Source: a virus. Taken from it: a stretch of 64,000 bases of DNA. Each line of letters begins with the position of its first letter. Positions within the stretch are counted from its first letter, which is position 1. Shown here piece by piece: positions 1 to 64,000 of the stretch. Below the pieces are notes generated by a model, which was given only the letters and a program-made list of their open reading frames with translations, was not told where the DNA came from and ran no database searches. The position numbers and the translations under genes are program-made. The stretch lies in the IMG/VR virus record IMGVR_UViG_3300033153_006744, positions 26,495 to 90,494 of that record; one strand, 5' to 3'.

Positions 1-877
1 CTGCTAAAGCTCTAGCATAAGAAGAATCGGATAAGTCGATAACCTTACCTACTATTCTATATTTATTTATTTTTATTATTTTATTATCTTCTACTGGTTT
101 CATGTCCATAAATGGATCTGATAATCCTGTTAATTCGCCATCTCTATATGCCTTAAAACTAGATATTATAGAGTCAGCAAAATATGTTTGATTTGCAGTT
201 ATTTGTATTTCTTTTAAGTTTAATTGCTTTTCACCACTTCCCGATATGGTTGTAGATACATAAGCCCTTAAGAAATAATACATTTCTGCAACGTCAAAAA
301 ATTGACTTAAAAAAACATCGGTATATATAAAGTCTGCACCATCAAAAATCGAATATACATTTAGCGTAAAATCATATGTAACTCCGCTAAAGCTATCATA
401 AGAGGTTACGATGGTTCCATTTGCATAATGCTCATAAGCCCTATATTGATTAACTAAACTTGTATCAGAAAACTTTCCTAGCTGTGAATTGATCCTATCG
501 TCAAAATTTTGCTTATATGCAAAACAAAAGCCTCCACAAGCAACATAGTCACCCAGTGTATCTACATATCTAACTCCAGAATATACAAGGGTTTCAAGAC
601 CCGTTATAGTTGTTGTAGATGAAATTTGACCACGAAACTCTAACTTAGTAGCTTTTAAATAAGCATCTTCCTTGCTGTAATCTGAGCCATCATTTGTGCT
701 GTATACTTCTATTCCATCTTCACCGTTTAAAACAGTTGAATCAAAGTCTAAAACGCCAAAAAAACGGCTAAAGTTATCTTTGTTTATGGTTAGGATATAG
801 TTGTCATTGAACTTTGATTTAATATATAAATCTTCAAAATCATCAATCCAAAATTCTAAAGTTGCACCAGTTAGCAT
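1..877 (-). CDS. Tail/baseplate-region protein, partial (C-terminus outside window)
   Basis: Partial gene: 292 codons are visible from an ATG at 877 (MLTGATLEFWID...) and the frame is still open at the left edge. I do not recognise a family. The visible part is rich in Gly, Ser, Thr and aromatic residues with a beta-type pattern. It has no signal peptide and no membrane segment, as expected for a virion structural protein. It follows the baseplate J-like gene by 8 bp on the same strand. In Mu/P2-type phages this slot holds the last baseplate protein (gp48/gpI) or a tail fibre, so a role at the baseplate periphery is inferred from position only. Confidence 0.55.
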   Translation of the reverse strand, partial: MLTGATLEFWIDDFEDLYIKSKFNDNYILTINKDNFSRFFGVLDFDSTVLNGEDGIEVYSTNDGSDYSKEDAYLKATKLEFRGQISSTTTITGLETLVYSGVRYVDTLGDYVACGGFCFAYKQNFDDRINSQLGKFSDTSLVNQYRAYEHYANGTIVTSYDSFSGVTYDFTLNVYSIFDGADFIYTDVFLSQFFDVAEMYYFLRAYVSTTISGSGEKQLNLKEIQITANQTYFADSIISSFKAYRDGELTGLSDPFMDMKPVEDNKIIKINKYRIVGKVIDLSDSSYARALA

Positions 878-885
878 TGTTACAC

Positions 886-2400
886 CTATCTATTATATTC
901 ATAATCTGTTCCAGTATCTCCATCAACTATCTTCAACCTTTTAAAATAAGGAAAATCTTTTAATTCAATTGCAACATCACTATGTGACCCATTTACGAAA
1001 AAACCACTTGGCTGCATATCTACTTTTTGCACATATTCAGAGTCTCTTACTATATCAAAAATTGTTGACAATGGTATTTCAGACTTTTTACTTATACTTT
1101 GATCTTTAAAATAAAAGCCAAAATCTATTCTAGTATTTTTTTCTCCATTGCTTAATAACGGATCAAAATATTCAACTAAGTCATCATAAACTTTGTTAGC
1201 TTTTTGCGTTGCAGTCATTCCGGCAATATCTTTAAAATACAGCATAACATCTATTTCTATTGTTTTATATGTTGCACTTACAACAGAAAGACCAAAACCT
1301 ATAGACGTTTTAACTGTATCAAATTCTGTTTCAACTTGATTTAATAACACGTCGCTTGCTATTCCGCCGCCAACTGGAACTATAAATAATGACCCCCTGT
1401 TTTCACCTGCTTCAGTAATAGAGTCAGCTGACAACATTAAGGCTCTTGCAACACCACCTATACTATATGCAATGCTCTCAAACTCACTTCTAGCTGTAGC
1501 ACTTTGCTTTGTTGTTCCAGTATTTATAGATGCAAGTCTAATTTCATTAACTGTTTCATATAGCCTGCTATGTGTAGACTCTGTATTGCTATTTATTGTA
1601 ACGGTAACAGGATTTCCAAGTGTATCCTGAAAAGAACCTTCTATTTTTTTTAAAGAATTTTCTTCTATATATCCGTCATCTAATGCTGTATATTTATAGT
1701 CAACAACAACATTTCCATTTGCTCTTTTAGCTCGTGTTCCATTTCCGAAAATTAAAATAGCCCTTTGTTCATCATCTATGTTAATTAAAAAGTGTTCATC
1801 TGAAGCACTAGATTCAGAAAAATTATCTACTCTTGTAAAAGTATTGCCATCTACTGTAACTAAAATTATTTCTAAAAAAGGCTTTCTTAATAAAATAAAG
1901 TTTTCCCATATTCTACCATACGCAGTAAACGTATCTTGAGTTATAACAGAATATTCGCAATCAACACTTATTGTTGGGGTTAAGCTGTCAAACATTATAT
2001 CATTAGCTGTTTGAAAAGATTTAGAATTCTTTGTAAGGGTTTTTAAAACAGTCCCTTTTTCAACAGTTAATATTTCTGCAGGGACAATAGTTGCATTTAA
2101 AGAAACCGAGCAAGTTGCAGCATAAGGCAATCTTTCTGTATATCCATTAAAGTTGGCTATATTTTTAATTCCTCTTCTTGTTTTTGCTCTTATACTAGAT
2201 TCTTGATATGCCTTTTCTATATAAAAATTTAGCCCATCTTTTGCCATTGCCTGGCTATCAAGTATAAAATTACCAATATTAACCGTAGAATCATCTGTCC
2301 ATTCTGGAAACACGGTTGATTTTATGCTTCTTAGATATTCTCTATTGCCCTCTAAATCTTTTACAAGATAATTAGCTTGTTGATCTATAATTCCACTCAT
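886..2400 (-). CDS. Baseplate J-like wedge protein (Mu gp47/P2 gpJ type)
   Basis: A 504-residue protein with the features of the baseplate J family, which forms the wedge ring around the tail hub of contractile tails. The N-terminal 100 residues hold the usual helical part (FPEWTDDSTVNIGNF, then an AYQESSIRAKTRRG stretch and the NGYTERLP turn). The middle contains FGNGTRAKRANGNVVVDY, a motif typical of these proteins, followed by a helical and beta C-terminal half. The length matches the family. It starts 29 bp inside the end of the gp25-like gene, the conserved gp46-gp47 order of Mu-like phages, which supports translational coupling. Confidence 0.8.
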   Translation of the reverse strand: MSGIIDQQANYLVKDLEGNREYLRSIKSTVFPEWTDDSTVNIGNFILDSQAMAKDGLNFYIEKAYQESSIRAKTRRGIKNIANFNGYTERLPYAATCSVSLNATIVPAEILTVEKGTVLKTLTKNSKSFQTANDIMFDSLTPTISVDCEYSVITQDTFTAYGRIWENFILLRKPFLEIILVTVDGNTFTRVDNFSESSASDEHFLINIDDEQRAILIFGNGTRAKRANGNVVVDYKYTALDDGYIEENSLKKIEGSFQDTLGNPVTVTINSNTESTHSRLYETVNEIRLASINTGTTKQSATARSEFESIAYSIGGVARALMLSADSITEAGENRGSLFIVPVGGGIASDVLLNQVETEFDTVKTSIGFGLSVVSATYKTIEIDVMLYFKDIAGMTATQKANKVYDDLVEYFDPLLSNGEKNTRIDFGFYFKDQSISKKSEIPLSTIFDIVRDSEYVQKVDMQPSGFFVNGSHSDVAIELKDFPYFKRLKIVDGDTGTDYEYNR

Positions 2401-2767
2401 AACTTATACTCTCTCTTTTATAATTATCATCTATTTTTGTTTCATAATCAAAGTTTATATCTTTACCATATTGAATATCTGTCACCTGTAATTCTCCAAC
2501 ATCTATAGTATCCCATACAAAATTAATTGACTTTTGTAACAAATAACGCATTTCCTGTATGTCAACGCTTTCCATTTTTTGGTGTCTATATAAATCCATT
2601 CCAGTTCCAATTCTACCATCCCATAGACATTCACCAACAACAGAGCCACTGCCCCCAACCATATCTATTAAAGATACAATATTATTTCCAATATTATCTT
2701 CTTCTTCAAGTGTGGCGATATTGTCGTAACCATAACTAAGGGGATATAAAACTGACAATTTTCTCAT
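2372..2767 (-). CDS. Baseplate wedge protein, gp25/Mu gp46-like
   Basis: A 131-residue protein in the position and size of the T4 gp25/P2 gpW/Mu gp46 family, which initiates sheath contraction at the baseplate. The N-terminus gives a turn-rich YPLSYGYDN stretch. The centre has the helix EMRYLLQKSINFVWDTIDVGE followed by beta strands, the usual gp25 layout of helices then a sheet. Assignment rests on this pattern and on gene order (spike, gp25-like, J-like). The start ATG overlaps the stop of the preceding gene (ATGA), so translation is probably coupled. Confidence 0.6.
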   Translation of the reverse strand: MRKLSVLYPLSYGYDNIATLEEEDNIGNNIVSLIDMVGGSGSVVGECLWDGRIGTGMDLYRHQKMESVDIQEMRYLLQKSINFVWDTIDVGELQVTDIQYGKDINFDYETKIDDNYKRESISYEWNYRSTS

Positions 2768-3405
2768 CCTGGAATACCTGCTATAAATGCCTTTAATTCT
2801 GTTATGATTTTATCAATATCTGTTAAATCAGATAAATCTATAGTTCCACTTAATCCAAAATCACTTAAATCAATTCCAATTATATCTGCTAAATCATTTA
2901 AAGTTTGTATTATGTTATTTATAACTCCAAGATTATCTAAATAAAAATTCATAGTATCATCTGGAATTGATTTTAAACATTCTTGTTGCTCTTCATCTAA
3001 GTACTCTAGGCCTAAGTTATCTGTCTCTATATTCCATGTTACAAGGGTTTCTAAGTCATTTATTATTTGAGTTAACACAGCCTTTAATAATCCAACTACA
3101 GAAATAATTAAATTTGGAATAGCAAAAACAGGGATAAAGCCAGAAAGTTTAGCTAAAGCTTTAGCAAACTCAATAACCGCATCTAAGAAGTCTACTGGAT
3201 CTGTAATGATTGAAGGAACAGCATCTAAAACGGCCTTTAGTTTAGCAAAAACATCTATAATTAAAAAAAGGGGTTTAAATGGCATTAAGATTGGTTCAAC
3301 TAATTGCAAAACATTGGGAACAGATCCTTGTAACTTTACAGATAATCCAGCTGGCAACTGTAAATCATAGTCAATTTGTTGTGTGTTTATTTTATTGCAA
3401 CTCAT
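2764..3405 (-). CDS. Hydrophobic tail-module protein of unknown function
   Basis: Unrecognised protein of 213 residues, counted from the ATG at 3405, which has a GAGG ribosome binding site; a TTG one codon earlier is also possible. Residues about 30-125 are mostly hydrophobic and helical (for example FKPLFLIIDVFAKL and FIPVFAIPNLIISVVGLLKA). They contain Asp/Asn/Pro breaks and no clear signal peptide. The C-terminus is a run of short acidic repeats (IIGIDLSDFGL, TIDLSDLTDID). It lies inside the baseplate operon between a membrane-anchored protein and the gp25-like gene. It could be a hub component inserted in the membrane during infection, but nothing in the sequence proves this. Confidence 0.6.
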   Translation of the reverse strand: MSCNKINTQQIDYDLQLPAGLSVKLQGSVPNVLQLVEPILMPFKPLFLIIDVFAKLKAVLDAVPSIITDPVDFLDAVIEFAKALAKLSGFIPVFAIPNLIISVVGLLKAVLTQIINDLETLVTWNIETDNLGLEYLDEEQQECLKSIPDDTMNFYLDNLGVINNIIQTLNDLADIIGIDLSDFGLSGTIDLSDLTDIDKIITELKAFIAGIPG

Positions 3406-4156
3406 CAACGCCTCGCATAATTTTAGTAAAATTAGCAGTCTTGCTTTTTTTAGCTAACCTCTTTATGAAACTATCCTCTTTTTCATCTTCACTCATAGTA
3501 ACAGCATCACAAAATACTTCTTCATTTTTTATCAAAGACCATTCTTCATAGAAGTCTGGAATCCTTGACAAAAAGTCTTCAAAAAAAAACAAACACAATG
3601 TAAACAGTCTTTCTTGTTTGTCATTTCTTTTGTCAAAAATTATATCTTCAATCCTTTGCATAAAAAATATAGACATCTTTTGATGTGAATCATAAAAATA
3701 ATTTATAAACTCTTTACCTAAAATATCCTCTCCTTTCAGCCTTGTTGTTTCTATGCTAGTTAAGGCACTATTTAATATAGTGTCTATTGCTTTTATGTCT
3801 GTATGGTTTTCTTTTCTTAGTAATCGTTGGCTAAAATTCATAAAATTGAATGCCTTTTGTCTTGCAAAATCCTTTAGCTTTTCATTTTCTAAATCATATT
3901 CATTTAGCATATTATTTAATCTATCTGCAAACTTTTTTTCAAATCTAATTAAAGCTTCTTCTTTGGCTTCAACCCTATTTATGTAATTAAATATTTTATT
4001 ATGTTCTTTTTTATTGTCATCATTTAATGTTAAAATGTCTTTGTTTATTTTGTCTAAAGTTTTATTAATTTTTTTAAAAGGTCTAAGGTTCTTTAAAGCA
4101 ATACTAATTATAGTTACAACAATACTTATCACGCTTAATAAAATCTTATCTTTCAT
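3392..4156 (-). CDS. Membrane-anchored coiled-coil protein of unknown function
   Basis: A 254-residue protein with one N-terminal membrane segment (about residues 5-23, ILLSVISIVVTIISIALK), then a highly charged helical region with coiled-coil character up to about residue 110. The remainder is helical, and no enzymatic motif is visible. The stop overlaps the next gene's start by about 14 bp and the ribosome binding site is GGAATTAAA. Being inserted between the spike-like gene and the gp25-like gene is unusual, because that interval is normally empty. A link to the cell envelope during assembly or infection is possible; the function is unknown. Confidence 0.6.
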   Translation of the reverse strand: MKDKILLSVISIVVTIISIALKNLRPFKKINKTLDKINKDILTLNDDNKKEHNKIFNYINRVEAKEEALIRFEKKFADRLNNMLNEYDLENEKLKDFARQKAFNFMNFSQRLLRKENHTDIKAIDTILNSALTSIETTRLKGEDILGKEFINYFYDSHQKMSIFFMQRIEDIIFDKRNDKQERLFTLCLFFFEDFLSRIPDFYEEWSLIKNEEVFCDAVTMSEDEKEDSFIKRLAKKSKTANFTKIMRGVDELQ

Positions 4157-4167
4157 TTTAATTCCTA

Positions 4168-4659
4168 TTATTCGATTGGTTTACCATTTGGAACAACGGG
4201 TCTGCCAGCTATTCTAACAACCGTTCCATCTATGTTTACAATGTCACCATCTAATTGCAATAGTTTTCCCTTGACGTTTATGACGCCATTAAGGTTAACT
4301 TCTATAACTATATCACTATTTTTAACTAAAATACTAGTCTTTTCTTGTGTTTCTGTCTCATCTATTAAAATTTTAAAGTTTTTACTTTCTAATCCACCCT
4401 TTTTATTGCTGCCATCTAAGATATATTTATCTTCAGAAACATTGATGCTTTGATAAACCGGTCTATTTATATCGCCCATTAAAAACTGAACAGCAACAGT
4501 ATCATCTAACACTGGAATGTAGGCACTAGAACCAAGTGGCGTTGCAAGACCTGTAGGATTGGCAACATTAGGAATTGATATTTTAACTCTTCTTGATGTT
4601 GAATTCTCTTCTATTTCAACAATCTTTCCAAAAAATAAACCATGATGTATTCTTTCCAT
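4168..4659 (-). CDS. Baseplate spike-like protein (gpV/gp45-type, OB-fold)
   Basis: A 163-residue protein resembling the baseplate assembly/spike family (P2 gpV, Mu gp45). The N-terminal half is an OB-like beta barrel with the telltale pattern RVKISIPNVAN, then PLGSSAYIPVLDDTVAVQF and FLMGDINRPVY. Here the usual 'G...P...GD.V.V.FL.GD...PV' signature is recognisable. The C-terminal half is a regular beta repeat (IVIEVNLNGVINVKGK...LQLDGDIVNIDG) of the kind that folds into a triple-stranded spike helix. It overlaps the hub gene by TAATG. It probably forms the membrane-piercing tip under the tail hub. Confidence 0.75.
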   Translation of the reverse strand: MERIHHGLFFGKIVEIEENSTSRRVKISIPNVANPTGLATPLGSSAYIPVLDDTVAVQFLMGDINRPVYQSINVSEDKYILDGSNKKGGLESKNFKILIDETETQEKTSILVKNSDIVIEVNLNGVINVKGKLLQLDGDIVNIDGTVVRIAGRPVVPNGKPIE

Positions 4660-5870
4660 TACAAAGTCCTTAATTTAGTTTTCCATTTACCTTCTTCAGT
4701 GTCAAAATAATTGATAATTTCAGTTTCCTTTTTCTTTTTAGTTGGTTGCTCACCTAACTTTCCATATTTCTTTTCATAATCAGGCGGCAACGCAGGTGTT
4801 TGATCTGTAAAAGTTTGAACATAACCATCGGTTTTTTTAGAAACTTTTTTTCTCTTAACCCTTTTTGGTGCTTGCTTTTGTAGTGTTATTTCAGTTAAAT
4901 AAGCTCCACTAATAACATGTTTAGCGTTTGTTAACTTATATAGCCCACTTAAAAAATCACCTATACCCCATATTCCCATATCTAAATTTCCAATAAGTGA
5001 GGCATTGCCTTTGACCGTGTATTTTAATTTTAAATTATTCATTGCACTGTCAATATACTTTGTTTCCATTAAATTTAAAGCTTCTTGTTCATTGTTAGCT
5101 GTTATATAGTCGGTATTTTCTTCAAACGTCTCACCACCCACTCCTTCGGCTCCATAAGTATATTGCTTTTCATTTGTAATAGTTTCTCCAACATCTTGAG
5201 GTACTTCTAGTTGATAGGTTTTATGATTTTTCATTAGATTAAATTCTAATCCTGTTTGCTTAAGTAGTTGATAATCTAAATCTTTGCTACCCTTAATGAA
5301 ATCAATTCTCCTGGCTTTCAGTTCTTGTCTATCTACAAAATGAAACCCTGCTGCATCTATCCAAAATTTACATCTTGTTTTTCTAGCTAATTGTTTTAAA
5401 AATATAGCATCAGTTGTATTTTGCACAATGCTTGTATATTCTATGTCTCTAGTCACATTAACATCTAAGTTTTGAAATGAATTTGCATAAGAAGTATCAT
5501 ACCCATGCTTTACTGCAATTGTCTCAACAATACCTTGCACTAATATATTTTCCCACGTTTCAAAAACTTTTTCCTTATTTAATAGATATGATTTTTCCGT
5601 AAACGTTAAAGTTAAGTTTTCACCCTGCTTGGCGTTTATTAAAATTAACCTTAATTCGTTACTTATAAAATCTTTTGTACCAAATTGTATTATATATTCA
5701 GTTTCCTTGTCAAACATTTCAGGGAACTCTAATAAAACATTATTGTAATTATGTAGAACTAAAGTTGCCTTGTTTGCTTTTTTTGCATCAAATTCAAACG
5801 TAAATGATTTAACATATTTATTTAAACCCAAACCAGCGTTATCTTTTATTTGAACTTTAACGAAAGGCAT
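4659..5870 (-). CDS. Tail hub protein, gpD/gp27-like (late control D family)
   Basis: A 403-residue protein fitting the gpD/Mu gp44/T4 gp27 hub family, the trimer joining tail tube and spike. The N-terminal barrel shows SFTFEFDAKKANKATLVLHN. The next domain begins FETWENILVQGIVETIAVKHG. The region TDAIFLKQLARKTRCKFWID is the diagnostic part of the family, followed by GFHFVDRQEL. The C-terminus is Lys-rich (KRVKRKKVSKK, TKKKKETE) and likely flexible. Its start and the preceding stop share TAATG, as does its own stop with the spike gene, so the hub cluster is tightly coupled. Confidence 0.75.
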   Translation of the reverse strand: MPFVKVQIKDNAGLGLNKYVKSFTFEFDAKKANKATLVLHNYNNVLLEFPEMFDKETEYIIQFGTKDFISNELRLILINAKQGENLTLTFTEKSYLLNKEKVFETWENILVQGIVETIAVKHGYDTSYANSFQNLDVNVTRDIEYTSIVQNTTDAIFLKQLARKTRCKFWIDAAGFHFVDRQELKARRIDFIKGSKDLDYQLLKQTGLEFNLMKNHKTYQLEVPQDVGETITNEKQYTYGAEGVGGETFEENTDYITANNEQEALNLMETKYIDSAMNNLKLKYTVKGNASLIGNLDMGIWGIGDFLSGLYKLTNAKHVISGAYLTEITLQKQAPKRVKRKKVSKKTDGYVQTFTDQTPALPPDYEKKYGKLGEQPTKKKKETEIINYFDTEEGKWKTKLRTL

Positions 5871-6208
5871 TACACAACTCCAAACAAATCGTTGTATCTA
5901 TCTAAAGTTTTTATTTTTTCCACATTAGGCAAACTCAAAACTTGCCCTGGCTTTAATGGCACAAAAGGATCTATTATATTATTTAACTCAGCAACGGCCC
6001 ACCACAATTGATTAGCGTTGAATTCTTCAGTGTAATATATATATCCTGTTATTCTAAATATGTTATTGTTTGTTCTAACTGTATATTTTAAATAATCTTC
6101 TGTCGTATAGTTTGTTTCATTTATAAAGTTAAAATATTCGTTATTATCTGAATCAATATTTATGTCTCTATATCTGTACCTAGACCAATCATTTATATAT
6201 AATTCCAT
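5870..6208 (-). CDS. LysM-like tail protein (gpX/gp53-type)
   Basis: A 112-residue protein with the C-terminal pattern QLWWAVAELNNIIDPFVPLKPGQVLSLP (residues about 67-94, quoted here as a pattern: WW..A..N.I.DP...L.PGQ.L.LP). This is the hallmark of LysM-like baseplate proteins such as P2 gpX and T4 gp53, which clamp the hub. The N-terminus is Tyr/Asn-rich and carries several aromatic strands. Gene order (tube-initiator-like, X-like, D-like) agrees. The ribosome binding site is GAGGTAAAT. Confidence 0.7.
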   Translation of the reverse strand: MELYINDWSRYRYRDINIDSDNNEYFNFINETNYTTEDYLKYTVRTNNNIFRITGYIYYTEEFNANQLWWAVAELNNIIDPFVPLKPGQVLSLPNVEKIKTLDRYNDLFGVV

Positions 6209-6216
6209 ATTTACCT

Positions 6217-6729
6217 CTATAAAACGGGAGAATTAAATCCATATTTCCTAACTCGTTCATAAGTTCTTATTTTTTCTGGCGTTATCTCTTCAAATGTAAC
6301 ATTTATAAAAGCAAAAGTAGCCAGCCCAGTTTCATCAAATTTTTCCATTGTTGAAGAAACATTTGTTATATAATATTCTCCAGCTATCATTTCTGGCCAT
6401 ATTAACAAATGAGGAGTTAAGCTAATGTTATTATAAACGTTTTCCTCGGGTGCGTATGTTGCAGCATAAAAAAAGTTAAGCCAGTTTTTCATTTCCCTAA
6501 CATCGTTTTGATTAACAGATCTTAGATATGCTCTTGATATAAAGAACTGTAACGTAAAAGGCTTTGTTTCTGTATGCTTGTAATTTAATATAACATTAGA
6601 GCTTGCAAGGCTATTGTTCTTTTCTAAGGCGGCCTGACTATTTAGCTCTAACATGCTAGGGTTCATTAAGGCTATCCTAGATTCATCTGTGTAAGTGTTT
6701 CTTATTTTAACTTTATATGTTTCTGCCAT
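6217..6729 (-). CDS. Tail tube initiator-like protein (gpU/CIS-tube type)
   Basis: A 170-residue protein that lies between the tape measure and the LysM-like gene, the slot of P2 gpU or the inner-tube initiator of contractile injection systems. The pattern 'KPFTLQFFISRAYLRS' followed by 'VREMKNWLNFFYAATYAP', 'TPHLLIWPEMIAGEYYIT' and 'TGLATFAFINVTFEEI' matches the beta-helix-beta layout of that family (strand, helix, H.PP-like strand, G-x-Y-x-I-T strand, final F.E strand). It is probably a ring at the distal end of the tube. Its ATG overlaps the tape-measure stop. The family call is by pattern only. Confidence 0.5.
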   Translation of the reverse strand: MAETYKVKIRNTYTDESRIALMNPSMLELNSQAALEKNNSLASSNVILNYKHTETKPFTLQFFISRAYLRSVNQNDVREMKNWLNFFYAATYAPEENVYNNISLTPHLLIWPEMIAGEYYITNVSSTMEKFDETGLATFAFINVTFEEITPEKIRTYERVRKYGFNSPVL

Positions 6730-9395
6730 TAAAAAGCCCCTGTTTCAACAAAATTTCTTCTATTAGATTCTTCAGCCCCTATGGAAACACCCTCTGCCAT
6801 AGCTTCTAAGTTTCCTTCTAACACTACTTTTATATCTTTTTGCTGTGATAAAGCTGCGAATATTTTTGACAACAAGACAGTTTGCCTCTCTGCAGTTTGT
6901 TGCTTTTGCTTTTCTTGTCCAGCTCCAGTGATTGGTGCTACAGCAAGAGCATCAGTTTTATCCATAGCCGAAATAATTGAATCTGGTTGCCCATCTTCTA
7001 ATGCTGACTTATATAGCATTCCCTTAAAGTCTTCTCTCGCTTTTTCTAAAGCTCCATCATCACTAGGTTTAAACTCAAAATCAGGCATTACTCTTTCGCT
7101 TGGCTTTAGCGTTGACTCTATATGACTAATTGTCTCAATTTTAAGGGCATCTATACCTAATTTATCTGCTATTGTATTAGCTTTTCTAATTAAGAAATTT
7201 ATACCATCAACTATTTTATTGATAATTCCTGAAAATATTAAACCAACTCCATAGGCAACGTCTTCAAAAAGAGCCATAAATGCTTGCTTTATCACATTTC
7301 CAATCCATTTTATTCTTTGCCATATATAATCAAATGTTCTAACTAAAGCTCCCCCGAGAAAAACCATAGTAATGCCAATCACTTCTTTAAAGTTTTCAAT
7401 AGTATATCTTAAAAACCTGAAAATACCAGCAACTCCTTTTGCTACAAATCCAAGTCCCTTAATTATCCAGCCAAAGTATAGGCCTACAGAAAAATATATA
7501 AACTCAAAGAATATACTAAAATGATTTTTTAGAAAATTAACTCCCTTAAGTATGCCATCAAAAATAAATCCAACTACATTACCGAGCCATTGAAACACAG
7601 TTGAATTAACTATAAGATCAAAAACATCTCCTATCAACCCAAACATTTCACTAAAGGCGTCACCAATATTTTTAGCACCATCTAAAAATCCTGATTGTTC
7701 TAATGCTCCAGCCATAGCCTTAAACATTCTTTTATAGAAATTAAATACAGACATAAATCCTTGCTTTATTTTCTTAACAACAACTATAACTACATCAAGA
7801 ACCTTTCCAAGAAAATCAATGGTTGCAATAACAGCTTTTTTCATAAAAGCAAAAGCTCTAACTATTCCAACATAGAAAGCTAATATAGTATTAAATGTTT
7901 TTGGATCAAACATTTGCTTAAATTCATTCATTGTACTTTGTCTAATTCCACCAAATCTTATAGTTTCATATAGCATTCTAAACAACGCAATAACGGGTTG
8001 CAGTTTATTTTGCAATATTTCCAAAGCATTCGATAAGCCACCAGCATTGTGTACAAATATAGCAAAAGCAATGCCTATTCCAGCTACAATTAAACCTAAT
8101 GGGCTAAACAACAACCCTATTTTAGTCAAAGGACTTATAAGTAAGAACATTGAGCCTTTTAATGCTCCAAGTAATCCAGATATAAGCATCAAAGATCCTG
8201 ACAAAATGCTAAGTCCGCCAAACATAGAGCTTATAATTAATATAGCTTTTTTTTGTGTATCACTTAAATTTTGAAAAGAACTTATTAAAGATTTTGCTCT
8301 TTCTGTTATTTTTATTATTGTTGGCAGTAATAATTTACCCAACCCTATAAGCAAGTCATTAAAGTTAGCTTTTAATATTTTTGTTTGTGCTGACATTGTT
8401 TTAGCCATTGTTTTATATGCTGCATTCGTTGCCCCAGCTTTTTCACCCATAGCCTCTAAAACACCATTAGCTGTTTTTCCATCATTTTTAATTAAAGCTA
8501 ATACAGCATTTAAGCCTCTTGCACTAAAAGCTTGCTGAAACTCTCTTTCAGGCATAACTTTTTTTAAATTTATCAAATAAGGAACCAATCCACCAGCTTG
8601 CAATATTCCTTTTTTACCCATCTCCATTCCAGACTTTCTTAAAGCCTTTGTCATGGCTGTAGAGGGTTTTATTAAGTTTTGCATTGCAGCATTTAAACCA
8701 GAAACCATCATGTTTGTCTGTAATCCTGACTTTGTACCTGTTGCTATAGATGCCAATAACTCATTATAACCTATTCCTAGGTTTTTAGCTGTAGATGCAA
8801 CCCTACCAACGTCATGTGACAATTCACTAATAGTTGTTTTACCCTCACGCATTGCAACGAAAAAAGCATCAGAAACATTAGTTGATTCTTCTACACTTAA
8901 GTCATAAGCATTTAAAACAGACGTCATGCCATCTACAGCAGTTGCAACATCTGTTACTCCACCAATAGCCATTTTATTAGCTTGAGTCATTAAGACCATT
9001 GCATTCGAAGCATCAACGGCGCCAGATGAAATTGCATCATAAAAACCTTTTGTAACGTTGGTCATGTCTCCGCCGTAAGTTGTTGCTAAAGCCCTTACTT
9101 CTGTTCCCAGATTTGATGTTGCAATCTGTTCAGCATTTAACAGTGTGTTTATTTCAGCTAATCCTTTTTCGTACGTAGAAAATGCACTTATACTTTTTTT
9201 AATACCCTGCATTTGAGCTAATCCAGCCGAAATTTGAGATATTCCCATTCCAACTTTCATGAAACTATTTTGTATGTTTTGCATATTTTGAACGGATTTC
9301 ACCTTCAGACTGGCAATACTTCTGTTAACTCTGTTTGCCACATTAGAAACATTATCTCGACCTTCAAAACTAAACCCTAATCCATATTTTAGCAT
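6729..9395 (-). CDS. Tail tape measure protein
   Basis: An 888-residue tail-length ruler starting at the ATG at 9395 (MLKYGLGFSFEGRDN), preceded by AAAGGGG 8 bases upstream. An upstream in-frame TTG at 9455 is rejected because those codons are the -35/-10 boxes of a promoter. Residues about 60-330 form the conserved tape-measure core (TFGGD-like AEINTLLNAEQ, TATKSGLQ-like GTKSGLQTNMMVSGLN, AFSARGLNAVLALI). Several hydrophobic segments follow (for example LLISPLTKIGLLFSPLGLIV), then long amphipathic helices and a coiled-coil C-terminus. It lies between the fibre block and the baseplate genes. Confidence 0.85.
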   Translation of the reverse strand: MLKYGLGFSFEGRDNVSNVANRVNRSIASLKVKSVQNMQNIQNSFMKVGMGISQISAGLAQMQGIKKSISAFSTYEKGLAEINTLLNAEQIATSNLGTEVRALATTYGGDMTNVTKGFYDAISSGAVDASNAMVLMTQANKMAIGGVTDVATAVDGMTSVLNAYDLSVEESTNVSDAFFVAMREGKTTISELSHDVGRVASTAKNLGIGYNELLASIATGTKSGLQTNMMVSGLNAAMQNLIKPSTAMTKALRKSGMEMGKKGILQAGGLVPYLINLKKVMPEREFQQAFSARGLNAVLALIKNDGKTANGVLEAMGEKAGATNAAYKTMAKTMSAQTKILKANFNDLLIGLGKLLLPTIIKITERAKSLISSFQNLSDTQKKAILIISSMFGGLSILSGSLMLISGLLGALKGSMFLLISPLTKIGLLFSPLGLIVAGIGIAFAIFVHNAGGLSNALEILQNKLQPVIALFRMLYETIRFGGIRQSTMNEFKQMFDPKTFNTILAFYVGIVRAFAFMKKAVIATIDFLGKVLDVVIVVVKKIKQGFMSVFNFYKRMFKAMAGALEQSGFLDGAKNIGDAFSEMFGLIGDVFDLIVNSTVFQWLGNVVGFIFDGILKGVNFLKNHFSIFFEFIYFSVGLYFGWIIKGLGFVAKGVAGIFRFLRYTIENFKEVIGITMVFLGGALVRTFDYIWQRIKWIGNVIKQAFMALFEDVAYGVGLIFSGIINKIVDGINFLIRKANTIADKLGIDALKIETISHIESTLKPSERVMPDFEFKPSDDGALEKAREDFKGMLYKSALEDGQPDSIISAMDKTDALAVAPITGAGQEKQKQQTAERQTVLLSKIFAALSQQKDIKVVLEGNLEAMAEGVSIGAEESNRRNFVETGAF

Positions 9396-9426
9396 AACAA
9401 ACCCCTTTGTTTTACTACCCTTTTTT

Positions 9427-9455
9427 ATTATGCCATAGAGAATAGCAAAAAGCAA
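9427..9455 (-). promoter_or_regulatory. Extended -10 promoter for the tape measure/baseplate operon
   Basis: Reading the minus strand: -35 TTGCTT (9450-9455), 17-bp spacer ending in TGG, -10 CATAAT (9427-9432). TGG directly before the hexamer makes an extended -10. The same TGG-CATAAT-like element recurs at 22226, 37692 and 40478. Predicted start of transcription is near 9420, about 25 bases before the tape-measure ATG. Confidence 0.65.
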
Positions 9456-9499
9456 GTGTTATATATGTTTTATGATTTTAGATGATTGAAAATTAAATT

Positions 9500-10741
9500 C
9501 TATCTGTTTTCATCTTTGTCGCCCATAGCATTTTGAATATAAGTGAAGCCTAAGTTAAATAAAATAGCCTCTCCAGTATAAGTATCTGAAGCGTGAGCTA
9601 CATCTCTTGTAATTCTAGCCATTGTTATTGTGTTAGGAAATTGCTCTGTAGAGCCATCAATATCGGTTAATTTAGTGTAAAGCAATGTTTTTGCATCATC
9701 CTCAACTGCACTTAAAGCGGTTGACACCTCATAACCTGTTGTTGCAGTTGTTGTTGTATAAGCCTCGCCAATTGCTACCTTTAAGAACTCAACTTTCCAT
9801 ACAACATCTCCAGCGCTTGCAGTAGCTTTAGCCCAGAATGCAGTTGGTTCATAGTCTGTTTCAGGTTTCATCCCTCTTAATGCATGAACAGGGAAATAAA
9901 GAGATTTTTTATTCGTAGCATCAAAAACAGGGGCAAAAACACCATCATCGCCTGTTAGGTCGCCACCAACTAAACCAGTAGTTAACCCTGGTGTTCCAGT
10001 TAAAGCCATATCTTCACCAAACCCTAAAGTGCAGTTGTTAAGAACGCTTACGCCAGGTGTTCCGTCATCAAAATTAAATTGAGCTGTAACTTCTGTTGCT
10101 TCAGTTACACCACTAGGAAGATCTTCTGTTCCTATTCCATCATTCCATCTTTCTGTAATTTGAGCTTGAGTTAATGCGATATTATATAAAACTATTTCAT
10201 CAACTTCGCCATCAAGAAATTCTGATGTATTTAAGTCTTGCCCAACAATAACATTGCTTGAGTTTGCTCCAATATTTCCAACAACTATTGTTTGTCCCGC
10301 CAACACGCTATTGACATAAAGATTGACCACAGAATTAGCACCAATGTTAGAAATTGATACAGCAACATAGTTTCTAGCACCAACTTTAATTGAAATTGAA
10401 GAAGTTAATATTGCTCCAGATAAAACTTGAACTCTAGGGAATCCATTTAATACAGTTAAGTCAAAATAAGTTTCCCTGTGTATTAGTGGCCCTGTGTTCT
10501 TGTTAGGTCTTCCCCATATTTCAATTGAATATGTATTTGTTCCATCTAAATTTGCGTAATCTGCAACAGCTCCATATTGAGATGTTCCGTTTAAAGTCAC
10601 AGCATGGTCAGCTGGCCCAGTTTCTCCATCATAAGCAATTTGTTTCCAAATAGGAGCTTGCCCACCCATTTCTTTCATTTCACATGTGTTGATAATAACT
10701 TCTTTTAAAAAGTCATTATTTGAGTTTACGTTTAAAGTCAT
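9500..10741 (-). CDS. Tail fibre/adhesin with LamG-like domain
   Basis: A 413-residue virion protein whose residues about 45-205 read as a concanavalin-A/LamG-like sandwich. It shows LNGTSQYGAVADYANL, YSIEIWGRPN, FDLTVLNGFPRVQVLSG, VAVSISNIGANSVVNLYVN and GEVDEIVLYNIALTQAQI, the canonical 'DEV.iYn.aLs..qI...y' ending of such domains. The C-terminal half is another beta-rich module. LamG-like domains bind glycans, so host-surface binding is a reasonable inference. It is last in a five-gene fibre block and has a strong AGGAGG site. The next gene downstream (tape measure) has its own promoter. Confidence 0.7.
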   Translation of the reverse strand: MTLNVNSNNDFLKEVIINTCEMKEMGGQAPIWKQIAYDGETGPADHAVTLNGTSQYGAVADYANLDGTNTYSIEIWGRPNKNTGPLIHRETYFDLTVLNGFPRVQVLSGAILTSSISIKVGARNYVAVSISNIGANSVVNLYVNSVLAGQTIVVGNIGANSSNVIVGQDLNTSEFLDGEVDEIVLYNIALTQAQITERWNDGIGTEDLPSGVTEATEVTAQFNFDDGTPGVSVLNNCTLGFGEDMALTGTPGLTTGLVGGDLTGDDGVFAPVFDATNKKSLYFPVHALRGMKPETDYEPTAFWAKATASAGDVVWKVEFLKVAIGEAYTTTTATTGYEVSTALSAVEDDAKTLLYTKLTDIDGSTEQFPNTITMARITRDVAHASDTYTGEAILFNLGFTYIQNAMGDKDENR

Positions 10742-10772
10742 TCTTTCCTCCTAAATTATTGTTTAATAAATG

Positions 10773-11495
10773 TTATGCTATTCTTAGCACTTCCACTGTT
10801 GCATATGTTTCGGCACTCCCGTCATCTACACTTTGACCCATCCCATATCCAACTTGAGCTTGTGAAACATAATGGTCTAATTTAAATGTTTTTGATGCTG
10901 TTATTGCGAATATTGGAGTTATTAATGCGGCACGAGCTGAAATTGTGTTTCCCCCATCTTCAGACTCACCAAAATATTCAATAGTATCGGTTACATTAGT
11001 CAGCCTTAATTTGTTTTTTCTGGCGTTGCACACAATTCCTCCCACCTTAATCATATAGGTGCCAGCTGGTAACGCAAACTGATTGGTTGCAATTGTTACA
11101 CCTCCAATATCATCTGTTTCTATGGTGCTTAATTTTCTAACATTCCACCCTATGCTTGAGTTTCCTCCGTCAACTGCAGTGTTTTGCTTTTCTTTTATTA
11201 TAGCCCTTTTTGCTGTTTCAATCCGCCACTCTGTTCCGTTATGGCAGTAAACGGCTTTCACGTCTAAATCATAAACGCTCGCCCCAGCAGTCATGCCAGT
11301 TAGAGCATTTCTTTGTGCTGTGGTAACCCGGGTATCTGGGTATGAATAACTTGCTGCATCTATTGTATCTGGCGTTGCATCAATTAAGCCATCTGGAGTT
11401 TCCGTTTGTATCCCTATATTGCCATCTGCATAGTTTATATTATCTCCAATTTTCTGAAAATAACCTGTATTTCTTACTGCTGTTCCTTTTGCCAT
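10773..11495 (-). CDS. Virion fibre-like protein with C-terminal jelly-roll-like domain
   Basis: A 240-residue protein in the fibre block with an AGGAGG site. The N-terminal part (TGYFQKIGDNINYADGNIGI...) resembles short fibre shaft segments. Around residues 70-95 is ALTGMTAGASVYDLDVKAVY followed by HNGTEWR, a motif common in phage receptor-binding proteins (NALTGM..G..vYDt......yWNG..W). The C-terminal 110 residues form alternating strands (FALPAGTYMIKVGGIVCN; ARAALITPIFAITASKTF) compatible with a C1q/TNF-like jelly roll. Proposed role: host binding. No catalytic motif is visible. Confidence 0.6.
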   Translation of the reverse strand: MAKGTAVRNTGYFQKIGDNINYADGNIGIQTETPDGLIDATPDTIDAASYSYPDTRVTTAQRNALTGMTAGASVYDLDVKAVYCHNGTEWRIETAKRAIIKEKQNTAVDGGNSSIGWNVRKLSTIETDDIGGVTIATNQFALPAGTYMIKVGGIVCNARKNKLRLTNVTDTIEYFGESEDGGNTISARAALITPIFAITASKTFKLDHYVSQAQVGYGMGQSVDDGSAETYATVEVLRIA

Positions 11496-11521
11496 AATTC
11501 CTCCTGTTTTAAATCATTTAA

Positions 11522-12406
11522 TTATTGCCATGTTTTATTAACTGGTTGAAACACAATCTCTTTAGTTTCTAAGTCTACGCCAATCTTGATTATACAAGCT
11601 TGATCTTGAGGAAACGTAGCAACAGGGGCAGTTATTGTCATTGCAGCTAAATTGAGATTAAGATTTTCTACACTTCCAGACATTACATAAGGATTTTCTT
11701 GTGTAACGCTACACCCAGTATCACCAATACTAAAGCCAACATTATTACCTTTCCAAATCGTTAAGGTTTTCCATCCTGTTCCAGTTATTTGTATAGAAAC
11801 TGGCTGAGCTGTTGGAGTTGATTGATATGGAATAGCCTGAATTATCGCTGCATCAATTAATCCTGTACTTCCTGAATGTGTATGATCAGTGTCTGATTTT
11901 CCGTTTAATGCCGTTTGAGTTGGATTTGATACTTCTTTGTTTGCATCGCTTGTGTTATTGACGCTTCCAAGGCCAACCTGAGATTTTGTCACATTATGAG
12001 GATCGCTTGTCGCTGATATATGACTTTGTATGTTAGTGTTTTTTGCCTCATAATTTGCGTTGTGATTATGAGATGCACTTGATTTATTATCTAAAACTGA
12101 TTGTAACCCTGAAATGTTTGAAACAGTTAAGTTATCAAGATCGCTTTTGTTTTGCTTGATAAAGTTGACAACTTCCTGTAAGTCATCTAGCGTCGTATCG
12201 CTTGAAGTTAGCAATGTGTTAATGTTGTTAATAGAAGTTATTAGCTCGCTGTGTTCATGAATTAATGGTGCTCTTGCATCGCTTAACCTTGCATCATCGC
12301 TATCAACTTTTGTTATTTCAATTTTTTTGACACGAGAAATAAACCCCGCTATTTTTGCCAGCAAAGAATTTACTCTTGTATCAACATATTTTTTATTTAT
12401 AAACAT
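11522..12406 (-). CDS. Tail fibre protein with PH-V-T-K-x-Q-V-GLG repeat
   Basis: A 294-residue fibre protein. The centre carries the classic phage fibre motif SDPHNVTKSQVGLGSVNNTS (residues about 140-160), found in many T4/P2-like fibres, together with the His-rich segments IHEHSEL, SHNHNANY and TDHTHSGS. These are typical of metal-bound trimeric fibre shafts. The N-terminus is a coiled coil (VNSLLAKIAGFISRVKKIEI). The C-terminal 110 residues form a beta domain. It lies between two other virion genes and has an AAGGAGA site. Confidence 0.75.
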   Translation of the reverse strand: MFINKKYVDTRVNSLLAKIAGFISRVKKIEITKVDSDDARLSDARAPLIHEHSELITSINNINTLLTSSDTTLDDLQEVVNFIKQNKSDLDNLTVSNISGLQSVLDNKSSASHNHNANYEAKNTNIQSHISATSDPHNVTKSQVGLGSVNNTSDANKEVSNPTQTALNGKSDTDHTHSGSTGLIDAAIIQAIPYQSTPTAQPVSIQITGTGWKTLTIWKGNNVGFSIGDTGCSVTQENPYVMSGSVENLNLNLAAMTITAPVATFPQDQACIIKIGVDLETKEIVFQPVNKTWQ

Positions 12407-12415
12407 CTTGTCTCC

Positions 12416-12964
12416 TTATCTACCTGAGTCTAATACTTCAACAGTTATAGTGTGTTCTGCATTTGCTGTTGCAACGTCCTGATCATCCAATATTATGTCA
12501 ATAGTCCCATCTTGTGGAGCAATTGGGGGGCCGACTAAATTTGTTGGCTCAAATTCTAATCCAGCTAATTCAACATTAAGTTCAGCTATAGTTCCAGTGA
12601 ATCTAATGCCACCACTAATTTCTTCATATGTTGCTCCAGATGTAAGTGGAAAACCAAGTGTTCCACTGGTTGCTGTTACATCCATTATTAAAGACAAAGA
12701 ATCTTCATCGGCAACAGAAACCCCCTCTATTTCTTGCGAAATTGATTGGTTAGAAAAGTTTAATGCAACCATTTCAGGTGCAAAAATAACAGGCTCATCT
12801 CCTACTTCAGGAGGTTGTGCAGATGTTTCATTTCCACCAATAGAACCTTTTGTAACCCATCCAACGCCTTCTATGTCTTTTTGTATTTCTAAATCATCTC
12901 CATTCTCATTCCATTGCCATGTATCGCATGTAGAAATTGCAACTTTACGTTTTGAATAACTCAT
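12416..12964 (-). CDS. Ig/cadherin-like virion accessory protein
   Basis: A 182-residue acidic protein. The first 40 residues include an N-terminal segment with a WQWNENGDDLEIQKD stretch. Residues about 55-180 form one beta sandwich with cadherin-like hallmarks (VSVADEDSLSLIMDVTATSG and GTIDIILDDQDV, then an ITVEVLDSG ending). These resemble the calcium-binding 'tandem' repeats of bacterial surface proteins. It is placed between two fibre genes and is therefore probably a virion decoration or fibre-attachment protein. The family is uncertain; the coding status is firm, with an AGGAGATTAAT site. Confidence 0.55.
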   Translation of the reverse strand: MSYSKRKVAISTCDTWQWNENGDDLEIQKDIEGVGWVTKGSIGGNETSAQPPEVGDEPVIFAPEMVALNFSNQSISQEIEGVSVADEDSLSLIMDVTATSGTLGFPLTSGATYEEISGGIRFTGTIAELNVELAGLEFEPTNLVGPPIAPQDGTIDIILDDQDVATANAEHTITVEVLDSGR

Positions 12965-12973
12965 ATTAATCTC

Positions 12974-15900
12974 CTATATTAACATCCATGCAGTGCCAGC
13001 AGTATTAGCTATAATTGTTCTACTGTCTCCTGCTGAAATTTCAACTGTTTCATCTCCATCAATTTCTTCTGTTGAATTTCCATCAAGTGTCACTGTTCCC
13101 ACTCCACTATTTTTAATGTCAAATCTTTTTTTGGTAGCTCCCGCAACAGCTTGAAGATTTACCGTTAATGTTGCAGTGCATTCTAACACATCGTTTGCAT
13201 TTGTTAATCCATATGTTGTTGCTGTACTTATTACACTTAATTCACCTGTTTCATCTACAACAGATGAAGGTCTAAATGGAAGAACAATTAAGGTATTAGC
13301 ATCTACAGCAAATAAAATAGGGTTAGAAAAACTTCCTGTTCCTGGTTCTGTTGCAGTTAATCCACCAGCTACACTATCGCTAACAAAATAATATTCTCCA
13401 ATTGTCAAGCCATGTGACGTTATTGTTGTTTTTCCTACCAATGTTGCTACAAAATTATTAGTATCTATAACTTCAGTTACAATTAACATTCCCAAGGTTT
13501 CAGCATCATCAGCTTGAGCCTCTGTATATATGGTTCCATTATGATAAATTGCATCTAAAACTGATAATCCATGTGTTGATTGGTTAACATTAAATTTAGT
13601 AGATTCATTGTTATCAACAACAAACTTTCTATTTGGTATAACGTCATCACTTGTTACAAGGTCTTCATAATCAGTTACTCCAGCAACATTTAGCGTGCCA
13701 TCAGCCTTAACAACAAATTCATCTGTATTTATTTGTAATGAATTTCCTGTGCCAGCATTATTTATTTCGACTGCATTTGGATTATTTGTTACATCATTTT
13801 GATTTATTATCAATCCTGGTTTATCCTCATCATCAGCCACTGTTGCTTCAAGCCTAGCGGTTCCTGTATTTGCTCCTACATATAAATCATCCATAAAATA
13901 ACTATAAAAATTAGCCCACAAGGAAATCCAAGTAGTTCCAGATGCATCATTAATTTTTATTCTTCCATCGCCAACACCGTTTTCAATTAACTCAACAATT
14001 TTATTAGAACTTCCACTTGTTTCTACGCTAATAACAGTTGTGTCATTTGCGGTAGATTTTACATTAAATTCATCTATTAAATACTTTCCTGCTTTTGCTA
14101 AAAATCGTGTATTGCCGCCATCGCCAGTGCTTAATACATAGGTGTTGTCATCTGTGTATGCGGCCCCATCAGCTTCGTACCTGTACCAAGCCTCTGTTTC
14201 TACTACATAAACCATATCGCCGTCAGTATGCCCTCCTGAAGCTTCAGCGTTTGCGACAGTTGTAAATAATCCATAATGTTGATTGTTGTTTGCTGCACCA
14301 CCTTGTACGTTACTCAAATTATTATGATCCGTGATGGGTGCTGCTACAAATTGTTTTGTAAACGCACTATCAATTTGCTCTGCCGTGCTATCTCCAGATC
14401 CAACTATAATTCTACCAACTAGAACTGCATGACTTGTAATAACCTCAGGTAAATTCCCAGGAGGTTGCGATGTTTGAGCATTTACTAGTGTATAACTTTC
14501 AGATCCTAAAACATAATATACATGAGGATCACTTTCAACGCCCTGATAAACAAAAACAACGCCATAACCTGGTCCAGATAAAGTTTGCAAATCAGTCCCA
14601 TCATCATATTGGCTGTTATTATAGGTGGTTTCATCTGATTTAGTCCAAACGCCTGACACGTGATACCAAAATTCACACTGATCTGTACTTGAATTTGTAG
14701 CTGGAATTAATGTTCTATTTCCACCCACCCAAATTACACCATTTGTTGTTGTTATATATCTAGTTGCAGCCTCTCCTAGTGCAACACCACTTTCATGAGC
14801 AAAGCGATCAGTTTTTACAAGTCTTGCATGTAGTTTGTTAACAAGCCCCGTTCCAACTTGACCCCACTCAAGCACTTCAAGCGTTGTTCCAGAGCGATAA
14901 ATTGTATAAACTGGAATTACATCAGATTCATTTATTTCCAAAACATTTAATGTAACTCTAAAAATAGGGCTTCCAGAATTATAATCAGCAACAACGTAGT
15001 TTGTGTCTAAGTCAGTTAAAACTTGATCATCCAATCCAATTAGTCCATACTGTTTCATGTCACCTGTAAAATCATTTGTTTGAAATAAGTTTGCAACCCC
15101 ATCACCTACGTCAATCGAGCCATCAGGGTTTTTTGTTAAACCGGGGTCATAAACCATTCCTGAAGAATTAAGGTTTTGAAAACCTATGCCACCTATTTTA
15201 CCCCTAGTGTTTATTTGAAAAAACTCAGCATCAACATCGTCAGTTAAGTCTGTAGTCCCCTCTTTTATTATTAAGTATGCCAAAGGTATAGCACCCTTTG
15301 AATCTGCTGGAACTATAAAGTCAATTGTGGGCAAGGCCGCCTTAGCTTCACTTAAAAGATTAAATATTTGCTGCCCATATAGCACTTCTACTGTACCTTG
15401 TGCAAACATGGAAATTCTTTGTACTGTAAACTTGCCTGAAGGTACCGATGCAATAGCTGAAGACCCGTCATCATAATTGTCAGGGTCAATTTGTGTGGCA
15501 GCAACTGTTACATCTGTACCGTCACCAAGTTTATAATTAAATGGATTTATTGGAGTTTGAGCAGCACTTCCTTGAACATGAGGACTTTTGCCATTTGTTC
15601 TAGCATTTACACCACTTCTAAAAACATTTCCAATAAGTTTTTTAATTTGTAAATCTGTTGTATTTGGTTCAACCTTGTTTCCATCTACTGAAAAAGCACC
15701 CCATGTTTCAAAAAAATCTTGAACTGAAGAACCTGGATTATGTACAAAGTTTGTTGGGGTGTTAACGAACAAGACAATATCATTAGAATCATTTCTAGCA
15801 ACAACTCCCAAATCTATAGTGTTTCTTCTTTGCTCAGGTGTTCCTAATTGAGATCTTTCAATCAAGGCTCCAGTCTCATCTATCGACAAAAATATAGCAA

Positions 15901-17290
15901 CAACATCTCCTGCAGAAGCAGTTGTTGTTAGATCATAAGAATCAAAAGAATCCCATGAAATAGGAGTGTAAACTGGATTGTCTGGGTCTGTGGTGGTATC
16001 AATAATTTGACCTGAACCAGCAGTTATATCAATAAGAGCATTATCGCCACCATATATAGATATGACACCGCCATCAATCAATCCAGTTGAAAGATTATAC
16101 GCGTTGTCAACAATCCAACTTGTACCATTATAATTATGTCTATTATTTGAACTTGAATCAAATGTTGTAATGCCCTCGCCTACAACAGAAACATCAGTTA
16201 CAACAACCCACGTACCACTTGTGCGCTCAACAACATCATTATCGCCAACCCCTGTTATTGTTCCCCAGTTAGCATGAAGAGAGCCCGTGTTTGATTGTAA
16301 TATATATCTTTGCCCATCTGCTCCTGCAGGTAATCCTACACCTGGAGCTGTTGTAGTTGCGTCAATAACTAATGCATTAACAGGGTTTGTGAAAAATGGG
16401 CTACCACTTCCGCCAGCTGTATCGTCAACATATTTTTTACTCGCAAAGGCTTCATCGTTTGTTCCCATGTTAGTTGTGCTAGTATATCCAGCTGTATCGC
16501 CAATTTCAACTTTTTGCGTTGGAGAATTTGCGAAAAGTCCAAGTCTTTTGCTTATATCATCCCAGAATATTTCAGTGTTTTCAGTGTGCTTGTATTCACT
16601 ATCTCCAGCATGCCAGAAAACCATCTGACCATCTGCAGACCCATCTTCCACATTTACATATGCAGCACCCAATTGATTTATTGCACTTTTTAAATCTCTA
16701 GTTCCATTTAAAGAACCAGCAGAGAATAAATATCTACAACCTTCGTAATACGTTGCAACAACATTGGCGTCACCACTGCCTTTTGTAACTTTTATCCCTA
16801 ATAGCTTAACTTTATCAATATTTGATTCTGGATCTTGAGCATCACCCTCAGTGGCTTCAGTTTCTTGCTCTAAAAACATTCTGTTGTATTCACGAGTTGG
16901 CTCTTGCTCTCCGGTTGCTGGGTTTAATGCATAACTATCGTGTTCTTTAGATAAGTTAAGGTAAACGCTATAAAAATAATCTCCATCGCCCAATCCATCC
17001 ATATCTATTTCTAATCTATATTGAGCATCTTTATCCCACTTCATCATTACGCTATCTATGTCAAACCAAAAGGCATCTTCATTTCTTTGTTTAAATACTA
17101 ACTTTAAAATATCTGTATCATAATCTTCTTTTATCACATCCATATTGCTAACTGTTATTTCTGTAATAGCTCCTATTGCACCAGCTAATTTTGCAAGTAT
17201 ATCTAATCCATTTGTCGTCATAGAATCGTACAGAAAATTCATATCATCCGCATCAACTACATAACCATTAAAAAAGTTTCCTCTACTCAT
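12974..17290 (-). CDS. Large tail fibre/receptor-binding protein
   Basis: The largest gene of the window, 1438 residues. Almost all of the protein is beta-rich, low in Cys, and built from repeated acidic modules. The first 250 residues look like an attachment part (NGYVVDADDMNFLYDSMTTN). A module near residues 275-290 (TNDEAFASKKYVDDTAG) is the 'lat..Yvd' motif of phage fibres and collar proteins. A second copy-like element occurs later (TSDDVIPNRKFVVDN). The C-terminus contains a repeat-like domain (TVTLDGNSTEEIDGDETVEI) close to those ending phage fibre proteins. Its position before the tape measure, rather than after the baseplate, is unusual. Confidence 0.75.
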   Translation of the reverse strand: MSRGNFFNGYVVDADDMNFLYDSMTTNGLDILAKLAGAIGAITEITVSNMDVIKEDYDTDILKLVFKQRNEDAFWFDIDSVMMKWDKDAQYRLEIDMDGLGDGDYFYSVYLNLSKEHDSYALNPATGEQEPTREYNRMFLEQETEATEGDAQDPESNIDKVKLLGIKVTKGSGDANVVATYYEGCRYLFSAGSLNGTRDLKSAINQLGAAYVNVEDGSADGQMVFWHAGDSEYKHTENTEIFWDDISKRLGLFANSPTQKVEIGDTAGYTSTTNMGTNDEAFASKKYVDDTAGGSGSPFFTNPVNALVIDATTTAPGVGLPAGADGQRYILQSNTGSLHANWGTITGVGDNDVVERTSGTWVVVTDVSVVGEGITTFDSSSNNRHNYNGTSWIVDNAYNLSTGLIDGGVISIYGGDNALIDITAGSGQIIDTTTDPDNPVYTPISWDSFDSYDLTTTASAGDVVAIFLSIDETGALIERSQLGTPEQRRNTIDLGVVARNDSNDIVLFVNTPTNFVHNPGSSVQDFFETWGAFSVDGNKVEPNTTDLQIKKLIGNVFRSGVNARTNGKSPHVQGSAAQTPINPFNYKLGDGTDVTVAATQIDPDNYDDGSSAIASVPSGKFTVQRISMFAQGTVEVLYGQQIFNLLSEAKAALPTIDFIVPADSKGAIPLAYLIIKEGTTDLTDDVDAEFFQINTRGKIGGIGFQNLNSSGMVYDPGLTKNPDGSIDVGDGVANLFQTNDFTGDMKQYGLIGLDDQVLTDLDTNYVVADYNSGSPIFRVTLNVLEINESDVIPVYTIYRSGTTLEVLEWGQVGTGLVNKLHARLVKTDRFAHESGVALGEAATRYITTTNGVIWVGGNRTLIPATNSSTDQCEFWYHVSGVWTKSDETTYNNSQYDDGTDLQTLSGPGYGVVFVYQGVESDPHVYYVLGSESYTLVNAQTSQPPGNLPEVITSHAVLVGRIIVGSGDSTAEQIDSAFTKQFVAAPITDHNNLSNVQGGAANNNQHYGLFTTVANAEASGGHTDGDMVYVVETEAWYRYEADGAAYTDDNTYVLSTGDGGNTRFLAKAGKYLIDEFNVKSTANDTTVISVETSGSSNKIVELIENGVGDGRIKINDASGTTWISLWANFYSYFMDDLYVGANTGTARLEATVADDEDKPGLIINQNDVTNNPNAVEINNAGTGNSLQINTDEFVVKADGTLNVAGVTDYEDLVTSDDVIPNRKFVVDNNESTKFNVNQSTHGLSVLDAIYHNGTIYTEAQADDAETLGMLIVTEVIDTNNFVATLVGKTTITSHGLTIGEYYFVSDSVAGGLTATEPGTGSFSNPILFAVDANTLIVLPFRPSSVVDETGELSVISTATTYGLTNANDVLECTATLTVNLQAVAGATKKRFDIKNSGVGTVTLDGNSTEEIDGDETVEISAGDSRTIIANTAGTAWMLI

Positions 17291-17297
17291 TTTTCAC

Positions 17298-17648
17298 CTA
17301 CTTCTTTTTTGAATTTAAAGCTTTTTTTACACTTTCCAAATACTTGTTCATGTCGTCAATATGAAAATTAGCTTCATCCATCGTCATATCTAAAACATCT
17401 TTTCTGCTAAATCCTGCACTTATACCATTATATAAACTTCTAACTAGTTTTGCTATAAGCCTGTATATGTCTTCTTGCTTAAAGCCTATATACAAGTGCC
17501 TTATGGCAGACCTAATCTTAAAATCATTCATAAATACATTGCTATGAATTATTTGTAAATTTTTACTGAAGGGTAATTCTTGTATTCTTTTAACAATTTT
17601 GCGTGTTCTTTGCGTAAGTCCATCGATGGAATAAGAGCCTGTATTGAA
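17298..17648 (-). CDS. Tail assembly chaperone extension made by -1 frameshift
   Basis: A second frame open for 117 codons that overlaps the end of the chaperone gene and has no convincing start of its own. It is in the -1 frame relative to the upstream gene, and the overlap contains the slippery heptamer C CCT TTT. Slippage there would join residue 248 of the first protein to FNTGSYSIDGL..., giving a 364-residue product. The extension is helical with a basic end (KKALNSKKK). Such G/GT-type pairs are almost universal between tail tube and tape measure genes and chaperone the tape measure. Here the tape measure is displaced by the fibre block. Confidence 0.6.
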   Translation of the reverse strand, partial: FNTGSYSIDGLTQRTRKIVKRIQELPFSKNLQIIHSNVFMNDFKIRSAIRHLYIGFKQEDIYRLIAKLVRSLYNGISAGFSRKDVLDMTMDEANFHIDDMNKYLESVKKALNSKKK

Positions 17649-18391
17649 AAAGGGAGCTTTATACTCCATTTTTGTTTGCATTCTGGACAAGTAACACCTA
17701 CTTTGCCAAGAAAACCACAATCAAATTGATCTATTATAGCAGCTAGTTCAAACATTGTGTCGCCATCTAATTTTTTTAAGAAGCTATTTAGATCATTTTT
17801 TTCTACACCCGCTATTTCATCTATTGCAACCATTAAAGGTACATGCATACCACTTCCGTATTGTTTAATTAAATCATTTAATTTTTCTTCATCTTTCGCT
17901 ATAACCATGTGCCATGTTATTTTTCCAACACTAGAATCATCTATTCTCTTGTTTCCTTCTTGCAACATTTTAACACCCTCTGCACTCAGGAAAGTTCTTT
18001 CATTTAAAATGTCTTCTAAACTTAACTCTCTTACAAAAGGCATCCCGCCAAATTTACATGTTTTTCTAATACAATGTTGCTCAAATAAATAAGGTGATTT
18101 TTTAAAGTTTATCAGCCTTAGTATTACCATTAAATCTACAAAGTCAGCTCCAGTACATTCTTCTACTTTAAAGCCACCGCCTTTATAACTTGAATTAACA
18201 ACTTTGATAATACTAAGGCTAACATATTGATAAACAGCTTGCAAAAGTTCAGCATCATCCTTTTCAGATAATGTATTTATTTCTGCGACTGTTAATTTTT
18301 TAACTTCTAATTCTGTCCTTGAAGATAATTTATAAATGCTACCACTTTTAATTTCTATGTCTTCTTTTTTAATTTCTAATTTGTGCTCCAT
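17549..18391 (-). CDS. Tail assembly chaperone (G-like; gp26-type zinc ribbon)
   Basis: A 280-residue protein immediately after the tube gene, the usual chaperone slot. The N-terminal region is helical (ELEVKKLTVAEINTLSEKDD). A central region contains three further Cys (residues about 79, 107 and 112). Residues about 234-245 show CPECKQKWSIKLPF, a half zinc-ribbon element resembling baseplate-hub/chaperone proteins of T4-like phages (gp26 type). The slippery site lies just after this element, so a minor fraction of ribosomes would swap the last 32 residues for the longer -1 frame extension. The start is an ATG with GGAG. Confidence 0.65.
   Translation of the reverse strand: MEHKLEIKKEDIEIKSGSIYKLSSRTELEVKKLTVAEINTLSEKDDAELLQAVYQYVSLSIIKVVNSSYKGGGFKVEECTGADFVDLMVILRLINFKKSPYLFEQHCIRKTCKFGGMPFVRELSLEDILNERTFLSAEGVKMLQEGNKRIDDSSVGKITWHMVIAKDEEKLNDLIKQYGSGMHVPLMVAIDEIAGVEKNDLNSFLKKLDGDTMFELAAIIDQFDCGFLGKVGVTCPECKQKWSIKLPFSIQALIPSMDLRKEHAKLLKEYKNYPSVKIYK
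17648..17654 (-). other. Candidate -1 ribosomal frameshift site
   Basis: On the minus strand the codons CTC CCT TTT TCA contain the heptamer C CCT TTT, which fits X XXY YYZ for tandem slippage (Pro CCT to CCC, Phe TTT to TTT). It lies inside the 170-base region where both frames are open, and slippage gives exactly the frame of the 17298-17648 extension. Other A-rich stretches in the overlap do not fit the heptamer rule. Confidence 0.55.
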
Positions 18392-18418
18392 TAATCATTC
18401 TCCATAATTATTTAATTT

Positions 18419-18874
18419 TTAAGATAAGTTTAATCTTTTTGCATAAGAATATGCTAAAGAAAAGTTTTCAGTTGCTGCATCAGTGTTGCCAGTATCTCCG
18501 CCGCTTTCGCCATATTTAGAATAACAAGCACCGAATAATCTCCAGCCTTCTTTTTCAACACCGTTTGCATCAGTCCTAATTAAATCAACTGTAAATAGTG
18601 CCCCGCTTATGTTACCGCCAGACTCTGGACTTACTGGAGTTCTTGACTCAAAGTCATCCCAAAGGCTTTGATCTTTTACTAAAGCGTTTGTAACGTCAAT
18701 GGGTGTCCATGTTGCATCAACAGGTTCAACATGTGGATGTGGTCGACCACCCATTTTTACAGTCATTATGCTTGCTTCAACTTCAGGGAATCCCATAGTT
18801 AAAGCTGTTAAGATCTCTCTTCCATCTATTCTCATCTTAAAATATCTATTTGTATAAAATTTTGAATCAGCCAT
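18419..18874 (-). CDS. Tail tube protein
   Basis: A 151-residue protein directly after the sheath gene with the size and pattern of a contractile-tail tube protein, which stacks as hexamers inside the sheath. The N-terminus YFKMRIDGREILTAL and the segment TMGFPEVEASIMTVKMGG correspond to the tube's first strands. VDATWTPIDVTNALVKDQSLW is the central strand and helix. The C-terminal strand is ENFSLAYSYAKRL, the final 'v.l.....l.' strand of tube proteins. Gene order sheath-tube-chaperone is the standard one. The ribosome binding site is AGGAGTTTAAA. Confidence 0.75.
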   Translation of the reverse strand: MADSKFYTNRYFKMRIDGREILTALTMGFPEVEASIMTVKMGGRPHPHVEPVDATWTPIDVTNALVKDQSLWDDFESRTPVSPESGGNISGALFTVDLIRTDANGVEKEGWRLFGACYSKYGESGGDTGNTDAATENFSLAYSYAKRLNLS

Positions 18875-18888
18875 TTTAAACTCCTATA

Positions 18889-20475
18889 TTATTTCATTCT
18901 TGCAACTCTTAAAGTAATAAATAGCGCAGGATCACCTAATGCAACTTGAACATCAGCCGTTAACCTACCCTCTCTTAATAAATTAGGTGGATTAAGGTCT
19001 TCACCTACATCTACGATATAAGCTTCGCTAGGTTTTGTGCTTGCAAAGAAACCATCATCCCTATATACATCAACTATATCTTCTATATCTAATTCTATTT
19101 GTTTTAAATCATTTGTAGAAATTGTCTTATGTCTAATGTTTCTGTTTAAAACAGCACCAATCTCTCTTTCAAGTCTAATTAATGTTCTAAGGTTTGCAAC
19201 CCAATCAATGTTTCCAGTCATATCCATTAATTTTTCACCTTCAATAACAGTTGATTCAGCATCACTATCAAAGATTAAGCAATTAACATTATATGGGAAT
19301 AAAGCATCAGTTACTTTTTTATAATTAGCTTCAATTCTTGTAACGCCTTTTATATCTGGATCTTGCAATAATCCATTTATTAATCCAGCTGCATTTTCAC
19401 TAGTTCCGTTTAATAGTTCTCTATCTAATCTAACATATCTACCTAATACATGTGCAGTTGGATCATAATTAATGTTTCCATCAGCATCAGAAGTATAGAC
19501 GTTTGTATCTGGATTAGCTATTTTCAACCAAGGCCAGAAATAAGCTAAATTAAAAGAAAACTCATTATATGTTCCTTGCATTAATGTTTTAGTAGCTGCT
19601 GGTGTAGCTGATGCACTTAAATCTGCAATAGGCATAAATATAGTGCTTTCTCTAACAACTTCTATGTAATTCTTTATCTCTGTTATGCTTGCTATATCTA
19701 AAGCTTCAGGATAAGCTATTGCCGTTACGTCTTCCCCTCTATCAACATATCTAATTCCAGTTATGTTGGTTCCGGCTTCATCGGTATATCCTTTTACATC
19801 ATCGCTATCTAAACTTGTTACCCCATCATCTCCACCAGCTAATGTGTAATCAGCTAAAACAGGAGTATCAACGAGAACATCAGATAAGTCGACACCTTCA
19901 ACAAAGTCATGACCATTAAATTCATCATTAAATTTAGTGAGCCAATAATTTTCTGTATCAGATAACAAGCAGCTTACATTAGCCCATTTTCTAAACCCAC
20001 CGTCAACTGTATCTAAAACAATAATGTTAAAACGATCTGCATCACCATCGTCTGGAGCTTCTAATGTCACCCTAAATCTAACAGGCCAAGTTCCCGCCTC
20101 TTTTCCTTGGAACTTAAATCTAGCAAATGGAGCAACATTTGTATCATCTGCAGTTATTTCACTTACAACATCTGTTGCTGTTGCTGGATCTGTAACATCA
20201 GTATAATGCACTAACTTAACGCCATAACATTTTGTTGGTTTAATTGGACTTGCTTCTTTGAAAAATCTTTCAACATACTTATAAAGCGTTGCGTTTGCAT
20301 GGTGTCCACCATATGCTTTATAGGCCTCATCTAATGTTTTAAATTCTGTTAAATCTAAAGGGCCATACGCTGAAGTTCCAACAAAAACAGGTACGGCGTG
20401 AGATTGCAAAGAATTAAGAGATGTATCTTTTTTGTTTACAATTTTACCTTGTACTTTTGAACCCTTGAATTCCAT
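18889..20475 (-). CDS. Tail sheath protein
   Basis: A 528-residue contractile sheath subunit. The N-terminal VPVFVGTSAYGPLDLTEF followed by TLDEAYKAYGGH is the signature 'FVG.a..Gp......ts..ef...fG' of sheath proteins. The middle (residues about 95-240) is an inserted beta domain rich in Asp and Gly. The C-terminal 200 residues are the conserved helical core (LYFW-type FWPWLKIANPDT, then NLRTLIRLEREIGAVLNRN and TLRVARM at the end). It powers tail contraction. The gene has a strong AGGAGG site and starts the sheath-tube-chaperone row. Confidence 0.88.
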   Translation of the reverse strand: MEFKGSKVQGKIVNKKDTSLNSLQSHAVPVFVGTSAYGPLDLTEFKTLDEAYKAYGGHHANATLYKYVERFFKEASPIKPTKCYGVKLVHYTDVTDPATATDVVSEITADDTNVAPFARFKFQGKEAGTWPVRFRVTLEAPDDGDADRFNIIVLDTVDGGFRKWANVSCLLSDTENYWLTKFNDEFNGHDFVEGVDLSDVLVDTPVLADYTLAGGDDGVTSLDSDDVKGYTDEAGTNITGIRYVDRGEDVTAIAYPEALDIASITEIKNYIEVVRESTIFMPIADLSASATPAATKTLMQGTYNEFSFNLAYFWPWLKIANPDTNVYTSDADGNINYDPTAHVLGRYVRLDRELLNGTSENAAGLINGLLQDPDIKGVTRIEANYKKVTDALFPYNVNCLIFDSDAESTVIEGEKLMDMTGNIDWVANLRTLIRLEREIGAVLNRNIRHKTISTNDLKQIELDIEDIVDVYRDDGFFASTKPSEAYIVDVGEDLNPPNLLREGRLTADVQVALGDPALFITLRVARMK

Positions 20476-20484
20476 TTATTCCTC

Positions 20485-20760
20485 CTATTTGATTACTTTA
20501 AACTCATTTTCTTTAAGTTTAATTTTTAATTTATCTAGAGATCCTATTAAAATTGTTGTCTTATTGTATTCTATCTTTAACATTTTAAAGGATTTATTTT
20601 TAAAGAATCCTGTTGTAATATTATATTCCCATCCATCACCTTCAACTATTTTCATTTCACTTTTAGGTACATTCTTTTTTTCTCTTTCTTTCTTGTCTTT
20701 TTTTTCTTGTTTAGCAAGCTCTTCTTTTATTGTAATTTCCTTTTTCTTTTTTTTAGTCAT
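20485..20760 (-). CDS. Small Lys-rich tail-region protein of unknown function
   Basis: A 91-residue protein from the ATG at 20760, preceded by GGAGAG. An in-frame ATG at 20775 lacks a ribosome binding site. The first 35 residues are almost entirely Lys and Glu (KKKKKEITIKEELAKQEKKD). The rest is a small beta-like domain with EGDGWEYNITTG and TILIGSLDKLKIKL. It sits between the tail-completion gene and the sheath gene with an 8-base overlap to the former. No family recognised. A small assembly factor would fit its place. Confidence 0.6.
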   Translation of the reverse strand: MTKKKKKEITIKEELAKQEKKDKKEREKKNVPKSEMKIVEGDGWEYNITTGFFKNKSFKMLKIEYNKTTILIGSLDKLKIKLKENEFKVIK

Positions 20761-21667
20761 CTTTTCTCTCCACATTTAATGTTATATCTGTAATTTCATC
20801 ATAAACATCTTTTATAACTTTATCGTAACTTGTAATAGGAATTCTATATATAATTATATCTAAAGAATCTGAAGGATAATTATCATTTCCAACTGTAAAG
20901 TTATTATATTGCTCTATTTCCCATTCGTAATCAATGTCATCATGATTAAAAGAAGGCATCTTATTTCTTAAATCATATATTATCCTATTCTTTAACCTTA
21001 AAACTATCTGTGGAGATTGAGACCAAAACATTATTCTTAATGTTATATCTTGTAGTCTTTCTCTAGCATTCTTATATAAGTCATTGACCCCCTGAACATC
21101 ATCAGCTGGCAAAAACATCACATCGGCTGGAGTTACGCCAACCAAGCTAACCACAGAGCCAGTATCACTCATTTTGCTTAACTCTTGTCCAGATGTTTCA
21201 CTCATATAATCTTGGCTTCTATATAAAAAAGTTTCATGTAACCAAAATGTTTTTAGTTTCTTTATGAAAGTTTTTATTATATTTTCAACATCACACGCTT
21301 GTTCATTTTCATCAGGCATTTCGTAAGTCCAAGAGTCTGTTTCTGTTACTGTTTCACCTGGTATAGGATCTAAATTGTCATCTAAGTTAGTAATGATTAT
21401 ATCTCCAAGCAAAGGAAACTTAGAAGGAGCACCTTTTTCATCTGTCCATGGGTCAGCATCATAAGCTGGCGTCCATATTCGCAACAAAGCACCATCTTCT
21501 AACACATCAACTCTATCAGCAACAATGCCTTGAAACTTAACTTCAACAACATGTGGATTGCTGCCCACTGCAGCTATTCTGAAATTAGTGCCTATAATAT
21601 AGACAACATCTTTTCCAAATGTAAGTCCAGAAGGTTGTGAAATACTTGTAAAAGTTGGAACAGCCAT
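20753..21667 (-). CDS. Tail completion/terminator protein with N-terminal IPT/TIG-like domain
   Basis: A 304-residue protein. The N-terminal 115 residues look like an Ig-type IPT/TIG domain (SISQPSGLTFGKDVVYIIGTNF... VEVKFQGIVADRV). The C-terminal half has features of neck or tail-terminator proteins (LQDITLRIMFWSQSPQIVLRL... IIYDLRNKMPSFN... YPSDSLDIIIYRIPI). It sits between the gpS/virion-morphogenesis gene and the sheath gene, the expected terminator slot. Its start shares TAATG with the preceding stop. The fusion of a decoration-type domain to a terminator is a small oddity. Family call by pattern and order. Confidence 0.55.
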   Translation of the reverse strand: MAVPTFTSISQPSGLTFGKDVVYIIGTNFRIAAVGSNPHVVEVKFQGIVADRVDVLEDGALLRIWTPAYDADPWTDEKGAPSKFPLLGDIIITNLDDNLDPIPGETVTETDSWTYEMPDENEQACDVENIIKTFIKKLKTFWLHETFLYRSQDYMSETSGQELSKMSDTGSVVSLVGVTPADVMFLPADDVQGVNDLYKNARERLQDITLRIMFWSQSPQIVLRLKNRIIYDLRNKMPSFNHDDIDYEWEIEQYNNFTVGNDNYPSDSLDIIIYRIPITSYDKVIKDVYDEITDITLNVERKDD

Positions 21668-22206
21668 TACCTTAAACCCTTAGCTTTTAAAGCTCTTAAA
21701 GCCTGCGTTGTAAACAAATGCTCTATATTACCTTTCATCTTTCGATAAATAGGGGCAATAAAAGGTCTAGCAGGGATATTTATTATTTTAAATCTGCCAT
21801 CTTCGCCTTTTCTCATAATTGTTTTACCGTGTTCATGAACCCAGGCTATATTAACCATCTTACCTTTTTCGCCATCAGAGTCATATTCTTCATTTCTATG
21901 TATTCCAACAAAAAAAGAGCCTCTTCCTGTACTAGTTAGCCTAATGCTTCTAAGCAATTGCCCATATCTTATTAAAGCTTTGGTTCCCTTAAAGCCCTCT
22001 GCCCTTCTTCTTGCTATTGTTGCTTTAGCTAAGGGTTTAAATCTTTCATTATTGGGGGCTTGACTTCTTATTCCAAGTTTTATTTCTTTTACGGAAAACA
22101 TTGCTAAACGTCTTAACACTAAATGCATAACTGGTTTAGCTTGTTTATATATTGTATTTAAAGCCGTTGACGCCTTATCCCAATCACCAAAAACATTTTT
22201 ACCCAT
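21667..22206 (-). CDS. Virion morphogenesis/tail completion protein (gpS/Mu gpG type)
   Basis: A 179-residue basic protein from the ATG at 22206 (GGGGG site 6 bases upstream). The GTG at 22218 is rejected because it falls at the predicted transcription start. Diagnostic elements of the phage virion-morphogenesis family are present: FKPLAKATIARRRAEGFKG, LIRYGQLLRSIRL, FFVGIHRNEEY, VNIAWVHEHG and IINIPARPFIAPI. This family completes the tail top and the head-tail joint. It is the first tail gene after the cargo module and has its own promoter. Confidence 0.8.
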   Translation of the reverse strand: MGKNVFGDWDKASTALNTIYKQAKPVMHLVLRRLAMFSVKEIKLGIRSQAPNNERFKPLAKATIARRRAEGFKGTKALIRYGQLLRSIRLTSTGRGSFFVGIHRNEEYDSDGEKGKMVNIAWVHEHGKTIMRKGEDGRFKIINIPARPFIAPIYRKMKGNIEHLFTTQALRALKAKGLR

Positions 22207-22225
22207 ATTAACCCCCACTTTTTAC

Positions 22226-22254
22226 ATTATGCCAGTGAAATGCTAAAAAGTAAA
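22226..22254 (-). promoter_or_regulatory. Extended -10 promoter for the tail operon
   Basis: Minus strand: -35 TTTACT (22249-22254), 17-bp spacer ending in TGG, -10 CATAAT (22226-22231). Transcription would begin near 22219, leaving a leader of only about 12 bases before the ATG at 22206. It belongs to the same class as the tape-measure promoter at 9427. Confidence 0.65.
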
Positions 22255-22312
22255 GCAATAATTTAATTAAGTTGTTTTTTTTATTGAATTATATTTAGAA
22301 ATTGTTGTGAGA

Positions 22313-22897
22313 TTATTCTTTTTTGAAAAGTCCAAGTATCTTGCCAGAGTTCTCGTGTAAATACATCGCAAAGCTAGAACTAAGGATTCCTTCCATGAGA
22401 GCAGGTAACACAGCCATACCATTACCAACGCTATATAATATTGTAGCAGTTATACCTAACACAGACACTACTAAAACTTTTATAACAGGTTTTTGTTTAG
22501 ACCAAAATCCGCCAAACGCCTTAAGTCTCAAAATAGATAGCAATAAAAATATTAAAGACCCAATACCTAATAAGTATTTTTTCTCTTTGAATAAATTGTA
22601 TGTCTCCTTGCCATCATCAATAATTTCTTCTTTAGTTGTGTTTTTACTTAGGTCAACATCTTTTAGTTCAGAGCTAACTCCAGCAGCCTTTAATTCATCT
22701 GATTTTTCTTTGTTTTCTTTTTCAACTTCTTTAATATCTTTTGTGATATTAGCAGGAAGTTTCTTTTCAACCTTGGCTTCAATCTCAAGCTCTTTGTTTT
22801 CTAAGATAGGCTTTGGTACACCCTGTGCAAAAACATCAAATGTAAATGCAACAAAAAATACAGTTACAAGTGTCATAAAATAAAAAGTTCTCTTCAT
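22313..22897 (-). CDS. Exported membrane protein, possible holin-like or envelope protein
   Basis: A 194-residue protein with a signal peptide (MKRTFYFMTLVTVFFVAF, likely cleaved after VFAQG, residue about 25). Then comes a charged helical periplasmic part (residues about 30-105, many EKK/KEVEKENKEK stretches), and two or three membrane helices near the C-terminus (LLGIGSLIFLLLSILRL; VLVVSVLGITATILYSVG; LPALMEGILSS). The C-terminus GLFKKE would be cytoplasmic. It sits at the downstream end of the cargo module, just before the tail promoter. A holin-type role is possible by topology, but there is no adjacent endolysin. Confidence 0.6.
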   Translation of the reverse strand: MKRTFYFMTLVTVFFVAFTFDVFAQGVPKPILENKELEIEAKVEKKLPANITKDIKEVEKENKEKSDELKAAGVSSELKDVDLSKNTTKEEIIDDGKETYNLFKEKKYLLGIGSLIFLLLSILRLKAFGGFWSKQKPVIKVLVVSVLGITATILYSVGNGMAVLPALMEGILSSSFAMYLHENSGKILGLFKKE

Positions 22898-22911
22898 TTT
22901 TTTCTCCTAAT

Positions 22912-23325
22912 TTAATTAAATAATTGTTTAACTTCGTCATTTTCTTTTTCGTCAAAGTTAAATATTAGTAAATAGTTATTGTTAATATATAATTCAAAGT
23001 TAAAAATAACATTGTTACGCTTAACTTCTAAATTAAAGCCAAAAACATCAGCCTCGCTTTTGGTAAAGCCTAGTTCGCTTAAGTCTGCTTCTATATCTTG
23101 CAGCCTTAACAGCCTTTCTTTTTCTAGGTTATTAGATCTAGTTGCTTGATCATGTGACATATCTGTCATGCTTTCTGGTTTTGATAGAAAGCCTTTTATT
23201 ATATCTTTGTTATAGCTATATATTAAAAGACATATATTGCCTATTAGTATGTAATTATCTTTTTCTTTAATGTATGCCTTCTTAAGCATGTGTTCTAAGT
23301 TATCAACAGTTCTTTCTTTTGTCAT
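22912..23325 (-). CDS. Unknown protein downstream of the csf1-like gene
   Basis: Unrecognised 137-residue protein. The start is taken as the ATG at 23325 (MTKERTVDNLEHML) because it has GGAGATTTT in front and a promoter lies just upstream. The N-terminal half is helical with the hydrophobic NYILIGNICLLIYSYN. The middle is coiled coil (NLEKERLLRLQDIEADLSE). The C-terminus has beta strands (VIFNFELYINNNYLLIFNF). It could be an accessory of the CRISPR-like module or unrelated. An AcrIC/Acr-like role cannot be judged from sequence. Confidence 0.55.
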   Translation of the reverse strand: MTKERTVDNLEHMLKKAYIKEKDNYILIGNICLLIYSYNKDIIKGFLSKPESMTDMSHDQATRSNNLEKERLLRLQDIEADLSELGFTKSEADVFGFNLEVKRNNVIFNFELYINNNYLLIFNFDEKENDEVKQLFN

Positions 23326-23350
23326 AAAATCTCCGTAAATTAACATTGTA

Positions 23351-23379
23351 TATATAGCATTTGTGCAATAAAAAAGCAA
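23351..23379 (-). promoter_or_regulatory. Promoter between csf1-like gene and its downstream neighbour
   Basis: Minus strand: -35 TTGCTT (23374-23379), 17-bp spacer, -10 TATATA (23351-23356), preceded by TGC as an extended -10. It fills the short gap between the stop at 23380 and the start at 23325, with a GGAG site in the leader. Confidence 0.5.
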
Positions 23380-24042
23380 TTATTGTTTATCTTTGTGGTT
23401 GTTTAGCCTTATAAATGACAACACAACTAATAATTGCAACTCACTAAACTTAGAAAAAAACATCTTATTGTCATTGTATTTACTTAATCCGAACTTTCCG
23501 ATAACATTAAACTTTATACTTTTGCCACTTATTATTTCAGTTTTTGAGAACTTAAAGGCAATCATTTCCTTAGCTGTTTCATGAATTTCAAGCATATCAT
23601 CAAGATTTATTTTCACAAGCCCTTTGTCAGTGCCAATTGTTATTGAATCTTTATTATAATTAACCTTGCAAAAAAAGAAGAAATGTTTTTTATACGAGAA
23701 ATTAACACCAACCATAAATGGGCTTTTCTCCTTTTTGATTAAATCAAAGAGAACACTCCTGTTTTTAGTTGTTATAAACTCCTTTTCTGTAGCAAAAAAG
23801 TTAACTTGCCTTAATGTTTGGTTTTCTTTTAAGTTTTTGGTTTTAAACAAAGAAGAGCAAGTTAAGCATAATGTTTTTGAGTTATTCTTAAAAATATAGA
23901 AGTCATTAAAGTTAGCTGATACCGTATTCTTTATTAAGTATCCATTACTTACTTCGCAATTACACAATGCGCAGGTTCCTTTTTCTTTTCCATCTTCGTT
24001 TTTAATTATATGTTTATCTAGTATGTTAACTATATCTTTCAT
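23380..24042 (-). CDS. Csf1-like zinc-binding protein of a type IV CRISPR-Cas-like module
   Basis: A 220-residue protein proposed to be a Csf1 homologue, the Cas8-like subunit that defines type IV CRISPR-Cas. Seen: two CxxC pairs near the N-terminus (C24-C27 and C59-C62), the second as CLTCSSLF; then KKEKSPFMVGVNFSYKKH followed by beta strands and VKINLDDMLEI. Csf1 proteins characteristically combine an N-terminal four-Cys zinc site with a downstream 'PF......s..KH' strand. The gene overlaps the csf3-like gene by 17 bp and ends a four-gene operon. Similarity is weak enough that a structural comparison is needed, but context raises the odds. Alternative: an unrelated zinc-ribbon protein. Confidence 0.55.
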   Translation of the reverse strand: MKDIVNILDKHIIKNEDGKEKGTCALCNCEVSNGYLIKNTVSANFNDFYIFKNNSKTLCLTCSSLFKTKNLKENQTLRQVNFFATEKEFITTKNRSVLFDLIKKEKSPFMVGVNFSYKKHFFFFCKVNYNKDSITIGTDKGLVKINLDDMLEIHETAKEMIAFKFSKTEIISGKSIKFNVIGKFGLSKYNDNKMFFSKFSELQLLVVLSFIRLNNHKDKQ

Positions 24043-24724
24043 TGTTCTCCTTTAGTTGTTTTGGGATTAATATATTTTCTTGATATTCACCTAGCCAATA
24101 TGGCGCACGATAAGACCCATAATCATTTACATAAGAGAAATCTCTATCTTTAAATATGTTATCAGCCATCACCTTAAGTGGCAGTGGTCTAAATAATAAA
24201 TATTTTTGCTCTTCTTTTTCGGCAATCGTAATCTCAAAACTTGAAAACCAACCGAACCCAGCCTTAACTTTTTTCCCAATCCCAACAATATAATCTACTA
24301 GTTCTTTTATCTTGTTTTTATCTCCTATAAAATAAAAAACTATATTATCAACAGAATTTATAACAATAGGCATGTCATAGCTTTTATAATATCCACTACC
24401 TATATTTACCTTTCTTTTGGCTTTTCCAAAATAACTAAGAAAATCATGTCTTGAATTCCATCGTTTCCGCCACTTGTCAATTGATATTTCTTTTTTCTCT
24501 ATTATTCCATAAGAACAAAGATAAAAACCTAATTTGTGTTTTTTTATGGGGATTAATTTTTCTATATTCTTATTTATTTCGGAACCATTCGAGGTTTTAA
24601 TGTCGGTGTTTTTTCTAAAATATTTCTGATAAACTGCATAAGAAATAATGCTGTCAAAAATAGGTATATCTGTATAAGCAATTGGAGATGACATTTTAAA
24701 TTTTATTTTATAAGTTATATCCAT
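24026..24724 (-). CDS. Csf3-like (Cas5-type RAMP) protein
   Basis: A 232-residue protein with a RAMP layout. The N-terminal strand and helix is SSPIAYTDIPIFDSIISYAV, matching the 'P...D.PI.LD..L.Y' start of Csf3. Next come a basic stretch (KRKVNIGSGYYKSYDMPIV), a ferredoxin-like segment (FYFIGDKNKIKELVDYI), and a glycine-rich loop GIGKKVKAGFGWF at residues 148-160, the hallmark of Cas5/Cas6-type RAMPs. It continues with FEITIAE and a LLFRPLPLK segment. Csf3 would bind the 5' handle of the guide RNA. The gene overlaps ibrB-like by 10 bp and csf1-like by 17 bp. Another RAMP subfamily is possible. Confidence 0.6.
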   Translation of the reverse strand: MDITYKIKFKMSSPIAYTDIPIFDSIISYAVYQKYFRKNTDIKTSNGSEINKNIEKLIPIKKHKLGFYLCSYGIIEKKEISIDKWRKRWNSRHDFLSYFGKAKRKVNIGSGYYKSYDMPIVINSVDNIVFYFIGDKNKIKELVDYIVGIGKKVKAGFGWFSSFEITIAEKEEQKYLLFRPLPLKVMADNIFKDRDFSYVNDYGSYRAPYWLGEYQENILIPKQLKENNERYS

Positions 24725-25338
24725 GATTTTGAGAACTCCTTATTTCTAAACAAGTTTCCGAGTCCAGTAAATTGCTTTAACCTTAAGACCTCGTCCTTAT
24801 CCATCCCTAGTTGTTCACTTATCTTCTTGTCACTCCAGCCCATAAAATAAAGCTCTTCAACTATTTCACTCATAGATTGTATGCCATGCGTTCCTCTCGC
24901 CCTATTGTGTCTAATTGTACTAGCCATTCTTTCCTTTAAACTTTTTTCTATAACCACTAGTGGCAAATAGCCCTTGGTTCGTGTTTTTATGTCATCATAT
25001 TCCTTTCCAATTCTATTCCTGTGAAATCCATCAACAACAACATACTTATCTTGCTCTTTATCATAAAAAGATACAATTGGTTGAGTATATCCATCTTCTT
25101 TTATTGACCTATATAATAATTGCATTTCTGGAGGTGCAACCTTGTTTGGGTTGTAATTATTAGCCTTAACCCTATCTGCTTTTATCCACAAAACATTGCT
25201 GACTGGCTCTTCTTTAAGTGGGTTAATTTCGTTTAGTTTAGAATAAATGTCATTTAATAATTCTATCTTGTCATCTTGTTTTCTTATCTTCTTTATGTTG
25301 AAAATAAGTTCGTCAACCTTATCTAATAATTCTTTCAT
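24715..25338 (-). CDS. ibrB: IbrB-like ParB-domain protein
   Basis: A 207-residue ParB N-terminal-domain protein. Residues 100-107 give VVDGFHRN, the ParB/Srx nucleotide-binding motif. It is followed by HNRARGTHG (residues 144-152), the diagnostic IbrB element, and a helix-turn-helix (DKKISEQLGMDKDEVLRLKQ, residues 170-189). IbrB was described with IbrA in E. coli as a regulator pair of immunoglobulin-binding proteins. ParB-like domains can bind CTP and DNA; activity here is unknown. Its ATG overlaps the ibrA-like stop (ATGA), the conserved pairing. Confidence 0.8.
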   Translation of the reverse strand: MKELLDKVDELIFNIKKIRKQDDKIELLNDIYSKLNEINPLKEEPVSNVLWIKADRVKANNYNPNKVAPPEMQLLYRSIKEDGYTQPIVSFYDKEQDKYVVVDGFHRNRIGKEYDDIKTRTKGYLPLVVIEKSLKERMASTIRHNRARGTHGIQSMSEIVEELYFMGWSDKKISEQLGMDKDEVLRLKQFTGLGNLFRNKEFSKSWI

Positions 25339-26552
25339 TCTCCTAGCTCCTCTTTCATTTTATAATATTTTTCGTATTGATTTTTAGTTTGACCAAACGA
25401 CAAACTTTTACAGATTTTATCGTTCTTTAATATAACTTTAGCAAGCCTCCGCCATGATGGAGCCTTTTTAGAGCTTTCAAGTTTTTTGTCTGCTTCATCT
25501 GGAATTCCATCTGGATAACCATTTTTAGACCACCACCGAATAAATATCTTGAATTTTTGCCCATACCACTCTGCTTCAAATTTTGGAAGAGTTGCCATTA
25601 GAAAATTAACATAACTTTCCCATGTGTGATTTTTTGGCAATATTACCTTGTTGTTTCCTAATAAAAAGCTTTTGCAATATATGTTGCCAAAATTAGCTCC
25701 AGACACTCTATCAACAATTCTAGACCACGTTTCAGGTTCACACTGTCTAAATAAATTAAGACCTTTTCTTTGGTCATCTCCGTATGGCTGACATATTCTT
25801 GCTTCATGTATTGATAACCCCTGCATGTACATGAAATCATAAATTTTATTGTATGTATAGCTCTCGTTTCCAACAGAAACCCATATATCTTTAGTCTTCC
25901 AGTCATAAATAGGGTAAAAATTAAAAACATTCTCAACAATTTGAGTTGTCCACATTTTATCTTTATATATTTTTTTCTTCGTATTTTTAATGGTTCTATA
26001 TCTATTTAAACTTTCATCTGATCTTATTCCAACTCCACAGGCAATTTTTTCTTTTCCAACTTTGAACCACTCTGCAAACCTAACAACTAATTCTTCAAAC
26101 TCTATTCCTCTATGAAACCATTTCTCCCATTCTTTGGGCATGTTATTTTCGTTTATAACATATTTTGAATTAGGCATCGGCCTAACCCATTTATCTTCAT
26201 TTTCTTTATCCCAACAAATCCATTGTGGCTGGTAAACACTTACTGCATTTCTTAAATTTAAAGGCAAGCATAGCCAATAACCATCAATATCTTTATTGTT
26301 GAAAATTTCTTCAACATGCTTTATTGTAGACTTATACTGAGCCTCTAAGTCAATGAAAAGTATTTTTATTGGTATTTTGTTCTTTTTTTTCGCAATTTCA
26401 AGTGCTAGTTGAACCATTACACTAGAGTCTTTTCCGCCAGAAAAAGAAAAGCAAATCTCATCTTTGTCAAAGTTGTCAAAAATAAAATTAAGTCTTTCTA
26501 TTGCCTTGTCCCAAACATTTACTTTTGAATATGTTTTTGATTCACTGTTCAT
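25335..26552 (-). CDS. ibrA: IbrA-like PP-loop (PAPS reductase superfamily) protein
   Basis: A 405-residue IbrA-type protein of the DUF3440 kind. An ATP pyrophosphatase P-loop, CFSFSGGKDSSVMVQLAL, is at residues 34-51 with SGGKDS at 38-43, followed by ILFIDLEAQYKSTI. FYPIYDWKTKDIW and EARICQPYGDDQRKGLNLFR are the further conserved blocks of this family. The C-terminal WKYK-like IFIRWWSKNGYPDGIPDEAD is also typical. The domain activates substrates by adenylation or handles PAPS; the biological substrate is not known. It is the first gene after an early-type promoter, with AAGGAGG. Confidence 0.83.
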   Translation of the reverse strand: MNSESKTYSKVNVWDKAIERLNFIFDNFDKDEICFSFSGGKDSSVMVQLALEIAKKKNKIPIKILFIDLEAQYKSTIKHVEEIFNNKDIDGYWLCLPLNLRNAVSVYQPQWICWDKENEDKWVRPMPNSKYVINENNMPKEWEKWFHRGIEFEELVVRFAEWFKVGKEKIACGVGIRSDESLNRYRTIKNTKKKIYKDKMWTTQIVENVFNFYPIYDWKTKDIWVSVGNESYTYNKIYDFMYMQGLSIHEARICQPYGDDQRKGLNLFRQCEPETWSRIVDRVSGANFGNIYCKSFLLGNNKVILPKNHTWESYVNFLMATLPKFEAEWYGQKFKIFIRWWSKNGYPDGIPDEADKKLESSKKAPSWRRLAKVILKNDKICKSLSFGQTKNQYEKYYKMKEELGE

Positions 26553-26573
26553 TCTACCTCCTTAGTTACTTAC

Positions 26574-26602
26574 ACTGTAACACATTTTAAACTAAATGTC
26601 AA
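26574..26602 (-). promoter_or_regulatory. Early-type promoter of ibrA-ibrB-csf3-csf1
   Basis: Minus strand: -35 TTGACA (26597-26602), 17-bp spacer, -10 TACAGT (26574-26579), in the 50-bp gap before the ibrA-like ATG at 26552. It shares the spacer pattern (TTTAGTTTAAAATGTG) of the other early promoters but lacks the leader hairpin. Confidence 0.65.
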
Positions 26603-27361
26603 CTATGTATATGCTTTTATTTCTGGATGAAAACTTAACATGAGATTGTATTGTTTTTTATAGTAATACTTTAACCATGAAAACTGACCTATTGTTGCAG
26701 CCGTTGGATCTACAAACCAAGATATTCTTATTTTAGCTGGATCATCTGTAAATCTTGTTTTATTATATGCCGGGTGTAGCAATTTATCTAATTTTCTACT
26801 GTAAATATATGCAAAAACATCATCCCCAGTTAAATCACAAATCGGATAAAACTGATATATCTTATTTTTCTTAGAATAAAATAATTTACCCATATGTTTT
26901 ATTAAATTTTCCCTTCTTTTGCTTTCTTCTTTTCTTATCCCAATCAAGGCAATTTTATAATCATTGTCCTGTTGGAAGTTTCTAATGGGCGTCATCATTG
27001 CCTTTTCAAACGCATAATTCTTGCACCCAGCATCATAAAAAGCCTTCTTTTTTGCATATTCATCTAGTATGTCAATTGGGGATTTTACTACATTTATTGT
27101 CTTATTGTGGTGTTTTTCCGCTAGTTTTATAATTCCGTAGCTCTCGGGTAGCTCATACCAAGAATCATGAAACATTATGTCTAAATTAGGGTTTGCCTCT
27201 AATGCAATATCTAGCATTACTAAACTATCCTTGCCAGTGCTATATGAAATAGAACCCTTTGTATTTCTTGTTTCTTTTTCAATAGAGCTCTTAACCAGCT
27301 CTATTTTTCCCTTAAACTCGTCTAGCTCTGCATACAACAAATAATATTCTTTATTTTTCAT
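26603..27361 (-). CDS. CysH-like phosphoadenosine phosphosulfate reductase-fold protein
   Basis: A 252-residue PP-loop protein from the ATG at 27361 (GGAG about 10 bases upstream; a TTG at 27376 is an alternative). The P-loop is ISYSTGKDSLVMLDIALEA (STGKDS at residues 41-46). Next come IMFHDSWYELPESYG, IALIGIRKEESKRRENL and YQFYPICDLTGDDVFAYI, all standard CysH-fold blocks. The KRT-ECGLH catalytic tail of assimilatory CysH is not present, so sulfate assimilation is unlikely. CysH-like genes are regular companions of type IV-B CRISPR loci. It overlaps the csf2-like gene by 11 bp, which binds the two genes into one unit. Confidence 0.82.
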   Translation of the reverse strand: MKNKEYYLLYAELDEFKGKIELVKSSIEKETRNTKGSISYSTGKDSLVMLDIALEANPNLDIMFHDSWYELPESYGIIKLAEKHHNKTINVVKSPIDILDEYAKKKAFYDAGCKNYAFEKAMMTPIRNFQQDNDYKIALIGIRKEESKRRENLIKHMGKLFYSKKNKIYQFYPICDLTGDDVFAYIYSRKLDKLLHPAYNKTRFTDDPAKIRISWFVDPTAATIGQFSWLKYYYKKQYNLMLSFHPEIKAYT

Positions 27362-28550
27362 TTTCTTTAACTCCAATAAAAGCTAGGATATCTTTTTTGT
27401 TTTTCTCTATATGCCTTAAGTATAAATTATTTGCATTTTCAGGAATTGTCAACTCTGACAAATCTATTTCAGATGAACCAGTTGCAAACATTCCGCCAAT
27501 AAACGGATTTTCTTTAAAAAGAATTAATGCATGCCAGAAGGCCGAAACAGATAATTCATTAAAATCCATCATTCTAAAGCCATGATTGAACTGAGTTCCT
27601 TTTGCAAAAACTTCATATTCATACTTCATATGAGTTGGGTTTTCATCTTTTTTGTCTTTTATCGCCTTTATTGATATATTCTTTTCATCTTTAGAGCTAT
27701 CTTTTCTGCTTTGAAAAATCATGTCCAAGTAAGACCAGAATGAGTTAATTCCTGTTTTCAACTCCACGCATTTAGGATATGCAAAACCAACAGATAATTG
27801 ACCTTCTATTGTCATGTTGCCTATTGCACTGCCAAAAACACCAAGCATTGGAATGCTATCTATTAGCTTTTCTCTTTTTTCTAAGTCCTCATATAGGGTA
27901 GACTCGGTCAAGGCTCCGCCAGTAAACAAAATATGATATAATTGTTTATCTATTTTTTTACATCCAACTCTTTTTAAGAAATCATACATCGCTAATCTTC
28001 TTAAGACGCCCCTAATGCTATTTCCAGATATACAAGGAATCAGCTCAAATGTTTTATTGTATGTTTTAAGTTTCTCTTTTTTTACATCTAATTTATGGTC
28101 TTTATCCTTGCTCTTCATTCTTAATAAAACAGTTATAGTGTGAGCCTCATCTCTAACTTTTGACAAAAACTCAACATCTGTTATTTGTTGTAGATAATTG
28201 AATGTTTTATCTTTTAAATCAGGCATTCTAACACCACATAAATCTGCAAATACTTCAAAAAATTGGAATCTATTTGAAGATGTTGCAGACCTTTTAATTT
28301 TTGAATATAGCTCATCCCATATTCCCATTAATCTCTTTCCTTTTATTTTGCTAAAGTCTATCTTAGAGTATATACTATAACAAACATCAACAATGATATT
28401 TCTAACATCATCATCTGAAAACGAGGTTAAAAAGTTCTCGTTTTTAACCATTATTTTCTGTCTCCTAAGCAGCTTTGTTGTTCCGTCTGTCTTATCGGAA
28501 CCCGTGTGAAGGAATGTTGTTCCAGTGAAATTGTAGTCAACTTTAATCAT
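27351..28550 (-). CDS. Csf2-like (Cas7-type RAMP) backbone protein
   Basis: A 399-residue protein with a Cas7/Csf2 signature. FELIPCISGNSIRGVLRRLA (residues 168-187) is the classic RAMP 'ISGN.lRG.lRR' motif. LGVFGSAIGNMTIEGQLSVG (236-255) matches the conserved 'lFG...G...i.g.l.vg' stretch. EVFAKGTQFNHGF (313-325) and ENPFIGGMFATGSSEIDL (347-364) are the 'GT.F' and 'iGG..a.G.G.v.l' blocks that follow. The length suits Csf2 with one insertion (about residues 285-305, Lys/Asp-rich). Such subunits polymerise along guide RNA. It is directly followed by a cysH-like gene, as in type IV-B. Alternative: another Cas7-family RAMP. Confidence 0.68.
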   Translation of the reverse strand: MIKVDYNFTGTTFLHTGSDKTDGTTKLLRRQKIMVKNENFLTSFSDDDVRNIIVDVCYSIYSKIDFSKIKGKRLMGIWDELYSKIKRSATSSNRFQFFEVFADLCGVRMPDLKDKTFNYLQQITDVEFLSKVRDEAHTITVLLRMKSKDKDHKLDVKKEKLKTYNKTFELIPCISGNSIRGVLRRLAMYDFLKRVGCKKIDKQLYHILFTGGALTESTLYEDLEKREKLIDSIPMLGVFGSAIGNMTIEGQLSVGFAYPKCVELKTGINSFWSYLDMIFQSRKDSSKDEKNISIKAIKDKKDENPTHMKYEYEVFAKGTQFNHGFRMMDFNELSVSAFWHALILFKENPFIGGMFATGSSEIDLSELTIPENANNLYLRHIEKNKKDILAFIGVKENEK

Positions 28551-28605
28551 GTTTACTCCTTATTTAAGTTTAAGCATTGGGCTAATGCCTTTTGATTTTC
28601 CTATA

Positions 28606-29034
28606 CTATTCTTTTAAAAAGTTTAAATGTGCATTCATTGCAAATCTTGAGCTAAAAGAAGTTTTATCTTTATTTATTTTGCCTAATTCGTTTACCCTTG
28701 CAACAGTAAGAATAAAATTAGAGTTAGATTTTCTAAATTTATTAAAATAAAAAACCTCTTCGGTTTCGTCATTTTTGAACATATGGAATTCTTCCTGTAA
28801 TCTTTCTAGCTCAGTTTTTTTAGACAATATTTTTAACAAGAAAATTCCGTCCTCTTTTAAAACAAGTTCAACGTTAAATTTGTCTTCTAGTTCTTCTTTC
28901 TCTACTCTAGTACATTCAGCTGCAATGCACTCAAATTTTTTAGCATTATTACTTAGAACAACTAAATCTTTGTTAGCTTTAAATATAGTTAAGTTTTTAA
29001 AGTTTTTTCTAATTTCATTATATAATTTTTTCAT
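28606..29034 (-). CDS. Unknown first gene of the cargo operon
   Basis: A 142-residue protein without a recognisable family. The N-terminus is basic and helical (MKKLYNEIRKNFKNL). A beta-type middle follows (FNVELVLKEDGIFLLKILS), then a charged helix (KTELERLQEEFHMFKND). A short beta tail ends in LTVARVNELGKI, then AMNAHLNFL. It lies under the strongest early-type promoter and 55 bp before the csf2-like gene; the gap contains a GCATT-AGCCC-AATGC hairpin and AAGGAG. Its size equals that of a Cas11 small subunit, but the mixed alpha/beta pattern argues against a Cas11 helical bundle. Confidence 0.55.
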   Translation of the reverse strand: MKKLYNEIRKNFKNLTIFKANKDLVVLSNNAKKFECIAAECTRVEKEELEDKFNVELVLKEDGIFLLKILSKKTELERLQEEFHMFKNDETEEVFYFNKFRKSNSNFILTVARVNELGKINKDKTSFSSRFAMNAHLNFLKE

Positions 29035-29060
29035 CTTAATCTCCTTTATTAATTTCTTTA

Positions 29061-29119
29061 GTTAAGACCCTTTCTTAACTCTATACATACATTATAATGC
29101 ATTTAAGAATAAATGTCAA
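29061..29119 (-). promoter_or_regulatory. Early-type promoter with leader hairpin, cargo operon
   Basis: Minus strand: consensus -35 TTGACA (29114-29119), 17-bp spacer, consensus -10 TATAAT (29091-29096). A hairpin GTTAAG-AAAGGGT-CTTAAC (29061-29079) begins about five bases after the predicted start near 29084. The AAAGGAG site for the gene at 29034 follows. The whole leader is nearly identical to that before 62116. Confidence 0.75.
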
Positions 29120-29197
29120 GCGAAAAGTAAATATAATTTAAGATAAAACAAAATCATGCGTAAGCTATTGTTATGATGCATTAAATGAAGTGATTTT

Positions 29198-29677
29198 TTA
29201 CGCTATGTCTTTTTTATTGAAAGATATTTCGACTAAGTTTCGTGTTGGATTAACAATGTCTATGCCAAAACCTGCATCAGATATATGCATTACAAATAAT
29301 TCAATTGTGCCAAAAGTTTTAACTGTTCTGCCAAACTTATCCTCTATTCTAACAAGCCTATCACCTATTCTTAAATCTATATTGTTGTCTGAATTAAGCA
29401 ACCCAGCCATTTCTATATCTCTATAGTGATGCAACAACATTAACATAGGCTTTATTTCTTGCCCTTTGTCCGTTATGATTGTTTTTTTAGGATTTTCATA
29501 AATCTGGCATCGCATCTTTATTTCTTCAGCTTCTTCAATTGTTTTAAATTTGGCAAGCCTACCGTCGTCAACCAATACAGGAGTTCCAAGCATAGGGTCA
29601 ACATTAGCAGTGTCATATTCAGTTTCATCTACTCTTTTATAAACAGCTTTGAATTGAAATATTAAGTCACCACGCAT
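29198..29677 (-). CDS. Neck/head-completion protein candidate
   Basis: A 159-residue protein at the end of the head gene row. It begins GDLIFQFKAVYKRVDETEY and has a beta-rich middle with IKMRCQIYENPKKTIITDKG and NIDLRIGDRLVRIEDKFG. This is the small-barrel layout typical of head-tail joining proteins (gp9/gp10-like or neck). No family can be fixed from sequence. It overlaps nothing and starts 1 bp after the upstream stop. It is the last virion gene before the cargo module, and the rest of the neck genes resume at 22206. Confidence 0.5.
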   Translation of the reverse strand: MRGDLIFQFKAVYKRVDETEYDTANVDPMLGTPVLVDDGRLAKFKTIEEAEEIKMRCQIYENPKKTIITDKGQEIKPMLMLLHHYRDIEMAGLLNSDNNIDLRIGDRLVRIEDKFGRTVKTFGTIELFVMHISDAGFGIDIVNPTRNLVEISFNKKDIA

Positions 29678-29678
29678 G

Positions 29679-30641
29679 TCAACACACCCTTGGAGGAGTC
29701 ATATATTTACCTAAGATAGCGTCAATAACCAGGTCTCCAGTGAAAACAGAAACATCTTCAGTATTATATTCAACTTCTTGGTCTTTAGTTTTCATTCTTT
29801 TCACATAACCAGTAACAATCTCATCATCTAAAACAGAAAATAGTTTACTCATTAATGTTAACCTGAGACAAGCTCTTTTAATCTGAGAAGGAATTAAACC
29901 CCAGGGAGCGCTACCCTCTTGAACTACCCCAAAAATTCCCTCAATAGATATTCGCTTGTAATTTTCTAGGTCAACATTATAGATTTCTATTTCTAATATT
30001 CTTCTAGCATCAGTTAGTCCAATTAGATTTAAATTATGAACTATTGCATCTTCATCATCAAAGAGAGCCTTAGAGTTGTCGTCATCCCAGAACTGACTAA
30101 TAAAAATACATGGATAATTTAAAAATAAAGTATTATAATCGCTTTCTATGTTGTCATAGATTAAATGTCTAGCTCCAAAAAACCAGCCTGTAATCTGCTC
30201 TATTTCTTGCATAGAAGCCTTAATTCCATCTAATATCTGTTGATTAGTTAAAGTTGTTGTTGGTATCTCAGCTTTTATATCCAAAACACCGCAATAAGCA
30301 TTTTCAACATTTTCATCTATGTCATCTAAAACTTCAAAGTATTCAAATTTTGTTCTAATATTATCAGGCCTATACTTATCTCCAACGCTATCAAGAAATT
30401 TATATGTATATATTATTTTGTATTTTCCTTCAGTAGCTGGAGCAGTAAAAGGTATCTGATATATATAGTCAGCTATTTCAGAACTTGTTAAAATAACTGG
30501 TGTCTCAGCAATAACTTCTGTTCCTGCTGAATCTTCTACCTTAAAGCTTAAATAATCAAGCTCTGGTCTTGTCCCTCCAGAAAGGACAGGACAAAACCAA
30601 AACATATCTGTTGTAGCTGTATCAGATTTAATAATTCTCAT
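29679..30641 (-). CDS. Head-tail connector/neck protein with N-terminal Ig-like domain
   Basis: A 320-residue protein. The N-terminal 110 residues read as an Ig-like beta domain (LDYLSFKVEDSAGTEVIAET... GKYKIIYTYKFLDSVGDK), rare in connectors. The remainder looks like a gp6/gp15-type connector (LTNQQILDGIKASMQEIEQI, a helix pair). ISIEGIFGVVQEGSAPWG with IPSQIKRACLRLTLMSKL forms the typical 'G..G......P..i..a...l....' end. Position two genes after the capsid supports adaptor function at the head vertex. Confidence 0.5.
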   Translation of the reverse strand: MRIIKSDTATTDMFWFCPVLSGGTRPELDYLSFKVEDSAGTEVIAETPVILTSSEIADYIYQIPFTAPATEGKYKIIYTYKFLDSVGDKYRPDNIRTKFEYFEVLDDIDENVENAYCGVLDIKAEIPTTTLTNQQILDGIKASMQEIEQITGWFFGARHLIYDNIESDYNTLFLNYPCIFISQFWDDDNSKALFDDEDAIVHNLNLIGLTDARRILEIEIYNVDLENYKRISIEGIFGVVQEGSAPWGLIPSQIKRACLRLTLMSKLFSVLDDEIVTGYVKRMKTKDQEVEYNTEDVSVFTGDLVIDAILGKYMTPPRVC

Positions 30642-30644
30642 TTT

Positions 30645-31148
30645 TTATTCCATTAAGTCAGCTAAGAATTTAGAACCTTCAATGCTATCACCCATTTTTC
30701 TTTGTCTTTTCATTCTTGTTTGGTCAAAGAACCCAACATCTAAGCTATTAACATCAACAGGATCTTTATCCCTAAGCTCTAAGCTTTGATTTTGTTTCCT
30801 AAGAACTTCTTCAACTGTAAATGCAAAGTCAAAGAATTGATCTACATATGCTCCTGTGCCTATTTTCTTGTTCTTAAGCTCTTCTTCATAGAACCACTTA
30901 GGAATCTTATACCATTTAGGCAAAGCACCAGTAAGCAAGTCAGAACCCCTAAAAATAACAGCTCCAGATCTCATCCACCTTTGGAAAGGATAACGAATCG
31001 GATCATAAACTTTCATTCTACAGAAATACACTTCTTTTTTAGGAAGCTTCTTTTCTTCTGCTTTTGTAACTTTCATTTCTCTTTTTACTTTTACTTCAGC
31101 AACAGCTTTTTTAACTTCTTTCACTGTTTTTTTTCTAGCTCTAGCCAT
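30645..31148 (-). CDS. Basic head-module protein of unknown function
   Basis: A 167-residue protein, strongly basic for the first 45 residues (ARARKKTVKEVKKAVAEVKV). A folded part follows with YFCRMKVYDPIRYPFQRWMR, GSDLLTGALPKWYKIPKWF and a C-terminal helical tail. The compact aromatic core suggests a small virion protein, probably a decoration or head-completion factor with a disordered N-terminal arm that could contact DNA or capsid. It follows the capsid gene directly (AGGAGTTAAC site). No family recognised. Confidence 0.5.
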   Translation of the reverse strand: MARARKKTVKEVKKAVAEVKVKREMKVTKAEEKKLPKKEVYFCRMKVYDPIRYPFQRWMRSGAVIFRGSDLLTGALPKWYKIPKWFYEEELKNKKIGTGAYVDQFFDFAFTVEEVLRKQNQSLELRDKDPVDVNSLDVGFFDQTRMKRQRKMGDSIEGSKFLADLME

Positions 31149-31160
31149 GTTAACTCCTAT

Positions 31161-32132
31161 TTATATTGTAACTCCATCAATTAAAACATTAGCTGGTTCT
31201 TCATTTAATTGCAAGTCTAATTTATATCTAGCAACAATTTTAAATGTTCCAGTATCAATGTCTTTGTCTGTTTCAACTGTAATGTTTTTCAAAATACCCA
31301 AGAAACAATTCATTTTATTTAATAAAACAACATCTGTTTCTGTTCCACCACCAAGCGTAATAGGCATATAATCAGATTGAATAACAGGAATACCATTGAT
31401 AATCATGCCATCAACACCTTTTAACAATGTAGCGTCGCCAAGTTGTGTTTCTCTTCCTTGCATTTCAGTCATATTTGTTAATTTAGTTCTTGCAGACTGG
31501 ATATAAAGTAAGTCTTGAGGTTTTAGATATTTTGGATCTAACAACTTTAAGATATTAGCATGTTCTTCTAAATCGAAATCAGCTATTGTTCCAGTGTTTG
31601 TTGTTATGATTTTCCTTAAACCATCCATAGTTTTTAACAATAGATAATCTGGATGCCCAGGATCTGTTGCAGTGTCACCATTAAGAATTAAATTATCAAT
31701 ATCTCTAGCAATGGCTTCAATAAGTTGATTTGTAACTGTTGTAATAAATCCATCTTTTTCAATGTTTTCTTCTATGTCTTCATAAGATAGAAATGTTGTT
31801 GCTCTTAATCTTTTTACATTAAATGTAACCTTTGATAAAGATGGTGATCTTCTGTTAGAAGACGTTGACCCTGTATATTCCTCATCTTCAACTGACACTG
31901 AACCAGTAAAACCCATTACAGGTATAGATTGTGTAATTGCCTTTAACGGAATAGTTCTAATCATTTTAGCTAAAACTGTTTTCTCAACTATTTTAGCCAT
32001 AAATTTTTGTAAATTATCTTGTTTAATTTCTCCACCAGCTGTTTCAATGTCACCAATTGACAAGTCAGCTTTCGTAACGAAATGTCCATTAATTAACTCA
32101 TTTGCTTTTGCTATCAAAACTTCTCTATTCAT
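31161..32132 (-). CDS. Major capsid protein (HK97-fold)
   Basis: A 323-residue HK97-type capsid protein. The N-arm and E-loop region shows KFMAKIVEKTVLAKMIRTIP, IPVMGFTGSVSVEDEEYTG and FNVKRLRATTFLSYEDIEEN. The spine-helix part FITTVTNQLIEAIARDIDN precedes LNGDTATDPGHPDYLLLKTM. The P/A-domain carries LKPQDLLYIQSARTKLTNM, GVDGMIINGIPVIQSDYMP and KDIDTGTFKIVARYKLDL. This is the order of HK97 folds of the PBSX/XkdG kind. It lies just after the protease and scaffold genes. A strong AGGAGGAAGG site suits high expression. Confidence 0.82.
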   Translation of the reverse strand: MNREVLIAKANELINGHFVTKADLSIGDIETAGGEIKQDNLQKFMAKIVEKTVLAKMIRTIPLKAITQSIPVMGFTGSVSVEDEEYTGSTSSNRRSPSLSKVTFNVKRLRATTFLSYEDIEENIEKDGFITTVTNQLIEAIARDIDNLILNGDTATDPGHPDYLLLKTMDGLRKIITTNTGTIADFDLEEHANILKLLDPKYLKPQDLLYIQSARTKLTNMTEMQGRETQLGDATLLKGVDGMIINGIPVIQSDYMPITLGGGTETDVVLLNKMNCFLGILKNITVETDKDIDTGTFKIVARYKLDLQLNEEPANVLIDGVTI

Positions 32133-32167
32133 AACCTTCCTCCTACTAATAAACCCTATTAATAATA

Positions 32168-32920
32168 TTAACCCTTATATTCGTCGCCTAAAATTTGCGG
32201 TAAATGATCACCAATACTCATTGTTCCCGTCATAATAAATCCTTCACTTTCTTTTTTTGCAACTACATTTTTTTTATCAACAGGAGCTGCGTTATCAGCT
32301 TTGCTTAATGCTGAAGGATTAGATTTTGTTAAATCAATTTTCTTGCTTAATTCTTCATTTTGTTTAGTTAAAGCTTCAATTTTTTCTTTTAATTCTGCTT
32401 TTTCTTTGTCTTCTTCCGTCTTTACAACAGGAGCAACCGTTTTTTCGTCTTTTTCTTTCAATTCGTCAAAGTTTTTAAGTAACCCGTCAATCTTTTCATT
32501 CATCATTTTAAATGCTACTTCAGGGTCAAAAGCTTTAGGTTCAGTTTCTGCTTTTACTGCAACATCAGCCTTAGGTTTATCTAATGCACCTTCTAGCTCT
32601 TTAATCATGCCATGTACAGCATCAACAGCGTTCTCTTTTTTGTCATCTATAACTTTCTCAATGTTTGCTTTTGTTAAAACTTCTTTTGCAAGACCTAGTG
32701 CTTGTGCAAATTCAATTTCAGTTCCTTTATTTTCTTTAAAGTCTTTAAAGGCTTTTTGCAACGCTTTCGCTGCATTATCTAACATGTTTTCAAAAAAACT
32801 ATCTTTGGGCTCAGTTCCTTTGTCACCTTTTACAAGTGCAAAATTTTCTCCATTAGCTCCTTTATCTACAAAAGAAACTTCAAGACCCAACAATTTCATT
32901 AACTCTTTAAAGTTTTCCAT
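32168..32920 (-). CDS. Capsid scaffold protein (XkdF/GPO-like, coiled coil)
   Basis: A 250-residue acidic and helical protein. The N-terminus GLEVSFVDKGANGENFALVK carries the 'V..VdkGAN...f.l.K' motif found in XkdF-type protease/scaffold proteins. The rest is Lys/Glu-rich with coiled coils (KALQKAFKDFKENKGTE; KAELKEKIEALTKQNEELSK) and a flexible tail. It lies between protease and capsid genes, as scaffolds do, and has the size of an internal core protein that the neighbouring protease would degrade. It shares the motif with the protease because such genes are often one ORF; here they are separate. Confidence 0.65.
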   Translation of the reverse strand: MENFKELMKLLGLEVSFVDKGANGENFALVKGDKGTEPKDSFFENMLDNAAKALQKAFKDFKENKGTEIEFAQALGLAKEVLTKANIEKVIDDKKENAVDAVHGMIKELEGALDKPKADVAVKAETEPKAFDPEVAFKMMNEKIDGLLKNFDELKEKDEKTVAPVVKTEEDKEKAELKEKIEALTKQNEELSKKIDLTKSNPSALSKADNAAPVDKKNVVAKKESEGFIMTGTMSIGDHLPQILGDEYKG

Positions 32921-32929
32921 TTCTTACTC

Positions 32930-34906
32930 CTACTTTATATATTTTATTCCACCGATAGAATACGAGTTTATCCTACCTTCCATTATACCAGCAATTATTT
33001 TTTTGTCAAACAATTTAGTGACTAATACCCAATCACCCTTTTTTATTTTATAATTTGATCCTGGATATGTAAAATTTGTTTGCGCTATATAACTTTGCAA
33101 AACACCAACCTGTTTTTGTTTGTCTAAAACTTTTGTATGTTGCAATGCCATGTGGGCATAATTCATTAACCAGTTTTCAGCGGTCTCTTTTACAACTTCT
33201 GGACTATATTTTTCACCTTGTTTGTCTACTACGCTTGGTCTTAAAACAACGCCAGCAACAGTTAGTTCTCCATTATCTCCAATAGCCTTACTCATTACAT
33301 CTATATTAATCTTTCCGTCTGATTTCGATGAGGTTAGTTTCCATAAATTATAAGCTGTTCTATTTAATTCATAATCATAATCGAATGCTTTTATTAAATA
33401 GCCAACCTTATCATTTTCGTTTTCTTCTTCAAAATCAGAAAAGCAATCAACATTATAGCTTATTATCTTAAAATCATCTTCTTTAACATCCTGATCAAAA
33501 GATTTTGACAATATTTCTGTCCATATATTGCTTTCTATCTTGTCACCTATAATCCCCTTGAACATTTTTCTTTGTTGTAAATATAAATCATCTCCATCTT
33601 TTTCAAAGACTTCAAATGCTGTTAGGTTGTTATTTTGATAAATTAAAGCAAAGTCTTTTTTGAATGGAGTATTTTTTAATTGTAACTGAGCCTTTATCAG
33701 CAAGCCAGTAACATTAGAACTTCCAGTTATGTCAATTTCTTTGTTTTCTTGAAACTGAAACATGCCATTTTCATTAATTATTAAATTATTAAAATCAAGT
33801 CCAACTGTTTTTAAATTAGCTTTTAATTTATTCTTTAACTCTAATCTCTTTGTATCATCTTCTATTGTCCAATATATGTATTCAGACGGAACTCTATCTT
33901 CAACTACTTTAGGCAACCCAGAAAAACCAAAAGGAGTAACTATGTCATCTTTAGTTAAAACATAAGGCTTTAGATTATTGCTAGTTTTTGAAACCCATTC
34001 ACCTTTTTCATTTATTCTAAAAAACAATCTACCATTTAAATCTTTTCCTTCAGCGAAATATTCAACATAATCATTTGATTTATATCCACATTCTACAGTG
34101 CATGCACCAGCAACAACAGCTTTTTCAAACTGATTAGATTCTCTTCTATAGTTGTTAGTTGTATCGTTGAAAGGTAATGATCTAACTCCATTTTGAAGAG
34201 GCTTAAACCACTTGTTCCCTTCTTCACTAAAATTTTCAGCTATATAAGGCATGTCTACATTGTTCTTGGGAATGCTATTAGGCTTATTGTATAAGTACCA
34301 ACTAGCAACATTGGCATCATCTTTTACATTAGGTAAGATATAATTAAGTAAAGTCTTGTATTCTTCTGGTGTGCCTATAACTTGTAATAAGCCATCTAAT
34401 TTACCTTTGAAATAAACTTCAACTGAATTACTGTCTAATGTTGCCTTGCTCATTATATCTCGCTGGAAATCATCCCATTTTTTAGGAGCTATAATTTGCG
34501 TATCATCCATTAACGACATTCTAATTCCATCTAAAATCATTATGCTATTTTCAAGTACATTCATGTTAAAATCATATTCGTTTAATTCACCATTCTTGTT
34601 AGCTAAAAAATCAACAATATAAGCTAATTTTTCAAGATAAAATTGCTTTTGCTCAGCTATAGATAATGAATAAAACTTAACATCCCTATCATTATCTGAT
34701 AAAATAAAACTTTCTTCACAATCATCAGGCCTAACTATTAAGTTGTTATATAAATATCTAAGGGTGTCATCTGCTCTCAAGATAAGTATCTTTATGAAAG
34801 CCAACTTTTCACTTTGAGAATTGTTGTTTATCCAGTTCTCAATTAAAAATTCCTCTAAACCATAAATTGCGTATAGTTGCGTAATATACTTTCTTAATGT
34901 TTCCAT
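32930..34906 (-). CDS. Prohead protease, XkdF-like, with long N-terminal extension
   Basis: A 658-residue protein. Only the last 125 residues look like an XkdF-type prohead protease: VAGVVLRPSVVDKQGEKYSP, YAHMALQHTKV with the likely catalytic His, then VGVLQSYIAQT (Ser) and GDWVLVTKLFDKKIIAGIME ending NSYSIGGIKY. The other 530 residues are not part of that family. They begin with a helical N-terminus and include NKWFKPLQNGVRSLPFNDTT, AVVAGACTVECGYKSNDYVE and a mixed alpha/beta region. Typical XkdF proteins are around 300-350 residues, so the extension is odd. It is preceded by the Mu F-like gene and AGGAG. Confidence 0.65.
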   Translation of the reverse strand: METLRKYITQLYAIYGLEEFLIENWINNNSQSEKLAFIKILILRADDTLRYLYNNLIVRPDDCEESFILSDNDRDVKFYSLSIAEQKQFYLEKLAYIVDFLANKNGELNEYDFNMNVLENSIMILDGIRMSLMDDTQIIAPKKWDDFQRDIMSKATLDSNSVEVYFKGKLDGLLQVIGTPEEYKTLLNYILPNVKDDANVASWYLYNKPNSIPKNNVDMPYIAENFSEEGNKWFKPLQNGVRSLPFNDTTNNYRRESNQFEKAVVAGACTVECGYKSNDYVEYFAEGKDLNGRLFFRINEKGEWVSKTSNNLKPYVLTKDDIVTPFGFSGLPKVVEDRVPSEYIYWTIEDDTKRLELKNKLKANLKTVGLDFNNLIINENGMFQFQENKEIDITGSSNVTGLLIKAQLQLKNTPFKKDFALIYQNNNLTAFEVFEKDGDDLYLQQRKMFKGIIGDKIESNIWTEILSKSFDQDVKEDDFKIISYNVDCFSDFEEENENDKVGYLIKAFDYDYELNRTAYNLWKLTSSKSDGKINIDVMSKAIGDNGELTVAGVVLRPSVVDKQGEKYSPEVVKETAENWLMNYAHMALQHTKVLDKQKQVGVLQSYIAQTNFTYPGSNYKIKKGDWVLVTKLFDKKIIAGIMEGRINSYSIGGIKYIK

Positions 34907-34914
34907 TTTAACTC

Positions 34915-35871
34915 CTATAAGACTGGCAATAATGTTGATCTACATCTATGATGAGCAGGTGGCAAATTAAGTCCATAACTTTCAATCATGCTCATATTTA
35001 CACCTGTTTTGCTATTACCTATGTTAATTGTATTGTTATTTACTTTAACCTTGAAATTAATTGATTTATCTCTGGCTGCAGTTTGTCTAACAAAAGGGCT
35101 TTTCTCAAGCAATTCTTCACCTGTCATGCCCATTTCTTCATCTATTCTGTTAACTCCAGCAGCTACACTAAACCTTCTGCCATTCATGAATTGACAATAA
35201 TTTGTTGTTGCCTCATCTAAAACGGATGTATATTCATAAAATTCAACTCCAGCTTGACCATAAGTCATTATTTCTGAATAATTTTGAGACTTTGCAACCG
35301 CATTTGAAGCTACAACTTCAAAGTATTTCTTTTGATTTTTAGAGTAACTTCCTGTTATTTCCTTTTCTAATGCCCTTCTAATCGTGTTTATACCTAAGCC
35401 CTTATCAAGTCCTTTTTGTATAATCTTCTGTGCTTTACTGGACATGCTTTTGTTTATAGTTCCCATGTTGTCTTTTATAAAGAAAGATGATGTGCTTGAT
35501 ATATGCTTAACAACATTTTGGTCTTTTTGATCCCAGCTTGTTTTAGTGTTTAATAATTTAGCTGTTATTGTTTTGTTTCTTTTAAATAACGCTTGGGAAA
35601 AAGAATGTATAATATTAAAAGACATGTTCTCTATTTTTGTATTGTTTTCTTCTGTAGATCTATTAAATAAAGTTTCAAAAGAATTCATTATGGCAGTTAG
35701 TTGTCCAGTAGTCATTTTAGTGTAATTATATCTTTTCAGCTCCCTTATTATATCTTTTTCATTTTGTGTTGTAAGCACACGTGTATTTCTCATTATTTTA
35801 TTAGTCAGTCTTCTGTATAAAATATCGTAAGTTTGTTTGATGTATAGTCTATTCTTTTTCTCTATTGACAT
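34915..35871 (-). CDS. Minor head protein, Mu F/SPP1 gp7-like
   Basis: A 318-residue protein with the C-terminal signature of the phage Mu F/SPP1 gp7 head morphogenesis family. It has VASNAVAKSQNYSEIMTYGQ, VLDEATTNYCQFMNGRRFS, and PPAHHRCRSTLLPVL at the end, the 'LPP.HHrCRs...Pv' block. The N-terminal half is helical. Such proteins are packaged in the prohead and may be injected with DNA. The gene starts 23 bp inside the portal gene. It is followed by the protease gene. Confidence 0.8.
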   Translation of the reverse strand: MSIEKKNRLYIKQTYDILYRRLTNKIMRNTRVLTTQNEKDIIRELKRYNYTKMTTGQLTAIMNSFETLFNRSTEENNTKIENMSFNIIHSFSQALFKRNKTITAKLLNTKTSWDQKDQNVVKHISSTSSFFIKDNMGTINKSMSSKAQKIIQKGLDKGLGINTIRRALEKEITGSYSKNQKKYFEVVASNAVAKSQNYSEIMTYGQAGVEFYEYTSVLDEATTNYCQFMNGRRFSVAAGVNRIDEEMGMTGEELLEKSPFVRQTAARDKSINFKVKVNNNTINIGNSKTGVNMSMIESYGLNLPPAHHRCRSTLLPVL

Positions 35872-37414
35872 TGTTTACCAGTTCATTTATTTGTTCTATT
35901 TCTTTAATATCTAATTCATTCATTTTTTCAGTAGGCAATAACCCAAGTTGAGCATATTTAGCACTAATCCAGCCCCACAAATCATTAACCTCATCAAGAG
36001 GCACCTTAAAGTATTCACTTAATTCTGCTCTAGCTTCATTAGGTGTAATAGCTCCTGAGTCTAATAGTTTAACTATTTCTTCTATAAATGCACTATCTCT
36101 CAATCTAACACCAAGAAGATAAAAATTAACCATTGTAGTGCCTATTACAGTATCTAAAAACCATGTCATGGTTACATTGAAATCATTTCGCTCTGGCTTA
36201 AATACTTGATTTTCTGCTGTTTCCAGAGCTGCATATGCAGTAGCTCTATTTATTCCATCCGTATCACCTGTAAAGAGCTTAGATAATCTAAAGCAAGACC
36301 TAATGCTTTCTTTTATATTTTTAAGAGCTTTGACAAAATAGTCATCTCTTTTAACTTGAAGTGGATTTATATCAATCTTCACGCCTTTTCCATCACTTCC
36401 ACCGCTTGTCTTGCTTTCCGTAATAATTGGTTCTTTTCCTTTTATAGATCCTGTCCTGAGTCTTTTGAAAAACTTCTTAAATTCATTTTTAGAATCTTTT
36501 GTTAAAGAACCACCAGATAAATTAATCCAATAGTTAGGCATTTTGTTTGTTTGTAAGTCTTCTAAATCACCATTAGCATGATATATATATGTTAATGATT
36601 CTGTTATGGCTGGCTCATAGCGAGGTACACCATATTCAGTATCATCTATGCTCTCTAATTTAAAATGTAATATTTCAGTTGCAAGTAAATCTTCATCTTT
36701 TATCTTTTCTGACTCTATAGCTTTATTGTAATCCTCTTCAGTTTCATATATGTCACCAGTTTTTTGCATGATATATCTAGGATCACCAAATTCTTTATAG
36801 AAAATATTATATTTTATATCTTTAAATACATTAAAGTTCTGCAAGTCATCAACTGTTTTAGTTTCATCTATCCCAGAGTTTATTGTTTTCTCTGTTTTTA
36901 TATATTCAACGTTTGGTTGTATTCTAATGTTAACAGATTTAAGACATGTTATTTTATACACTTGTTTAGCGTCATTTTTCCAAATATCCCAATAACCATT
37001 ACCAAAGGATTCTTTCTGCTTAAATGTCTCCTTCAATAGACCCTGAAAGCCATCTTTATCCGTAACCCTTTTTAAAAACAGCTCTACTTCTAGCTTGTCT
37101 TTCTCTCTCTTTAACTCTAAATCTTTTTTTATTATCAAATATTCTTTGTCTGTTAATACTTTGCCAGTTTCAGCGTGATATTGTAAGCTAATTAATTTCT
37201 TAGTTGATTCGCTTTCTAGCTTATATCTATCATTTAATTCATAACCTTGTTGAGCTATATTTGAAACATAAGCATTTATATTGCCCCTAACCTCAGAATT
37301 AGATCTACAAATTAAGGATAATAAATGTAATGGATAAGGAGGGTTTTGCAATAATTCACCTTCATTTTTGCCATTCAGAGCATAAGTCTTTCCAGTTTGC
37401 AAAGTATCAGGCAT
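35849..37414 (-). CDS. Portal protein (PBSX-like)
   Basis: A 521-residue portal subunit. The N-terminal part has PPYPLHLLSLICRSNSEVRG and INAYVSNIAQQGYELN, the typical PBSX/XkdE-like opening. The core is ILHFKLESIDDTEYGVPRYE, followed by HANGDLEDLQTNKMPNYWIN. The C-terminal crown helices contain LETAENQVFKPERNDFNVTM and LGLLPTEKMNEL. This dodecamer forms the DNA gate at the head vertex. It is followed immediately by the minor head gene. The ribosome binding site is GGAGG. It lies about 10 kb from the terminase gene, farther than usual. Confidence 0.82.
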   Translation of the reverse strand: MPDTLQTGKTYALNGKNEGELLQNPPYPLHLLSLICRSNSEVRGNINAYVSNIAQQGYELNDRYKLESESTKKLISLQYHAETGKVLTDKEYLIIKKDLELKREKDKLEVELFLKRVTDKDGFQGLLKETFKQKESFGNGYWDIWKNDAKQVYKITCLKSVNIRIQPNVEYIKTEKTINSGIDETKTVDDLQNFNVFKDIKYNIFYKEFGDPRYIMQKTGDIYETEEDYNKAIESEKIKDEDLLATEILHFKLESIDDTEYGVPRYEPAITESLTYIYHANGDLEDLQTNKMPNYWINLSGGSLTKDSKNEFKKFFKRLRTGSIKGKEPIITESKTSGGSDGKGVKIDINPLQVKRDDYFVKALKNIKESIRSCFRLSKLFTGDTDGINRATAYAALETAENQVFKPERNDFNVTMTWFLDTVIGTTMVNFYLLGVRLRDSAFIEEIVKLLDSGAITPNEARAELSEYFKVPLDEVNDLWGWISAKYAQLGLLPTEKMNELDIKEIEQINELVNNVNREKE

Positions 37415-37415
37415 T

Positions 37416-37661
37416 CTAACCTCCTATAGTTTTTTCGTAATCTTCTAAAAGTTCATTAGGAGTCATTTTATCTACAACCCTTTTTATCATATTGTTGTTT
37501 TCTATTTGCTTTTGTTCTAACTTTAACCCTGTATTTTCTCTTGTTAACTCATCTATTACCTTGTCTTTATTCTTGTTTAAATTCAACTGAATAATGTTTG
37601 CAATAAATGAACCAGCTAAAAGTAAAATAAAAATTAAATATACAATTATTGTTATATTCAT
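37416..37661 (-). CDS. Small membrane-anchored coiled-coil protein (Rz-like topology)
   Basis: An 81-residue protein with an N-terminal membrane segment (ITIIVYLIFILLLAGSFIANI) and a coiled coil (KNKDKVIDELTRENTGLKLE) ending in a basic and acidic tail. This topology is like an inner-membrane spanin, but no lysis gene is adjacent and there is no partner lipoprotein, so the role is unknown. It is first behind an extended -10 promoter and has AAGGAG. The portal gene begins 1 bp after its stop. Confidence 0.6.
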   Translation of the reverse strand: MNITIIVYLIFILLLAGSFIANIIQLNLNKNKDKVIDELTRENTGLKLEQKQIENNNMIKRVVDKMTPNELLEDYEKTIGG

Positions 37662-37691
37662 TATAACTCCTTAAAAAATATAATCTATTAC

Positions 37692-37720
37692 ATAATGCCA
37701 TGTTTTTTTTAAAATTACAA
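37692..37720 (-). promoter_or_regulatory. Extended -10 promoter for the portal/head operon
   Basis: Minus strand: -35 TTGTAA (37715-37720), 17-bp spacer ending in TGG, -10 CATTAT (37692-37697). Transcription starts near 37685, 24 bases before the ATG at 37661. It belongs to the TGG-CATAAT class. Confidence 0.65.
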
Positions 37721-37761
37721 GTGTTTTCTTTAGAGTTGGAAAAAGAATTAAACTATTGAAA

Positions 37762-38457
37762 TTAATAACCTGTTTGCTTGTTTTGGATATGGAGTGCATT
37801 TAAATAGTCAAAAATAAGATGCATATTTCTGTCACTTAGTTCTTTTTCTTTTCTTACATCTTGAGCTAATGTTGTTATGCTTTCCGCTAATGATTCAGGT
37901 ACTTGCTTCATGCCTAAGCTATCGAATAATTCTTTTATTGATACCCAACCTTCGTCATGTGGGTATTTTTTGCCTTGCTCTCTTGATGCTTCATTGTCTT
38001 CAATTTGGTTGGCGTCATTTGAATATTGGTCAATGCTGAAGCCATCTATTAATGAATCTAAATTATTAAGTTGTTCTGAGCTATAGGGCATTGTTTCCAG
38101 TAACTCATCTGTATCAAACTCTTTCTGTAACTCACTTATTATATCTACTAACTTGTTTTTATCACTTTTAAACCTAGTCTCGTTGGTCTCAATGGCTATT
38201 CTTTTGGCTTGGTTTTCCGTAATATTGCCTAAATTATAGCACATAACTTTATCATAGTTTAGTTCATTAAGAACATCTAACCTATGGTTGCCATTAACCA
38301 TTTCATAGGAATCTTCTTCTAACTCCCTAACTATGACACTTTCAATGAATCCATTTCTAATGATGTTTGATTTAAGCTTTGACCTTAATTCTTCATTGTC
38401 TTCTTTATAATTCCATTCAGCTTTAATTATTTTATTCAACTCAATTTCTTTAAACAT
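37762..38457 (-). CDS. ParB-domain protein (paralogue of the ParB-methyltransferase)
   Basis: A 231-residue protein from the ATG at 38457 (AGAGGTTAAA site). The N-terminal 125 residues match the upstream ParB-methyltransferase throughout: WNYKEDNEEL, VIVRELEEDSYEMVNGNHRL, MCYNLGNITENQAKRIAIET and NETRF. The motif VNGNHRLD (about residues 47-54) is the ParB/Srx loop. The C-terminal 100 residues are different, helical, with no enzyme motif. It lies 1 bp after the methyltransferase gene and probably arose by duplication of the 5' part. Role in DNA binding or regulation is inferred. Confidence 0.75.
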   Translation of the reverse strand: MFKEIELNKIIKAEWNYKEDNEELRSKLKSNIIRNGFIESVIVRELEEDSYEMVNGNHRLDVLNELNYDKVMCYNLGNITENQAKRIAIETNETRFKSDKNKLVDIISELQKEFDTDELLETMPYSSEQLNNLDSLIDGFSIDQYSNDANQIEDNEASREQGKKYPHDEGWVSIKELFDSLGMKQVPESLAESITTLAQDVRKEKELSDRNMHLIFDYLNALHIQNKQTGY

Positions 38458-38458
38458 T

Positions 38459-39859
38459 TTAACCTCTAGTTTTATCAAATTCTTCTTTTATATCTTTAAA
38501 GTCTATTGTTTTGCTGTTTCTTATTAATTTAACATCATTAAAATTAGCTTTATGTTTAACATATCTATCTACAATTATATCGCAATATTTTTCATCCAAC
38601 TCCATTCCATAGCAAACTCTTTTTAATTGTTCACTTGCAATAATCGTTGTTCCACTACCGCAAAAAGGCTCAACAACTATATCTTTTTCTTTTGTAAACA
38701 TTGCAATAAATTCAGCAGGTAATTGAACTGGAAAAACCGCTGGATGGTCAGTTTTATTGCTTTTCTCCACTCCAATGTTAAAAACTGTTCCTTGAAAACC
38801 ATATTTATTTATATTGTGGCACACTGTATCTTCTATATGTCCTTTTTTGGCTCTTTTTACTGTTTTCATCTTCGCCGTCTCATAATATGAGTTTATTTTA
38901 GTGCGATTTTTTTCTTTGATTTCTTTGCCAAAAATAAAAATCCATTCATGCCATACGGGGATAAAGGCGGTTTCGTTGCCAATAGAACCAGAGTTATTTC
39001 TATTCCATATGCTCCAACTTAAAAACTTTAAATTTTCCTGTTTTGCTTTGTCAATATAAGTGTTCCAATAAGGGAATATTTCATTATTTTTTCTTTGCAA
39101 TCCAAGATTAATAATTTGATAGTTTACATATTCTCTGTATGTTTTAATAAAATTAACAATATTATCAACTTTTAAATCCTTTTCTCCATTATATTCTCTC
39201 ATGTCACTATAAGGAGGGCTAGTAAACAACATTTTAGATGTTTCGCCGTTCATCAGCTTGTTAACGTCTTCTTGACTTGTACTGCTACCACATAACAATC
39301 TATGTTTTCCCAATATCCATATATCCCCTTTTTTAGTATATGCAGCCTTCTTAATGTTTTCAGTAAAATCATCTTGCTCAACTTGCTTATCCTCTAAAAC
39401 ATCTAAGCCAACATTTTCTTCACTTTCATAATCTTCTAATTCTAAATTAAAATCTAAATCATCATCAGCAAAATCTAAAACATCATCAACGATTGTATAG
39501 CTGAGGTCTTCTAGTCCAAAATTATTTGATATATCATTGATTAAATCCGTTAATTTTTCCTCATTAACGCCAAACTTTGTTTCATTTGTTTCTATTGCAA
39601 TTCTTTTAGCTTGGGCTAATGATATGTTACCCAAATCATAACACATTGTATGTTTAACCTTTAACTCTCTTAAAATATCTAGCCTATGATTTCCATTTAC
39701 CACTTCATATTTATTTTTACTTATTTGCCTTACAATTATGTTTTCAATAATGCCATTCTTTTTTATATTGTTTTTTAATTTTTGGCTTAATCTTTTGTTT
39801 TCTTCTTTATAATTCCAATCCGCCTTGATTAATTGATTTATCTTTATGTTTTTAAACAT
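38459..39859 (-). CDS. ParB-DNA methyltransferase fusion (beta-class)
   Basis: A 466-residue two-domain protein. Residues 1-120 are a ParB-like domain with VVNGNHRLD (53-61) and NISLAQAKRIAIETNETKF. Residues 178-440 are an adenine/cytosine-specific DNA methyltransferase of beta order, with motif IV first: LFTSPPYSD (211-219), the substrate-binding DHPAVFP (371-377) and motif I EPFCGSGTT (397-405). The SPPY form of motif IV is compatible with N4-cytosine or N6-adenine methylation. ParB-MTase fusions are common in phages. It overlaps the Cas6-like gene's end by 8 bp and shares its promoter. Its target sequence is unknown. Confidence 0.85.
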   Translation of the reverse strand: MFKNIKINQLIKADWNYKEENKRLSQKLKNNIKKNGIIENIIVRQISKNKYEVVNGNHRLDILRELKVKHTMCYDLGNISLAQAKRIAIETNETKFGVNEEKLTDLINDISNNFGLEDLSYTIVDDVLDFADDDLDFNLELEDYESEENVGLDVLEDKQVEQDDFTENIKKAAYTKKGDIWILGKHRLLCGSSTSQEDVNKLMNGETSKMLFTSPPYSDMREYNGEKDLKVDNIVNFIKTYREYVNYQIINLGLQRKNNEIFPYWNTYIDKAKQENLKFLSWSIWNRNNSGSIGNETAFIPVWHEWIFIFGKEIKEKNRTKINSYYETAKMKTVKRAKKGHIEDTVCHNINKYGFQGTVFNIGVEKSNKTDHPAVFPVQLPAEFIAMFTKEKDIVVEPFCGSGTTIIASEQLKRVCYGMELDEKYCDIIVDRYVKHKANFNDVKLIRNSKTIDFKDIKEEFDKTRG

Positions 39860-40430
39860 TGCCTACTCCTTTTAAAAACCCATAACCAGAACCATTTTTA
39901 TGACCTACACCTAAATATAATATAGGCTCATTATTCGTTTCTTCTTTAAACTTCAAGATAACTTTAAACGAATCAACTAAATTGCCCTTAAAGAAAACTT
40001 CTTCATTGCCATATTCAATCACAATGTCATCAACGTTATTTTTATCTATAATATTTTTATCTATATATTCAAAAACAAAAGAGTTTATATTGTTAACTTT
40101 TGATGTAATTATTCCACAAGGTTCGGTTTTGAACACTTTGCTTTTATCTAGCTCAAAAAACATCATGTTTGCCAAAGCTATTCCTATTCCATCGTAATTC
40201 CTAAACTTCAAAGAGTTCAATTCGTTCATTCTTTTAAGAAACGCATCAGATAAGCTTCTAAAGTAAACCGTAATAAAGCTTTTCCCGTCTTTAGTTAAGA
40301 ACCCTTCAGGATTGATTGCAAACTTATCTCTTGCTTGCAGGTGTAGCGTTAATGCTGTTATCATTTTTGCTTTTTGTTCGGTAATTTCTGTATCAAAAAG
40401 GAAGTCTATCTTGCCATTAATAAAATTCAT
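39852..40430 (-). CDS. Cas6-like RAMP protein
   Basis: A 192-residue protein whose C-terminus carries the Cas6/RAMP hallmark. EEVFFKGNLVDSFKVILKF (residues 143-161) is followed by LYLGVGHKNGSGYGFLKGVG (171-190), the glycine-rich loop that ends Cas6 enzymes ('kG.....f.v.......l...GlG.k.s.GfG.l'). The N-terminus has beta-type KIDFLFDTEITEQKAKMI, and a His at residue 30 (LHLQAR) may be the catalytic residue of such ribonucleases. It is shorter than most Cas6 proteins. The gene starts an operon with the ParB-methyltransferase, 11 kb away from the csf genes. Alternative: another ferredoxin-like protein. Confidence 0.5.
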   Translation of the reverse strand: MNFINGKIDFLFDTEITEQKAKMITALTLHLQARDKFAINPEGFLTKDGKSFITVYFRSLSDAFLKRMNELNSLKFRNYDGIGIALANMMFFELDKSKVFKTEPCGIITSKVNNINSFVFEYIDKNIIDKNNVDDIVIEYGNEEVFFKGNLVDSFKVILKFKEETNNEPILYLGVGHKNGSGYGFLKGVGNV

Positions 40431-40455
40431 GTCAACTCCACATAGTTAATTTCTA

Positions 40456-40506
40456 TAGGTTATTGCAACCTAGAATTAGTATGCCAGTAAATATGTATTA
40501 TGTCAA
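40456..40506 (-). promoter_or_regulatory. Promoter of the Cas6-like/ParB-methyltransferase operon
   Basis: Minus strand: consensus -35 TTGACA (40501-40506), 17-bp spacer ending in TGG, -10 CATACT (40478-40483). A hairpin TAGGTT-GCAAT-AACCTA (40456-40472) begins at the predicted start near 40471. Thus it combines the early -35 with the extended -10 class and a leader hairpin of different sequence. Confidence 0.65.
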
Positions 40507-40510
40507 GTAG

Positions 40511-40660
40511 TTAATCAGACGTATCATAAAAAATATCAATTAAGTAATGATAGTAATCAAGGCATGTATATTCAAGTTCTTCTTCTTTAGTTTGACGCTC
40601 TAGGTCATCTACATACCTATGGTTTAACCTAAATTCATTAACTTCATTTTGATTTGTCAT
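40511..40660 (-). CDS. Small acidic protein, 49 residues
   Basis: A short gene of 49 codons with the ATG at 40660 and stop at 40511, overlapping the end of the preceding gene by 17 bp. The protein is acidic with many Asp/Glu and Tyr (VNEFRLNHRYVDDLERQTKE, then YTCLDYYHYLIDIFYD), probably helical. The family is unknown. Coding is likely because the frame keeps the same codon style, has no rare interruption and fits between neighbours, but the ribosome binding site is weak. Confidence 0.45.
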   Translation of the reverse strand: MTNQNEVNEFRLNHRYVDDLERQTKEEELEYTCLDYYHYLIDIFYDTSD

Positions 40661-41033
40661 TATTAACCTTTTTATTTAGTTTTCTAATATGTTTTAAGAA
40701 ACTATTTAAATCATAATTAAATTCAGTTAAGCATATTACATCAGAAATCCTCTTGTCTGCATTGCTTTTGTTTTGAAATATAGCTTGTATAGAAATCTTA
40801 TCTATGAATGCTTTCTTTTCAAATACTTCTTCTTCATAAGTGTAGCATCTCAGAGTAATTGTTTCAATGTCGTTATTATGTTTTACTTCAGTTAAGAAAG
40901 AGAAAGTATCTTTGCCTTTGTTGTCACTTTTGTTGAATGTTGTCTTTAGGTATTCAAAGTTTGTTTTTTTTAGTTTAGAATTAAAATAGTCTTTGAATTC
41001 CACTTCTCTTATATCTATTAACGTTTCTTTCAT
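40644..41033 (-). CDS. Unknown protein, 129 residues
   Basis: Unrecognised protein with strong AAGGAGG. The sequence alternates short beta strands (TLIDIREVEFKDYFN; FLTEVKHNNDIETITLRCYT) with helical charged segments and ends in a basic tail (LNKKVNNDKSK). It shows no Cys pairs and no membrane segment. It belongs to the tightly packed row of small genes between terminase and Cas6-like genes. Its stop overlaps the small gene at 40511-40660. The function is not known. Confidence 0.6.
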   Translation of the reverse strand: MKETLIDIREVEFKDYFNSKLKKTNFEYLKTTFNKSDNKGKDTFSFLTEVKHNNDIETITLRCYTYEEEVFEKKAFIDKISIQAIFQNKSNADKRISDVICLTEFNYDLNSFLKHIRKLNKKVNNDKSK

Positions 41034-41042
41034 TTTACCTCC

Positions 41043-41207
41043 TTACCATATTCTAGTTTTCTGTATCTCATAACTACATTTCAACGTCCATACATGAGCC
41101 TGAATATATCCATCTAAAAAAACCCATAATGGCTTTGTAATATCTGTCTCTTCTTGTTTCTCAACATTCTCTTGTAAATTAGTTTTAACTTCTATTCGAT
41201 CTTTCAC
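41043..41207 (-). CDS. Small protein, 54 residues, coupled to upstream CxxC protein
   Basis: A 54-codon gene starting at a GTG (41207) that overlaps the preceding stop as GTGA, with GGAGG 7 bases upstream. The protein is helical at first (IEVKTNLQENVEKQEET), then has an aromatic core (LWVFLDGYIQAHVWTLKC). It is too short for a domain call. Translational coupling to 41204-41533 is the main reason to accept it. Confidence 0.55.
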   Translation of the reverse strand: MKDRIEVKTNLQENVEKQEETDITKPLWVFLDGYIQAHVWTLKCSYEIQKTRIW

Positions 41208-41533
41208 TTAACCTCCTCATATAGTTTTTTTGAGCCTTCTTTCAGGTCATGCCCCTTACAGTTAACTCTAAGATTAGATGCTTCAACTTTACCATAGGGA
41301 CACCATAAAAAAGCACCATATCTTTTGCGATCAAGCATGTTTTCCAGTTCACTTAAATGTTCGCAATTATTACATCGTTTTACCTCTTTAAAATATTGCT
41401 TCAATATGTTTTCTAGGGTTGCTTTTTCGCCAAGCAACATACACGTTTGCCCGTATTCTCCTAGTTTTTTATTTGAGAAAGTTTTGATTTGTTTGTCTAG
41501 TTCTTCAATCCTTTTTTGCAACCTATTCATCAT
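41204..41533 (-). CDS. Small coiled-coil/CxxC protein
   Basis: A 109-residue protein. The first 55 residues are a coiled coil (LQKRIEELDKQIKTFSNKKL). The rest carries the Cys motif of the phage's CxxC family: VKRCNNCEHL (about residues 52-61), then FLWCPYG and NLRVNCKGHDL, giving C-C-C-C spacing of about 2, 23 and 17. A four-Cys zinc site is likely. Start ATGATG with GGAGGG. The stop forms GTGA with the next gene. Paralogues occur at 43607, 52976, 53781, 58586, 59826, 60110 and 60922. Confidence 0.6.
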   Translation of the reverse strand: MMNRLQKRIEELDKQIKTFSNKKLGEYGQTCMLLGEKATLENILKQYFKEVKRCNNCEHLSELENMLDRKRYGAFLWCPYGKVEASNLRVNCKGHDLKEGSKKLYEEVK

Positions 41534-41541
41534 TACCCTCC

Positions 41542-42372
41542 TTATTTCAACTTCCTTAATATTGTAAATTTCTTATGTGTAAAGTGTTCTTTTAGTTCAA
41601 CCTTAATATCATCTTGCAACCCTAGTTCAAAAATTAGTTCTGCTTTCTTGTATCTCTTAATGTATCTCTCAATCATGTCAATTCTTTTTTGTCTTACCTT
41701 GCTAAACCTTTTAACTAGATAACCTGGATATAAGGTCATATATTTGTAATCTACATCTGAGTATTTAGAATTAAATCTAGTTCTAAATTTTCCACCTATC
41801 TTTCTATAGTGATATTTAAGAATGTTAATGTGATTTCTAAACCAGCCTAATTGAGTTTGCAAGCTAAACACTTTGTCATATTTCTTGAGTTCTTCTTCCG
41901 TGTATTTAGCTTTTCTGAAGCTGTAAGGCTCTTTACAGACCGTTGACCCAACAGACTTACATCTTGTTTGAACTAATCCAATGTCATATGAATCTTGCGA
42001 TAATGCAAGAGTATTCCATCTGCTTTCTATTCTTGCTGTAGCTCCAAGTATAATTCCATCATCAAAATCTATACTGCTATCATTTTCTATAAACTCATAT
42101 ACTTCAATTAGCATTTCTTTGTCTATATTTAACTTAGAAGCATACCTATGAGCAAATATAAATTTATCCATATCTTTTTTTCTAATATTTACATGCTCTA
42201 AGCGACTTGACATTAGCTCTAATAGATTACGCATGTAATCAACATTTGACTTAAAATAACCTGATTCTTGTCTGTTGCTTGCCTCATAATCTAATCTGTT
42301 AAATGCAAAAGCATCTAAGCCAATAAATAACGCCACAGCAAAACACAATATATTAAATAAAACTTTTTTCAA
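41542..42372 (-). CDS. Exported lytic transglycosylase-like protein
   Basis: A 276-residue protein from the TTG at 42372 (GGAGAGGGAG before it). This start gives a textbook signal peptide KKVLFNILCFAVALFIGL with cleavage around DAFAF. A TTG four codons upstream is possible. The catalytic region is LGATARIESRWNTLALSQDS (residues about 109-128), the SLT/lysozyme 'ARIES.wn..A.S' motif with Glu 116 as the expected acid, then YDIGLVQTRCKSVG. It cuts peptidoglycan after export and so is the candidate endolysin. No holin lies beside it. The C-terminal 130 residues are basic and helical. Confidence 0.72.
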   Translation of the reverse strand: MKKVLFNILCFAVALFIGLDAFAFNRLDYEASNRQESGYFKSNVDYMRNLLELMSSRLEHVNIRKKDMDKFIFAHRYASKLNIDKEMLIEVYEFIENDSSIDFDDGIILGATARIESRWNTLALSQDSYDIGLVQTRCKSVGSTVCKEPYSFRKAKYTEEELKKYDKVFSLQTQLGWFRNHINILKYHYRKIGGKFRTRFNSKYSDVDYKYMTLYPGYLVKRFSKVRQKRIDMIERYIKRYKKAELIFELGLQDDIKVELKEHFTHKKFTILRKLK

Positions 42373-42426
42373 CTCCCTCTCCAATTCTAATTAAAAAAAA
42401 CAATATAGCATACTTACGCTGAATAA

Positions 42427-43002
42427 TCAAGCTAATCTTGCTCTTTTGGTTCTAAGTTCATGCTTATAAAAAGTCCTTGTTAAATTCTTTTTTTGTGTTT
42501 TTGAGTAATATTTTATTTTAATTTTTGCTCTATCTACAGATACAACATGAAATTCTGTTTTATCATGATATATATATGTTCTACCAGTTATAAAGTGCTT
42601 GTCTGCTTTGAGTGTTTCTTTTTTAACGATGTCCACCCCTCTTGCTCTTTGCTTTGGGGCTAATCCGATTCTGAACTTCTTGGAATAAAAAGCACTAAAG
42701 TTAACCTCTTGAGTCATTCCATTATCTAAGCAATACAAAGTAAAAGAAGATGGGCTCCTGCCAATTATCTTAGCTCTTTGGCTGTAAATGCTAGTTATAG
42801 TGTCACCTAAATTATATTTGTAACTTGCTTTTATAAGAGCTTTAAAGTTTCCTGAGTTCAGCTGATCTACTGATATAATTCTCCTTGCTCCTGTTTTAAT
42901 TGCTTCTACCTCGTAAGATGCGTGATCTCTAAAATTAAAGATGTCTATAACCTTACACCTCTCGCCATGTTTGTCTTTTATGATATTGCCTATTTTAATC
43001 AT
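42427..43002 (-). CDS. Triple SH3-like (KOW-type) repeat protein
   Basis: A 191-residue basic protein that appears to contain three related small barrels: IGNIIKDKHGERCKVIDIF (residues 3-21), LGDTITSIYSQRAKIIGRS (about 66-84) and TGRTYIYHDKTEFHVVSVDR (about 139-158). Each is followed by two strands and a short helix. Such KOW/SH3-like repeats bind nucleic acids or proteins. The C-terminus is Arg/Lys-rich (HELRTKRARLA). There are no catalytic motifs. It starts with AAGGAGACC and sits in the row of small host-takeover type genes. The functional inference is weak. Confidence 0.6.
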   Translation of the reverse strand: MIKIGNIIKDKHGERCKVIDIFNFRDHASYEVEAIKTGARRIISVDQLNSGNFKALIKASYKYNLGDTITSIYSQRAKIIGRSPSSFTLYCLDNGMTQEVNFSAFYSKKFRIGLAPKQRARGVDIVKKETLKADKHFITGRTYIYHDKTEFHVVSVDRAKIKIKYYSKTQKKNLTRTFYKHELRTKRARLA

Positions 43003-43358
43003 TTGGTCTCCTTAATTCCTTTTAACTTATTAATTAGCACATCTAAGTGTTCTTTGTATGCTTGCATAGCTTTATCAAATTCAATAGCAATCTGTTTGCG
43101 TGTAGAGTGATCTGCTATAAAATTATATATACCCTTTATTTTCCAAAAAGTTTTCATTTCATGTTCAAAATTATCATCTTTTGATGCTAAGGTAGTTACA
43201 CCGCCCGCCGAAATAGATACAGATAATATTTCCTTGTTATCTCTTTCCCAATAAGCCATTTCAAAATTCTTTTTAGTTGTAGGTATTTCAATAAATTCAA
43301 ACGCTTCTTCTCCTTTGCAAATCTTTTGGAAGATTAATTCAATTATTTGTTGCCTCAT
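42999..43358 (-). CDS. Unknown protein, 119 residues
   Basis: Unrecognised. N-terminal helix (RQQIIELIFQKICKG), then a beta region (FEFIEIPTTKKNFEMAYW; ILSVSISAGGVTTLASKDDN) and a long helical C-terminus (AIEFDKAMQAYKEHLDVLIN). The start overlaps the preceding coiled-coil gene as ATGA and the stop overlaps the next gene by 4 bp, so it belongs to a coupled chain. No enzyme motif. Confidence 0.6.
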   Translation of the reverse strand: MRQQIIELIFQKICKGEEAFEFIEIPTTKKNFEMAYWERDNKEILSVSISAGGVTTLASKDDNFEHEMKTFWKIKGIYNFIADHSTRKQIAIEFDKAMQAYKEHLDVLINKLKGIKETK

Positions 43359-43597
43359 TCCGCCTCCTTTTTCAACTTCTTAATAGTTAGCTCTAAAATC
43401 TTATTATTTTCTCTCACTACCTCCAGCTGACCTTCTTTTAAACTTAGTTGTTCATTCATGCTTTCGATAAGTAATCTCAGCATGTTGTTTTCTTCAGACA
43501 ATATTTTACTGTAGCTTAACTGTGATTCTAACTTGTGATTTAAAGTAACATTGTCTTCTTCTAAGATGTCTACCTGCGCTATTGTTTGGTCGTTCAT
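43355..43597 (-). CDS. Small coiled-coil (leucine-zipper) protein
   Basis: An 80-residue protein almost entirely predicted as coiled coil with heptad leucines (ILEEDNVTLNHKLESQLSYS; NMLRLLIESMNEQLSLKEGQ; NKILELTIKKLKKE). A dimeric or scaffold-type protein is likely, but no partner is known. Start with GGGGGTAAAA and overlap with the next gene (ATGA). Confidence 0.55.
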   Translation of the reverse strand: MNDQTIAQVDILEEDNVTLNHKLESQLSYSKILSEENNMLRLLIESMNEQLSLKEGQLEVVRENNKILELTIKKLKKEAE

Positions 43598-43606
43598 TTT
43601 TACCCC

Positions 43607-44188
43607 CTATGATTTTAAAAACAAATCTTTTAAGTTGATCTTCTCAACTATAGAATATTGTGGAACTTTACTTGAAATTACGTTGTAAAACCTGCTTTTT
43701 GATTCCCAAAAAGAACAAGGCTCACTATTTAACAGAAATTCGGCATCTATTTTACATTTCTTGTGAACACAGGTCAGGTCGTCTTTATGCTTGCAGTCAT
43801 AACATTTCTTCAAAACTTCAAATACTGGATCAACAGTTGAAGTCACACCCAGCCCCCACCCGTAGGTGTCATAAATTAATATATCTCTATTTTTTTTAAA
43901 TAAATCCCACATATCTATACATATTTTATCTTTAAATTTAGTTTTATTATTTAGTATCTGATTAAATAATTTATGCTCTATGGTATATTTAATTGTAGCT
44001 TCCTTGTTGTATGCGATTATTTTGAAATCAAACTTAATTAACTGATTGTTTTTACTTAGGGAAAAAGAAAAATAATCACCTTTTGATACAATATGTTCAA
44101 CCTCTTTTTTGCTTTCTTTGAAACCTGACTTTTTGAACTCATCTAAAAATTCTTCCAAAAAACCTTCTTTTATGTCATTGTAAAACAT
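43607..44188 (-). CDS. Unknown protein with C-terminal CxxC cluster
   Basis: A 193-residue protein. The N-terminal 110 residues are alpha/beta (GFLEEFLDEFKKSGFKESKK; DFKIIAYNKEATIKYTIEHK). Residues about 125-165 carry the recurrent Cys module LKKCYDCKHKDDLTCVHKKC followed by NSEPCSFWESKSRF, which suggests a zinc site with five Cys and the W/F that ends the family motif. An AGGAGG site precedes the ATG. It belongs to the phage's CxxC paralogue group, here with a different N-terminal domain. Confidence 0.6.
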   Translation of the reverse strand: MFYNDIKEGFLEEFLDEFKKSGFKESKKEVEHIVSKGDYFSFSLSKNNQLIKFDFKIIAYNKEATIKYTIEHKLFNQILNNKTKFKDKICIDMWDLFKKNRDILIYDTYGWGLGVTSTVDPVFEVLKKCYDCKHKDDLTCVHKKCKIDAEFLLNSEPCSFWESKSRFYNVISSKVPQYSIVEKINLKDLFLKS

Positions 44189-44214
44189 GATGCCTCCTAT
44201 GTTATATTTAATAT

Positions 44215-44562
44215 TTATACTCTAGTAAAACAGCTTATAGCATCCAACAAATCTATGTGCTCCATGCTGTCAACACTATCCCAATAATTAAAGCCTAATT
44301 CTTTCATGAGTTCTCTTAATAAAATCGTTGACTCTTTACCCTCAAGCCATCGCAAACTTTTTGCCCTATATTGTAAATCAGTATAGCTTTTTTCATACAT
44401 CTTTTCTAACATACTCTTAATGACCCTATAATCCGTTTGAATACAGTTTTTTAGTTTGCAATATTTAAAACAAATAGCCAAAAACCCTTGTGCCAAGAAA
44501 TGATAATACTCATAAGACTTTTTATTTTCAATTTTCCTAGCTTTTATTAAATAATTTTTCAT
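44215..44562 (-). CDS. Unknown helical protein, 115 residues
   Basis: The start is taken as the ATG at 44562 (AGGAGATATT in front). Helical protein with basic N-terminus (MKNYLIKARKIENKKSYEYY), a Cys pair in FKYCKLKNCIQTDY and a regular helical end (STILLRELMKELGFNYWDSV). No family recognised. It is the first gene behind an early-type promoter with a leader hairpin, so it is probably expressed strongly at the beginning of infection. Confidence 0.6.
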   Translation of the reverse strand: MKNYLIKARKIENKKSYEYYHFLAQGFLAICFKYCKLKNCIQTDYRVIKSMLEKMYEKSYTDLQYRAKSLRWLEGKESTILLRELMKELGFNYWDSVDSMEHIDLLDAISCFTRV

Positions 44563-44585
44563 AATATCTCCTATGATCAAACTTA

Positions 44586-44644
44586 GCCAAGACCTTTTCT
44601 TAACTTTATACGTATACTATAATCTATTCTTAAACTAATGTCAA
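44586..44644 (-). promoter_or_regulatory. Early-type promoter with leader hairpin (before 44562)
   Basis: Minus strand: -35 TTGACA (44639-44644), 17-bp spacer, -10 TATAGT (44616-44621). Leader hairpin GTTAAG-AAAAGGT-CTTGGC at 44586-44604, where two G-U pairs replace A-U pairs of the sister hairpins. Confidence 0.72.
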
Positions 44645-44666
44645 GCAAAAAGTAAAGTTTTTTGAA

Positions 44667-45419
44667 TTATATGTCATTATGTTTTATGATAAATTTTCTA
44701 GCATCTTGAAAACCTTTTTTGTCTCTTTTAAACTCTAAAACTACCTTCGTTGTTGCGTGTTCAAATGATATAAGTTCATGTGTGTTATCTCCAAGTAAAA
44801 CCATAAAGTTATGATGCCTTGCCAGATCCAAAAGATATACAAGTCTAGCGTCATGTCTTATTTTATCGCTTGATAACTCTCTTTCTTTCTTGGTTAACAT
44901 TCTTTCACTTTCAATTCTTTTTTCTAAATCTCTTTTTTTAAGAACATTTAAAATGTACTCTCTAGCTTCTTTAAATCCTTGTTTAGTTGCTTTAAAATAT
45001 TTGCCTATATTTACAACGAAAATATGTTCTCCAAAATCCTTGTTAAAGCCTAATGACAAGAAGTGAATGTCATTTGATTTGGCTAATTCTTCTATAACGT
45101 CTAATCTTTTATCTTTTTTATCCAAACTACAATTATAAATCAGCACATCGATAATTGTTAAAATGTTATAAATATTGGTTCCAGGTGCATCATAAGAAAG
45201 ATAAATGTGATTAGTTTGAAGCCAATCTTTTTCGTGCTTGCAGCTATCTAAATTTCTATTAAGCAAGGTCAAGAAAGCTGTCTGTATTTTTTTATTGATA
45301 TCAAACCATAGTGGAAATATAGGAATCAATACAGATCTATACCTATGGTTATAATAACTTGTTGGTGGATAATATTCATCGCCATTTACTATGTTTAGTA
45401 TTTCTTGTTTATTTGTCAT
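44667..45419 (-). CDS. Unknown protein, paralogous N-terminus with 45409-45783
   Basis: A 250-residue protein from the ATG at 45419 (GGAGGATGCA). It begins MTNKQEILNIVNGDEYY, nearly the same as the upstream gene's MITKQEILNIINGDNKEY, so the two share a short N-terminal module. It continues with YRSVLIPIFPLWFDINKKIQ, a region of beta strands and long helices, and the repeated element GKYFKATKQGFKEAREYILN / VVLEFKRDKKGFQDARKFII (about 145-164 and 228-247). This indicates an internal duplication. No enzyme motif recognised. Confidence 0.6.
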   Translation of the reverse strand: MTNKQEILNIVNGDEYYPPTSYYNHRYRSVLIPIFPLWFDINKKIQTAFLTLLNRNLDSCKHEKDWLQTNHIYLSYDAPGTNIYNILTIIDVLIYNCSLDKKDKRLDVIEELAKSNDIHFLSLGFNKDFGEHIFVVNIGKYFKATKQGFKEAREYILNVLKKRDLEKRIESERMLTKKERELSSDKIRHDARLVYLLDLARHHNFMVLLGDNTHELISFEHATTKVVLEFKRDKKGFQDARKFIIKHNDI

Positions 45420-45783
45420 TGCATCCTCCACCGTTTTTTATTTGCATTAATTGTTTTTCGGTTTCCCCTATCTTCTGTTTTATTATGTTTATTTCTTCAT
45501 GAATTACATCTAAGATTCTATCTACAGTTTCCATGTTTTTATTATTTGCGATAGTTTCTAGCTTACCAATGTCATCATTGGAATATTCATATATGGATAT
45601 TACATTACCCTCATGCTCTTTTTTAACATATGAATATCTTGACACCAATTCACGTTCATCGCCTTTGGCATTATCCCAGCATATTATATAATATAGGCGT
45701 TCTCCTTTGTTAATTATCGTATGCTCTGCATATTCTTTGTTGTCGCCATTTATTATGTTTAATATTTCTTGTTTAGTTATCAT
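45409..45783 (-). CDS. Unknown protein, 124 residues
   Basis: Starts MITKQEILNIINGDNKEYAE, shared with the downstream paralogous start. An alpha/beta segment (ERLYYIICWDNAKGDERELV) precedes a C-terminal helical coiled coil (IHEEINIIKQKIGETEKQLM). No Cys cluster except a terminal GGGCNDK. It has GGGGGTAATT before the ATG and a hairpin with loop TGAGCAA (45820-45835) in its leader. Confidence 0.55.
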   Translation of the reverse strand: MITKQEILNIINGDNKEYAEHTIINKGERLYYIICWDNAKGDERELVSRYSYVKKEHEGNVISIYEYSNDDIGKLETIANNKNMETVDRILDVIHEEINIIKQKIGETEKQLMQIKNGGGCNDK

Positions 45784-45819
45784 AATTACCCCCTTAATTT
45801 AAGTTAACGAGCCTTTTTA

Positions 45820-45835
45820 AGTCTTGCTCAGGACT
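45820..45835 (-). promoter_or_regulatory. Leader hairpin with TGAGCAA loop
   Basis: On the minus strand AGTC-CTGAGCAA-GACT forms a four-pair stem with an eight-base loop between the stop at 45840 and the ATG at 45783. A matching element with a swapped third pair (AGAC-ATGAGCAA-GTCT) lies at 61816-61831, also upstream of a start codon, followed in both by GTTAA and a purine-rich site. Confidence 0.4.
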
Positions 45836-45839
45836 ATGT

Positions 45840-45950
45840 TTACATTATTGCAATCAACAGCAACAATATAGTTAAAAACAAGTTAACCAAGACAAGCGTT
45901 CTTGTCTCAACTACAAGTCTTTTTTTTCTGTTTCTCATAACTAATCTCAT
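45840..45950 (-). CDS. Small membrane protein, 36 residues
   Basis: Short gene with ATG at 45950 and strong GGAGGTTAAA, encoding a basic N-terminus (RLVMRNRKKRLVVETRTLV) and one membrane helix (LVNLFLTILLLLIAIM). It is the first gene of the early unit behind the hairpin promoter at 45975-46032, which supports real expression. Function unknown. Confidence 0.55.
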   Translation of the reverse strand: MRLVMRNRKKRLVVETRTLVLVNLFLTILLLLIAIM

Positions 45951-45974
45951 TTTAACCTCCTAAGTTAAATTTTG

Positions 45975-46032
45975 ATCAAGCCCCTTGCTTAACCTTATAA
46001 TGGAATATAACGTATTTTTGACTTAATGTCAA
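45975..46032 (-). promoter_or_regulatory. Early-type promoter with leader hairpin (divergent from HNH gene)
   Basis: Minus strand: -35 TTGACA (46027-46032), 17-bp spacer, -10 TATATT (46004-46009). Leader hairpin GTTAAG-CAAGGGG-CTTGAT (45975-45993) with G-U pairs. It faces away from the plus-strand HNH promoter; the two -35 boxes are 32 bp apart. Confidence 0.7.
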
Positions 46033-46064
46033 GTAAAATGTGAAGAAAAATTAAATAAATTATA

Positions 46065-46093
46065 TTGTCTTTTTTGCTTAATTCTGATATAAT
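46065..46093 (+). promoter_or_regulatory. Plus-strand promoter for HNH endonuclease
   Basis: Plus strand: -35 TTGTCT (46065-46070), 17-bp spacer ending in TGA, -10 TATAAT (46088-46093), so also an extended -10. Transcription starts near 46100, then a perfect 12-bp palindrome CTCTGGCCAGAG (46114-46125) in the leader and AGGAGGGCTT before the ATG at 46170. Confidence 0.6.
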
Positions 46094-46113
46094 ATAACCA
46101 TATGGCTATCTTG

Positions 46114-46125
46114 CTCTGGCCAGAG
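46114..46125. promoter_or_regulatory. Palindrome in HNH leader (possible operator or hairpin)
   Basis: Perfect 12-bp inverted repeat CTCTGGCCAGAG at +14 to +25 from the predicted start of HNH transcription. Its GC content stands out in this AT-rich genome. It could be a repressor site or a translation-regulating stem. Confidence 0.35.
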
Positions 46126-46169
46126 TCTGAGAGTTTTACTATATTACTTTCAGAAGAGCAGGAGGGCTT

Positions 46170-46745
46170 ATGTCTTTAACTTATCAAGAAATTAACAAAA
46201 ATTATGACTTACAAGATTTATCAGGCGAAGAATGGAGGGATATCAAGGGTTTCGAGGGGTTTTACCAGGCAAGTAACTTGGGTAGAATAAAGGGGTTAGA
46301 CAGAATAGTGTCACAAGGGATTAGAGTAAATGGAAGGATAATGAAGCCTAGAATAAGTCGAGCTGGCTACCCAATGATCGGGTTGCGCAAAAATGGATTA
46401 CATAAATCCATAGAAGTACACACGCTGATAGCTAAAGCATTTATTGAAAAACACCAAAGCAAGAAGAAACTAATAGTTAATCATAAAAATGGGATTAAGA
46501 TAGATAATAGATTAGGAAATTTAGAGTGGAGCACCTATTCAATGAACCTAAAACATGCTTACGATAATAACCTAAGAGGGTCTAAAGATAAGCACCCCAA
46601 CGCTAAACTAAGCAAAACACAGGTTGAATTCATAAGGGCAAATAAAGGTAAACTTACTTATTCATATTTAGCAAAATTATTTAATGTGTCATTTGAGACT
46701 ATATCATGTGTGATGAGAAATAAATATTACAATTATGACAAATAG
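46170..46745 (+). CDS. HNH homing endonuclease (NUMOD4-HNH)
   Basis: The only plus-strand gene. 191 residues: an N-terminal NUMOD4 motif (GEEWRDIKGFEGFYQASNLG with the following RIKGLDR), an HNH core (VHTLIAKAF and VNHKNGIKIDNRLGNLEW, residues 83-120), and a C-terminal helix-turn-helix (LTYSYLAKLFNVSFETISCV). This is the domain order of free-standing phage homing endonucleases. It cuts a specific site and copies itself by recombination. It lies between the terminase block and an early operon with its own promoter and palindromic leader, and looks like a selfish insertion. Confidence 0.88.
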   Translation: MSLTYQEINKNYDLQDLSGEEWRDIKGFEGFYQASNLGRIKGLDRIVSQGIRVNGRIMKPRISRAGYPMIGLRKNGLHKSIEVHTLIAKAFIEKHQSKKKLIVNHKNGIKIDNRLGNLEWSTYSMNLKHAYDNNLRGSKDKHPNAKLSKTQVEFIRANKGKLTYSYLAKLFNVSFETISCVMRNKYYNYDK

Positions 46746-46760
46746 TTTCTCGTAAGGCAA

Positions 46761-46919
46761 TCAAGCATTAAGTTTACTTTTTAATTCTTCACAATCTCTT
46801 TGAACACCTTCTCGCAATAGATTCCAGTCACTTTCATTGAAGAACCCGCCCTTAAGCCATCTAACTTTTAGTTTTTTTATTCTTTTATTTAATTCATCTA
46901 AAGATAATTGATATTTCAT
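46761..46919 (-). CDS. Small helical protein, 52 residues
   Basis: Short minus-strand gene from the ATG at 46919 (GAAGGTGCT upstream). It encodes a basic helical protein (LSLDELNKRIKKLKVRWLKG, then WNLLREGVQRDCEELKSKL). It is convergent with the HNH gene, 15 bp between stops. No family. An upstream ATG at 46949 has no ribosome binding site. Confidence 0.5.
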   Translation of the reverse strand: MKYQLSLDELNKRIKKLKVRWLKGGFFNESDWNLLREGVQRDCEELKSKLNA

Positions 46920-46990
46920 ATAGCACCTTCGTTTATAGTTTGAGAACATGTTACACTTTTAGTATACGTGTTAAAAAATAAAAATAAAGG

Positions 46991-47113
46991 TAATAACGGA
47001 TACTTGGGATAAAGTTTATTGTTTTGGAATGCCTTTTGTTATACATTCTAAGTGTTTATGTGAGTAAAAAAAAGTGCAAAAAAGATTAAATTATTTCCAT
47101 GTGTCCGTTATTA
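46991..47113. repeat. Inverted repeat pair flanking the gap after the terminase gene
   Basis: The 13-base arms TAATAACGGATAC (46991-47003) and GTGTCCGTTATTA (47101-47113) are inverted repeats with a single wobble-type mismatch, separated by 97 bases without a gene. The arms could be paired binding sites or ends of a small non-coding element; a plain terminator is unlikely because the loop is long and no T-run follows. Confidence 0.4.
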
Positions 47114-47128
47114 TTCAGTTATTTTTAA

Positions 47129-48826
47129 TTAATCTTTTCCAACATAGAAAATGTTAATATCTGCAAGCCCAACTTCAGGATCAAAATAAAATTCCTTATA
47201 TACACCAAACCCCAATTGAGAAAAAGCATCTACTAAATCTTTCTTACCGTCTTTTGTTGTGCCTGTAAATGACTCTAATTGCTTAACTAATGCTTTCTTT
47301 GTGTAATGTCTTTTGGTTCCAAAGTCTACACCATTTTCATAAAGCATGTCACTCATAAATACTATTCTTTTTTGATACATTAGAGGTGAAACATATTTTA
47401 ATCTCACCTTCTTTTCTTTTAGTGGCTTCATTTTAATAAAGTTAATTGGCAATTTATCAGTATCTAAGCTTTTAAAATAATCAACTAAAGATGTTTGATA
47501 ACCTGTGCTTTCTACAAATACAGCTTGACAATGTCCCTTAAGCTGCCTGAAATCTCTTTTAATTAAGTTAACCTGCTCTGGCATACTTGCAGTCATGGAA
47601 TACGCATCGTATATGTATAGCGTTCTATCTATCATGTTGTAAAAGCCCTTTACGCAACCGAAATGATCACTATCTGGTCTATTTTCATTAGCTAAATCAT
47701 AGCTTAGGAAAAATCTTAAATCTTCATTTTGACTTATTACTTCTATATCTTTCAAATCAACATAATTAATCGCAGTTGGTCTTAATATCTTTTCTCCATC
47801 TGATATAGTTCTTAATTTATATCCTCTGTCAAATTCAACTGGATCATTCTCAAATTTTTGTTTGAATATTTTTCTTGTCCATTTCGGGTACCAAATTGGC
47901 TTTAAATCATCTTCAATGTTGTACACAACAGTGTGGTAATCGCTTCTTTGAGATATTTCAGAACTTAAGTCTTGCTCACTCCATGGTGTAGCAATATATA
48001 CAACTTTTCCAGCCGTGGCAGTAATGTGTTCCCAGTCTGCGTTCCAAGCTTTTTTTACTGTAGTTATATAAGAAGGTGATTGCAGGGCATTTTTAAACCC
48101 AACTATATCATCTACCATTACCCATGATGCACGCCCTCCAGTGTTTGAGCCAAGTACTGAACATGCCTCTAATGTTGGCTCCTTATTAATTACCTCTCTT
48201 ACAATCTCAAGACTCTTGGTAGACCAATTGCCCTTGCTTGGTTTTATGTGTGGAAATATGAGTCTAAACCTATGGTTTCTTTCTATGGTTTGCATAACAT
48301 ACCTAGATCTTTTTACACTATCCTCCCCTGTTGCTGTTACAAATTTAGCTAACAAGTTTATATCATGTCCTAATTCAAATAAAAATCTAGGCAGTATCTG
48401 ACTGGTCTTTGCAGATTCTCTATGAGCCATTATAAACAATCTATTGTAATTTGTAATTAAGTGTTGCCATTCTTTATGAAACCACGCTTGGCATATATTA
48501 TGTGTTGCATCATCTGAAACAAACTCTATGAAAGAATTTACATCTGTCCTAGCGTTGAACTTTAGCATCTCCATTACTCTAAATAAATAATCTTTTAAGC
48601 GATTATCTTTTGGAGCCATAGACAAGTCTATAAACCCACCTTGAAATGTAAACAGTGAGCTTTTGGTGTATTGAAATCTACTAGAAACATCATCAGGGTG
48701 TGGCACTGGAGGAATTAGGTAATATTTTTCTATATTCCAGTTCTTTTGAAGCTCATTCCATATTTCATTTACAGAATGATATCTGTAATCTTGCATTAGA
48801 TTATGTATTACTGATACTAGGTGCAA
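47129..48826 (-). CDS. Terminase large subunit
   Basis: A 565-residue DNA-packaging ATPase/nuclease. Walker A-type motif FIMAHRESAKTSQ (residues 131-143) and Walker B ASWVMVDDIVGF (233-244). A coupling motif YIATPWSEQD follows. The nuclease domain shows FFLSYDLANE (Asp 377), YIYDAY and the C-terminal KKDLVDAFSQLGFG (final acidic residue). It starts at a TTG with AAGGATTAAT six bases upstream. The ATG ten codons in has no such site. The gene is separated from the portal gene by some 10 kb of small genes. A TerS candidate lies at 54035-54943. Confidence 0.85.
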   Translation of the reverse strand: MHLVSVIHNLMQDYRYHSVNEIWNELQKNWNIEKYYLIPPVPHPDDVSSRFQYTKSSLFTFQGGFIDLSMAPKDNRLKDYLFRVMEMLKFNARTDVNSFIEFVSDDATHNICQAWFHKEWQHLITNYNRLFIMAHRESAKTSQILPRFLFELGHDINLLAKFVTATGEDSVKRSRYVMQTIERNHRFRLIFPHIKPSKGNWSTKSLEIVREVINKEPTLEACSVLGSNTGGRASWVMVDDIVGFKNALQSPSYITTVKKAWNADWEHITATAGKVVYIATPWSEQDLSSEISQRSDYHTVVYNIEDDLKPIWYPKWTRKIFKQKFENDPVEFDRGYKLRTISDGEKILRPTAINYVDLKDIEVISQNEDLRFFLSYDLANENRPDSDHFGCVKGFYNMIDRTLYIYDAYSMTASMPEQVNLIKRDFRQLKGHCQAVFVESTGYQTSLVDYFKSLDTDKLPINFIKMKPLKEKKVRLKYVSPLMYQKRIVFMSDMLYENGVDFGTKRHYTKKALVKQLESFTGTTKDGKKDLVDAFSQLGFGVYKEFYFDPEVGLADINIFYVGKD

Positions 48827-48847
48827 ATTAATCCTTAAGGTAAACCC

Positions 48848-49150
48848 TTATTTAAGATATCTTACTGATTGCGATAATTGTGACAATGAATTATTTATTC
48901 TTGATAAACCTTCAAGAATCTTTTTATTTTGCTCATTGTCGTTATTCATAACATCTTCTAAGGACTTCTGTTCTTGCGGCCTTATTACGGCATAAATATT
49001 ATCTAGGGCCTCTTTGGCTAATTCTGCTGTTTTAAAGCCTATTTCAGCAACAAGACCATTGCTTTTTTCAATTTTTATTTTCTCGTTTTCTTGCCTAATT
49101 GAATCAACTCTATCAAGGTTTACGATTGTGTTATCAAATCTTATAAACAT
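48848..49150 (-). CDS. Small beta-strand 'INLD'-type protein
   Basis: A 100-residue protein with a small PH-like N-terminal half (MFIRFDNTIVNLDRVDSI; LVAEIGFKTAELAKEALDNI) and a coiled-coil tail (NKKILEGLSRINNSLSQLSQ). The same 'i.l....vNLd.v..i' opening occurs in 50011, 51418 and 56743, which marks a paralogue family in this genome. Located directly before the terminase gene with an AAGGAGATT site. Role unknown. Confidence 0.6.
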   Translation of the reverse strand: MFIRFDNTIVNLDRVDSIRQENEKIKIEKSNGLVAEIGFKTAELAKEALDNIYAVIRPQEQKSLEDVMNNDNEQNKKILEGLSRINNSLSQLSQSVRYLK

Positions 49151-49160
49151 GTTAATCTCC

Positions 49161-49880
49161 TTAGTTTAATCTTTTCAAATCTAATATAGGTGATTTCCCA
49201 ACCATGTCACCAAAGAACTCTAATTTCTTTTTAATAATTCTATATATGTCTTTGTAGCTTAAGTTGTCATTCATTCCATCTTTTAATGCTTTTTCAACTA
49301 TTCCATTTGCTACCTTTAAATATGACAATTGAATGTGATTCAAAAGATCTCTTATGTTTTCATATTTTTGCTCGATAAAAAAAAGAGCCTTATATTCTGC
49401 CTTGGTTATATTGGAATAATAAAATTTTGCATTCTTTGAGCCTTGCTTAGTTGCATATTCTACGAATTTTTTTATTACATTAGTTTCTAGTAATCTGGTT
49501 TCTTTTGTTTCTTGTCTTGTTTGGAGCCAGTATGTATTGTTTTGATTAGATGCAAATCTTATAATCATTTTCCTAGCATTAGAGAAAGCCTTTATTAAGT
49601 TAACTTTAGCTTGTTTAACTTTTTCATTGTTTCGGTAAAATGTTAAAAGTAAATATGCTTGATCCTCGTTTAATTCATAAATCTTATATTGTTGCCCTGA
49701 AGACTCGGTTCTAAACCGAGCCTTTAGTTTTCCTATTTGCTCAAAATATTGCCTATTGTCTTCTATTAATTCGTTTGTATTTAAACGATCTTTTCCTAAC
49801 TCAAGTGCCACTACCTCTGAACTAACGCGGGCTTCTTCTTTTTTTTTGTTAATTGTAACTAAATCTTTTTCTTTAGACAT
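49161..49880 (-). CDS. Rha-like phage regulatory protein
   Basis: A 239-residue protein with the Rha family opening ARVSSEVVALELGKDRLNTN (about residues 17-36), followed by QYKIYELNEDQAYLLLTFYR, NEKVKQAKVNLIKAFSNARK and a helical C-terminal domain. Rha proteins (pRha) are phage regulators; in P22-like phages the Rha protein interferes with infection of cells lacking IHF. It is alone behind its own consensus early promoter with a hairpin leader. A regulatory role is inferred from family and promoter. Confidence 0.72.
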   Translation of the reverse strand: MSKEKDLVTINKKKEEARVSSEVVALELGKDRLNTNELIEDNRQYFEQIGKLKARFRTESSGQQYKIYELNEDQAYLLLTFYRNNEKVKQAKVNLIKAFSNARKMIIRFASNQNNTYWLQTRQETKETRLLETNVIKKFVEYATKQGSKNAKFYYSNITKAEYKALFFIEQKYENIRDLLNHIQLSYLKVANGIVEKALKDGMNDNLSYKDIYRIIKKKLEFFGDMVGKSPILDLKRLN

Positions 49881-49911
49881 AACTGCTCCCTCCCTATTGT
49901 AAGAATAAACA

Positions 49912-49976
49912 CTCTCACAATCCTGATCAGGGAAGGAGAGCTACATCATTATATAGGTGTTTTGGTGTAATGTCAA
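49912..49976 (-). promoter_or_regulatory. Early-type promoter with palindromic leader for the Rha-like gene
   Basis: Minus strand: -35 TTGACA (49971-49976), 17-bp spacer, -10 TATAAT (49948-49953). Right after the start near 49941 comes an interrupted inverted repeat CTCTC...GAGAG (49912-49940) around the perfect palindrome CCTGATCAGG (49922-49931). This hairpin differs from the AAAAGGT-loop family and may be an operator. A GGGAGGGAG site follows. Confidence 0.65.
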
Positions 49977-50010
49977 GGATTATAGTTAGTTATTTTGTGA
50001 GTTTCGTTGC

Positions 50011-50193
50011 TTAAAACGACAAAACTTCTTCTAATTTTTCAAACTCAGTATCTCTTTCTGCTTGTGTGGCAAACTCTTTGATAAGCGATGTAGCTATGTC
50101 AACGATGAATCCTATTTTTAAAGATTCAATTTTTGCTATTGTAGTAATAGAGTTTAAGTTAAGCAATTCACCTTCTTTTATTTTGTAAATCAT
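50011..50193 (-). CDS. Small 'INLD'-type protein, 60 residues
   Basis: A 60-residue protein beginning MIYKIKEGELLNLNSITTIA, the N-terminal pattern of the small beta-type paralogues (see 48848). It ends in a helical segment (FATQAERDTEFEKLEEVLSF), which matches the end of the same module in 51418 (EERDQELNKIDVVL). The start overlaps the previous gene and the ribosome binding site is weak (GAGCTAG), so coupling is likely. Confidence 0.5.
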   Translation of the reverse strand: MIYKIKEGELLNLNSITTIAKIESLKIGFIVDIATSLIKEFATQAERDTEFEKLEEVLSF

Positions 50194-50356
50194 TTTCTAG
50201 CTCAAAACGACCAAGATTAAGTGCAACTTTTCTTCCATAATAGTCATTTATTATTGCGTGGCATTTGTCAAAATAATCAAGATTTAAAAGTGAACTTTTC
50301 TTAATGTATATAATTGCTTTTTCCCATGTTTCAATTTCTATAAAGTTCTTGTTCAT
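50168..50356 (-). CDS. Unknown small protein, 62 residues
   Basis: From the ATG at 50356 (AAGGAGGCAATA in front). 62 residues, acidic and helical, with NFIEIETWEKAIIYIKKSSL and DKCHAIINDYYGRKVALNLG. No family. The stop overlaps the following gene by 26 bp, so translation is coupled. Confidence 0.5.
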   Translation of the reverse strand: MNKNFIEIETWEKAIIYIKKSSLLNLDYFDKCHAIINDYYGRKVALNLGRFELENDLQNKRR

Positions 50357-50366
50357 TATTGCCTCC

Positions 50367-51242
50367 TTAATAATATTTTTCTTCTTCAGCATCAATGTCA
50401 ACAAAGTTTGATCTTATCAATTCTGTGTAAACATCATTGAATACCCTTAGTTTTCTTTTAAGAATGTAGTATTTTTGATGTTCTCTTTTTAGTTCGTCGT
50501 TTTGCTTGCCTAGCTCATCATGTTGGCGAATTAATACGTTGTGGCTTTTAAATTCTTCCATTAACTTATTGCCAAGCAAGATGTTTTCTTTCTTCAACTC
50601 CTCATTCTCTTTCAAAACTTTATCCAACCTTTCCTTTTGAGATATAACCAAAGATTCCCTAAACTTATTATATGTTATTGTATTATTAGCATCATCTTCA
50701 ATCTTCTTTGCTAATTCATTTTTCTTTTTTATTAATGCTTCTATTGTTAATGTTAGATTTAAGTTTTTAGATGTTATGGACTCTACTTCTTTTTTTAATT
50801 TATTAACATTATTGGCGTTTTCTTTTTCTAACATTGCACTTATTTCTTTTCGTATTTTATTTAACCTTTCATTGTTCATTACTATGTCTATATCGTCTAG
50901 GTTAGAAGTTGGGACATCTGATCCATCTACATATGCTTTGAGTGCATTGCCTGCCTTTACGCTCTCTTCCTGCTCTTTTTGCTCTTCAACTTCTTTAGCA
51001 TATTCATTTAAATCTTTTAATGCTGACTTATATCCATCTTCCGTGATCTCATATGGGGTGTCATACATTTTGCTTGTATTAGAATTAAAGTCAACAAAAT
51101 TGCATGCAACCTCAAGTCTAATAAAATCACATATATGAAAACATAAATCATTGGTGTCCATTATCTTCAACCCCAAATCCCTAAACCTCTTATGCTTAAG
51201 TATATTCAAGCACTTATCTTTAATAGTTAATTTCTCGCTCAT
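50367..51242 (-). CDS. Long coiled-coil protein
   Basis: A 291-residue protein. The first 80 residues are compact (CLNILKHKRFRDLGLKIMDT; FIRLEVACNFVDFNSNTS). Residues about 85-275 are an almost continuous coiled coil (KEVEEQKEQEESVKAGNALK; ERLNKIRKEISAMLEKENAN; QKERLDKVLKENEELKKENI). A short tail is acidic (VDIDAEEEKYY). It has no nuclease motif. Its start forms an overlap with the small zinc protein upstream (ATGAGC at the TGA). Likely a structural or scaffold-like host-takeover protein; function unknown. Confidence 0.6.
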   Translation of the reverse strand: MSEKLTIKDKCLNILKHKRFRDLGLKIMDTNDLCFHICDFIRLEVACNFVDFNSNTSKMYDTPYEITEDGYKSALKDLNEYAKEVEEQKEQEESVKAGNALKAYVDGSDVPTSNLDDIDIVMNNERLNKIRKEISAMLEKENANNVNKLKKEVESITSKNLNLTLTIEALIKKKNELAKKIEDDANNTITYNKFRESLVISQKERLDKVLKENEELKKENILLGNKLMEEFKSHNVLIRQHDELGKQNDELKREHQKYYILKRKLRVFNDVYTELIRSNFVDIDAEEEKYY

Positions 51243-51421
51243 TTTACCTCCTCATTCTTTATGTAAGCACCCTTAACGCACTTTCTACAATAAACTATAC
51301 TGCAAAACAAAGGGTCATACATAATTGCACACGCTTTACATATATAAGACTTGCAACGTTCACATTCAAACAATTGCACTGATTTTATTTTACACATAGC
51401 ACACTCTTGCATTTCACTCAT
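51239..51421 (-). CDS. Small zinc-finger (B-box/RING-like) protein
   Basis: A 60-residue Cys-rich protein: ECAMCKIKSVQLFECERCKS then YICKACAIMYDPLFC and YCRKCVKG. The Cys spacing (2, 11, 2, 5, 2, 9, 4, 2) is that of a two-zinc cross-brace finger similar to B-box or RING folds, rare in phages. It may bind proteins or RNA. It is linked to the gene after by a short overlap and to the one before by ATGA-type coupling. Confidence 0.6.
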   Translation of the reverse strand: MSEMQECAMCKIKSVQLFECERCKSYICKACAIMYDPLFCSIVYCRKCVKGAYIKNEEVK

Positions 51422-51669
51422 TTGCCAACCCCCGCATAAAGTAAGTCAAATTCACCCGCCACAACTACACTGTTCTCATTCTTCTTAAACAACACAACAT
51501 CTATTTTATTTAACTCTTGATCTCTTTCTTCACTGTCCTTAAACAATAGATGAAATGGATTATCTCCTGAAAAATTTATGCCATGTTCTCCAGACATCTT
51601 GCATTCGGTAACCTTGCTGTATTTATCTAAATTAATTCTTTGTTGTTTTATTTTTATCCAGTTTGCCAT
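51418..51669 (-). CDS. Small 'INLD'-type protein, 83 residues
   Basis: An 83-residue beta-type protein with MANWIKIKQQRINLDKYSKV, GEHGINFSGDNPFHLLFKDS and a hydrophobic end (VVVAGEFDLLYAGVG). It belongs to the paralogue set with the '.I.L.....INLD....' opening (48848, 50011, 56743). AAGGAGCAAC site; overlaps the coiled-coil membrane gene upstream. Role unknown. Confidence 0.55.
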   Translation of the reverse strand: MANWIKIKQQRINLDKYSKVTECKMSGEHGINFSGDNPFHLLFKDSEERDQELNKIDVVLFKKNENSVVVAGEFDLLYAGVGK

Positions 51670-51859
51670 GTTGCTCCTTTATTGTTTTTCTTAAATGATT
51701 ATTATCTAACTCCGTCATTTCAATTAATTTTGCTTGTTGTCTTATTAAGTCATCTTTTGCCTTTAAGAGCTTTCCATGACAAACATAAGCAAATGTAGTA
51801 ACAGCGGTAAAAACAGACATTTGCAGCAACACGAGTAAGCTCAACATATGTGACATCAT
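51632..51859 (-). CDS. Small membrane-anchored coiled-coil protein
   Basis: A 75-residue protein with an N-terminal membrane helix (LSLLVLLQMSVFTAVTTFAY) and a short coiled coil (LLKAKDDLIRQQAKLIEMTE). Its topology is like that of 37416-37661. The overlap of 38 bp with the next gene is long, but both have good starts (AAGGAACAAT here). Function unknown. Confidence 0.5.
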   Translation of the reverse strand: MMSHMLSLLVLLQMSVFTAVTTFAYVCHGKLLKAKDDLIRQQAKLIEMTELDNNHLRKTIKEQHGKLDKNKTTKN

Positions 51860-51868
51860 ATTGTTCCT

Positions 51869-52522
51869 TTATTTTTCTAGTCTTTTTAATGCGTTTGTAA
51901 TTTTTTCCCTTAAAGCTTCACGTAGAAACTTCTTGTTGTCTGCATCTAGTTTAAGATTTTCACTCAAATTACTTAGCGTGCTATCTGTAAACAAGAACTC
52001 ATAAACAAGGAGGTCAACAATTGTGCGTTCGCTTGTTATTTTGTTGTAATTTATGTCTAATATAGGCTTCTCTTTATCTTCTTTCTTAGTTGGGAAAAGT
52101 GCGTGGTCTTGTTTGACTTCTTTTTTCTTGCGTTCTTCTTGTGTTGTCCAAACTTCAAAACTAGTTATTTCGTTAGAATAAACAGTTGTTAACATTTTTT
52201 TTACATCAAAGGTTACATAGCCGCCTTGAGTTTTCACTCTTCCCTTATATAAACAATGTTCAGTTATTAAGTAAAGCTTGCCTGTTACTCTGTTTTTTTT
52301 GAATAATATTCCATTTTGTGTAACGCCAACAAGATACACGCTATCAATTTTGTTTATCAAATCACCCTCAAACACTCTATCGCTTTTTAAGTGTTCTTTT
52401 GCACATCCACATTCCTTAAAAAAGCTTAGTGCATATTCAGTTTCGTTACTCTTTAAGTCATACTCTTTCACTTGTTCCATCATCTCTTCTTTCGTAACAG
52501 TTTTAACTATAAATTTAGCCAT
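51869..52522 (-). CDS. Unknown protein, 217 residues
   Basis: From the ATG at 52522 (AAAGGAGGTAAAA), 217 residues. The N-terminal half has FIVKTVTKEEMMEQVKEYDL and FEGDLINKIDSVYLVGVTQN; a barrel-like middle has NRVTGKLYLITEHCLYKGRV. The C-terminal third is charged and helical (KNALKRLEK at the very end). An ATG at 52558 is rejected because its leader lacks a ribosome binding site. No family recognised. Confidence 0.55.
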   Translation of the reverse strand: MAKFIVKTVTKEEMMEQVKEYDLKSNETEYALSFFKECGCAKEHLKSDRVFEGDLINKIDSVYLVGVTQNGILFKKNRVTGKLYLITEHCLYKGRVKTQGGYVTFDVKKMLTTVYSNEITSFEVWTTQEERKKKEVKQDHALFPTKKEDKEKPILDINYNKITSERTIVDLLVYEFLFTDSTLSNLSENLKLDADNKKFLREALREKITNALKRLEK

Positions 52523-52545
52523 TTTTACCTCCTTTGGTTTGTTAA

Positions 52546-52788
52546 TTAAAAATAACAATTGTCACACAATATACCAGGACCAGTGGCTCCATTTCCTCTA
52601 CCCCAACATCCATAACCCATTCTTGGGTCGAACTCTTCTTCATTCATGCAATACTCACAGGCTCTTGAGTCACAGTCATCGCAAGTCCCTTCAGCCCTAA
52701 AGTCTCTGCAAACTTGACATAGGTCTGGGTCTATGGTTAGCAACTCTAAAAATTTTGCTGTTAATCTATAATATGGTTCAAAATTCAC
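52546..52788 (-). CDS. Cys-rich small protein (multi-CxxC)
   Basis: An 80-residue protein starting at a GTG with GGAGGTAAT. The Cys pattern CQVCRDFRAEGTCDDC, ACEYCM, GYGCWGRG and LCDNCYF gives nine Cys in 60 residues, enough for two zinc sites. It is the first gene of an early operon with a hairpin leader (52806-52858). No DNA-binding family fits; a protein-interaction role is possible. Confidence 0.6.
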   Translation of the reverse strand: MNFEPYYRLTAKFLELLTIDPDLCQVCRDFRAEGTCDDCDSRACEYCMNEEEFDPRMGYGCWGRGNGATGPGILCDNCYF

Positions 52789-52805
52789 ATTACCTCCTTA
52801 AATTA

Positions 52806-52858
52806 AGTTACACCTTTTGTAACTACATAACCATAACATATTTCAAACCTAATGTCAA
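52806..52858 (-). promoter_or_regulatory. Early-type promoter with leader hairpin (before 52788)
   Basis: Minus strand: -35 TTGACA (52853-52858), 17-bp spacer, -10 TATGGT (52830-52835). Hairpin AGTTAC-AAAAGGT-GTAACT (52806-52824): the stem sequence differs from its relatives but pairing and loop are kept. Confidence 0.7.
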
Positions 52859-52861
52859 GCA

Positions 52862-52957
52862 TTATTTATCTTTAAAATTAAATAAAGTGAGCTCTTTGCA
52901 TCTCTTTGATGTAAAAATACGCATTATAAAGCATTTAATAAATATAAGTATGTTCAT
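52862..52957 (-). CDS. Small hydrophobic basic protein, 31 residues
   Basis: Very short gene with ATG at 52957 and an excellent AAGGAGACAAA. The product starts with a hydrophobic segment (MNILIFIKCFIMRIFTS) and ends basic (KRCKELTLFNFKDK). The stop lies 4 bp before the -35 box of the next promoter, so the gene is closely fitted. Function unknown. Confidence 0.45.
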   Translation of the reverse strand: MNILIFIKCFIMRIFTSKRCKELTLFNFKDK

Positions 52958-52975
52958 TTTGTCTCCTTGTTAATA

Positions 52976-53461
52976 TCATCCGTTTTTATTTAATTCCCAA
53001 CATTCCATATAAGTTTCTTCATTCCAGCAAATCTTTTCTTTATTTCCATCATCATGATCACAGTACATTCCATGTATTGTAACGTGTGTACAGTTTCCAC
53101 ATTGCTTTAGTTCTTTAATTCTCTTTAAACCCTCTTCATATTTTACATTAAGGTCATTAATTTTTTCATCAGTTATGTCCCAACCTAAATGAGCTATTAC
53201 ACCATGAACTCCTTCTTCTTTCATGTCCTCTGGTAAATCAAGAAAACAACATAAAAACATTTCTATAAATTGCATTCTTAGCAAAAGTTCGCTTGAGTTT
53301 TTTAGAAAATATCCCCTATGGCTGCCATTGCCACCATCAAAATCAGCTACATAGCAATTATTACGCTCTGTCATGAAATTAACCTTACAATAATCATAAA
53401 AAAAGTTTATCTTTTCTAGCCTCTCTAATGTATTTTTAATAAATTGTGAATTATCTGTCAT
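52976..53461 (-). CDS. Unknown protein with C-terminal CxxC module
   Basis: A 161-residue protein. The N-terminal helical domain includes FIKNTLERLEKINFFYDYCK and LLRMQFIEMFLCCFLDLPED. The C-terminal helix continues with LNVKYEEGLKRIKELKQCGN into the Cys module CGNCTHVTIHGMYCDHDDG and MECWELN: CxxC...C...C..C.W. This module is repeated in at least seven other genes. Zinc binding is likely. GGGGAGG site; overlaps the upstream gene by 4 bp. Confidence 0.6.
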   Translation of the reverse strand: MTDNSQFIKNTLERLEKINFFYDYCKVNFMTERNNCYVADFDGGNGSHRGYFLKNSSELLLRMQFIEMFLCCFLDLPEDMKEEGVHGVIAHLGWDITDEKINDLNVKYEEGLKRIKELKQCGNCTHVTIHGMYCDHDDGNKEKICWNEETYMECWELNKNG

Positions 53462-53787
53462 TTTACCTCCCCGTTAAATTCCTTATAAAACCTTTCCCAG
53501 TGATCTAAACAATCATTATTGCAAAAAGACATAAGTCTCCAGCCAACAGCTGACTTTCCTGTCAGATTTTTTGAACAACAAGGACAATATTTTGTGTCTA
53601 GCCTTTTGTTTTTCCTTTCAATTCTTTCTTTAAGTTCTTTGTTTTCTTGCTTTAAAAGTTTAATTTCTTCTTTATATTCTTCTTCAAACTTTCTCTCCCA
53701 TGTTCCATGTTCAAAAAAATAATGTTCTCTTTTAGGTGTTATTATTGTAATTGTTTTAATGTCATGTTTTTCATTAACTGTTACCAT
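53458..53787 (-). CDS. Unknown protein with coiled coil and C-terminal zinc finger
   Basis: From the ATG at 53787 (AAGGGGAATAAC), 109 residues. Short N-terminal beta strands (IKTITIITPKREHYFFE), a coiled coil (EEEYKEEIKLLKQENKELKE) and a zinc finger: YCPCCSKNLTG then MSFCNNDCLDHWERFYKEFN. The C-x2-C...C-x4-C/H arrangement resembles small 'MYM/TRASH-like' fingers found in phage and ribosomal L24e-like proteins. It is translationally coupled to its neighbours. Confidence 0.58.
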   Translation of the reverse strand: MVTVNEKHDIKTITIITPKREHYFFEHGTWERKFEEEYKEEIKLLKQENKELKERIERKNKRLDTKYCPCCSKNLTGKSAVGWRLMSFCNNDCLDHWERFYKEFNGEVK

Positions 53788-54038
53788 GTTATTCCCCTTA
53801 GTTTCCAGTTTTTGCAACCTTTATGCTTAAATAAAAAGTTGTAAAAGCATGCCGTACCTGTCCATTTTTCGCAAGCAAAACCATCATAATATATTAGGAA
53901 GTTGCAATTATAACAATTTTTCATTAAATCTATCTCTTTACCCTGCTTCTTAACCACCTCGTTAGCCTTATCCAACATTTCCTTAACTTCTTTTGCATCC
54001 TTGATGCTTACGTCTACTTTTATGTTGTCACTCATCAT
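53781..54038 (-). CDS. Small CxxC-module protein
   Basis: An 85-residue protein. A helical N-terminus (DNIKVDVSIKDAKEVKEMLD; ANEVVKKQGKEIDLMKNCYN) runs into the phage's Cys module: CYNCNFLIYYDGFACEKW then TACFYNFLFKHKGCKNW. The Cys/Trp spacing fits the sister proteins at 52976 and 59826. The ATG overlaps the preceding stop and GGAGG lies upstream. Confidence 0.58.
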   Translation of the reverse strand: MMSDNIKVDVSIKDAKEVKEMLDKANEVVKKQGKEIDLMKNCYNCNFLIYYDGFACEKWTGTACFYNFLFKHKGCKNWKLRGITW

Positions 54039-54943
54039 TCAACCTCCTTTGGCATTTGTTCAGGCTCAACATCTCCATTTAAATATGCAGCGAAATCATC
54101 CTGAGTTAAGCCTCTTAAATCTTCATAAGATAATGTATCCTCTGCAACTTGATCTAGCATGCTTACTCTAAATTCTCTTATATGCTTATCTAAATCATTA
54201 CATAACAACATAAATTGCTTCCTTAAAGCCATTTCAATACTTAACTTATTTTGTATCTCCTTAAGACTATCTCCATTCTCAAAACGCAATCTCCTTTCTA
54301 AAGATTTCATTCGCTTTTGTATTTTAGTTATTTCGTTTACCCTACTTTTTGCCGTATGTTCTTGTAAGAATACAAACTTATCAAGAACCCTCTCTTCACT
54401 CTTTTTGCCTTGATCTAACACCTCAACTTTGGGTTGTTCAACTTGCAAGTTTTTCTTGCTAGTTGGTTTTTCTTCTGCATCTAAAACTTCAATCTTGGGC
54501 TTATCAACAGGTGCATTAACCTTTATTGCCATTCTTTGTTTTTCAATATCATCGCTTAATTCTTTGGCTTGTTCTTTGATTTCATTTATTTCATTGCTAG
54601 CTTCTTTCTTTTTGATTTCAACAATCTTACTTATTTCCTTGGCTTTCTCAACAATCTTCTTGGTTTTCTTTGCTTCCTCTCTTTCTGCAATCTCCTTTTT
54701 TTCTTCATCTGTCAACTTATCAGCCATTTTCTTTATCTTATCTCTATTTTGATTTAGCCACCTAACAACCGTGGATTTAGGTATCTCTTTTTCAAACTTA
54801 TAGCTTACTTGTCTAGTTATTTGTTTTATTGAAATATTAAGTGATCTTAACCTACATACTTCTTTAATTTGCTTATCCTTTAATTCCTTTTTCTTCTCAT
54901 AAGCATTTTTTCTTGATAAACTTTTATTTTCTTCATGTTCCAT
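54035..54943 (-). CDS. HTH/coiled-coil DNA-binding protein; TerS-like or regulator
   Basis: A 302-residue protein from the ATG at 54943 (AGGAGTTGTT). In-frame codons back to 55033 are rejected because they lie in the iteron-like repeats. An N-terminal HTH (QIKEVCRLRSLNISIKQITR and PKSTVVRWLNQNRDKIKKMA) is followed by a highly charged coiled coil (residues about 60-200) and a helical C-terminal domain (RMKSLERRLRFENGDSLKEI). HTH-coiled-coil architecture fits a terminase small subunit or a partition/replication initiator. Four repeats upstream of it are candidate binding sites. The terminase large gene is 5 kb downstream. Confidence 0.55.
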   Translation of the reverse strand: MEHEENKSLSRKNAYEKKKELKDKQIKEVCRLRSLNISIKQITRQVSYKFEKEIPKSTVVRWLNQNRDKIKKMADKLTDEEKKEIAEREEAKKTKKIVEKAKEISKIVEIKKKEASNEINEIKEQAKELSDDIEKQRMAIKVNAPVDKPKIEVLDAEEKPTSKKNLQVEQPKVEVLDQGKKSEERVLDKFVFLQEHTAKSRVNEITKIQKRMKSLERRLRFENGDSLKEIQNKLSIEMALRKQFMLLCNDLDKHIREFRVSMLDQVAEDTLSYEDLRGLTQDDFAAYLNGDVEPEQMPKEVE

Positions 54944-54985
54944 AACAACTCCTAGCTGATTACACACACATAGTTTACCATAGTT

Positions 54986-55066
54986 GGTCCATTTTTGCAA
55001 ATCTAGGGGGTCCATTTTTACAGGGGGGTCCATTTCTGCAAATACAAGGGGTCCATTTTTACAAAT
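54986..55066. repeat. Four iteron-like direct repeats
   Basis: Four direct copies of a 14-17 base unit, on the plus strand GGTCCATTTTTGCAAAT with small changes, start at 54986, 55009, 55027 and 55050 (spacing 23, 18, 23). They lie just upstream of the HTH protein gene and overlap the end of the gene at 55059. Spaced repeats beside a DNA-binding gene may form an operator, a replication origin or a packaging (pac) site. The GC-rich GGGGTCC core contrasts with the AT-rich surroundings. Confidence 0.65.
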
Positions 55067-55457
55067 CGCTTAAAAGTTCCATTTTATTTTTCTCTATATA
55101 ATCTTTCAACTTACTGATTTTACCCAACAAAACATACTTAAAGTCATCGTGCCTGTGAACATGATAAGGAACACTAAATATTACACTTACAATAGATGTT
55201 TTATTGTTATCATCTAAAACAGGAACAGCACGCATATATTCAAAAGATCTTTCTACATCAAACACACAAGAGCAAAGATAATTTAAACTTATCACTAAAG
55301 ATTTAATTGCTTTAGATTTAACTGCATATATTATTTCATAATCTTTCAGCATCACTAACATCTTAAAAAAGTACTTCTTTTGTTTTTCTGTATAACTTTT
55401 TCCATCTGGTAAATTTCTTAATATTTGTTTTGCTCTTGCTGTTGTTAGTTTTTTCAT
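55059..55457 (-). CDS. Unknown protein, 132 residues
   Basis: From the ATG at 55457 (GGGAGACAAC), 132 residues. N-terminal helical region (LTTARAKQILRNLPDGKSYT; YFFKMLVMLKDYEIIYAVKS) and a beta/helical C-terminus with VSVIFSVPYHVHRHDD. The C-terminal codons overlap the last iteron-like repeat. The HVHRHD segment is His-rich but no metal-site family is evident. Role unknown. Confidence 0.55.
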   Translation of the reverse strand: MKKLTTARAKQILRNLPDGKSYTEKQKKYFFKMLVMLKDYEIIYAVKSKAIKSLVISLNYLCSCVFDVERSFEYMRAVPVLDDNNKTSIVSVIFSVPYHVHRHDDFKYVLLGKISKLKDYIEKNKMELLSDL

Positions 55458-55471
55458 GTTGTCTCCCTTCA

Positions 55472-55645
55472 TTATTTCTTTGATTTTGACTTTCCTATGT
55501 TTCTTCTTTGTTGTTTTTCCATTTGCCTTAACTCTTCATCACTATAGTTACATCCACTTCCACTTGTAAATCGCATGGTTATTATAACTCCCAATATTAT
55601 TACAGCTATAATAACTAAAACATCGCTTAACTTAATTTTGTTCAC
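55472..55645 (-). CDS. Small membrane protein, 57 residues
   Basis: Gene of 57 codons starting at a GTG (55645) with GGAGGCCAG nearby. The protein has one membrane helix (VLVIIAVIILGVIITM, residues about 9-24) and a charged cytoplasmic or periplasmic tail (YSDEELRQMEKQQRRNIGKS). The stop lies just before the next gene's start. Single-span small proteins of this kind are frequent in early phage regions; function unknown. Confidence 0.5.
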   Translation of the reverse strand: MNKIKLSDVLVIIAVIILGVIITMRFTSGSGCNYSDEELRQMEKQQRRNIGKSKSKK

Positions 55646-55654
55646 CTGGCCTCC

Positions 55655-56005
55655 TTATTTTATTTCCTTAATTATCCCTAATTCTATTGCTTTTTTAAAA
55701 TCATCTACATTAATATCTTCAGCTACTATCTCCCAATCATAAGCAGTTAATCCGTAATATAAATCATTATATATGTCTAACTCCATCTCAGAGTATCCCC
55801 TCCCTTCAATAACCCTTTCTTTCCAACTTTTTTCTTCTAACTCTTCTTTGTCAAAGTAGCACTCATAATCTTCTATCCAATCAAAATCTTGCTCTTTAAA
55901 ATAATCATAAAACTTGCTTTCATTTTCACATATAACATAAGATTCTGTACCTGTTGCTGAGTCTTTTGGCGCATAATGTGTCATTAATATTCTAAATAAA
56001 TTCAT
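55655..56005 (-). CDS. Acidic protein, 116 residues
   Basis: Unrecognised 116-residue acidic protein: FDWIEDYECYFDKEELEEKS followed by ELDIYNDLYYGLTAYDWEIV. The density of Asp/Glu and Tyr suggests a DNA-mimic-like surface, but this is only a composition argument. The start overlaps the stop of the preceding gene; site GAGGAGTAA. Confidence 0.55.
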   Translation of the reverse strand: MNLFRILMTHYAPKDSATGTESYVICENESKFYDYFKEQDFDWIEDYECYFDKEELEEKSWKERVIEGRGYSEMELDIYNDLYYGLTAYDWEIVAEDINVDDFKKAIELGIIKEIK

Positions 56006-56272
56006 TTACTCCTCCATATCTAAATATTTTTTAATCTCTTCTTTATCTGATGTCACCTTAAGTTCTATTTTGCCATTTTCAATATAAAAATGATACAAAA
56101 CCCCATCGTCAAGCAATACGTTTGCAAATCCAACTTTCCCCACATAATCTCTCATGATTTGCACAAATAGCTCTCTATTTACCTTTAACAATCTTCTGCT
56201 CCAATTCAGCTTCTTAAGCAAAATTATAACAACCAAGTTTAAAGCTGTATATACAGCAATTAAAATCCACAT
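56006..56272 (-). CDS. Small membrane-anchored protein, 88 residues
   Basis: An 88-residue protein with an N-terminal membrane helix (ILIAVYTALNLVVIILL) and a soluble alpha/beta part (RELFVQIMRDYVGKVGFANV; LKVTSDKEEIKKYLDMEE). It has GGGGGTGTGAG as a ribosome binding site and lies in the small-gene row behind the CmpB-like membrane protein. Function unknown. Confidence 0.55.
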   Translation of the reverse strand: MWILIAVYTALNLVVIILLKKLNWSRRLLKVNRELFVQIMRDYVGKVGFANVLLDDGVLYHFYIENGKIELKVTSDKEEIKKYLDMEE

Positions 56273-56282
56273 CTCACACCCC

Positions 56283-56753
56283 CTAAAACTTAATTAATGC
56301 TTTATAATGATCTATCAATTTACTTGGTTTCTCTTCACCATATATATAATGCCTAACAAAATCATCGATGAAAATTCCCAACGGAGCAAGTATCAGCCAA
56401 AGCCCTATAAACAACAAGCATATTTGACCCATTACATTCAATGGCAACATAGAATAATCCCAAATAGCAAACTCTAACTTAATATTTAATATATATCCTG
56501 TTATGAACTCTATGGTTGTAATAAATATTGCCGAGATTACCGTTTGCTTAAATATAGATAACTTAGTCTTTTCATTCAACATGCCTATAAACAACCCAGA
56601 TATTCCACCCAACAAACCCATCCATAAAGAAGTTCTACCCATTAAGGCACCATACTTACCCAAGGGATAAAAGAAGGCACCTATGATTACTTCTATATTC
56701 ATGTATAACAAAGCAAAAATAGTAAATAGCATTAAGTGTTTTTTAATTTTCAT
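56283..56753 (-). CDS. Multi-span membrane protein, CmpB-like (PF06541-type)
   Basis: A 156-residue integral membrane protein with four predicted spans (HLMLFTIFALLYMNIEVIIG; SLWMGLLGGISGLFIGML; TVISAIFITTIEFITGYILN; MGQICLLFIGLWLILAPLGI). FAIWDYSMLPLNVMGQICLL (residues about 95-114) matches the 'WDYS..p.N..G.icl' signature of the putative ABC-transporter CmpB family common in Firmicutes and other bacteria, unusual in a phage. The usual family member is longer. Site AAGGAGAAC. Confidence 0.55.
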   Translation of the reverse strand: MKIKKHLMLFTIFALLYMNIEVIIGAFFYPLGKYGALMGRTSLWMGLLGGISGLFIGMLNEKTKLSIFKQTVISAIFITTIEFITGYILNIKLEFAIWDYSMLPLNVMGQICLLFIGLWLILAPLGIFIDDFVRHYIYGEEKPSKLIDHYKALIKF

Positions 56754-57270
56754 TTAGTTCTCCTTGACTTATTGCGTAAGAACACTTTTGTAATAAATAA
56801 AATTTAATCTTTTCGTTATGTTCTTTAATTTCCTTAACATCTGAAAATAATATATTATCAAAACCACTATCTTCATAAAAACTAAGTAAATATAATCTTT
56901 TTTGTTTAGTCTTTTCATCATTAAGCCAAGCGAAAACACCAACATCAATAATTTCATCATCAACCTCAACATAAAAGGCGTCTTTATCTTCTATTAAACA
57001 ATGTTCTTTGTCATCAATAATTTCATAATTTTCTTCAACTTCATCATTGTGTTTTATGAAATTTCCCCAGAGGCTAGAATCTGGAGTTAGTGTAACTTTT
57101 CTACTAGGAGAAAGTGCAATCTCATCTTTAGGTAATTCTGTAAAATCTATTTTTTCATCGTTTATTTTAACGTTAAATTTTAATTCTTTTTTATTCATTT
57201 TCACCTCCTTAACTAAGTCCAAGTTAATGATGCTATCACCTAATTGTTCATGTTCATACCATGTTGCCAT
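56743..57270 (-). CDS. Unknown protein with 'INLD'-type N-terminus
   Basis: A 175-residue protein. The first 45 residues (MATWYEHEQLGDSIINLDLV; KELKFNVKINDEKIDF) match the small-domain paralogues at 48848, 50011 and 51418. The rest is an alpha/beta acidic domain (HCLIEDKDAFYVEVDDEIID; FDNILFSDVKEIKEHNEKIK). AAGGAGGCT site. The shared domain suggests a family of related phage proteins with variable extensions. Confidence 0.55.
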   Translation of the reverse strand: MATWYEHEQLGDSIINLDLVKEVKMNKKELKFNVKINDEKIDFTELPKDEIALSPSRKVTLTPDSSLWGNFIKHNDEVEENYEIIDDKEHCLIEDKDAFYVEVDDEIIDVGVFAWLNDEKTKQKRLYLLSFYEDSGFDNILFSDVKEIKEHNEKIKFYLLQKCSYAISQGELNEN

Positions 57271-57280
57271 TTTAGCCTCC

Positions 57281-57529
57281 TTAATCTTCTGTGTAATATT
57301 TAAATTTTGACATCATTGTTTTTCTTCTTAACTTGTATTCTTGTGCTAACTTTAATGTTAAATGTCTTCTTTTTTCAGAATGATGTACTTTTCTTCTAAC
57401 TCTTTTAGCTCTAACTTTAAATGTGTTATCTAACCTCATCAACGCATAATGTTCAATAAACATATCATCAATATCTTTTGTTGCTTGTTCAGTTAATTCT
57501 TTAATTAAAACGCTTGTTAATGTTTCCAT
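57281..57529 (-). CDS. Basic helical protein, 82 residues
   Basis: An 82-residue helical protein: a first helix (LTSVLIKELTEQATKDIDDM), a link, and a strongly basic second part (KVRAKRVRRKVHHSEKRRHL; EYKLRRKTMMSKFKYY). It is the first gene after an early-type promoter with leader hairpin and AAGGAGGTAATT. The basic helix may bind nucleic acids. No family. Confidence 0.55.
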   Translation of the reverse strand: METLTSVLIKELTEQATKDIDDMFIEHYALMRLDNTFKVRAKRVRRKVHHSEKRRHLTLKLAQEYKLRRKTMMSKFKYYTED

Positions 57530-57550
57530 AATTACCTCCTTATTTATTTT

Positions 57551-57607
57551 GCTAAGAACCTTTTTCTTAACTTAATCCAATGTAACATATTTTAAAGTGA
57601 ATGTCAA
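57551..57607 (-). promoter_or_regulatory. Early-type promoter with leader hairpin (before 57529)
   Basis: Minus strand: -35 TTGACA (57602-57607), 17-bp spacer, -10 TACATT (57579-57584). Hairpin GTTAAGAA-AAAGG-TTCTTAGC (57551-57571), an extended stem of eight pairs with the same AAAGG loop element. Confidence 0.7.
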
Positions 57608-57636
57608 GTATATTTTAGTTTATTTCTAATTCTTAT

Positions 57637-58359
57637 TTAATGTCTTTTATCAGCTGAAGCTTCAGCAACAACTATTTCTTTTTTTATTGCAATCAAGCGA
57701 GCTTTAAGGGTTTCCATGTCTTCCTCTTTGTTCTCACCTTTAACCTTCTCATTCTCTTCTTTAATCCTTTTATTTTCCCTGAATGAGTCTTTTTCTTCAG
57801 ACTCACTTAATTCAGGTTTACTTTTTTCAAACTCATCACCGTTTACTTTCATCTGCCACAGGAACATCGCATAAACCGCAGACCTAGCATATTCTTTTTT
57901 AAAAGCACTTTCAAACATTTGGCAATAGTAATATGTTTTATATTTTGGATTAAAGTTTTCTTCACTAACTCCAAACCCCTCTGCTATCTCTGCCATTTTA
58001 AATAAAAATTCAGGTTCAAGTAAATCAAATCTAATAAAATGAGTCTCTGGATTTTCTTCTTCTTCTCTTTCTGACCTTACAGAATCAAAGAAATCACAAA
58101 ACATACAATTAACAGCCGTGTATACCTCTTCAAGCCCATCAAAATCATCTGAGTTTACAACTGCATTTGTATTTGTAGTTTTTAGAACATGCCTTAATAA
58201 CGCCCCTCTCATTCTGTCTTTATGTAGCTTCACCCAATTAAATGCCCCATTTTTAGCGGCCCCTTTTGTAAGAACTCTTGCCATCTCAAATATGAAATTT
58301 GTAATTAATAAATTTACCTTTGGCTTCCCTGAGTCATTTTTTGTACCTTCTTTACTCAT
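57637..58359 (-). CDS. dATP/dGTP pyrophosphohydrolase-like protein (MazZ/DUF5664-type)
   Basis: A 240-residue protein. The N-terminal block GTKNDSGKPKVNLLITNFIF, EMARVLTKGAAKNGAFNWVK and RMRGALLRHVLK is the 'D.gK..v.ll....e.a.vl..Ga.KyG..NW.....r...allRH' signature of the dATP/dGTP diphosphohydrolase N-terminal family. After a gap, a shorter similar stretch (ETHFIRFDLLEPEFLFKMAE) suggests a second, degenerate copy. The C-terminus is a charged coiled coil (NKRIKEENEKVKGENKEEDM). Such enzymes alter the dNTP pool and occur in 2-aminoadenine phages, but no PurZ gene is visible here. Confidence 0.62.
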   Translation of the reverse strand: MSKEGTKNDSGKPKVNLLITNFIFEMARVLTKGAAKNGAFNWVKLHKDRMRGALLRHVLKTTNTNAVVNSDDFDGLEEVYTAVNCMFCDFFDSVRSEREEEENPETHFIRFDLLEPEFLFKMAEIAEGFGVSEENFNPKYKTYYYCQMFESAFKKEYARSAVYAMFLWQMKVNGDEFEKSKPELSESEEKDSFRENKRIKEENEKVKGENKEEDMETLKARLIAIKKEIVVAEASADKRH

Positions 58360-58367
58360 GTTTTCTC

Positions 58368-58475
58368 CTAAATATTATGATATATTAAAAACCCAACGAT
58401 ACCAACCGCAAGCCCCGCTAAAACTGTAATGCTTGCCCTAAAATGACGTATGCTTTTATTTTCTTCTTCAAACAT
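58368..58475 (-). CDS. Small membrane protein, 35 residues
   Basis: ATG at 58475 with GAGGTGAAAA, encoding MFEEENKSIRHFRASITVLA followed by a membrane helix (GLAVGIVGFLIYH). It overlaps no other gene and is in a row of coupled small genes. Function unknown. Confidence 0.5.
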   Translation of the reverse strand: MFEEENKSIRHFRASITVLAGLAVGIVGFLIYHNI

Positions 58476-58478
58476 TTT

Positions 58479-58586
58479 TCACCTCAAGCTTTTAGTTTTG
58501 TTGTCATTGTTTTCTTTATTTTTCAACCTACGCTCCAATTGTTTTCTTTTCAAAACTTGTCTTACTTCTTTGGTTCGCTTTAACAT
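58479..58586 (-). CDS. Small basic protein, 35 residues
   Basis: ATG at 58586, overlapping the stop of the previous gene as TAATG, with AAGGAGAAG in front. The product is a single basic helix (LKRTKEVRQVLKRKQLERRL). Translational coupling supports it. Function unknown. Confidence 0.48.
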   Translation of the reverse strand: MLKRTKEVRQVLKRKQLERRLKNKENNDNKTKSLR

Positions 58587-59209
58587 TACTTCTCCTTTTT
58601 AAAGTGTTTACAGCCTTTTTTCATATCTTTCTTATAAAGTATCTTGCCTTTTCCATGCTTAACACCTTTATAGCATTCACCTTCAAAATGTTCGCATTCA
58701 AGGCAAGTTTCAGAATAGCTCTGGATGAAGTCAAACTGTTTTTCTAGTGAACCATTGACAAGTATTGTGGAGTCAACGCCTTTTGTTATGCAGGTGTATC
58801 TAGAGTTAAAACTCAAACCCTTTTGCTTACACAGCTTATCTATTTCGTCAATAATTTTCTTTTCCTTAGCCTCTTTCTTAGTTTCTTGAATTATTTCTCC
58901 CAACCATTTAAGTTCTTTCTTTTGCTTAACTCTCGGATAATATTCGTTAATCATAACTCTGCGATCATTGTATGTGTTTTCATCACGATGTATCACTATG
59001 AAAACCTCGCTCCCAAGTTTACCCTCCGCTTTTCCGCAGTATGCTTTAATCCCAAAACTTTTTAAATGCTCTTCTATATTTTTAAACATTTCATATAACT
59101 CCTCCATGCTTCTTTTTTTTGGTTCTTCCTTTTCCAGCTGTTCCTTAATAGCCTTAATAGCTGCATCAGTAGCAATTTTTGTAATTTTATCTATAAATTC
59201 TTGTTTCAT
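58586..59209 (-). CDS. Unknown protein with C-terminal CxxC module
   Basis: A 207-residue basic helical protein. The N-terminus starts with KITKIATDAAIKAIKEQLEK; a middle domain follows with IKAYCGKAEGKLGSEVFIVI and KLCKQKGLSFNSRYTCITKG. The C-terminal 40 residues hold the recurrent Cys module: ETCLECEHFEGECYKG then KKGCKHFKKEK. Member of the phage's CxxC family. AAGGAGCAAT site. Confidence 0.58.
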   Translation of the reverse strand: MKQEFIDKITKIATDAAIKAIKEQLEKEEPKKRSMEELYEMFKNIEEHLKSFGIKAYCGKAEGKLGSEVFIVIHRDENTYNDRRVMINEYYPRVKQKKELKWLGEIIQETKKEAKEKKIIDEIDKLCKQKGLSFNSRYTCITKGVDSTILVNGSLEKQFDFIQSYSETCLECEHFEGECYKGVKHGKGKILYKKDMKKGCKHFKKEK

Positions 59210-59217
59210 ATTGCTCC

Positions 59218-59496
59218 TTATCGTTTGAAATTTTGCAATTCAGACTCAAGATTGTCTAATCTTTTCTCTGTTTTTCTATTTTTTAAATACTTATCTATCG
59301 CATATGTCAAAACTATTAAAAAGACTATAGCTTTATTTACATGGGGTAAATTTAAACCAAGCACTGAGCTAAATAATTCATTTAAAACAAAGTAATACAA
59401 CGCTATAGACATGCTAAACTCAAAAATTGTCAACATCATAGCAAAAGCTATGTACGAAAAAATCTCAAAACCACTCTTATTCTTTAAATCTTTCAT
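59218..59496 (-). CDS. Two-span membrane protein, 92 residues
   Basis: A 92-residue protein with two hydrophobic helices (IFSYIAFAMMLTIFEFSMSI with the following ALYYFVL; KAIVFLIVLTYAIDKYL) and a coiled-coil end (EKRLDNLESELQNFKR). The size and topology are holin-like, but membrane proteins without a lytic function share this plan. AAAGGAGATAAG site. Confidence 0.55.
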   Translation of the reverse strand: MKDLKNKSGFEIFSYIAFAMMLTIFEFSMSIALYYFVLNELFSSVLGLNLPHVNKAIVFLIVLTYAIDKYLKNRKTEKRLDNLESELQNFKR

Positions 59497-59506
59497 CTTA
59501 TCTCCT

Positions 59507-59833
59507 TTATTTTCTATATTTTTCTTTTAAATATTTATGTTTTATTCCAGATACATAAGCTCCAGTAACTCCAATTTTCTCAGCTATCCAAGCAGGCCTT
59601 TTCTCCTGTTTTATATATCCTATAATTAATTTTTTTCTTTCATCTTTTTGTTTTGTTAAAATGTTATCTGTTAATTTAATGCCATTTTTCTTTAAATATT
59701 TCCCTATAGTCATTACAGAAAGCCCTAACTCTTTAGCAATATCTTTAACTTTAATCCCAGCTTTATACATCTCAATCATTTTATCTTGTGCTTCTTGTGA
59801 TTGAGCTTGTTGTCTTCCTCTTTTGTTAGTCAT
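59507..59833 (-). CDS. Double helix-turn-helix protein
   Basis: From the ATG at 59833 (GGGGACTTAAAA), 108 residues. The first HTH is IEMYKAGIKVKDIAKELGLS with the following VMTIGKYLKKNG (resolvase/Hin-type). A second HTH-like stretch follows (PAWIAEKIGVTGAYVSGIKH). The N-terminal basic tail (TNKRGRQQAQSQEA) may enter the DNA groove. A transcription regulator is likely. Its start overlaps the preceding CxxC gene by 8 bp. Confidence 0.65.
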   Translation of the reverse strand: MTNKRGRQQAQSQEAQDKMIEMYKAGIKVKDIAKELGLSVMTIGKYLKKNGIKLTDNILTKQKDERKKLIIGYIKQEKRPAWIAEKIGVTGAYVSGIKHKYLKEKYRK

Positions 59834-60113
59834 TTTTAAGTCCCCATTCGCTATTTTTATTTTTTTGACATCTATTTTCAAATTTAGACTCGCCACAACA
59901 AGAGGCGGCACCCCCCATTACAAACCTCGCGCTATGTTTGCAGTTTTCGCAATTCTTCATTTTCTCAATCCGCTCTTTTAATTTATCATTCTCATCAGAT
60001 ATTAAATATCTTATTTCACATTGCGTATTTTCGTTTTTCTTGCATAACTCAATTTCATGTTGCAATTCTTCAATCTTTAAGTTTAAGCTTTCAAAAATTT
60101 GTTTGTCGTTCAT
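59826..60113 (-). CDS. Small coiled-coil/CxxC-module protein
   Basis: From the ATG at 60113 (AAGGAGATATAAC), 95 residues: coiled coil (FESLNLKIEELQHEIELCKK; ENDKLKERIEKMKNCENCKH) then NCENCKHSARFVMGGAASCC and ENRCQKNKNSEW. It shares ATGA with its upstream neighbour's stop. It is one of three adjacent paralogues (59826, 60110, 60922) that share the KIEKM-x-N-C-x-N-C-K hinge. Confidence 0.6.
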   Translation of the reverse strand: MNDKQIFESLNLKIEELQHEIELCKKNENTQCEIRYLISDENDKLKERIEKMKNCENCKHSARFVMGGAASCCGESKFENRCQKNKNSEWGLKND

Positions 60114-60721
60114 GTTATATCTCCTTGCATCCAACTATCTTTAATTAACTTCCAATATTCACACTTATCTGCAGTTTTTACTGTTTCCCCTGTTATTTCA
60201 CATTCCAACCAAGGGTCTGAGCCTTGATAATGTTCTCTAAAACAATGTTTGCAGTTGCCGCAATTTCCCATTTTCTCGATTTGTTTTTTAAGCTCCTTGT
60301 TTTCTTTCTTAAGTAAGCAAATATCTTCAGATAAAACCTCAGTTAATGTTCTATTGTCACATTGTTTATTCTTCATTTCTGTTCCTTTTTTTAGGTAAAT
60401 CATGTTTATATCATCTTTTATTTCATATGTGAACCCTAAAGGCCCTTTTTCGTCAACATATAACACATCTTTCGTTTCAGGTTTTGGATATTCAACTTCA
60501 TCTGTTTCAACATTTTTTATATCTCCAGTCTTAGTGTCAACTTCAACGTGTAATGCTTTTAATTTGTCTTTCTCATTCGTCATTTTATTCTTAATATAAT
60601 TATTAATCAACAACGATAAAATAATTTCATTACCCTGAACATCATATAAAGTCTTTTCGTCTTTTTCATAATAATTTACTAACCACCCATCTTCAAATGT
60701 AGAATAAATTAACTTATTCAA
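60110..60721 (-). CDS. Unknown protein with C-terminal coiled-coil/CxxC module
   Basis: A 203-residue protein with a TTG start at 60721 (AGAAGG about 15 bases upstream, so weak); no better in-frame start has a site. N-terminal beta region (NKLIYSTFEDGWLVNYYEKD; DVLYVDEKGPLGFTYEIKDD), then the module CLLKKENKELKKQIEKMGNC with GNCGNCKHCFREHYQGSD, WLECEITG and DKCEYWKL, that is CxxCxxC...C...C..W. The module is shared with the two neighbouring genes. Confidence 0.55.
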   Translation of the reverse strand: MNKLIYSTFEDGWLVNYYEKDEKTLYDVQGNEIILSLLINNYIKNKMTNEKDKLKALHVEVDTKTGDIKNVETDEVEYPKPETKDVLYVDEKGPLGFTYEIKDDINMIYLKKGTEMKNKQCDNRTLTEVLSEDICLLKKENKELKKQIEKMGNCGNCKHCFREHYQGSDPWLECEITGETVKTADKCEYWKLIKDSWMQGDIT

Positions 60722-60755
60722 ATTTATGAAAAATCCTTCTCTTATGTTTAACTAT

Positions 60756-60929
60756 TTATCGTTGCGTGACATTTCTATGCCTCCTTACCTTAACTCGTTT
60801 AACTTCTTTTTTCTCTAGCATGTTTATATCTTTGCTCTTCAAGTAAATATTTGCAACCCAAAGAATAATAAAGAATATAAGCAAGATTAATATAGTGTTA
60901 AATAGTTTCTTATAATATTTGTCAAACAT
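60756..60929 (-). CDS. Small membrane protein, 57 residues
   Basis: From the ATG at 60929 (GGGAGCCTGCCA in front), overlapping the preceding stop by 8 bp. One membrane helix (NTILILLIFFIILWVANIYL) followed by a basic tail (KKEVKRVKVRRHRNV). Starts further upstream (to 61040) would sit inside the preceding gene without a site. Function unknown. Confidence 0.52.
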   Translation of the reverse strand: MFDKYYKKLFNTILILLIFFIILWVANIYLKSKDINMLEKKEVKRVKVRRHRNVTQR

Positions 60930-61221
60930 TGGCAGGCTCCCAAAACTTATGGCGATTATCATGGCATTCATGTTTGTCACCTCTAAATTTATCAGAAATG
61001 CACATTCTAGCAAGACCATTGTAATCTCTACAGTTTTCACAACGCCTCATTTTCTCTACCTTATTTTTAAGGCTTTTATTTTCTCTTTGTAATATATGAA
61101 GCATCTGTTCAAGTTCCTCAAAAGCTGCAATATCTAAAGACGATAAACGCTTGTCGATTAACATTTGTCTTATTGTCTCTTTAAATCCTGTAAATATTCT
61201 ATATTTTTCTTCTTCCGTCAT
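60922..61221 (-). CDS. Small coiled-coil/CxxC-module protein
   Basis: A 99-residue protein: helical N-terminus (TEEEKYRIFTGFKETIRQML), coiled coil (HILQRENKSLKNKVEKMRRC) and Cys module CENCRDYNGLARMCISDKF followed by HECHDNRHKFW. Third of the three paralogues at 59826-61221 and close to them in layout, arguing for tandem duplication. GGGGGGTATT site. Confidence 0.6.
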   Translation of the reverse strand: MTEEEKYRIFTGFKETIRQMLIDKRLSSLDIAAFEELEQMLHILQRENKSLKNKVEKMRRCENCRDYNGLARMCISDKFRGDKHECHDNRHKFWEPANV

Positions 61222-61230
61222 AATACCCCC

Positions 61231-61308
61231 CTAAGTCAACTTTACATATTCATAAATTGTCATAAACAATTGAACCAAATATAACATAAATGTGAATAGA
61301 TTAAACAT
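61231..61308 (-). CDS. Micro-protein with membrane helix, 25 residues
   Basis: Gene of 25 codons with AAAAGGATAAAG just before the ATG at 61308; the product is one hydrophobic stretch (NLFTFMLYLVQLFMTIYEYV). It is directly after a truncated HTH gene fragment, whose stop is 3 bp away. Coding is plausible but not certain because of the short length. Confidence 0.35.
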   Translation of the reverse strand: MFNLFTFMLYLVQLFMTIYEYVKLT

Positions 61309-61310
61309 CT

Positions 61311-61436
61311 TTATCCTTTTAATTTGTTTCTAGTTTCTCTTAATGTTTTAGCTCTATCCTTTATGAATTTCTCTTTTTCTTCTTTTGTTAAACTATCATA
61401 ATATTCAGTTAAACTGTGAGACTTAAAACTTAAATG
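61311..61436 (-). pseudogene. Truncated copy of the HTH gene at 63467
   Basis: The minus-strand codons read HLSFKSHSLTEYYDSLTKEE, continue as KEKFIKDRAKTLRETRNK, then end LKG-stop. They are identical to the start of the visible HTH gene at 63467-64000 over 114 bases (61323-61436). There is no start codon in frame; a GTG with GGAGGTGAG lies upstream but in a different frame, and a stop follows within eight codons. So the fragment is frameshifted at one end and cut at the other: a remnant left by duplication or recombination. Confidence 0.6.
61323..61436. repeat. 114-bp direct repeat, copy 1
   Basis: Identical base for base to 63887-64000. The other copy runs to the window edge, so the true repeat could be longer on that side only if it also continues past 61436, where this copy changes to a T-rich tract. 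Confidence 0.85.
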
Positions 61437-61465
61437 TTTTTATTGTTTTCACATCTCACCTCCAC

Positions 61466-61541
61466 GGGTAACACATCAATTTTGTCCTAACCATATATTG
61501 TGTTATTTATAAAATTATAAAACGCCATCAACGTGTTACCC
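61466..61541. repeat. Inverted repeat GGGTAACAC
   Basis: GGGTAACAC (61466-61474) and GTGTTACCC (61533-61541) form a 9-base inverted pair separated by 58 bases in a short gap without a gene. Flanking bases (ATCA, TGAT) extend partial symmetry. Candidate protein-binding pair near the truncated gene; no T-run follows, so not a terminator. Confidence 0.35.
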
Positions 61542-61549
61542 TATATAGA

Positions 61550-61780
61550 TTAAAATCTTCTAGCCTTTAAATATTCTTTAAACTCATCTGTGCTCAATCT
61601 GGTAACATCAAATGTTGTGATTGATGTGTTTCTTTTAAAATATTCCCTTGTCTCTTTATTTTGATAAATGCCATATTCAGAGTCAAATAACTCAACAGTT
61701 CCGATGTAATCAAAATGTTTCGGGTTGTGAGCTTTGTCAAAGCCTACTACGTTATATAAACCTAATGCACTAAAAATCAT
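61550..61780 (-). CDS. Unknown protein, 76 residues
   Basis: A 76-residue protein with AAGGAGGTAATT at the start. Sequence MIFSALGLYNVVGFDKAHNP then YIGTVELFDSEYGIYQNKET, ending with FDVTRLSTDEFKEYLKARRF, a small alpha/beta fold. No family. The leader contains the TGAGCAA hairpin at 61816-61831. Confidence 0.55.
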   Translation of the reverse strand: MIFSALGLYNVVGFDKAHNPKHFDYIGTVELFDSEYGIYQNKETREYFKRNTSITTFDVTRLSTDEFKEYLKARRF

Positions 61781-61815
61781 AATTACCTCCTTAATAAAAT
61801 TAACAAGCAGCTTAA

Positions 61816-61831
61816 AGACTTGCTCATGTCT
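61816..61831 (-). promoter_or_regulatory. Leader hairpin with TGAGCAA loop
   Basis: Minus strand AGAC-ATGAGCAA-GTCT, four pairs with an eight-base loop, between the stop at 61841 and the ATG at 61780. Matches 45820-45835 in loop and layout with one compensatory change. A weak TTGGAA-17-TTATTT promoter-like pair lies upstream within the previous gene. Confidence 0.4.
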
Positions 61832-61840
61832 GATTAAAAA

Positions 61841-62116
61841 CTATTTCCAAATAACATATCCAAAAGTTTTATTCCAATCTCGACTACAAGACATATAAAA
61901 ACCGTCATATCCTTGCTCTTCATGTTTTTTCAATTCTTCTGTAGTCATGTCAAAATAAGATATGTCTAAGTTAGGGCGTGCTTGTCTTAAAAACTCAACT
62001 TGACCTTTTCTCGAAGCTATTGTTTTAAGCCCTTTTATTAGACTTAAAATTTCTTCTACACTTTTGTCAAACATTATTGCATTTTCAATTGCATTTAATT
62101 TTTCTTGTCTAGTCAT
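61841..62116 (-). CDS. Unknown protein, 91 residues
   Basis: A 91-residue protein: helical first half (TRQEKLNAIENAIMFDKSVE; ILSLIKGLKTIASRKGQVEF) and aromatic second half (DISYFDMTTEELKKHEEQGY; YMSCSRDWNKTFGYVIWK). First gene behind an early-type promoter with hairpin; leader AAAGGAGATTAAG is the same as before the cargo operon's first gene. No family recognised. Confidence 0.58.
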   Translation of the reverse strand: MTRQEKLNAIENAIMFDKSVEEILSLIKGLKTIASRKGQVEFLRQARPNLDISYFDMTTEELKKHEEQGYDGFYMSCSRDWNKTFGYVIWK

Positions 62117-62140
62117 CTTAATCTCCTTTAATTACTTTTT

Positions 62141-62202
62141 AGTTAAGAACCTTTTCCTTAACTCTATATATGCAATATAATGTATTTTGAGGTAATTGTC
62201 AA
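62141..62202 (-). promoter_or_regulatory. Early-type promoter with leader hairpin (before 62116)
   Basis: Minus strand: -35 TTGACA (62197-62202), 17-bp spacer, -10 TATATT (62174-62179). Hairpin with outer stem AGTTAAG/CTTAACT (62141-62163) and loop GAAAAGGTT. The downstream leader is almost identical to that of the cargo promoter at 29061. Confidence 0.72.
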
Positions 62203-62253
62203 GTAAAATGTTAAATAAAATTGAAATAAAATGAAACAAAGTGTAAGCCGTTG

Positions 62254-62463
62254 TTATTGCTTAGTGTTTTCTGCTTCTTTTTCTTTGTATTTCAGCCATG
62301 AATTAAACATTTTTAAGATCTCATCATAACCTCTTTTTTTTGCTATGCTATATGGGCTTTCACCGTCTTCTTTTTTCTTGCAATCTGCACCCTGTTTTAA
62401 TAGGGTTTTAATTAGGTCTGTGTTTTTATAGAAGACTGCTTCCATTAGTTTAGAGTATTTCAT
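62254..62463 (-). CDS. Small ankyrin-repeat protein
   Basis: From the ATG at 62463 (AAGGAGGACAA), 69 residues. YSKLMEAVFYKNTDLIKTLL and KQGADCKKKEDGESPYSIAK with the following KRGYDEILKMF make about one and a half to two ankyrin repeats ('LM.A.....d.vk.LL..GAd...kd..G.sp...A...g'). Ankyrin repeats mediate protein contacts, so binding of a host protein is plausible. Its ATG overlaps the preceding stop (ATGA). Confidence 0.65.
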   Translation of the reverse strand: MKYSKLMEAVFYKNTDLIKTLLKQGADCKKKEDGESPYSIAKKRGYDEILKMFNSWLKYKEKEAENTKQ

Positions 62464-62600
62464 TTGTCCTCCTTGAGAACCCACTTTAAAGCGTTAACTA
62501 CACTAATTATACTAAACCAGTCATCGCTCCCATGCTCATAATCATTTTTTTCTTTTTCTAATTCTTCTATATATTTTAGTATCTCTTCTCTACTCTTCAT
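62460..62600 (-). CDS. Small acidic helical protein, 46 residues
   Basis: Short gene, ATG at 62600 with GAGGTGCTTAA upstream; its TGA overlaps the ankyrin gene's ATG. Sequence MKSREEILKYIEELEKEKND then DDWFSIISVVNALKWVLKED, two helices. It overlaps the end of the 62590 gene by 11 bp. The chain of overlaps supports coding. Confidence 0.5.
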   Translation of the reverse strand: MKSREEILKYIEELEKEKNDYEHGSDDWFSIISVVNALKWVLKEDK

Positions 62601-63465
62601 TTAAGCACCTCTCTAGTTCATCAGTTATAACGTGCCACCCCTTCAACTTGTGATTTTCTCTTTGCATAATCATCCATTGCAATGTTTTTTTTGTGGCAAA
62701 TAAGAATCTTTTTTGAATGTAGTTAATTGGCATCATGTCAGTTAACGCGTTTTCAAATTCAAGCTTTGCCACCTCAATATTTAATTCTTTTTTAACATAA
62801 CTTTTATATTTCTTCCAAGCTTCCTTATCTTTCAAAATATGTATTCTATGATTTAAATCTCCTAAACTTTCACCGTCTATAAGCCCCTCAAAATCACTAA
62901 AAAAAAGCGGCCTGTCAAGTATGTTGTGCATGGTGCTAGTAGACAACGTAACAGTATCTTTCTTGTAGGTGTCAATTTGCTTCCATAATTTCAAAGTTGC
63001 ATCTATTTCAAAGAAATAATAGCTTTCACCACAATATTCAGCCTTAACTTTTTCAATGAATTTTGTGTCAATTTTATCATAGCTTTGATGCGCTGCCCTA
63101 CAAGCCCTCATGAAGTCAAGGGGAACGAAATAGCGAGCATTTGTTAAGTTTAGCGCCCTTTTTATGATACTTTTTGAAACATTCTCACTATCTTCTGGTT
63201 CAATTTTACAGAAGTCTGAAATTGTGTGTCTCATGCTAATAAATTTAGGTTGATTTTTATAAATCTTTGCAAACAACCTTAAAATTTTTGAATGCGGGTG
63301 ACAATCAACCCAATCGTCACCAAATCTTTCACGCCCTCTTTTGTTCAATTTTTCATCTTCTTTAATCAAGCGTAAAATTAATTTTAGGTCGTTTTCCCCA
63401 CTTTCAAACCGATTGAGGTAGGGGTGTTTCTCGGTAAACTTGTCGATAAGCTTAACTTTAGTCAT
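62590..63465 (-). CDS. Unknown protein, 291 residues
   Basis: A 291-residue protein with no recognised family. Alpha-helical throughout with a His/Trp-rich part (RERFGDDWVDCHPHSKILRL; PKFISMRHTISDFCKIEPED), a central KVKAEYCGESYYFFEIDATL and a C-terminus with YIQKRFLFATKKTLQWMIMQ. No Walker, HNH or methylase motif. ATAGGAGTTTAGT site. It follows the HTH gene at the window end and starts 2 bp before that gene's stop. Possibly replication- or regulation-linked, but this is only position. Confidence 0.55.
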   Translation of the reverse strand: MTKVKLIDKFTEKHPYLNRFESGENDLKLILRLIKEDEKLNKRGRERFGDDWVDCHPHSKILRLFAKIYKNQPKFISMRHTISDFCKIEPEDSENVSKSIIKRALNLTNARYFVPLDFMRACRAAHQSYDKIDTKFIEKVKAEYCGESYYFFEIDATLKLWKQIDTYKKDTVTLSTSTMHNILDRPLFFSDFEGLIDGESLGDLNHRIHILKDKEAWKKYKSYVKKELNIEVAKLEFENALTDMMPINYIQKRFLFATKKTLQWMIMQRENHKLKGWHVITDELERCLNEE

Positions 63466-63466
63466 A

Positions 63467-64000
63467 CTAAACTCCTATATTGTTATTTTTAAAATATTTA
63501 CCTAACTTTCTTAACGCCTCTTTCTCTATATACCTTATCATGTCAACCGATAAGGTCTTTTCTTCATAACCTTCTTCATATAATTTTATTGCAACTTCTT
63601 TTAATGTAGCTGCTTTTGTTTTTAAATTAGACTTAGCTTGATAATAAATTTTATGATTTCGTTCTTTACTTTTCACGCAAGCAACTGTGTACTTTTTAAT
63701 ACCGATCTTTTTTGCGATTTCAGAATTATTCAAGCCACTTTTCGCCATCTCAATTATTGCATTGTCTCTGTCCTCTATTGCTTTAGATTTCTGTTTTCTT
63801 GGAAATGAAAAGCCTTCTTTCTTTAAGAAATTCATAACAGTAACCCTAGTTAGTTGCACAGCCTTTGTTATATCTTTTAATGCAGCTTTGTTTCTAGTTT
63901 CTCTTAATGTTTTAGCTCTATCCTTTATGAATTTCTCTTTTTCTTCTTTTGTTAAACTATCATAATATTCAGTTAAACTGTGAGACTTAAAACTTAAATG
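63467..64000 (-). CDS. HTH DNA-binding protein, partial (N-terminus outside window)
   Basis: Open frame of 177 residues that enters from beyond the right edge; a GTG at 63859 is only an internal codon. The charged helix RNKAALKDITKAVQLTRVTV with MNFLKKEG forms a first HTH. NAIIEMAKSGLNNSEIAKKI with GIKKYTVACVKSKE is a second, resolvase-type HTH (residues about 90-120 of the visible part). The tail is basic. Likely a transcription or partition regulator. The first 114 bases inside the window are repeated exactly at 61323-61436, where they form a truncated remnant. Confidence 0.65.
   Translation of the reverse strand, partial: HLSFKSHSLTEYYDSLTKEEKEKFIKDRAKTLRETRNKAALKDITKAVQLTRVTVMNFLKKEGFSFPRKQKSKAIEDRDNAIIEMAKSGLNNSEIAKKIGIKKYTVACVKSKERNHKIYYQAKSNLKTKAATLKEVAIKLYEEGYEEKTLSVDMIRYIEKEALRKLGKYFKNNNIGV
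63887..64000. repeat. 114-bp direct repeat, copy 2
   Basis: Exact copy of 61323-61436, running to the window edge. It encodes the visible N-terminal part of the HTH gene. The repeat distance is 2564 bp, enough for homologous recombination that would delete or duplicate the genes between. Confidence 0.85.

What the first reader, a model, noticed from the sequence alone, without database searches (positions are those of the whole stretch)
23380..28550. Phage-borne, array-less type IV-B-like CRISPR module interleaved with CysH and IbrA/IbrB
Three proteins carry type IV CRISPR signatures: a Cas7/Csf2-type protein (ISGNSIRG plus GT.F and iGG blocks), a Cas5/Csf3-type RAMP with glycine loop, and a Csf1-type protein with CxxC pairs 32 residues apart. 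They are joined by overlapping starts to a CysH-like protein and an IbrA/IbrB pair. Known: type IV-B loci encode Csf1-3 and CysH and lack arrays, Cas6 and DinG. Inferred: this is a IV-B-like complex combined with IbrAB, carried inside a virion gene cluster. I know of no phage module with this exact content. It may bind host or phage RNA, control competitors, or modify nucleic acid through PAPS-type chemistry.
Basis: partly seen in the sequence, partly recalled or inferred. Interest (0 to 1): 0.95.

Follow-up and report, generated by a model that had tools for sequence, protein, structure and literature searches.

The report
Phage CRISPR-like complex with swappable enzymes
A bacterial virus carries a stripped-down CRISPR complex of the poorly understood type IV-B, with one subunit built into another and with enzymes that may chemically mark DNA or RNA, and relatives show that these enzymes are exchanged while the complex stays the same.

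Summary
Window 23380-28550 (minus strand) is a compact operon in a tailed-phage contig encoding Csf1, Csf3, a PP-loop CysH-like protein, IbrA, IbrB and Csf2, set between head and tail genes. No CRISPR array and no Cas6, Cas1 or DinG-type helicase was found in the 90.5-kb record. Eleven of 48 related IMG/VR loci share the insertion; the non-redundant ones form one clade with the window. IbrAB is probably no accident: IbrA lies beside csf genes in 15 sequence clusters (70% identity) from viral contigs, haloarchaeal plasmids and bacterial genomes. In one tight group Csf1, Cas11, Csf2 and Csf3 stay similar while what lies between csf2 and csf3 is exchanged: CysH, IbrA-IbrB-CysH, or a SAM-methyltransferase-fold protein. 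The window has cysH-ibrA-ibrB in that slot, behind a perfect sigma-70 promoter. Best reading: an array-less type IV-B RNP serving as a chassis for exchangeable nucleotide-chemistry enzymes that modify nucleic acid. Parts are shown by sequence; chemistry, target and role are inferred. New variant of a known kind.

The parts
27351..28550 (-). csf2 (Cas7-like backbone), 399 aa, with a Cas11 small-subunit domain inserted at about residues 44-160 (window about 28071-28421)
   Evidence: PADLOC Csf2_0_IV 1e-49 on residues 157-392 and Cas11_1_IV 1e-7 on residues 55-164; alignments; AlphaFold model pLDDT 84 with helices 46-148 between RAMP strands; 7jhy_a Z 17.8; insert profile against separate Cas11 ORFs: hhalign 99.0%, E 6e-18
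26603..27361 (-). cysH-like (CasCysH type): PP-loop ATP pyrophosphatase without a conserved cysteine
   Evidence: PF01507 2e-18; S-x-G-K-D-S loop, no Cys column in 14 sequences; start chosen
25335..26552 (-). ibrA: PAPS-reductase-like PP-loop domain + DUF3440
   Evidence: PF11922 1e-37, PF01507 2e-13; phrog_2302 8e-92
24715..25338 (-). ibrB: ParB-like partner of ibrA
   Evidence: phrog_2159 1e-73; ParB_N 5e-5, below Pfam cut-off; IbrB profile found in 77 of 80 control IbrA loci
24026..24724 (-). csf3 (Cas5-like RAMP)
   Evidence: TIGR03116 4e-22; Csf3_0_IV 9e-38; profile of 13 Csf3 against PDB 7xfz_B Csf3 1e-15
23380..24042 (-). csf1 (large-subunit-like, CxxC...CxxC)
   Evidence: TIGR03114 8e-12; Csf1_0_IV 9e-27; profile of 14 Csf1 against 8rc3_G Csf1 8e-7
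28606..29034 (-). 142-aa protein of unknown function at the head of the operon
   Evidence: no family match at E<=0.01; 55 nt upstream of csf2
29091..29119 (-). perfect sigma-70 consensus promoter TTGACA-17-TATAAT upstream of the operon; part of a promoter+leader repeat found at four other places in the window
22912..23379 (-). 155-aa ORF directly after csf1, unknown; possibly the last gene of the operon
   Evidence: no match at E<=0.01

Best explanation
This is a divergent type IV-B CRISPR effector operon used by a tailed phage. Csf2, with Cas11 fused in as an inserted domain, should polymerise on short RNA, so that backbone and small-subunit belly come as one 1:1 protein; Csf3 and Csf1 would cap the ends. 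With no array, Cas6 or nuclease found, the complex would take its RNA from the infected cell. The enzymes encoded between csf2 and csf3 (CysH, IbrA, IbrB) would do the work: PP-loop ATP pyrophosphatases activate a nucleic-acid group by adenylation, with ParB-like IbrB as a nucleotide-dependent partner, so that nucleic acid bound or base-paired by the RNP is chemically modified. Relatives that put a SAM-methyltransferase-fold protein in the same slot suggest that the general function is RNP-directed modification by an exchangeable enzyme. For the phage this would mark self, or disable competitors or host transcripts, from a host-type promoter. Shown: gene identities, Cas11 insertion, slot exchange, recurrent IbrAB linkage, promoter sequence. 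Inferred: RNP assembly, RNA source, adenylation, target, timing, benefit.
For: Gene identities. Fold of Csf2. Cas11 insertion; nine of nine separate ORFs tested from the comparison set are type IV Cas11 by PADLOC (3e-19 to 3e-37); the 11 fused rows (window and ten loci) are one clade (100/100) in a tree built without the insert columns. Slot exchange: in L049, L053, L056-L060 the core proteins are 54-92% identical, while the slot holds CysH (28-77% identical among themselves), IbrA-IbrB-CysH (L059) or an MTase-like gene (L057, L058); blastn similarity of L059 and L057 stops at 10765 (csf2 ends at 10771) and resumes at 13221 (csf3 start). The MTase-like slot protein has a class I SAM-methyltransferase fold (pLDDT 88; 862 PDB chains at E<=0.001, most of the 50 shown named methyltransferases); L042's copy is above Pfam's RrnaAD cut-off (3e-6) and weakly like KsgA/Erm/Taw2. 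In L054 IbrA-IbrB stands in place of CysH. IbrAB linkage: csf genes in 14 of 80 loci of one IbrA subfamily in IMG/VR and in 5 of 29 in GTDB genomes; 27 csf-adjacent IbrA form 15 clusters at 70% identity; the IbrAB label changes 10 times on the Csf2 tree. Promoter. Type IV-B RNP on heterogeneous RNA: PMC7937560 (passages). That the RNP may recruit CasCysH to modify nucleic acid was proposed in PMC8175902 (passages); the slot exchange is new support for it.
Against: No biochemistry. IbrAB is also a common stand-alone phage pair: csf genes in 0 of 80 loci of the IbrA subfamily nearest to the window's (some of these contigs are only 4-6 kb), IbrA in 131 of 50,697 phages and 593 of 72,556 plasmids (E<=1e-10), so the window's copy could be a passenger. 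5 of the 11 loci without CysH have no recognised replacement (L039, L064, L065, L067, L068); at least some are cut by contig ends. Nothing shows that the RNP contacts the enzymes. Neither the profile of the inserts nor that of separate Cas11 ORFs finds a solved Cas11 chain by sequence, and the fold search was of the whole protein, so the insert's fold was not searched alone. The slot gene in L028 is only weakly TGT-like (phrog_887 0.0067; no Pfam or NCBIfam hit). Slot enzymes could instead make small molecules. Promoter-like sites in 18000-37500 are not in excess overall (84 found, 91.5 +- 12.1 in shuffles), and a second 12-of-12 site lies at 33009-32982.
Confidence: 0.45

Rival explanations
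1. RNA sponge or anti-CRISPR decoy: the Csf2-Cas11 filament soaks up host crRNAs or other small RNAs and blunts RNA-guided host defence; the enzymes only stabilise or tag the bound RNA.
For: A type IV-B complex bound heterogeneous RNA, and a sponge role is discussed (PMC7937560, passages). No array, Cas6, Cas1 or DinG-type helicase found in the record. A promoter of host type would suit early expression.
Against: Does not explain why an enzyme slot is kept and exchanged as a cassette, nor why a relative, L001, has kept a true Cas6 without an array in its 153.5-kb contig.
Confidence: 0.2
2. Two unrelated phage cargo modules side by side: the IV-B operon is one moron, IbrAB a separate DNA-modification or regulatory pair that landed in it; there is no functional coupling.
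For: IbrAB is common without csf genes: 0 of 80 nearest IbrA loci have them. The rows nearest to the window's IbrA in the tree are such stand-alone ones. The closest csf relative, L001, has no DUF3440 match in its 153.5-kb contig.
Against: Recurrence in 15 IbrA clusters, interleaving inside the operon with overlaps of 4 to 26 nt as listed, IbrAB in place of CysH in L054 and sharp slot boundaries in L059.
Confidence: 0.2
3. Signalling: target or RNA binding by the RNP activates CysH/IbrA to make an adenylated small molecule that triggers a response, as cyclic oligoadenylate does in type III.
For: PP-loop enzymes adenylate substrates; second messengers are one option named in PMC8175902 (passages). 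Type IV is seen as derived from type III (PMC11656645, PMC8730458, passages).
Against: No sensor-effector domain (CARF, SAVED or similar) was recognised in the eight proteins scanned. A methyltransferase-fold protein in the same slot does not fit a nucleotide messenger.
Confidence: 0.1
4. Remnant: a decaying plasmid-type IV-B operon trapped in a phage.
For: NCBIfam scores are below the naming cut-offs.
Against: The six ORFs are intact and have ribosome-site-like sequences before their starts, PP-loop and CxxC motifs are kept, a perfect promoter precedes, and eleven other viral loci keep the same fusion.
Confidence: 0.03

Closest known systems
Type IV-B Csf complex of Mycobacterium sp. JS623 (PDB 7jhy; PMC7937560, passages)
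   Same: Csf1, Csf2, Csf3, Cas11, no array; Csf2 model aligns over 217 of 228 residues; CysH is the usual companion of the subtype
   Different: There cas11 is a separate gene and no IbrAB is described in the passages read; here Cas11 is inserted in Csf2, cysH-ibrA-ibrB fill the csf2-csf3 slot, and the carrier is a phage
Type IV-B of Fuxiviridae, viruses of Bathyarchaeia (PMC10848311, passages)
   Same: Virus-borne IV-B with CysH and no adaptation module
   Different: Archaeal virus with a mini-array; IbrA and ParB do not occur in its main text; no fusion mentioned in the passages read
Type IV-C complex (PDB 11fs: Cas7c, Cas5c, Cas10IVc; names from the tables)
   Same: The Csf2-group profile matches Cas7c better (2e-29) than the IV-B Csf2 7jhy (2.5e-20)
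   Different: IV-C has a Cas10-like large subunit; here Csf1 is the small CxxC type and CysH is present
Type III-E Cas7-11 (gRAMP) (PMC11127173, passages)
   Same: Cas7 and Cas11 united in one polypeptide
   Different: That protein has four Cas7-like domains and one Cas11-like domain (passage; that Cas11 lies between whole Cas7 domains is recalled); here Cas11 is inserted inside a single Cas7 domain that should still polymerise
Stand-alone phage IbrA/IbrB pairs (phrog_2302/phrog_2159)
   Same: Same two-gene unit; IbrA 45-54% identical
   Different: No csf genes in 80 of 80 control loci
Dnd/Ssp and Dpd DNA-modification systems (PMC12839542, passages)
   Same: Use PAPS-reductase-like enzymes (DndC, SspD) or a TGT (DpdA), and have ParB-like proteins (DndB, a proposed regulator; DpdB, an ATPase)
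   Different: Only weak profile similarity to DndC; their partner genes were not searched for here

Membership tests
Type IV-B CRISPR | csf1, csf2, csf3 core | tested here: met
Type IV-B CRISPR | cas11-like small subunit | tested here: met
   present as a domain inside Csf2, not as a gene
Type IV-B CRISPR | CysH-like accessory with PP-loop and no catalytic cysteine | tested here: met
Type IV-B CRISPR | no CRISPR array, no Cas6, no DinG, no adaptation genes | tested here: met
   PF01881; PF13307; PF01867; repeats; Csf5, Cas2 and Cas4 were not searched; the record is a fragment
Type IV-B CRISPR | Csf2 nearer to IV-B than to other type IV references | tested here: inconclusive
   PDB Cas7c of IV-C scores higher than IV-B Csf2; no reference tree with IV-A to IV-E was possible
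Type IV-B CRISPR | RNP filament on non-CRISPR RNA | not testable with these tools
   needs purification
Type IV-C CRISPR | Cas10-like large subunit with HD domain | tested here: not met
   the operon's large subunit is a 220-aa Csf1; its profile gives Cas10IVc only 0.012; Cas10 was not searched over the whole record
Type III-E Cas7-11 | several Cas7 domains in one chain with a Cas11 domain | tested here: not met
   one Cas7 domain only
IbrA/IbrB pair | PAPS-reductase + DUF3440 protein next to a ParB-like protein | tested here: met
Dnd-type phosphorothioation | DndC with its cysteines plus DndA/DndD/DndE | tested here: inconclusive
   only weak DndC similarity; partner genes not searched across the record

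The most novel reading that the evidence does not exclude
Type IV-B is not a failed immune system but an RNA-charged nucleic-acid modification platform: one conserved RNP chassis whose chemistry is set by an exchangeable cassette between csf2 and csf3 (CysH; IbrA-IbrB with or without a DPPW-type methyltransferase; a SAM-methyltransferase-fold protein; perhaps a TGT-like enzyme), used by phages and plasmids to mark or disable nucleic acids of self or rivals.
Probability: 0.35. Interest if true: 0.92.

Novelty: new variant of a known kind. Interest (0 to 1): 0.74.

Why it matters
What type IV-B complexes do is open, and CysH was named as the likely key (PMC7937560, PMC8175902, passages). The exchangeable slot gives a direct genetic test: keep the chassis, change or delete the enzyme, and look for the modified molecule. 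The methyltransferase-fold variants predict a simple product (a methyl group) that can be measured without knowing the PP-loop chemistry. The Csf2-Cas11 fusion gives a small complex with fixed stoichiometry for structural work, and shows a way, different from Cas7-11, of uniting the two filaments.

Tried and rejected
Cas6 in many IV-B loci: my own profiles drifted and called Csf3 'Cas6'; NCBI also labels one such protein Cas6 (L007). PADLOC shows that the six tested (L007, L032, L037, L020, L038, L044) are Csf3 (6e-41 to 1e-67). The only true Cas6 I saw is in L001; most loci were not scanned for Cas6 with curated models.

Mini-arrays: repeated 72-nt units in L001, L013 and L014; those in L001 lie in ORFs of repeated protein motifs, so I took all as coding repeats. 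No mini-array was found.

TGT/DpdA in L028's slot: only a weak phrog_887 match, no Pfam or NCBIfam match; not claimed.

Linear Cas11-Csf2 fusion in L150 and L190: my Cas11 profile matches the N-terminal parts (6e-12 and 2e-9), but PADLOC's Cas11 models do not match L190 at E<=0.01 (L150 was not given to that call). Kept as a note only.

Chance for IbrAB: kept as a rival. A rough background (131 of 50,697 phages) would give about 0.1 IbrA in 48 viral csf loci; 6 of 48 were seen (L031, L038, L039, L040, L054, L059), 4 if the near-identical L038-L040 count once. The collections differ, so this is only an order of magnitude.

Classification against IV-A to IV-E references was not possible: two key papers (PMC7038947, PMC8658065) are not held, so I cannot exclude that IbrAB or slot variants were noted there. 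Literature searches that showed no report of IbrA/IbrB with type IV CRISPR: (listings only, IbrA + CRISPR + type IV as whole words, listed 5 papers, none of them on type IV CRISPR by title), and term searches inside PMC10848311, PMC8175902 and PMC8813620.

Host: not determined. Nearest capsid matches in named phages are about 30% identical and of mixed hosts; the sheath has none.

A scan of GTDB genomes with the A6 Csf2 alignment (two fused, one unfused sequence) gave 46 pattern matches and no relative.

Full report
What is there. The window is part of a 90,494-base IMG/VR virus record. On the minus strand, 28550 to 23380, six genes follow one another with overlaps or short gaps: csf2, cysH, ibrA, ibrB, csf3, csf1. 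Profile searches support each assignment. A 142-aa gene of unknown function (28606-29034) heads the operon, and a perfect TTGACA-17-TATAAT promoter lies just upstream at 29119-29091. Allowing one mismatch, the window has 5 such sites against 1.4 expected (0 of 100 shuffles reached 5). The promoter with its leader is repeated at four other places. A looser scan of 18000-37500 shows no excess of promoter-like sites (84 against 91.5 +- 12.1), and one other perfect site, with a 16-nt spacer, at 33009-32982. To either side lie virion genes: capsid and portal upstream, neck, sheath and tube downstream. So the operon looks like a cargo unit with its own host-type promoter set into the virion gene cluster. 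When it is expressed is inference.

The hidden subunit. PADLOC's two type IV Cas11 models match residues 48-164 of the same protein whose residues 157-392 match Csf2; L001 gives the same picture. Against six unfused Csf2 proteins the insert sits between the first strand region (LLRRQK) and ISGNSIRG, where the others have only a few residues. AlphaFold places six helices (46-148) between RAMP strands (E2-10 and E30-42 before, E162-172 after; pLDDT 84, pTM 0.78). The model aligns with type IV-B Csf2 (7jhy_a) from residue 2 to 392 over 217 residues, Z 17.8. A profile of ten inserts against a profile of eleven separate Cas11 ORFs gives 99.0% probability, E 6e-18. I had found those ORFs with a profile that included two of the inserts, so I checked nine of the eleven with PADLOC: nine of nine are type IV Cas11, 3e-19 to 3e-37. 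Sequence profiles of neither set find a solved Cas11 chain. The insertion occurs in 11 of the 48 IMG/VR loci and in the window. In a tree made without the insert columns, the window and ten of them (L023 left out as a near-copy) form one clade with 100/100 support, and the window is nearest to L022, L024 and L001. Two further loci, L150 and L190, may carry Cas11 as an N-terminal extension of Csf2 (my profile: 6e-12 and 2e-9; PADLOC's Cas11 models do not confirm L190).

The enzyme slot. The set (48 viral loci, the window, and six named plasmid or phage loci: 55) has CysH in 44. Of the 11 without it, four have a 154-166-aa gene between csf2 and csf3 (L029, L042, L057, L058), one has IbrA-IbrB there (L054), one has a 219-aa gene of uncertain kind (L028), and five show no replacement (L039, L064, L065, L067, L068), at least some of them cut by contig ends. 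The four-member family (alignment) has a class I SAM-methyltransferase fold (pLDDT 88; most of the 50 best PDB matches are named methyltransferases, many of RNA), and one member passes Pfam's RrnaAD cut-off, while the other three have weak matches or none. The clearest case is the group L049, L053, L056-L060. Csf1, Cas11, Csf2 and Csf3 are 54-92% identical, whereas the slot holds CysH of different lineages (28-77% identical), IbrA-IbrB-CysH (L059), or the methyltransferase-like gene (L057, L058). DNA similarity between L059 and L057 ends 6 bases before the end of csf2 and resumes at the csf3 start; L059 and L060 behave likewise, and L059 and L056 share in addition 182 bases around the start of cysH. 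A second, more diverged group (L042 against L045, L047, L051; Csf2 54-66% identical) repeats the pattern. The window's slot holds cysH-ibrA-ibrB.

IbrAB is a recurrent partner. IbrA with IbrB stands in or beside csf operons in 10 of the 55 loci, among them three haloarchaeal plasmids. Two scans serve as controls. With the IbrA subfamily of the window, the 80 best loci of at least 576 relatives: csf genes in 0 of 80, IbrB in 77 of 80. With a second IbrA subfamily, the 80 best of 98: csf genes in 14 of 80 (12 of 78 newly fetched, plus L038 and L039; two of the 12 are contigs already seen), IbrB in 78 of the 78, and a match to the DPPW-type methyltransferase profile in 54 of the 78, some weak. 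In GTDB genomes 5 of 29 loci of that subfamily have csf genes (one is the plasmid already seen as L020), including the isolate Caldicoprobacter algeriensis. The 27 csf-adjacent IbrA fall into 15 clusters at 70% identity. On the Csf2 tree the IbrAB label changes 10 times (some long branches, and rows were partly chosen for having IbrA). On the IbrA tree the csf label needs 4 changes, at least 3 forced by supported branches, which could also be gains and losses. Repeated recruitment, in different gene orders, is better supported than one accident; but the window's own IbrA subfamily is mostly stand-alone.

Chemistry. In 14 CysH proteins of these loci the PP-loop is kept (S46, G48, K49, S51 invariant, D50 nearly so), and no column has Cys in half or more of the rows. 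This fits an adenylating ATP pyrophosphatase rather than a reductase, as PMC8175902 argued for CasCysH; that paper also proposed that the RNP recruits CasCysH to modify nucleic acid (passages). IbrA+IbrB is a PAPS-reductase-like enzyme with a ParB-like partner. In known DNA-modification systems a PAPS-reductase-like DndC occurs with ParB-superfamily DndB (a proposed regulator), and the ParB-like ATPase DpdB with the TGT DpdA (PMC12839542, passages). In heimdallarchaeal and bacterial viruses IbrA/IbrB are also described as prophage transcriptional regulators (PMC8813620, passages). Replacement of CysH by a methyltransferase-fold protein points to modification of nucleic acid as the common theme. 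This last step is inference.

Novelty. Type IV systems in phages, prophages and archaeal viruses are known (PMC10848311, PMC11656645, PMC8730458, passages). I found no text that reports Cas11 inserted in Csf2, IbrAB as partner, or exchange of the slot enzyme (searches listed under Tried and rejected); two central papers could not be read. On subtype: by gene content this is IV-B; by Csf2 sequence alone the IV-C Cas7c structure scores higher, so the clade may lie between the two.

Verdict. Observation confirmed; main interpretation supported and extended. Identity of the module: about 0.95. Functional coupling of IbrAB with the RNP: about 0.65. RNP-directed modification: about 0.4.

Noticed in passing
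L001 8683-9375: The closest relative phage has a true Cas6 (TIGR01877 above cut-off, PF01881 1e-17) directly before csf1, yet no CRISPR array was found in its 153.5-kb contig.
   Followed up: partly
L150 3-1283; L190 5557-6852: Possible second, linear Cas11-Csf2 fusion with Cas11 at the N-terminus (not confirmed by PADLOC for L190).
   Followed up: partly
L020 10595-11320, L031 14905-15552, L038 6480-7136 and 54 of 78 loci: A DPPW-type methyltransferase often lies beside the second IbrA/IbrB subfamily, with or without csf genes; looks like a three-gene modification unit.
   Followed up: partly
L020 11825-12610; L038 7105-7908: Unknown protein family directly upstream of IbrA in csf loci; the L038 member has no PHROG match.
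   Followed up: no
window 61323-61436 and 63887-64000: Identical 114-nt stretches, the second at the very end of the record: perhaps a repeat at which the assembly stopped.
   Followed up: no
window 37762-39859: ParB-like 238-aa ORF overlapping a ParB_N + N6_N4 methyltransferase fusion: a second possible DNA-modification pair in the phage.
   Followed up: no
window 29087-29142, 44612-44667, 46000-46055, 57575-57630, 62170-62225: Five copies of a promoter and leader repeat, four of them in the right half of the window.
   Followed up: partly
L034 6963-7721; L041 6310-6717: Glycosyltransferase-like (PF00535, 2e-4, below cut-off) and SpoU-like (8e-4, below cut-off) genes between csf3 and cysH in other viral IV-B loci.
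   Followed up: no
L007 6740-7483: NCBI annotation calls this plasmid protein Cas6; profiles place it as Csf3.
   Followed up: yes

Follow-up and report, generated by a model that had tools for sequence, protein, structure and literature searches.

The locus analysed here raises the question of whether a phage with a type IV-B csf module but no array also keeps a Cas6-like guide-processing enzyme, encoded away from the csf genes. According to published descriptions, type IV-B systems have no enzyme for crRNA processing (PMC8175902, PMC7937560) and no array, and the complex, when purified, had assembled on RNA of mixed, non-CRISPR origin (PMC7937560, PMC8175902). In the 2025 classification, type IV still comprises three subtypes and IV-B loci are depicted without arrays (PMC12669027), and virus-borne IV-B modules are already known (PMC10848311). 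In a stretch of 64,000 nucleotides (the window, taken from a virus record of 90,494 bp, of which it covers bases 26495-90494), a sequence-only reading had proposed that one gene encodes a stand-alone Cas6-like RNase, kept in one operon with a DNA methyltransferase and under a promoter separate from that of the csf genes.

The candidate gene, its operon and the csf module

The proposed gene was confirmed as real. It is a minus-strand ORF of 192 codons, in an open frame that cannot exceed 197 codons, which starts with ATG behind a GGAG ribosome-binding site and has a gene-like codon-position GC of 37/25/29% (Table 1). Its protein product ends in ...LGVGHKNGSGYGFLKGVGNV. The minus strand holds nearly all genes of the window, in which there are no tRNA genes. 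The stop end of the candidate overlaps the start of the ParB-methyltransferase gene by 8 nt, in agreement with the claim of a shared operon, and since the two are translated together, the candidate would be made apart from the csf operon. The linkage to the methyltransferase may nevertheless be a matter of operon convenience. As to the claimed separate promoter, the nearest promoter-like match (40506-40478), which agrees with the consensus at 10 of 12 positions, ends 47 bases 5' of the candidate's ATG, but such matches are about as frequent in the region as expected by chance (62 found, against a shuffle mean of 59.9). From the sequence, a promoter of the candidate's own is therefore only possible.

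Relatives of the candidate were not found by peptide patterns in viral and genome contigs, a weak search that needs near-exact 8-mers, or by tblastn against phages. The terminase, used to reach sister phages, had no relative among viral contigs and was matched in phages only at about 23% identity. Wide occurrence of the gene in phages without a csf module, named beforehand as evidence against a Cas6 role, was thus not encountered in the collections searched.

The csf module, whose presence was upheld by PADLOC, occupies 23380-28550, 11 kb downstream of the candidate and among morphogenesis genes. Its type IV-B gene set is complete, comprising csf1, csf2, csf3 and Cas11, the last as the N-terminal part of csf2. 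CysH-like genes lie at 26603-27376 and 25335-26552. The operon contains neither a Cas6 nor a dinG gene, all of its genes being otherwise assigned and none being DinG-like, and no CRISPR array was detected by a repeat search of the entire 90.5-kb record, as had been claimed. Also present within the operon are PAPS-reductase/DUF3440 and ParB-like genes (24715-26552), presumably an IbrA/IbrB-like pair; a comparable ParB gene (L046:9391-9894) follows the csf operon of another record, L046. There it is accompanied by a methyltransferase-like ORF (PF01555, just under the cut-off), so that the neighbourhood of csf, ParB and methyltransferase genes recurs. As in the IV-B modules of Mycobacterium sp. 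JS623 (PMC7937560) and the Fuxivirus of Bathyarchaeia (PMC10848311), csf1, cas11, csf2, csf3 and a cysH-like gene are present and adaptation genes are absent; the window differs from published IV-B modules in the fusion of Cas11 to Csf2 and in the ParB and second PAPS-reductase genes inside the operon.

No Rfam family was matched in the window and no candidate repeat RNA was found near the candidate gene. Elsewhere, the intergenic stretch at 46950-47128, bounded by the terminase gene and a plus-strand HNH/NUMOD4 gene (46170-46745), was predicted to form a strong plus-strand RNA fold (z -4.0, MFE -41.3), itself without an Rfam match.

Table 1. Features of the window and of csf operons in three further virus records (positions are those of the window unless a record is named)
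Feature	Position	Strand	Basis or remarks
csf1 (Cas8-like)	23380..24042	-	PADLOC Csf1_0_IV 8.9e-27
csf3 (Cas5-like)	24026..24724	-	PADLOC Csf3_0_IV 9.2e-38
ParB-like protein within csf operon	24715..25338	-	phrog_2159 1e-73; 51% identical to the ParB adjoining the L046 csf operon
PAPS-reductase + DUF3440 protein	25335..26552	-	PF11922 1.1e-37, PF01507 1.6e-13; phrog_2302
CysH-like protein of csf module	26603..27376	-	PF01507 2.4e-18; 25% identity with L002 CysH (csf operon)
csf2 (Cas7), Cas11-like N-terminal part	27351..28550	-	PADLOC Csf2_0_IV 1.3e-49, Cas11_1_IV 9.6e-8
Second ParB-like protein	37762..38478	-	PF02195 6.6e-6; phrog_723 7.9e-21; overlaps methyltransferase gene
ParB-domain + N6/N4 DNA methyltransferase	38459..39859	-	PF01555 1.9e-26, PF02195 2.7e-7; phrog_498 2.6e-72
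Candidate gene, putative Cas6-like RAMP	39852..40430	-	192 aa ORF; 100% match to G000:C1:66349-66924
C-terminal glycine-rich loop LGVGHKNGSGYGF	39876..39914	-	residues 173-185, by sequence
'kG.....f.v' strand KGNLVDSFKV	39960..39989	-	residues 148-157; alone not discriminating
Predicted helix with N...K spacing of Cas6 second domain (weak)	40050..40088	-	residues 115-127; N126 invariant in alignment A6
FKT, aligned with the FKT.(S/T)P linker joining two Cas6 domains (weak)	40125..40133	-	residues 100-102; alignments A4, A6
His30, possible catalytic His	40341..40343	-	sole histidine outside loop; in predicted first helix
GGAG ribosome-binding site of candidate	40436..40439	-	5 nt before ATG, by sequence
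Promoter-like TTGACA-17-CATACT, TG ahead of -10	40478..40506	-	consensus match 10/12
L002 operon, 153.5-kb record	L002:8683-12559		cas6 - csf1 - Cas11/csf2 - cysH - csf3
L042/L019 operon, 87.3-kb record	L042:5583-9679		csf1 - cas11 - csf2 - csf3 - cas6 - cysH, single run
L049 operon, 82.2-kb record	L049:5376-9505		gene order as in L042/L019; its Cas6 72% identical

Similarity to Cas6 within and beyond the glycine loop

Inspection of the candidate's sequence showed that the C-terminal glycine loop is retained: it stands 7 residues from the C-terminus, in position and sequence as in the Cas6 consensus, and follows the 'kG.....f.v' string (K148-G149-NLVDS-F155-K-V157), as had been pointed out. 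Shuffling the candidate 200,000 times produced the pattern G[ILVMFA]G-x5-G[FYLMW]G no more than 20 residues from the end in only 11 cases, and none of 564 other ORFs (150-450 aa) has it there. When all IMG/VR contigs were scanned with an exact DNA pattern for GhGxK[NTSI]GxG[FY]G, 21 stretches were returned, and in only two of these did an ORF of at least 150 aa carry the loop no more than 25 residues before its stop. Both were Cas6 C-termini, one belonging to a canonical Cas6 in a full csf operon (L019) and the other to a csf1-Cas6 fusion (L023). The 41 stretches returned by a further DNA-pattern scan, which was anchored on the loop histidine, included none in a suitable ORF. As judged from these sequence comparisons, the loop is very specific to Cas6 C-termini and not chance-like.

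The remainder of the protein gave a different picture. None of the Cas6 family models of Pfam, NCBIfam and PADLOC matched the candidate, and PF01881 and PF10040 had no match in the whole record at E<=10. The only Pfam match was to RAMPs (PF03787; E=0.14, below the cut-off), confined to the last ~20 residues, and it was rejected as support for Cas6 when two of seven unrelated proteins onto which the tail had been grafted also matched the model (E=0.009 and 0.15). With hhalign, the candidate was aligned to Cas6 at 58% over residues 170-189 only, a level that none of 200 native decoys reached. As whole-protein support this value was also rejected, 137 of 200 decoys with the candidate tail grafted on scoring as high, and the candidate without its tail scored like ordinary decoys. 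Against a profile built from nine Cas6 sequences, it scored 11.7 bits, falling to -1.5 bits when the loop was masked. As the similarity disappears without the loop and is reproduced by tail grafts, a stretch of some 20 residues is all that underlies the Cas6 call. The claimed resemblance to Cas6 thus held for a rare, Cas6-specific loop, but it did not extend to a family-model match or to significant profile similarity outside residues 170-189.

Traces of a wider resemblance were seen. Local alignment (BLOSUM62) of residues 110-166 with the Cas6 of G002 ranked 5/207 against decoys and 14/500 against shuffles, although, as one of seven comparisons, it fails after correction. The order in which an FKT..P linker and an N...K helix occur is the right one for Cas6, and this fingerprint, defined post hoc, was shared by 2 of 564 decoys. 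The alignment of His30 to any known catalytic position is not trustworthy; catalytic residues are known to vary among Cas6 proteins (PMC3150331, PMC8175902). The fold of the candidate could not be read from AlphaFold models because pLDDT was about 35 in both runs (34.8 alone, 35.6 with three Cas6 rows); only a low-confidence model shows a b-a-b-b-a order of elements, in its N-terminal half. Matches to PDB entries (cohesin, enoyl reductase) were dismissed as chance.

Compared with type I-B/III Cas6 (TIGR01877, PF01881, PADLOC Cas6b), the candidate, known from sequence alone, has in common a loop of the form GhGxKxxxGhG a few residues from the end, a possible linker and helix signature and an early histidine, but it lacks a family-model match, measures 192 aa against 230-270 aa for the Cas6 proteins used for comparison, and is encoded in a methyltransferase operon on a record without an array. 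The stretch with the second strand of the first Cas6 domain seems to be missing. On the Cas6-like reading, the two-domain layout would probably be retained. The pairing of a guide-processing RAMP with Csf proteins would be as in type IV-A (Csf5/Cas6; PMC8175902), which, however, has dinG and an array of its own, and the candidate has no detectable similarity to type IV Cas6 models. Taken together, the candidate is fairly likely to be a RAMP of some kind, whereas its being Cas6-like is an evenly balanced call.

Virus csf operons with a canonical Cas6

Further virus records were reached through relatives of csf2 and of the loop. Three of them (153.5, 87.3 and 82.2 kb) have a type IV-B csf operon that includes a canonical Cas6 and a CysH-like gene, so that the joint occurrence of csf and Cas6 genes, which the sequence-only reading had suggested looking for in other phages, was indeed observed. 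Its statement that type IV-B normally lacks Cas6 agrees with published descriptions and with the operon of the window, but not with these three operons. The Cas6 of the largest record scored 83 bits with TIGR01877 (cut-off 58.65) and 65 bits with PF01881, and its Cas11/csf2 is 48% identical to the csf2 of the window; that of the 87.3-kb record matched PADLOC Cas6b at 1.1e-72. No CRISPR array was seen in these two records (L002 and L042/L019), which were the two examined. The window resembles these operons in being part of a virus record with a csf module, a Cas6-type protein and no array seen; in the three records, however, Cas6 is canonical and lies inside the csf operon, whereas the putative one of the window is 11 kb off. 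As related virus modules have a real Cas6, the idea of a Cas6 role for the candidate is plausible. No report of virus-borne IV-B with Cas6 was found in the open-access literature, and priority is not claimed.

Several observations were made on these and other records. The canonical Cas6 at L002:8683-9375, which scores above the TIGR01877 cut-off, is devoid of histidine in the N-terminal half; its catalysis may depend on other residues, or the protein may bind without cutting. Much of the first 26 kb of the same 153.5-kb record (L005 and L006) is filled by genes for many proteins of 24-aa repeats, the units of which are 72 nt long with MORN-like YxNGxxxG wording. In a 35.8-kb record (L045), a single ORF at 1700-2482 encodes Csf1 (residues 13-183) followed in frame by the C-terminus of a Cas6 (186-258), and the record contains no csf2; this looks like a deletion scar within a csf1...cas6 operon, or a real fusion. 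An unannotated Cas6 ORF was also present in two 'Listeria phage' records (OR848150.1, L053, and OR846720.1), one of which is marked unverified; these are possibly host DNA.

Competing explanations and proposed role

The explanation preferred here, held at about even strength, is that the candidate is a Cas6-like RAMP that has become shorter and diverged strongly, and that guide RNA for the Csf complex of this phage, whose IV-B module lacks an array, is supplied or capped by it. Its main competitor, which we consider the less probable of the two, is that the candidate is no RAMP but a phage protein peculiar to its lineage and belonging to the methyltransferase operon, such as an accessory or regulatory factor, whose Cas6-like tail arose by chance or convergence. 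Translational coupling to the methyltransferase gene at 11 kb from csf would fit such a protein, as would a similarity to Cas6 that stops at 20 residues and the absence of homologues from all collections searched; the great rarity of the C-terminal pattern in unrelated ORFs, its occurrence near the stop of long IMG/VR ORFs in Cas6 proteins, and the presence of a csf module in this very phage all argue otherwise.

It is unlikely that the candidate is instead a RAMP of the Cas7/Cas5 group (Cmr6-, Csm- or Csf3-like), serving as a structural subunit of an RNA-bound complex without cutting RNA. The sole Pfam match is to the general RAMPs model PF03787 and not to the two Cas6 models, and RAMPs of the Cas7 group also have a glycine loop, with no further RRM domain behind it (PMC3150331). 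Against this, only the loop accounts for that match, the Cas6 tails recovered in this analysis share the loop wording GxGxKNGxGYG, and csf2 and csf3 are already present in the phage. Very improbable is a nuclease-inactive, Cas6-like anti-CRISPR decoy that binds host CRISPR repeats or crRNAs independently of csf: phage counter-defence at the Cas6 step is known, RNA anti-CRISPRs binding Cas6f (PMC10651486), and the gene is separate from csf, but His30 could be catalytic.

If the candidate is a diverged Cas6-like RAMP, it would bind a repeat-like hairpin in host pre-crRNA or in a phage transcript and might also cut it, via His30, and the processed RNA would be passed to the complex of Csf1, Cas11-Csf2 and Csf3. 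Nucleic acid of the host or of rivals might then be the target of the guide-loaded complex, which would not cut it. In the sister modules, the viral Cas6 would cut host pre-crRNA or a viral hairpin RNA, the product guiding the Csf complex. A broader account, put forward tentatively and standing on the doubtful side, is that some viruses pair array-less IV-B csf genes with a Cas6 of their own, cutting guides from host CRISPR transcripts and loading them into the viral complex, and that the Cas6 of the present phage was relocated to the methyltransferase operon, having become smaller and too divergent to be recognised.

The virus IV-B operons that bear a Cas6 touch on the question of which RNA cargo type IV-B complexes carry, and operons that combine a canonical Cas6 with the lack of an array would make the hypothesis of guide theft directly testable. 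Should the candidate also be a Cas6, the pairing of Cas6 with csf would reach a phage in which operon context would miss it.
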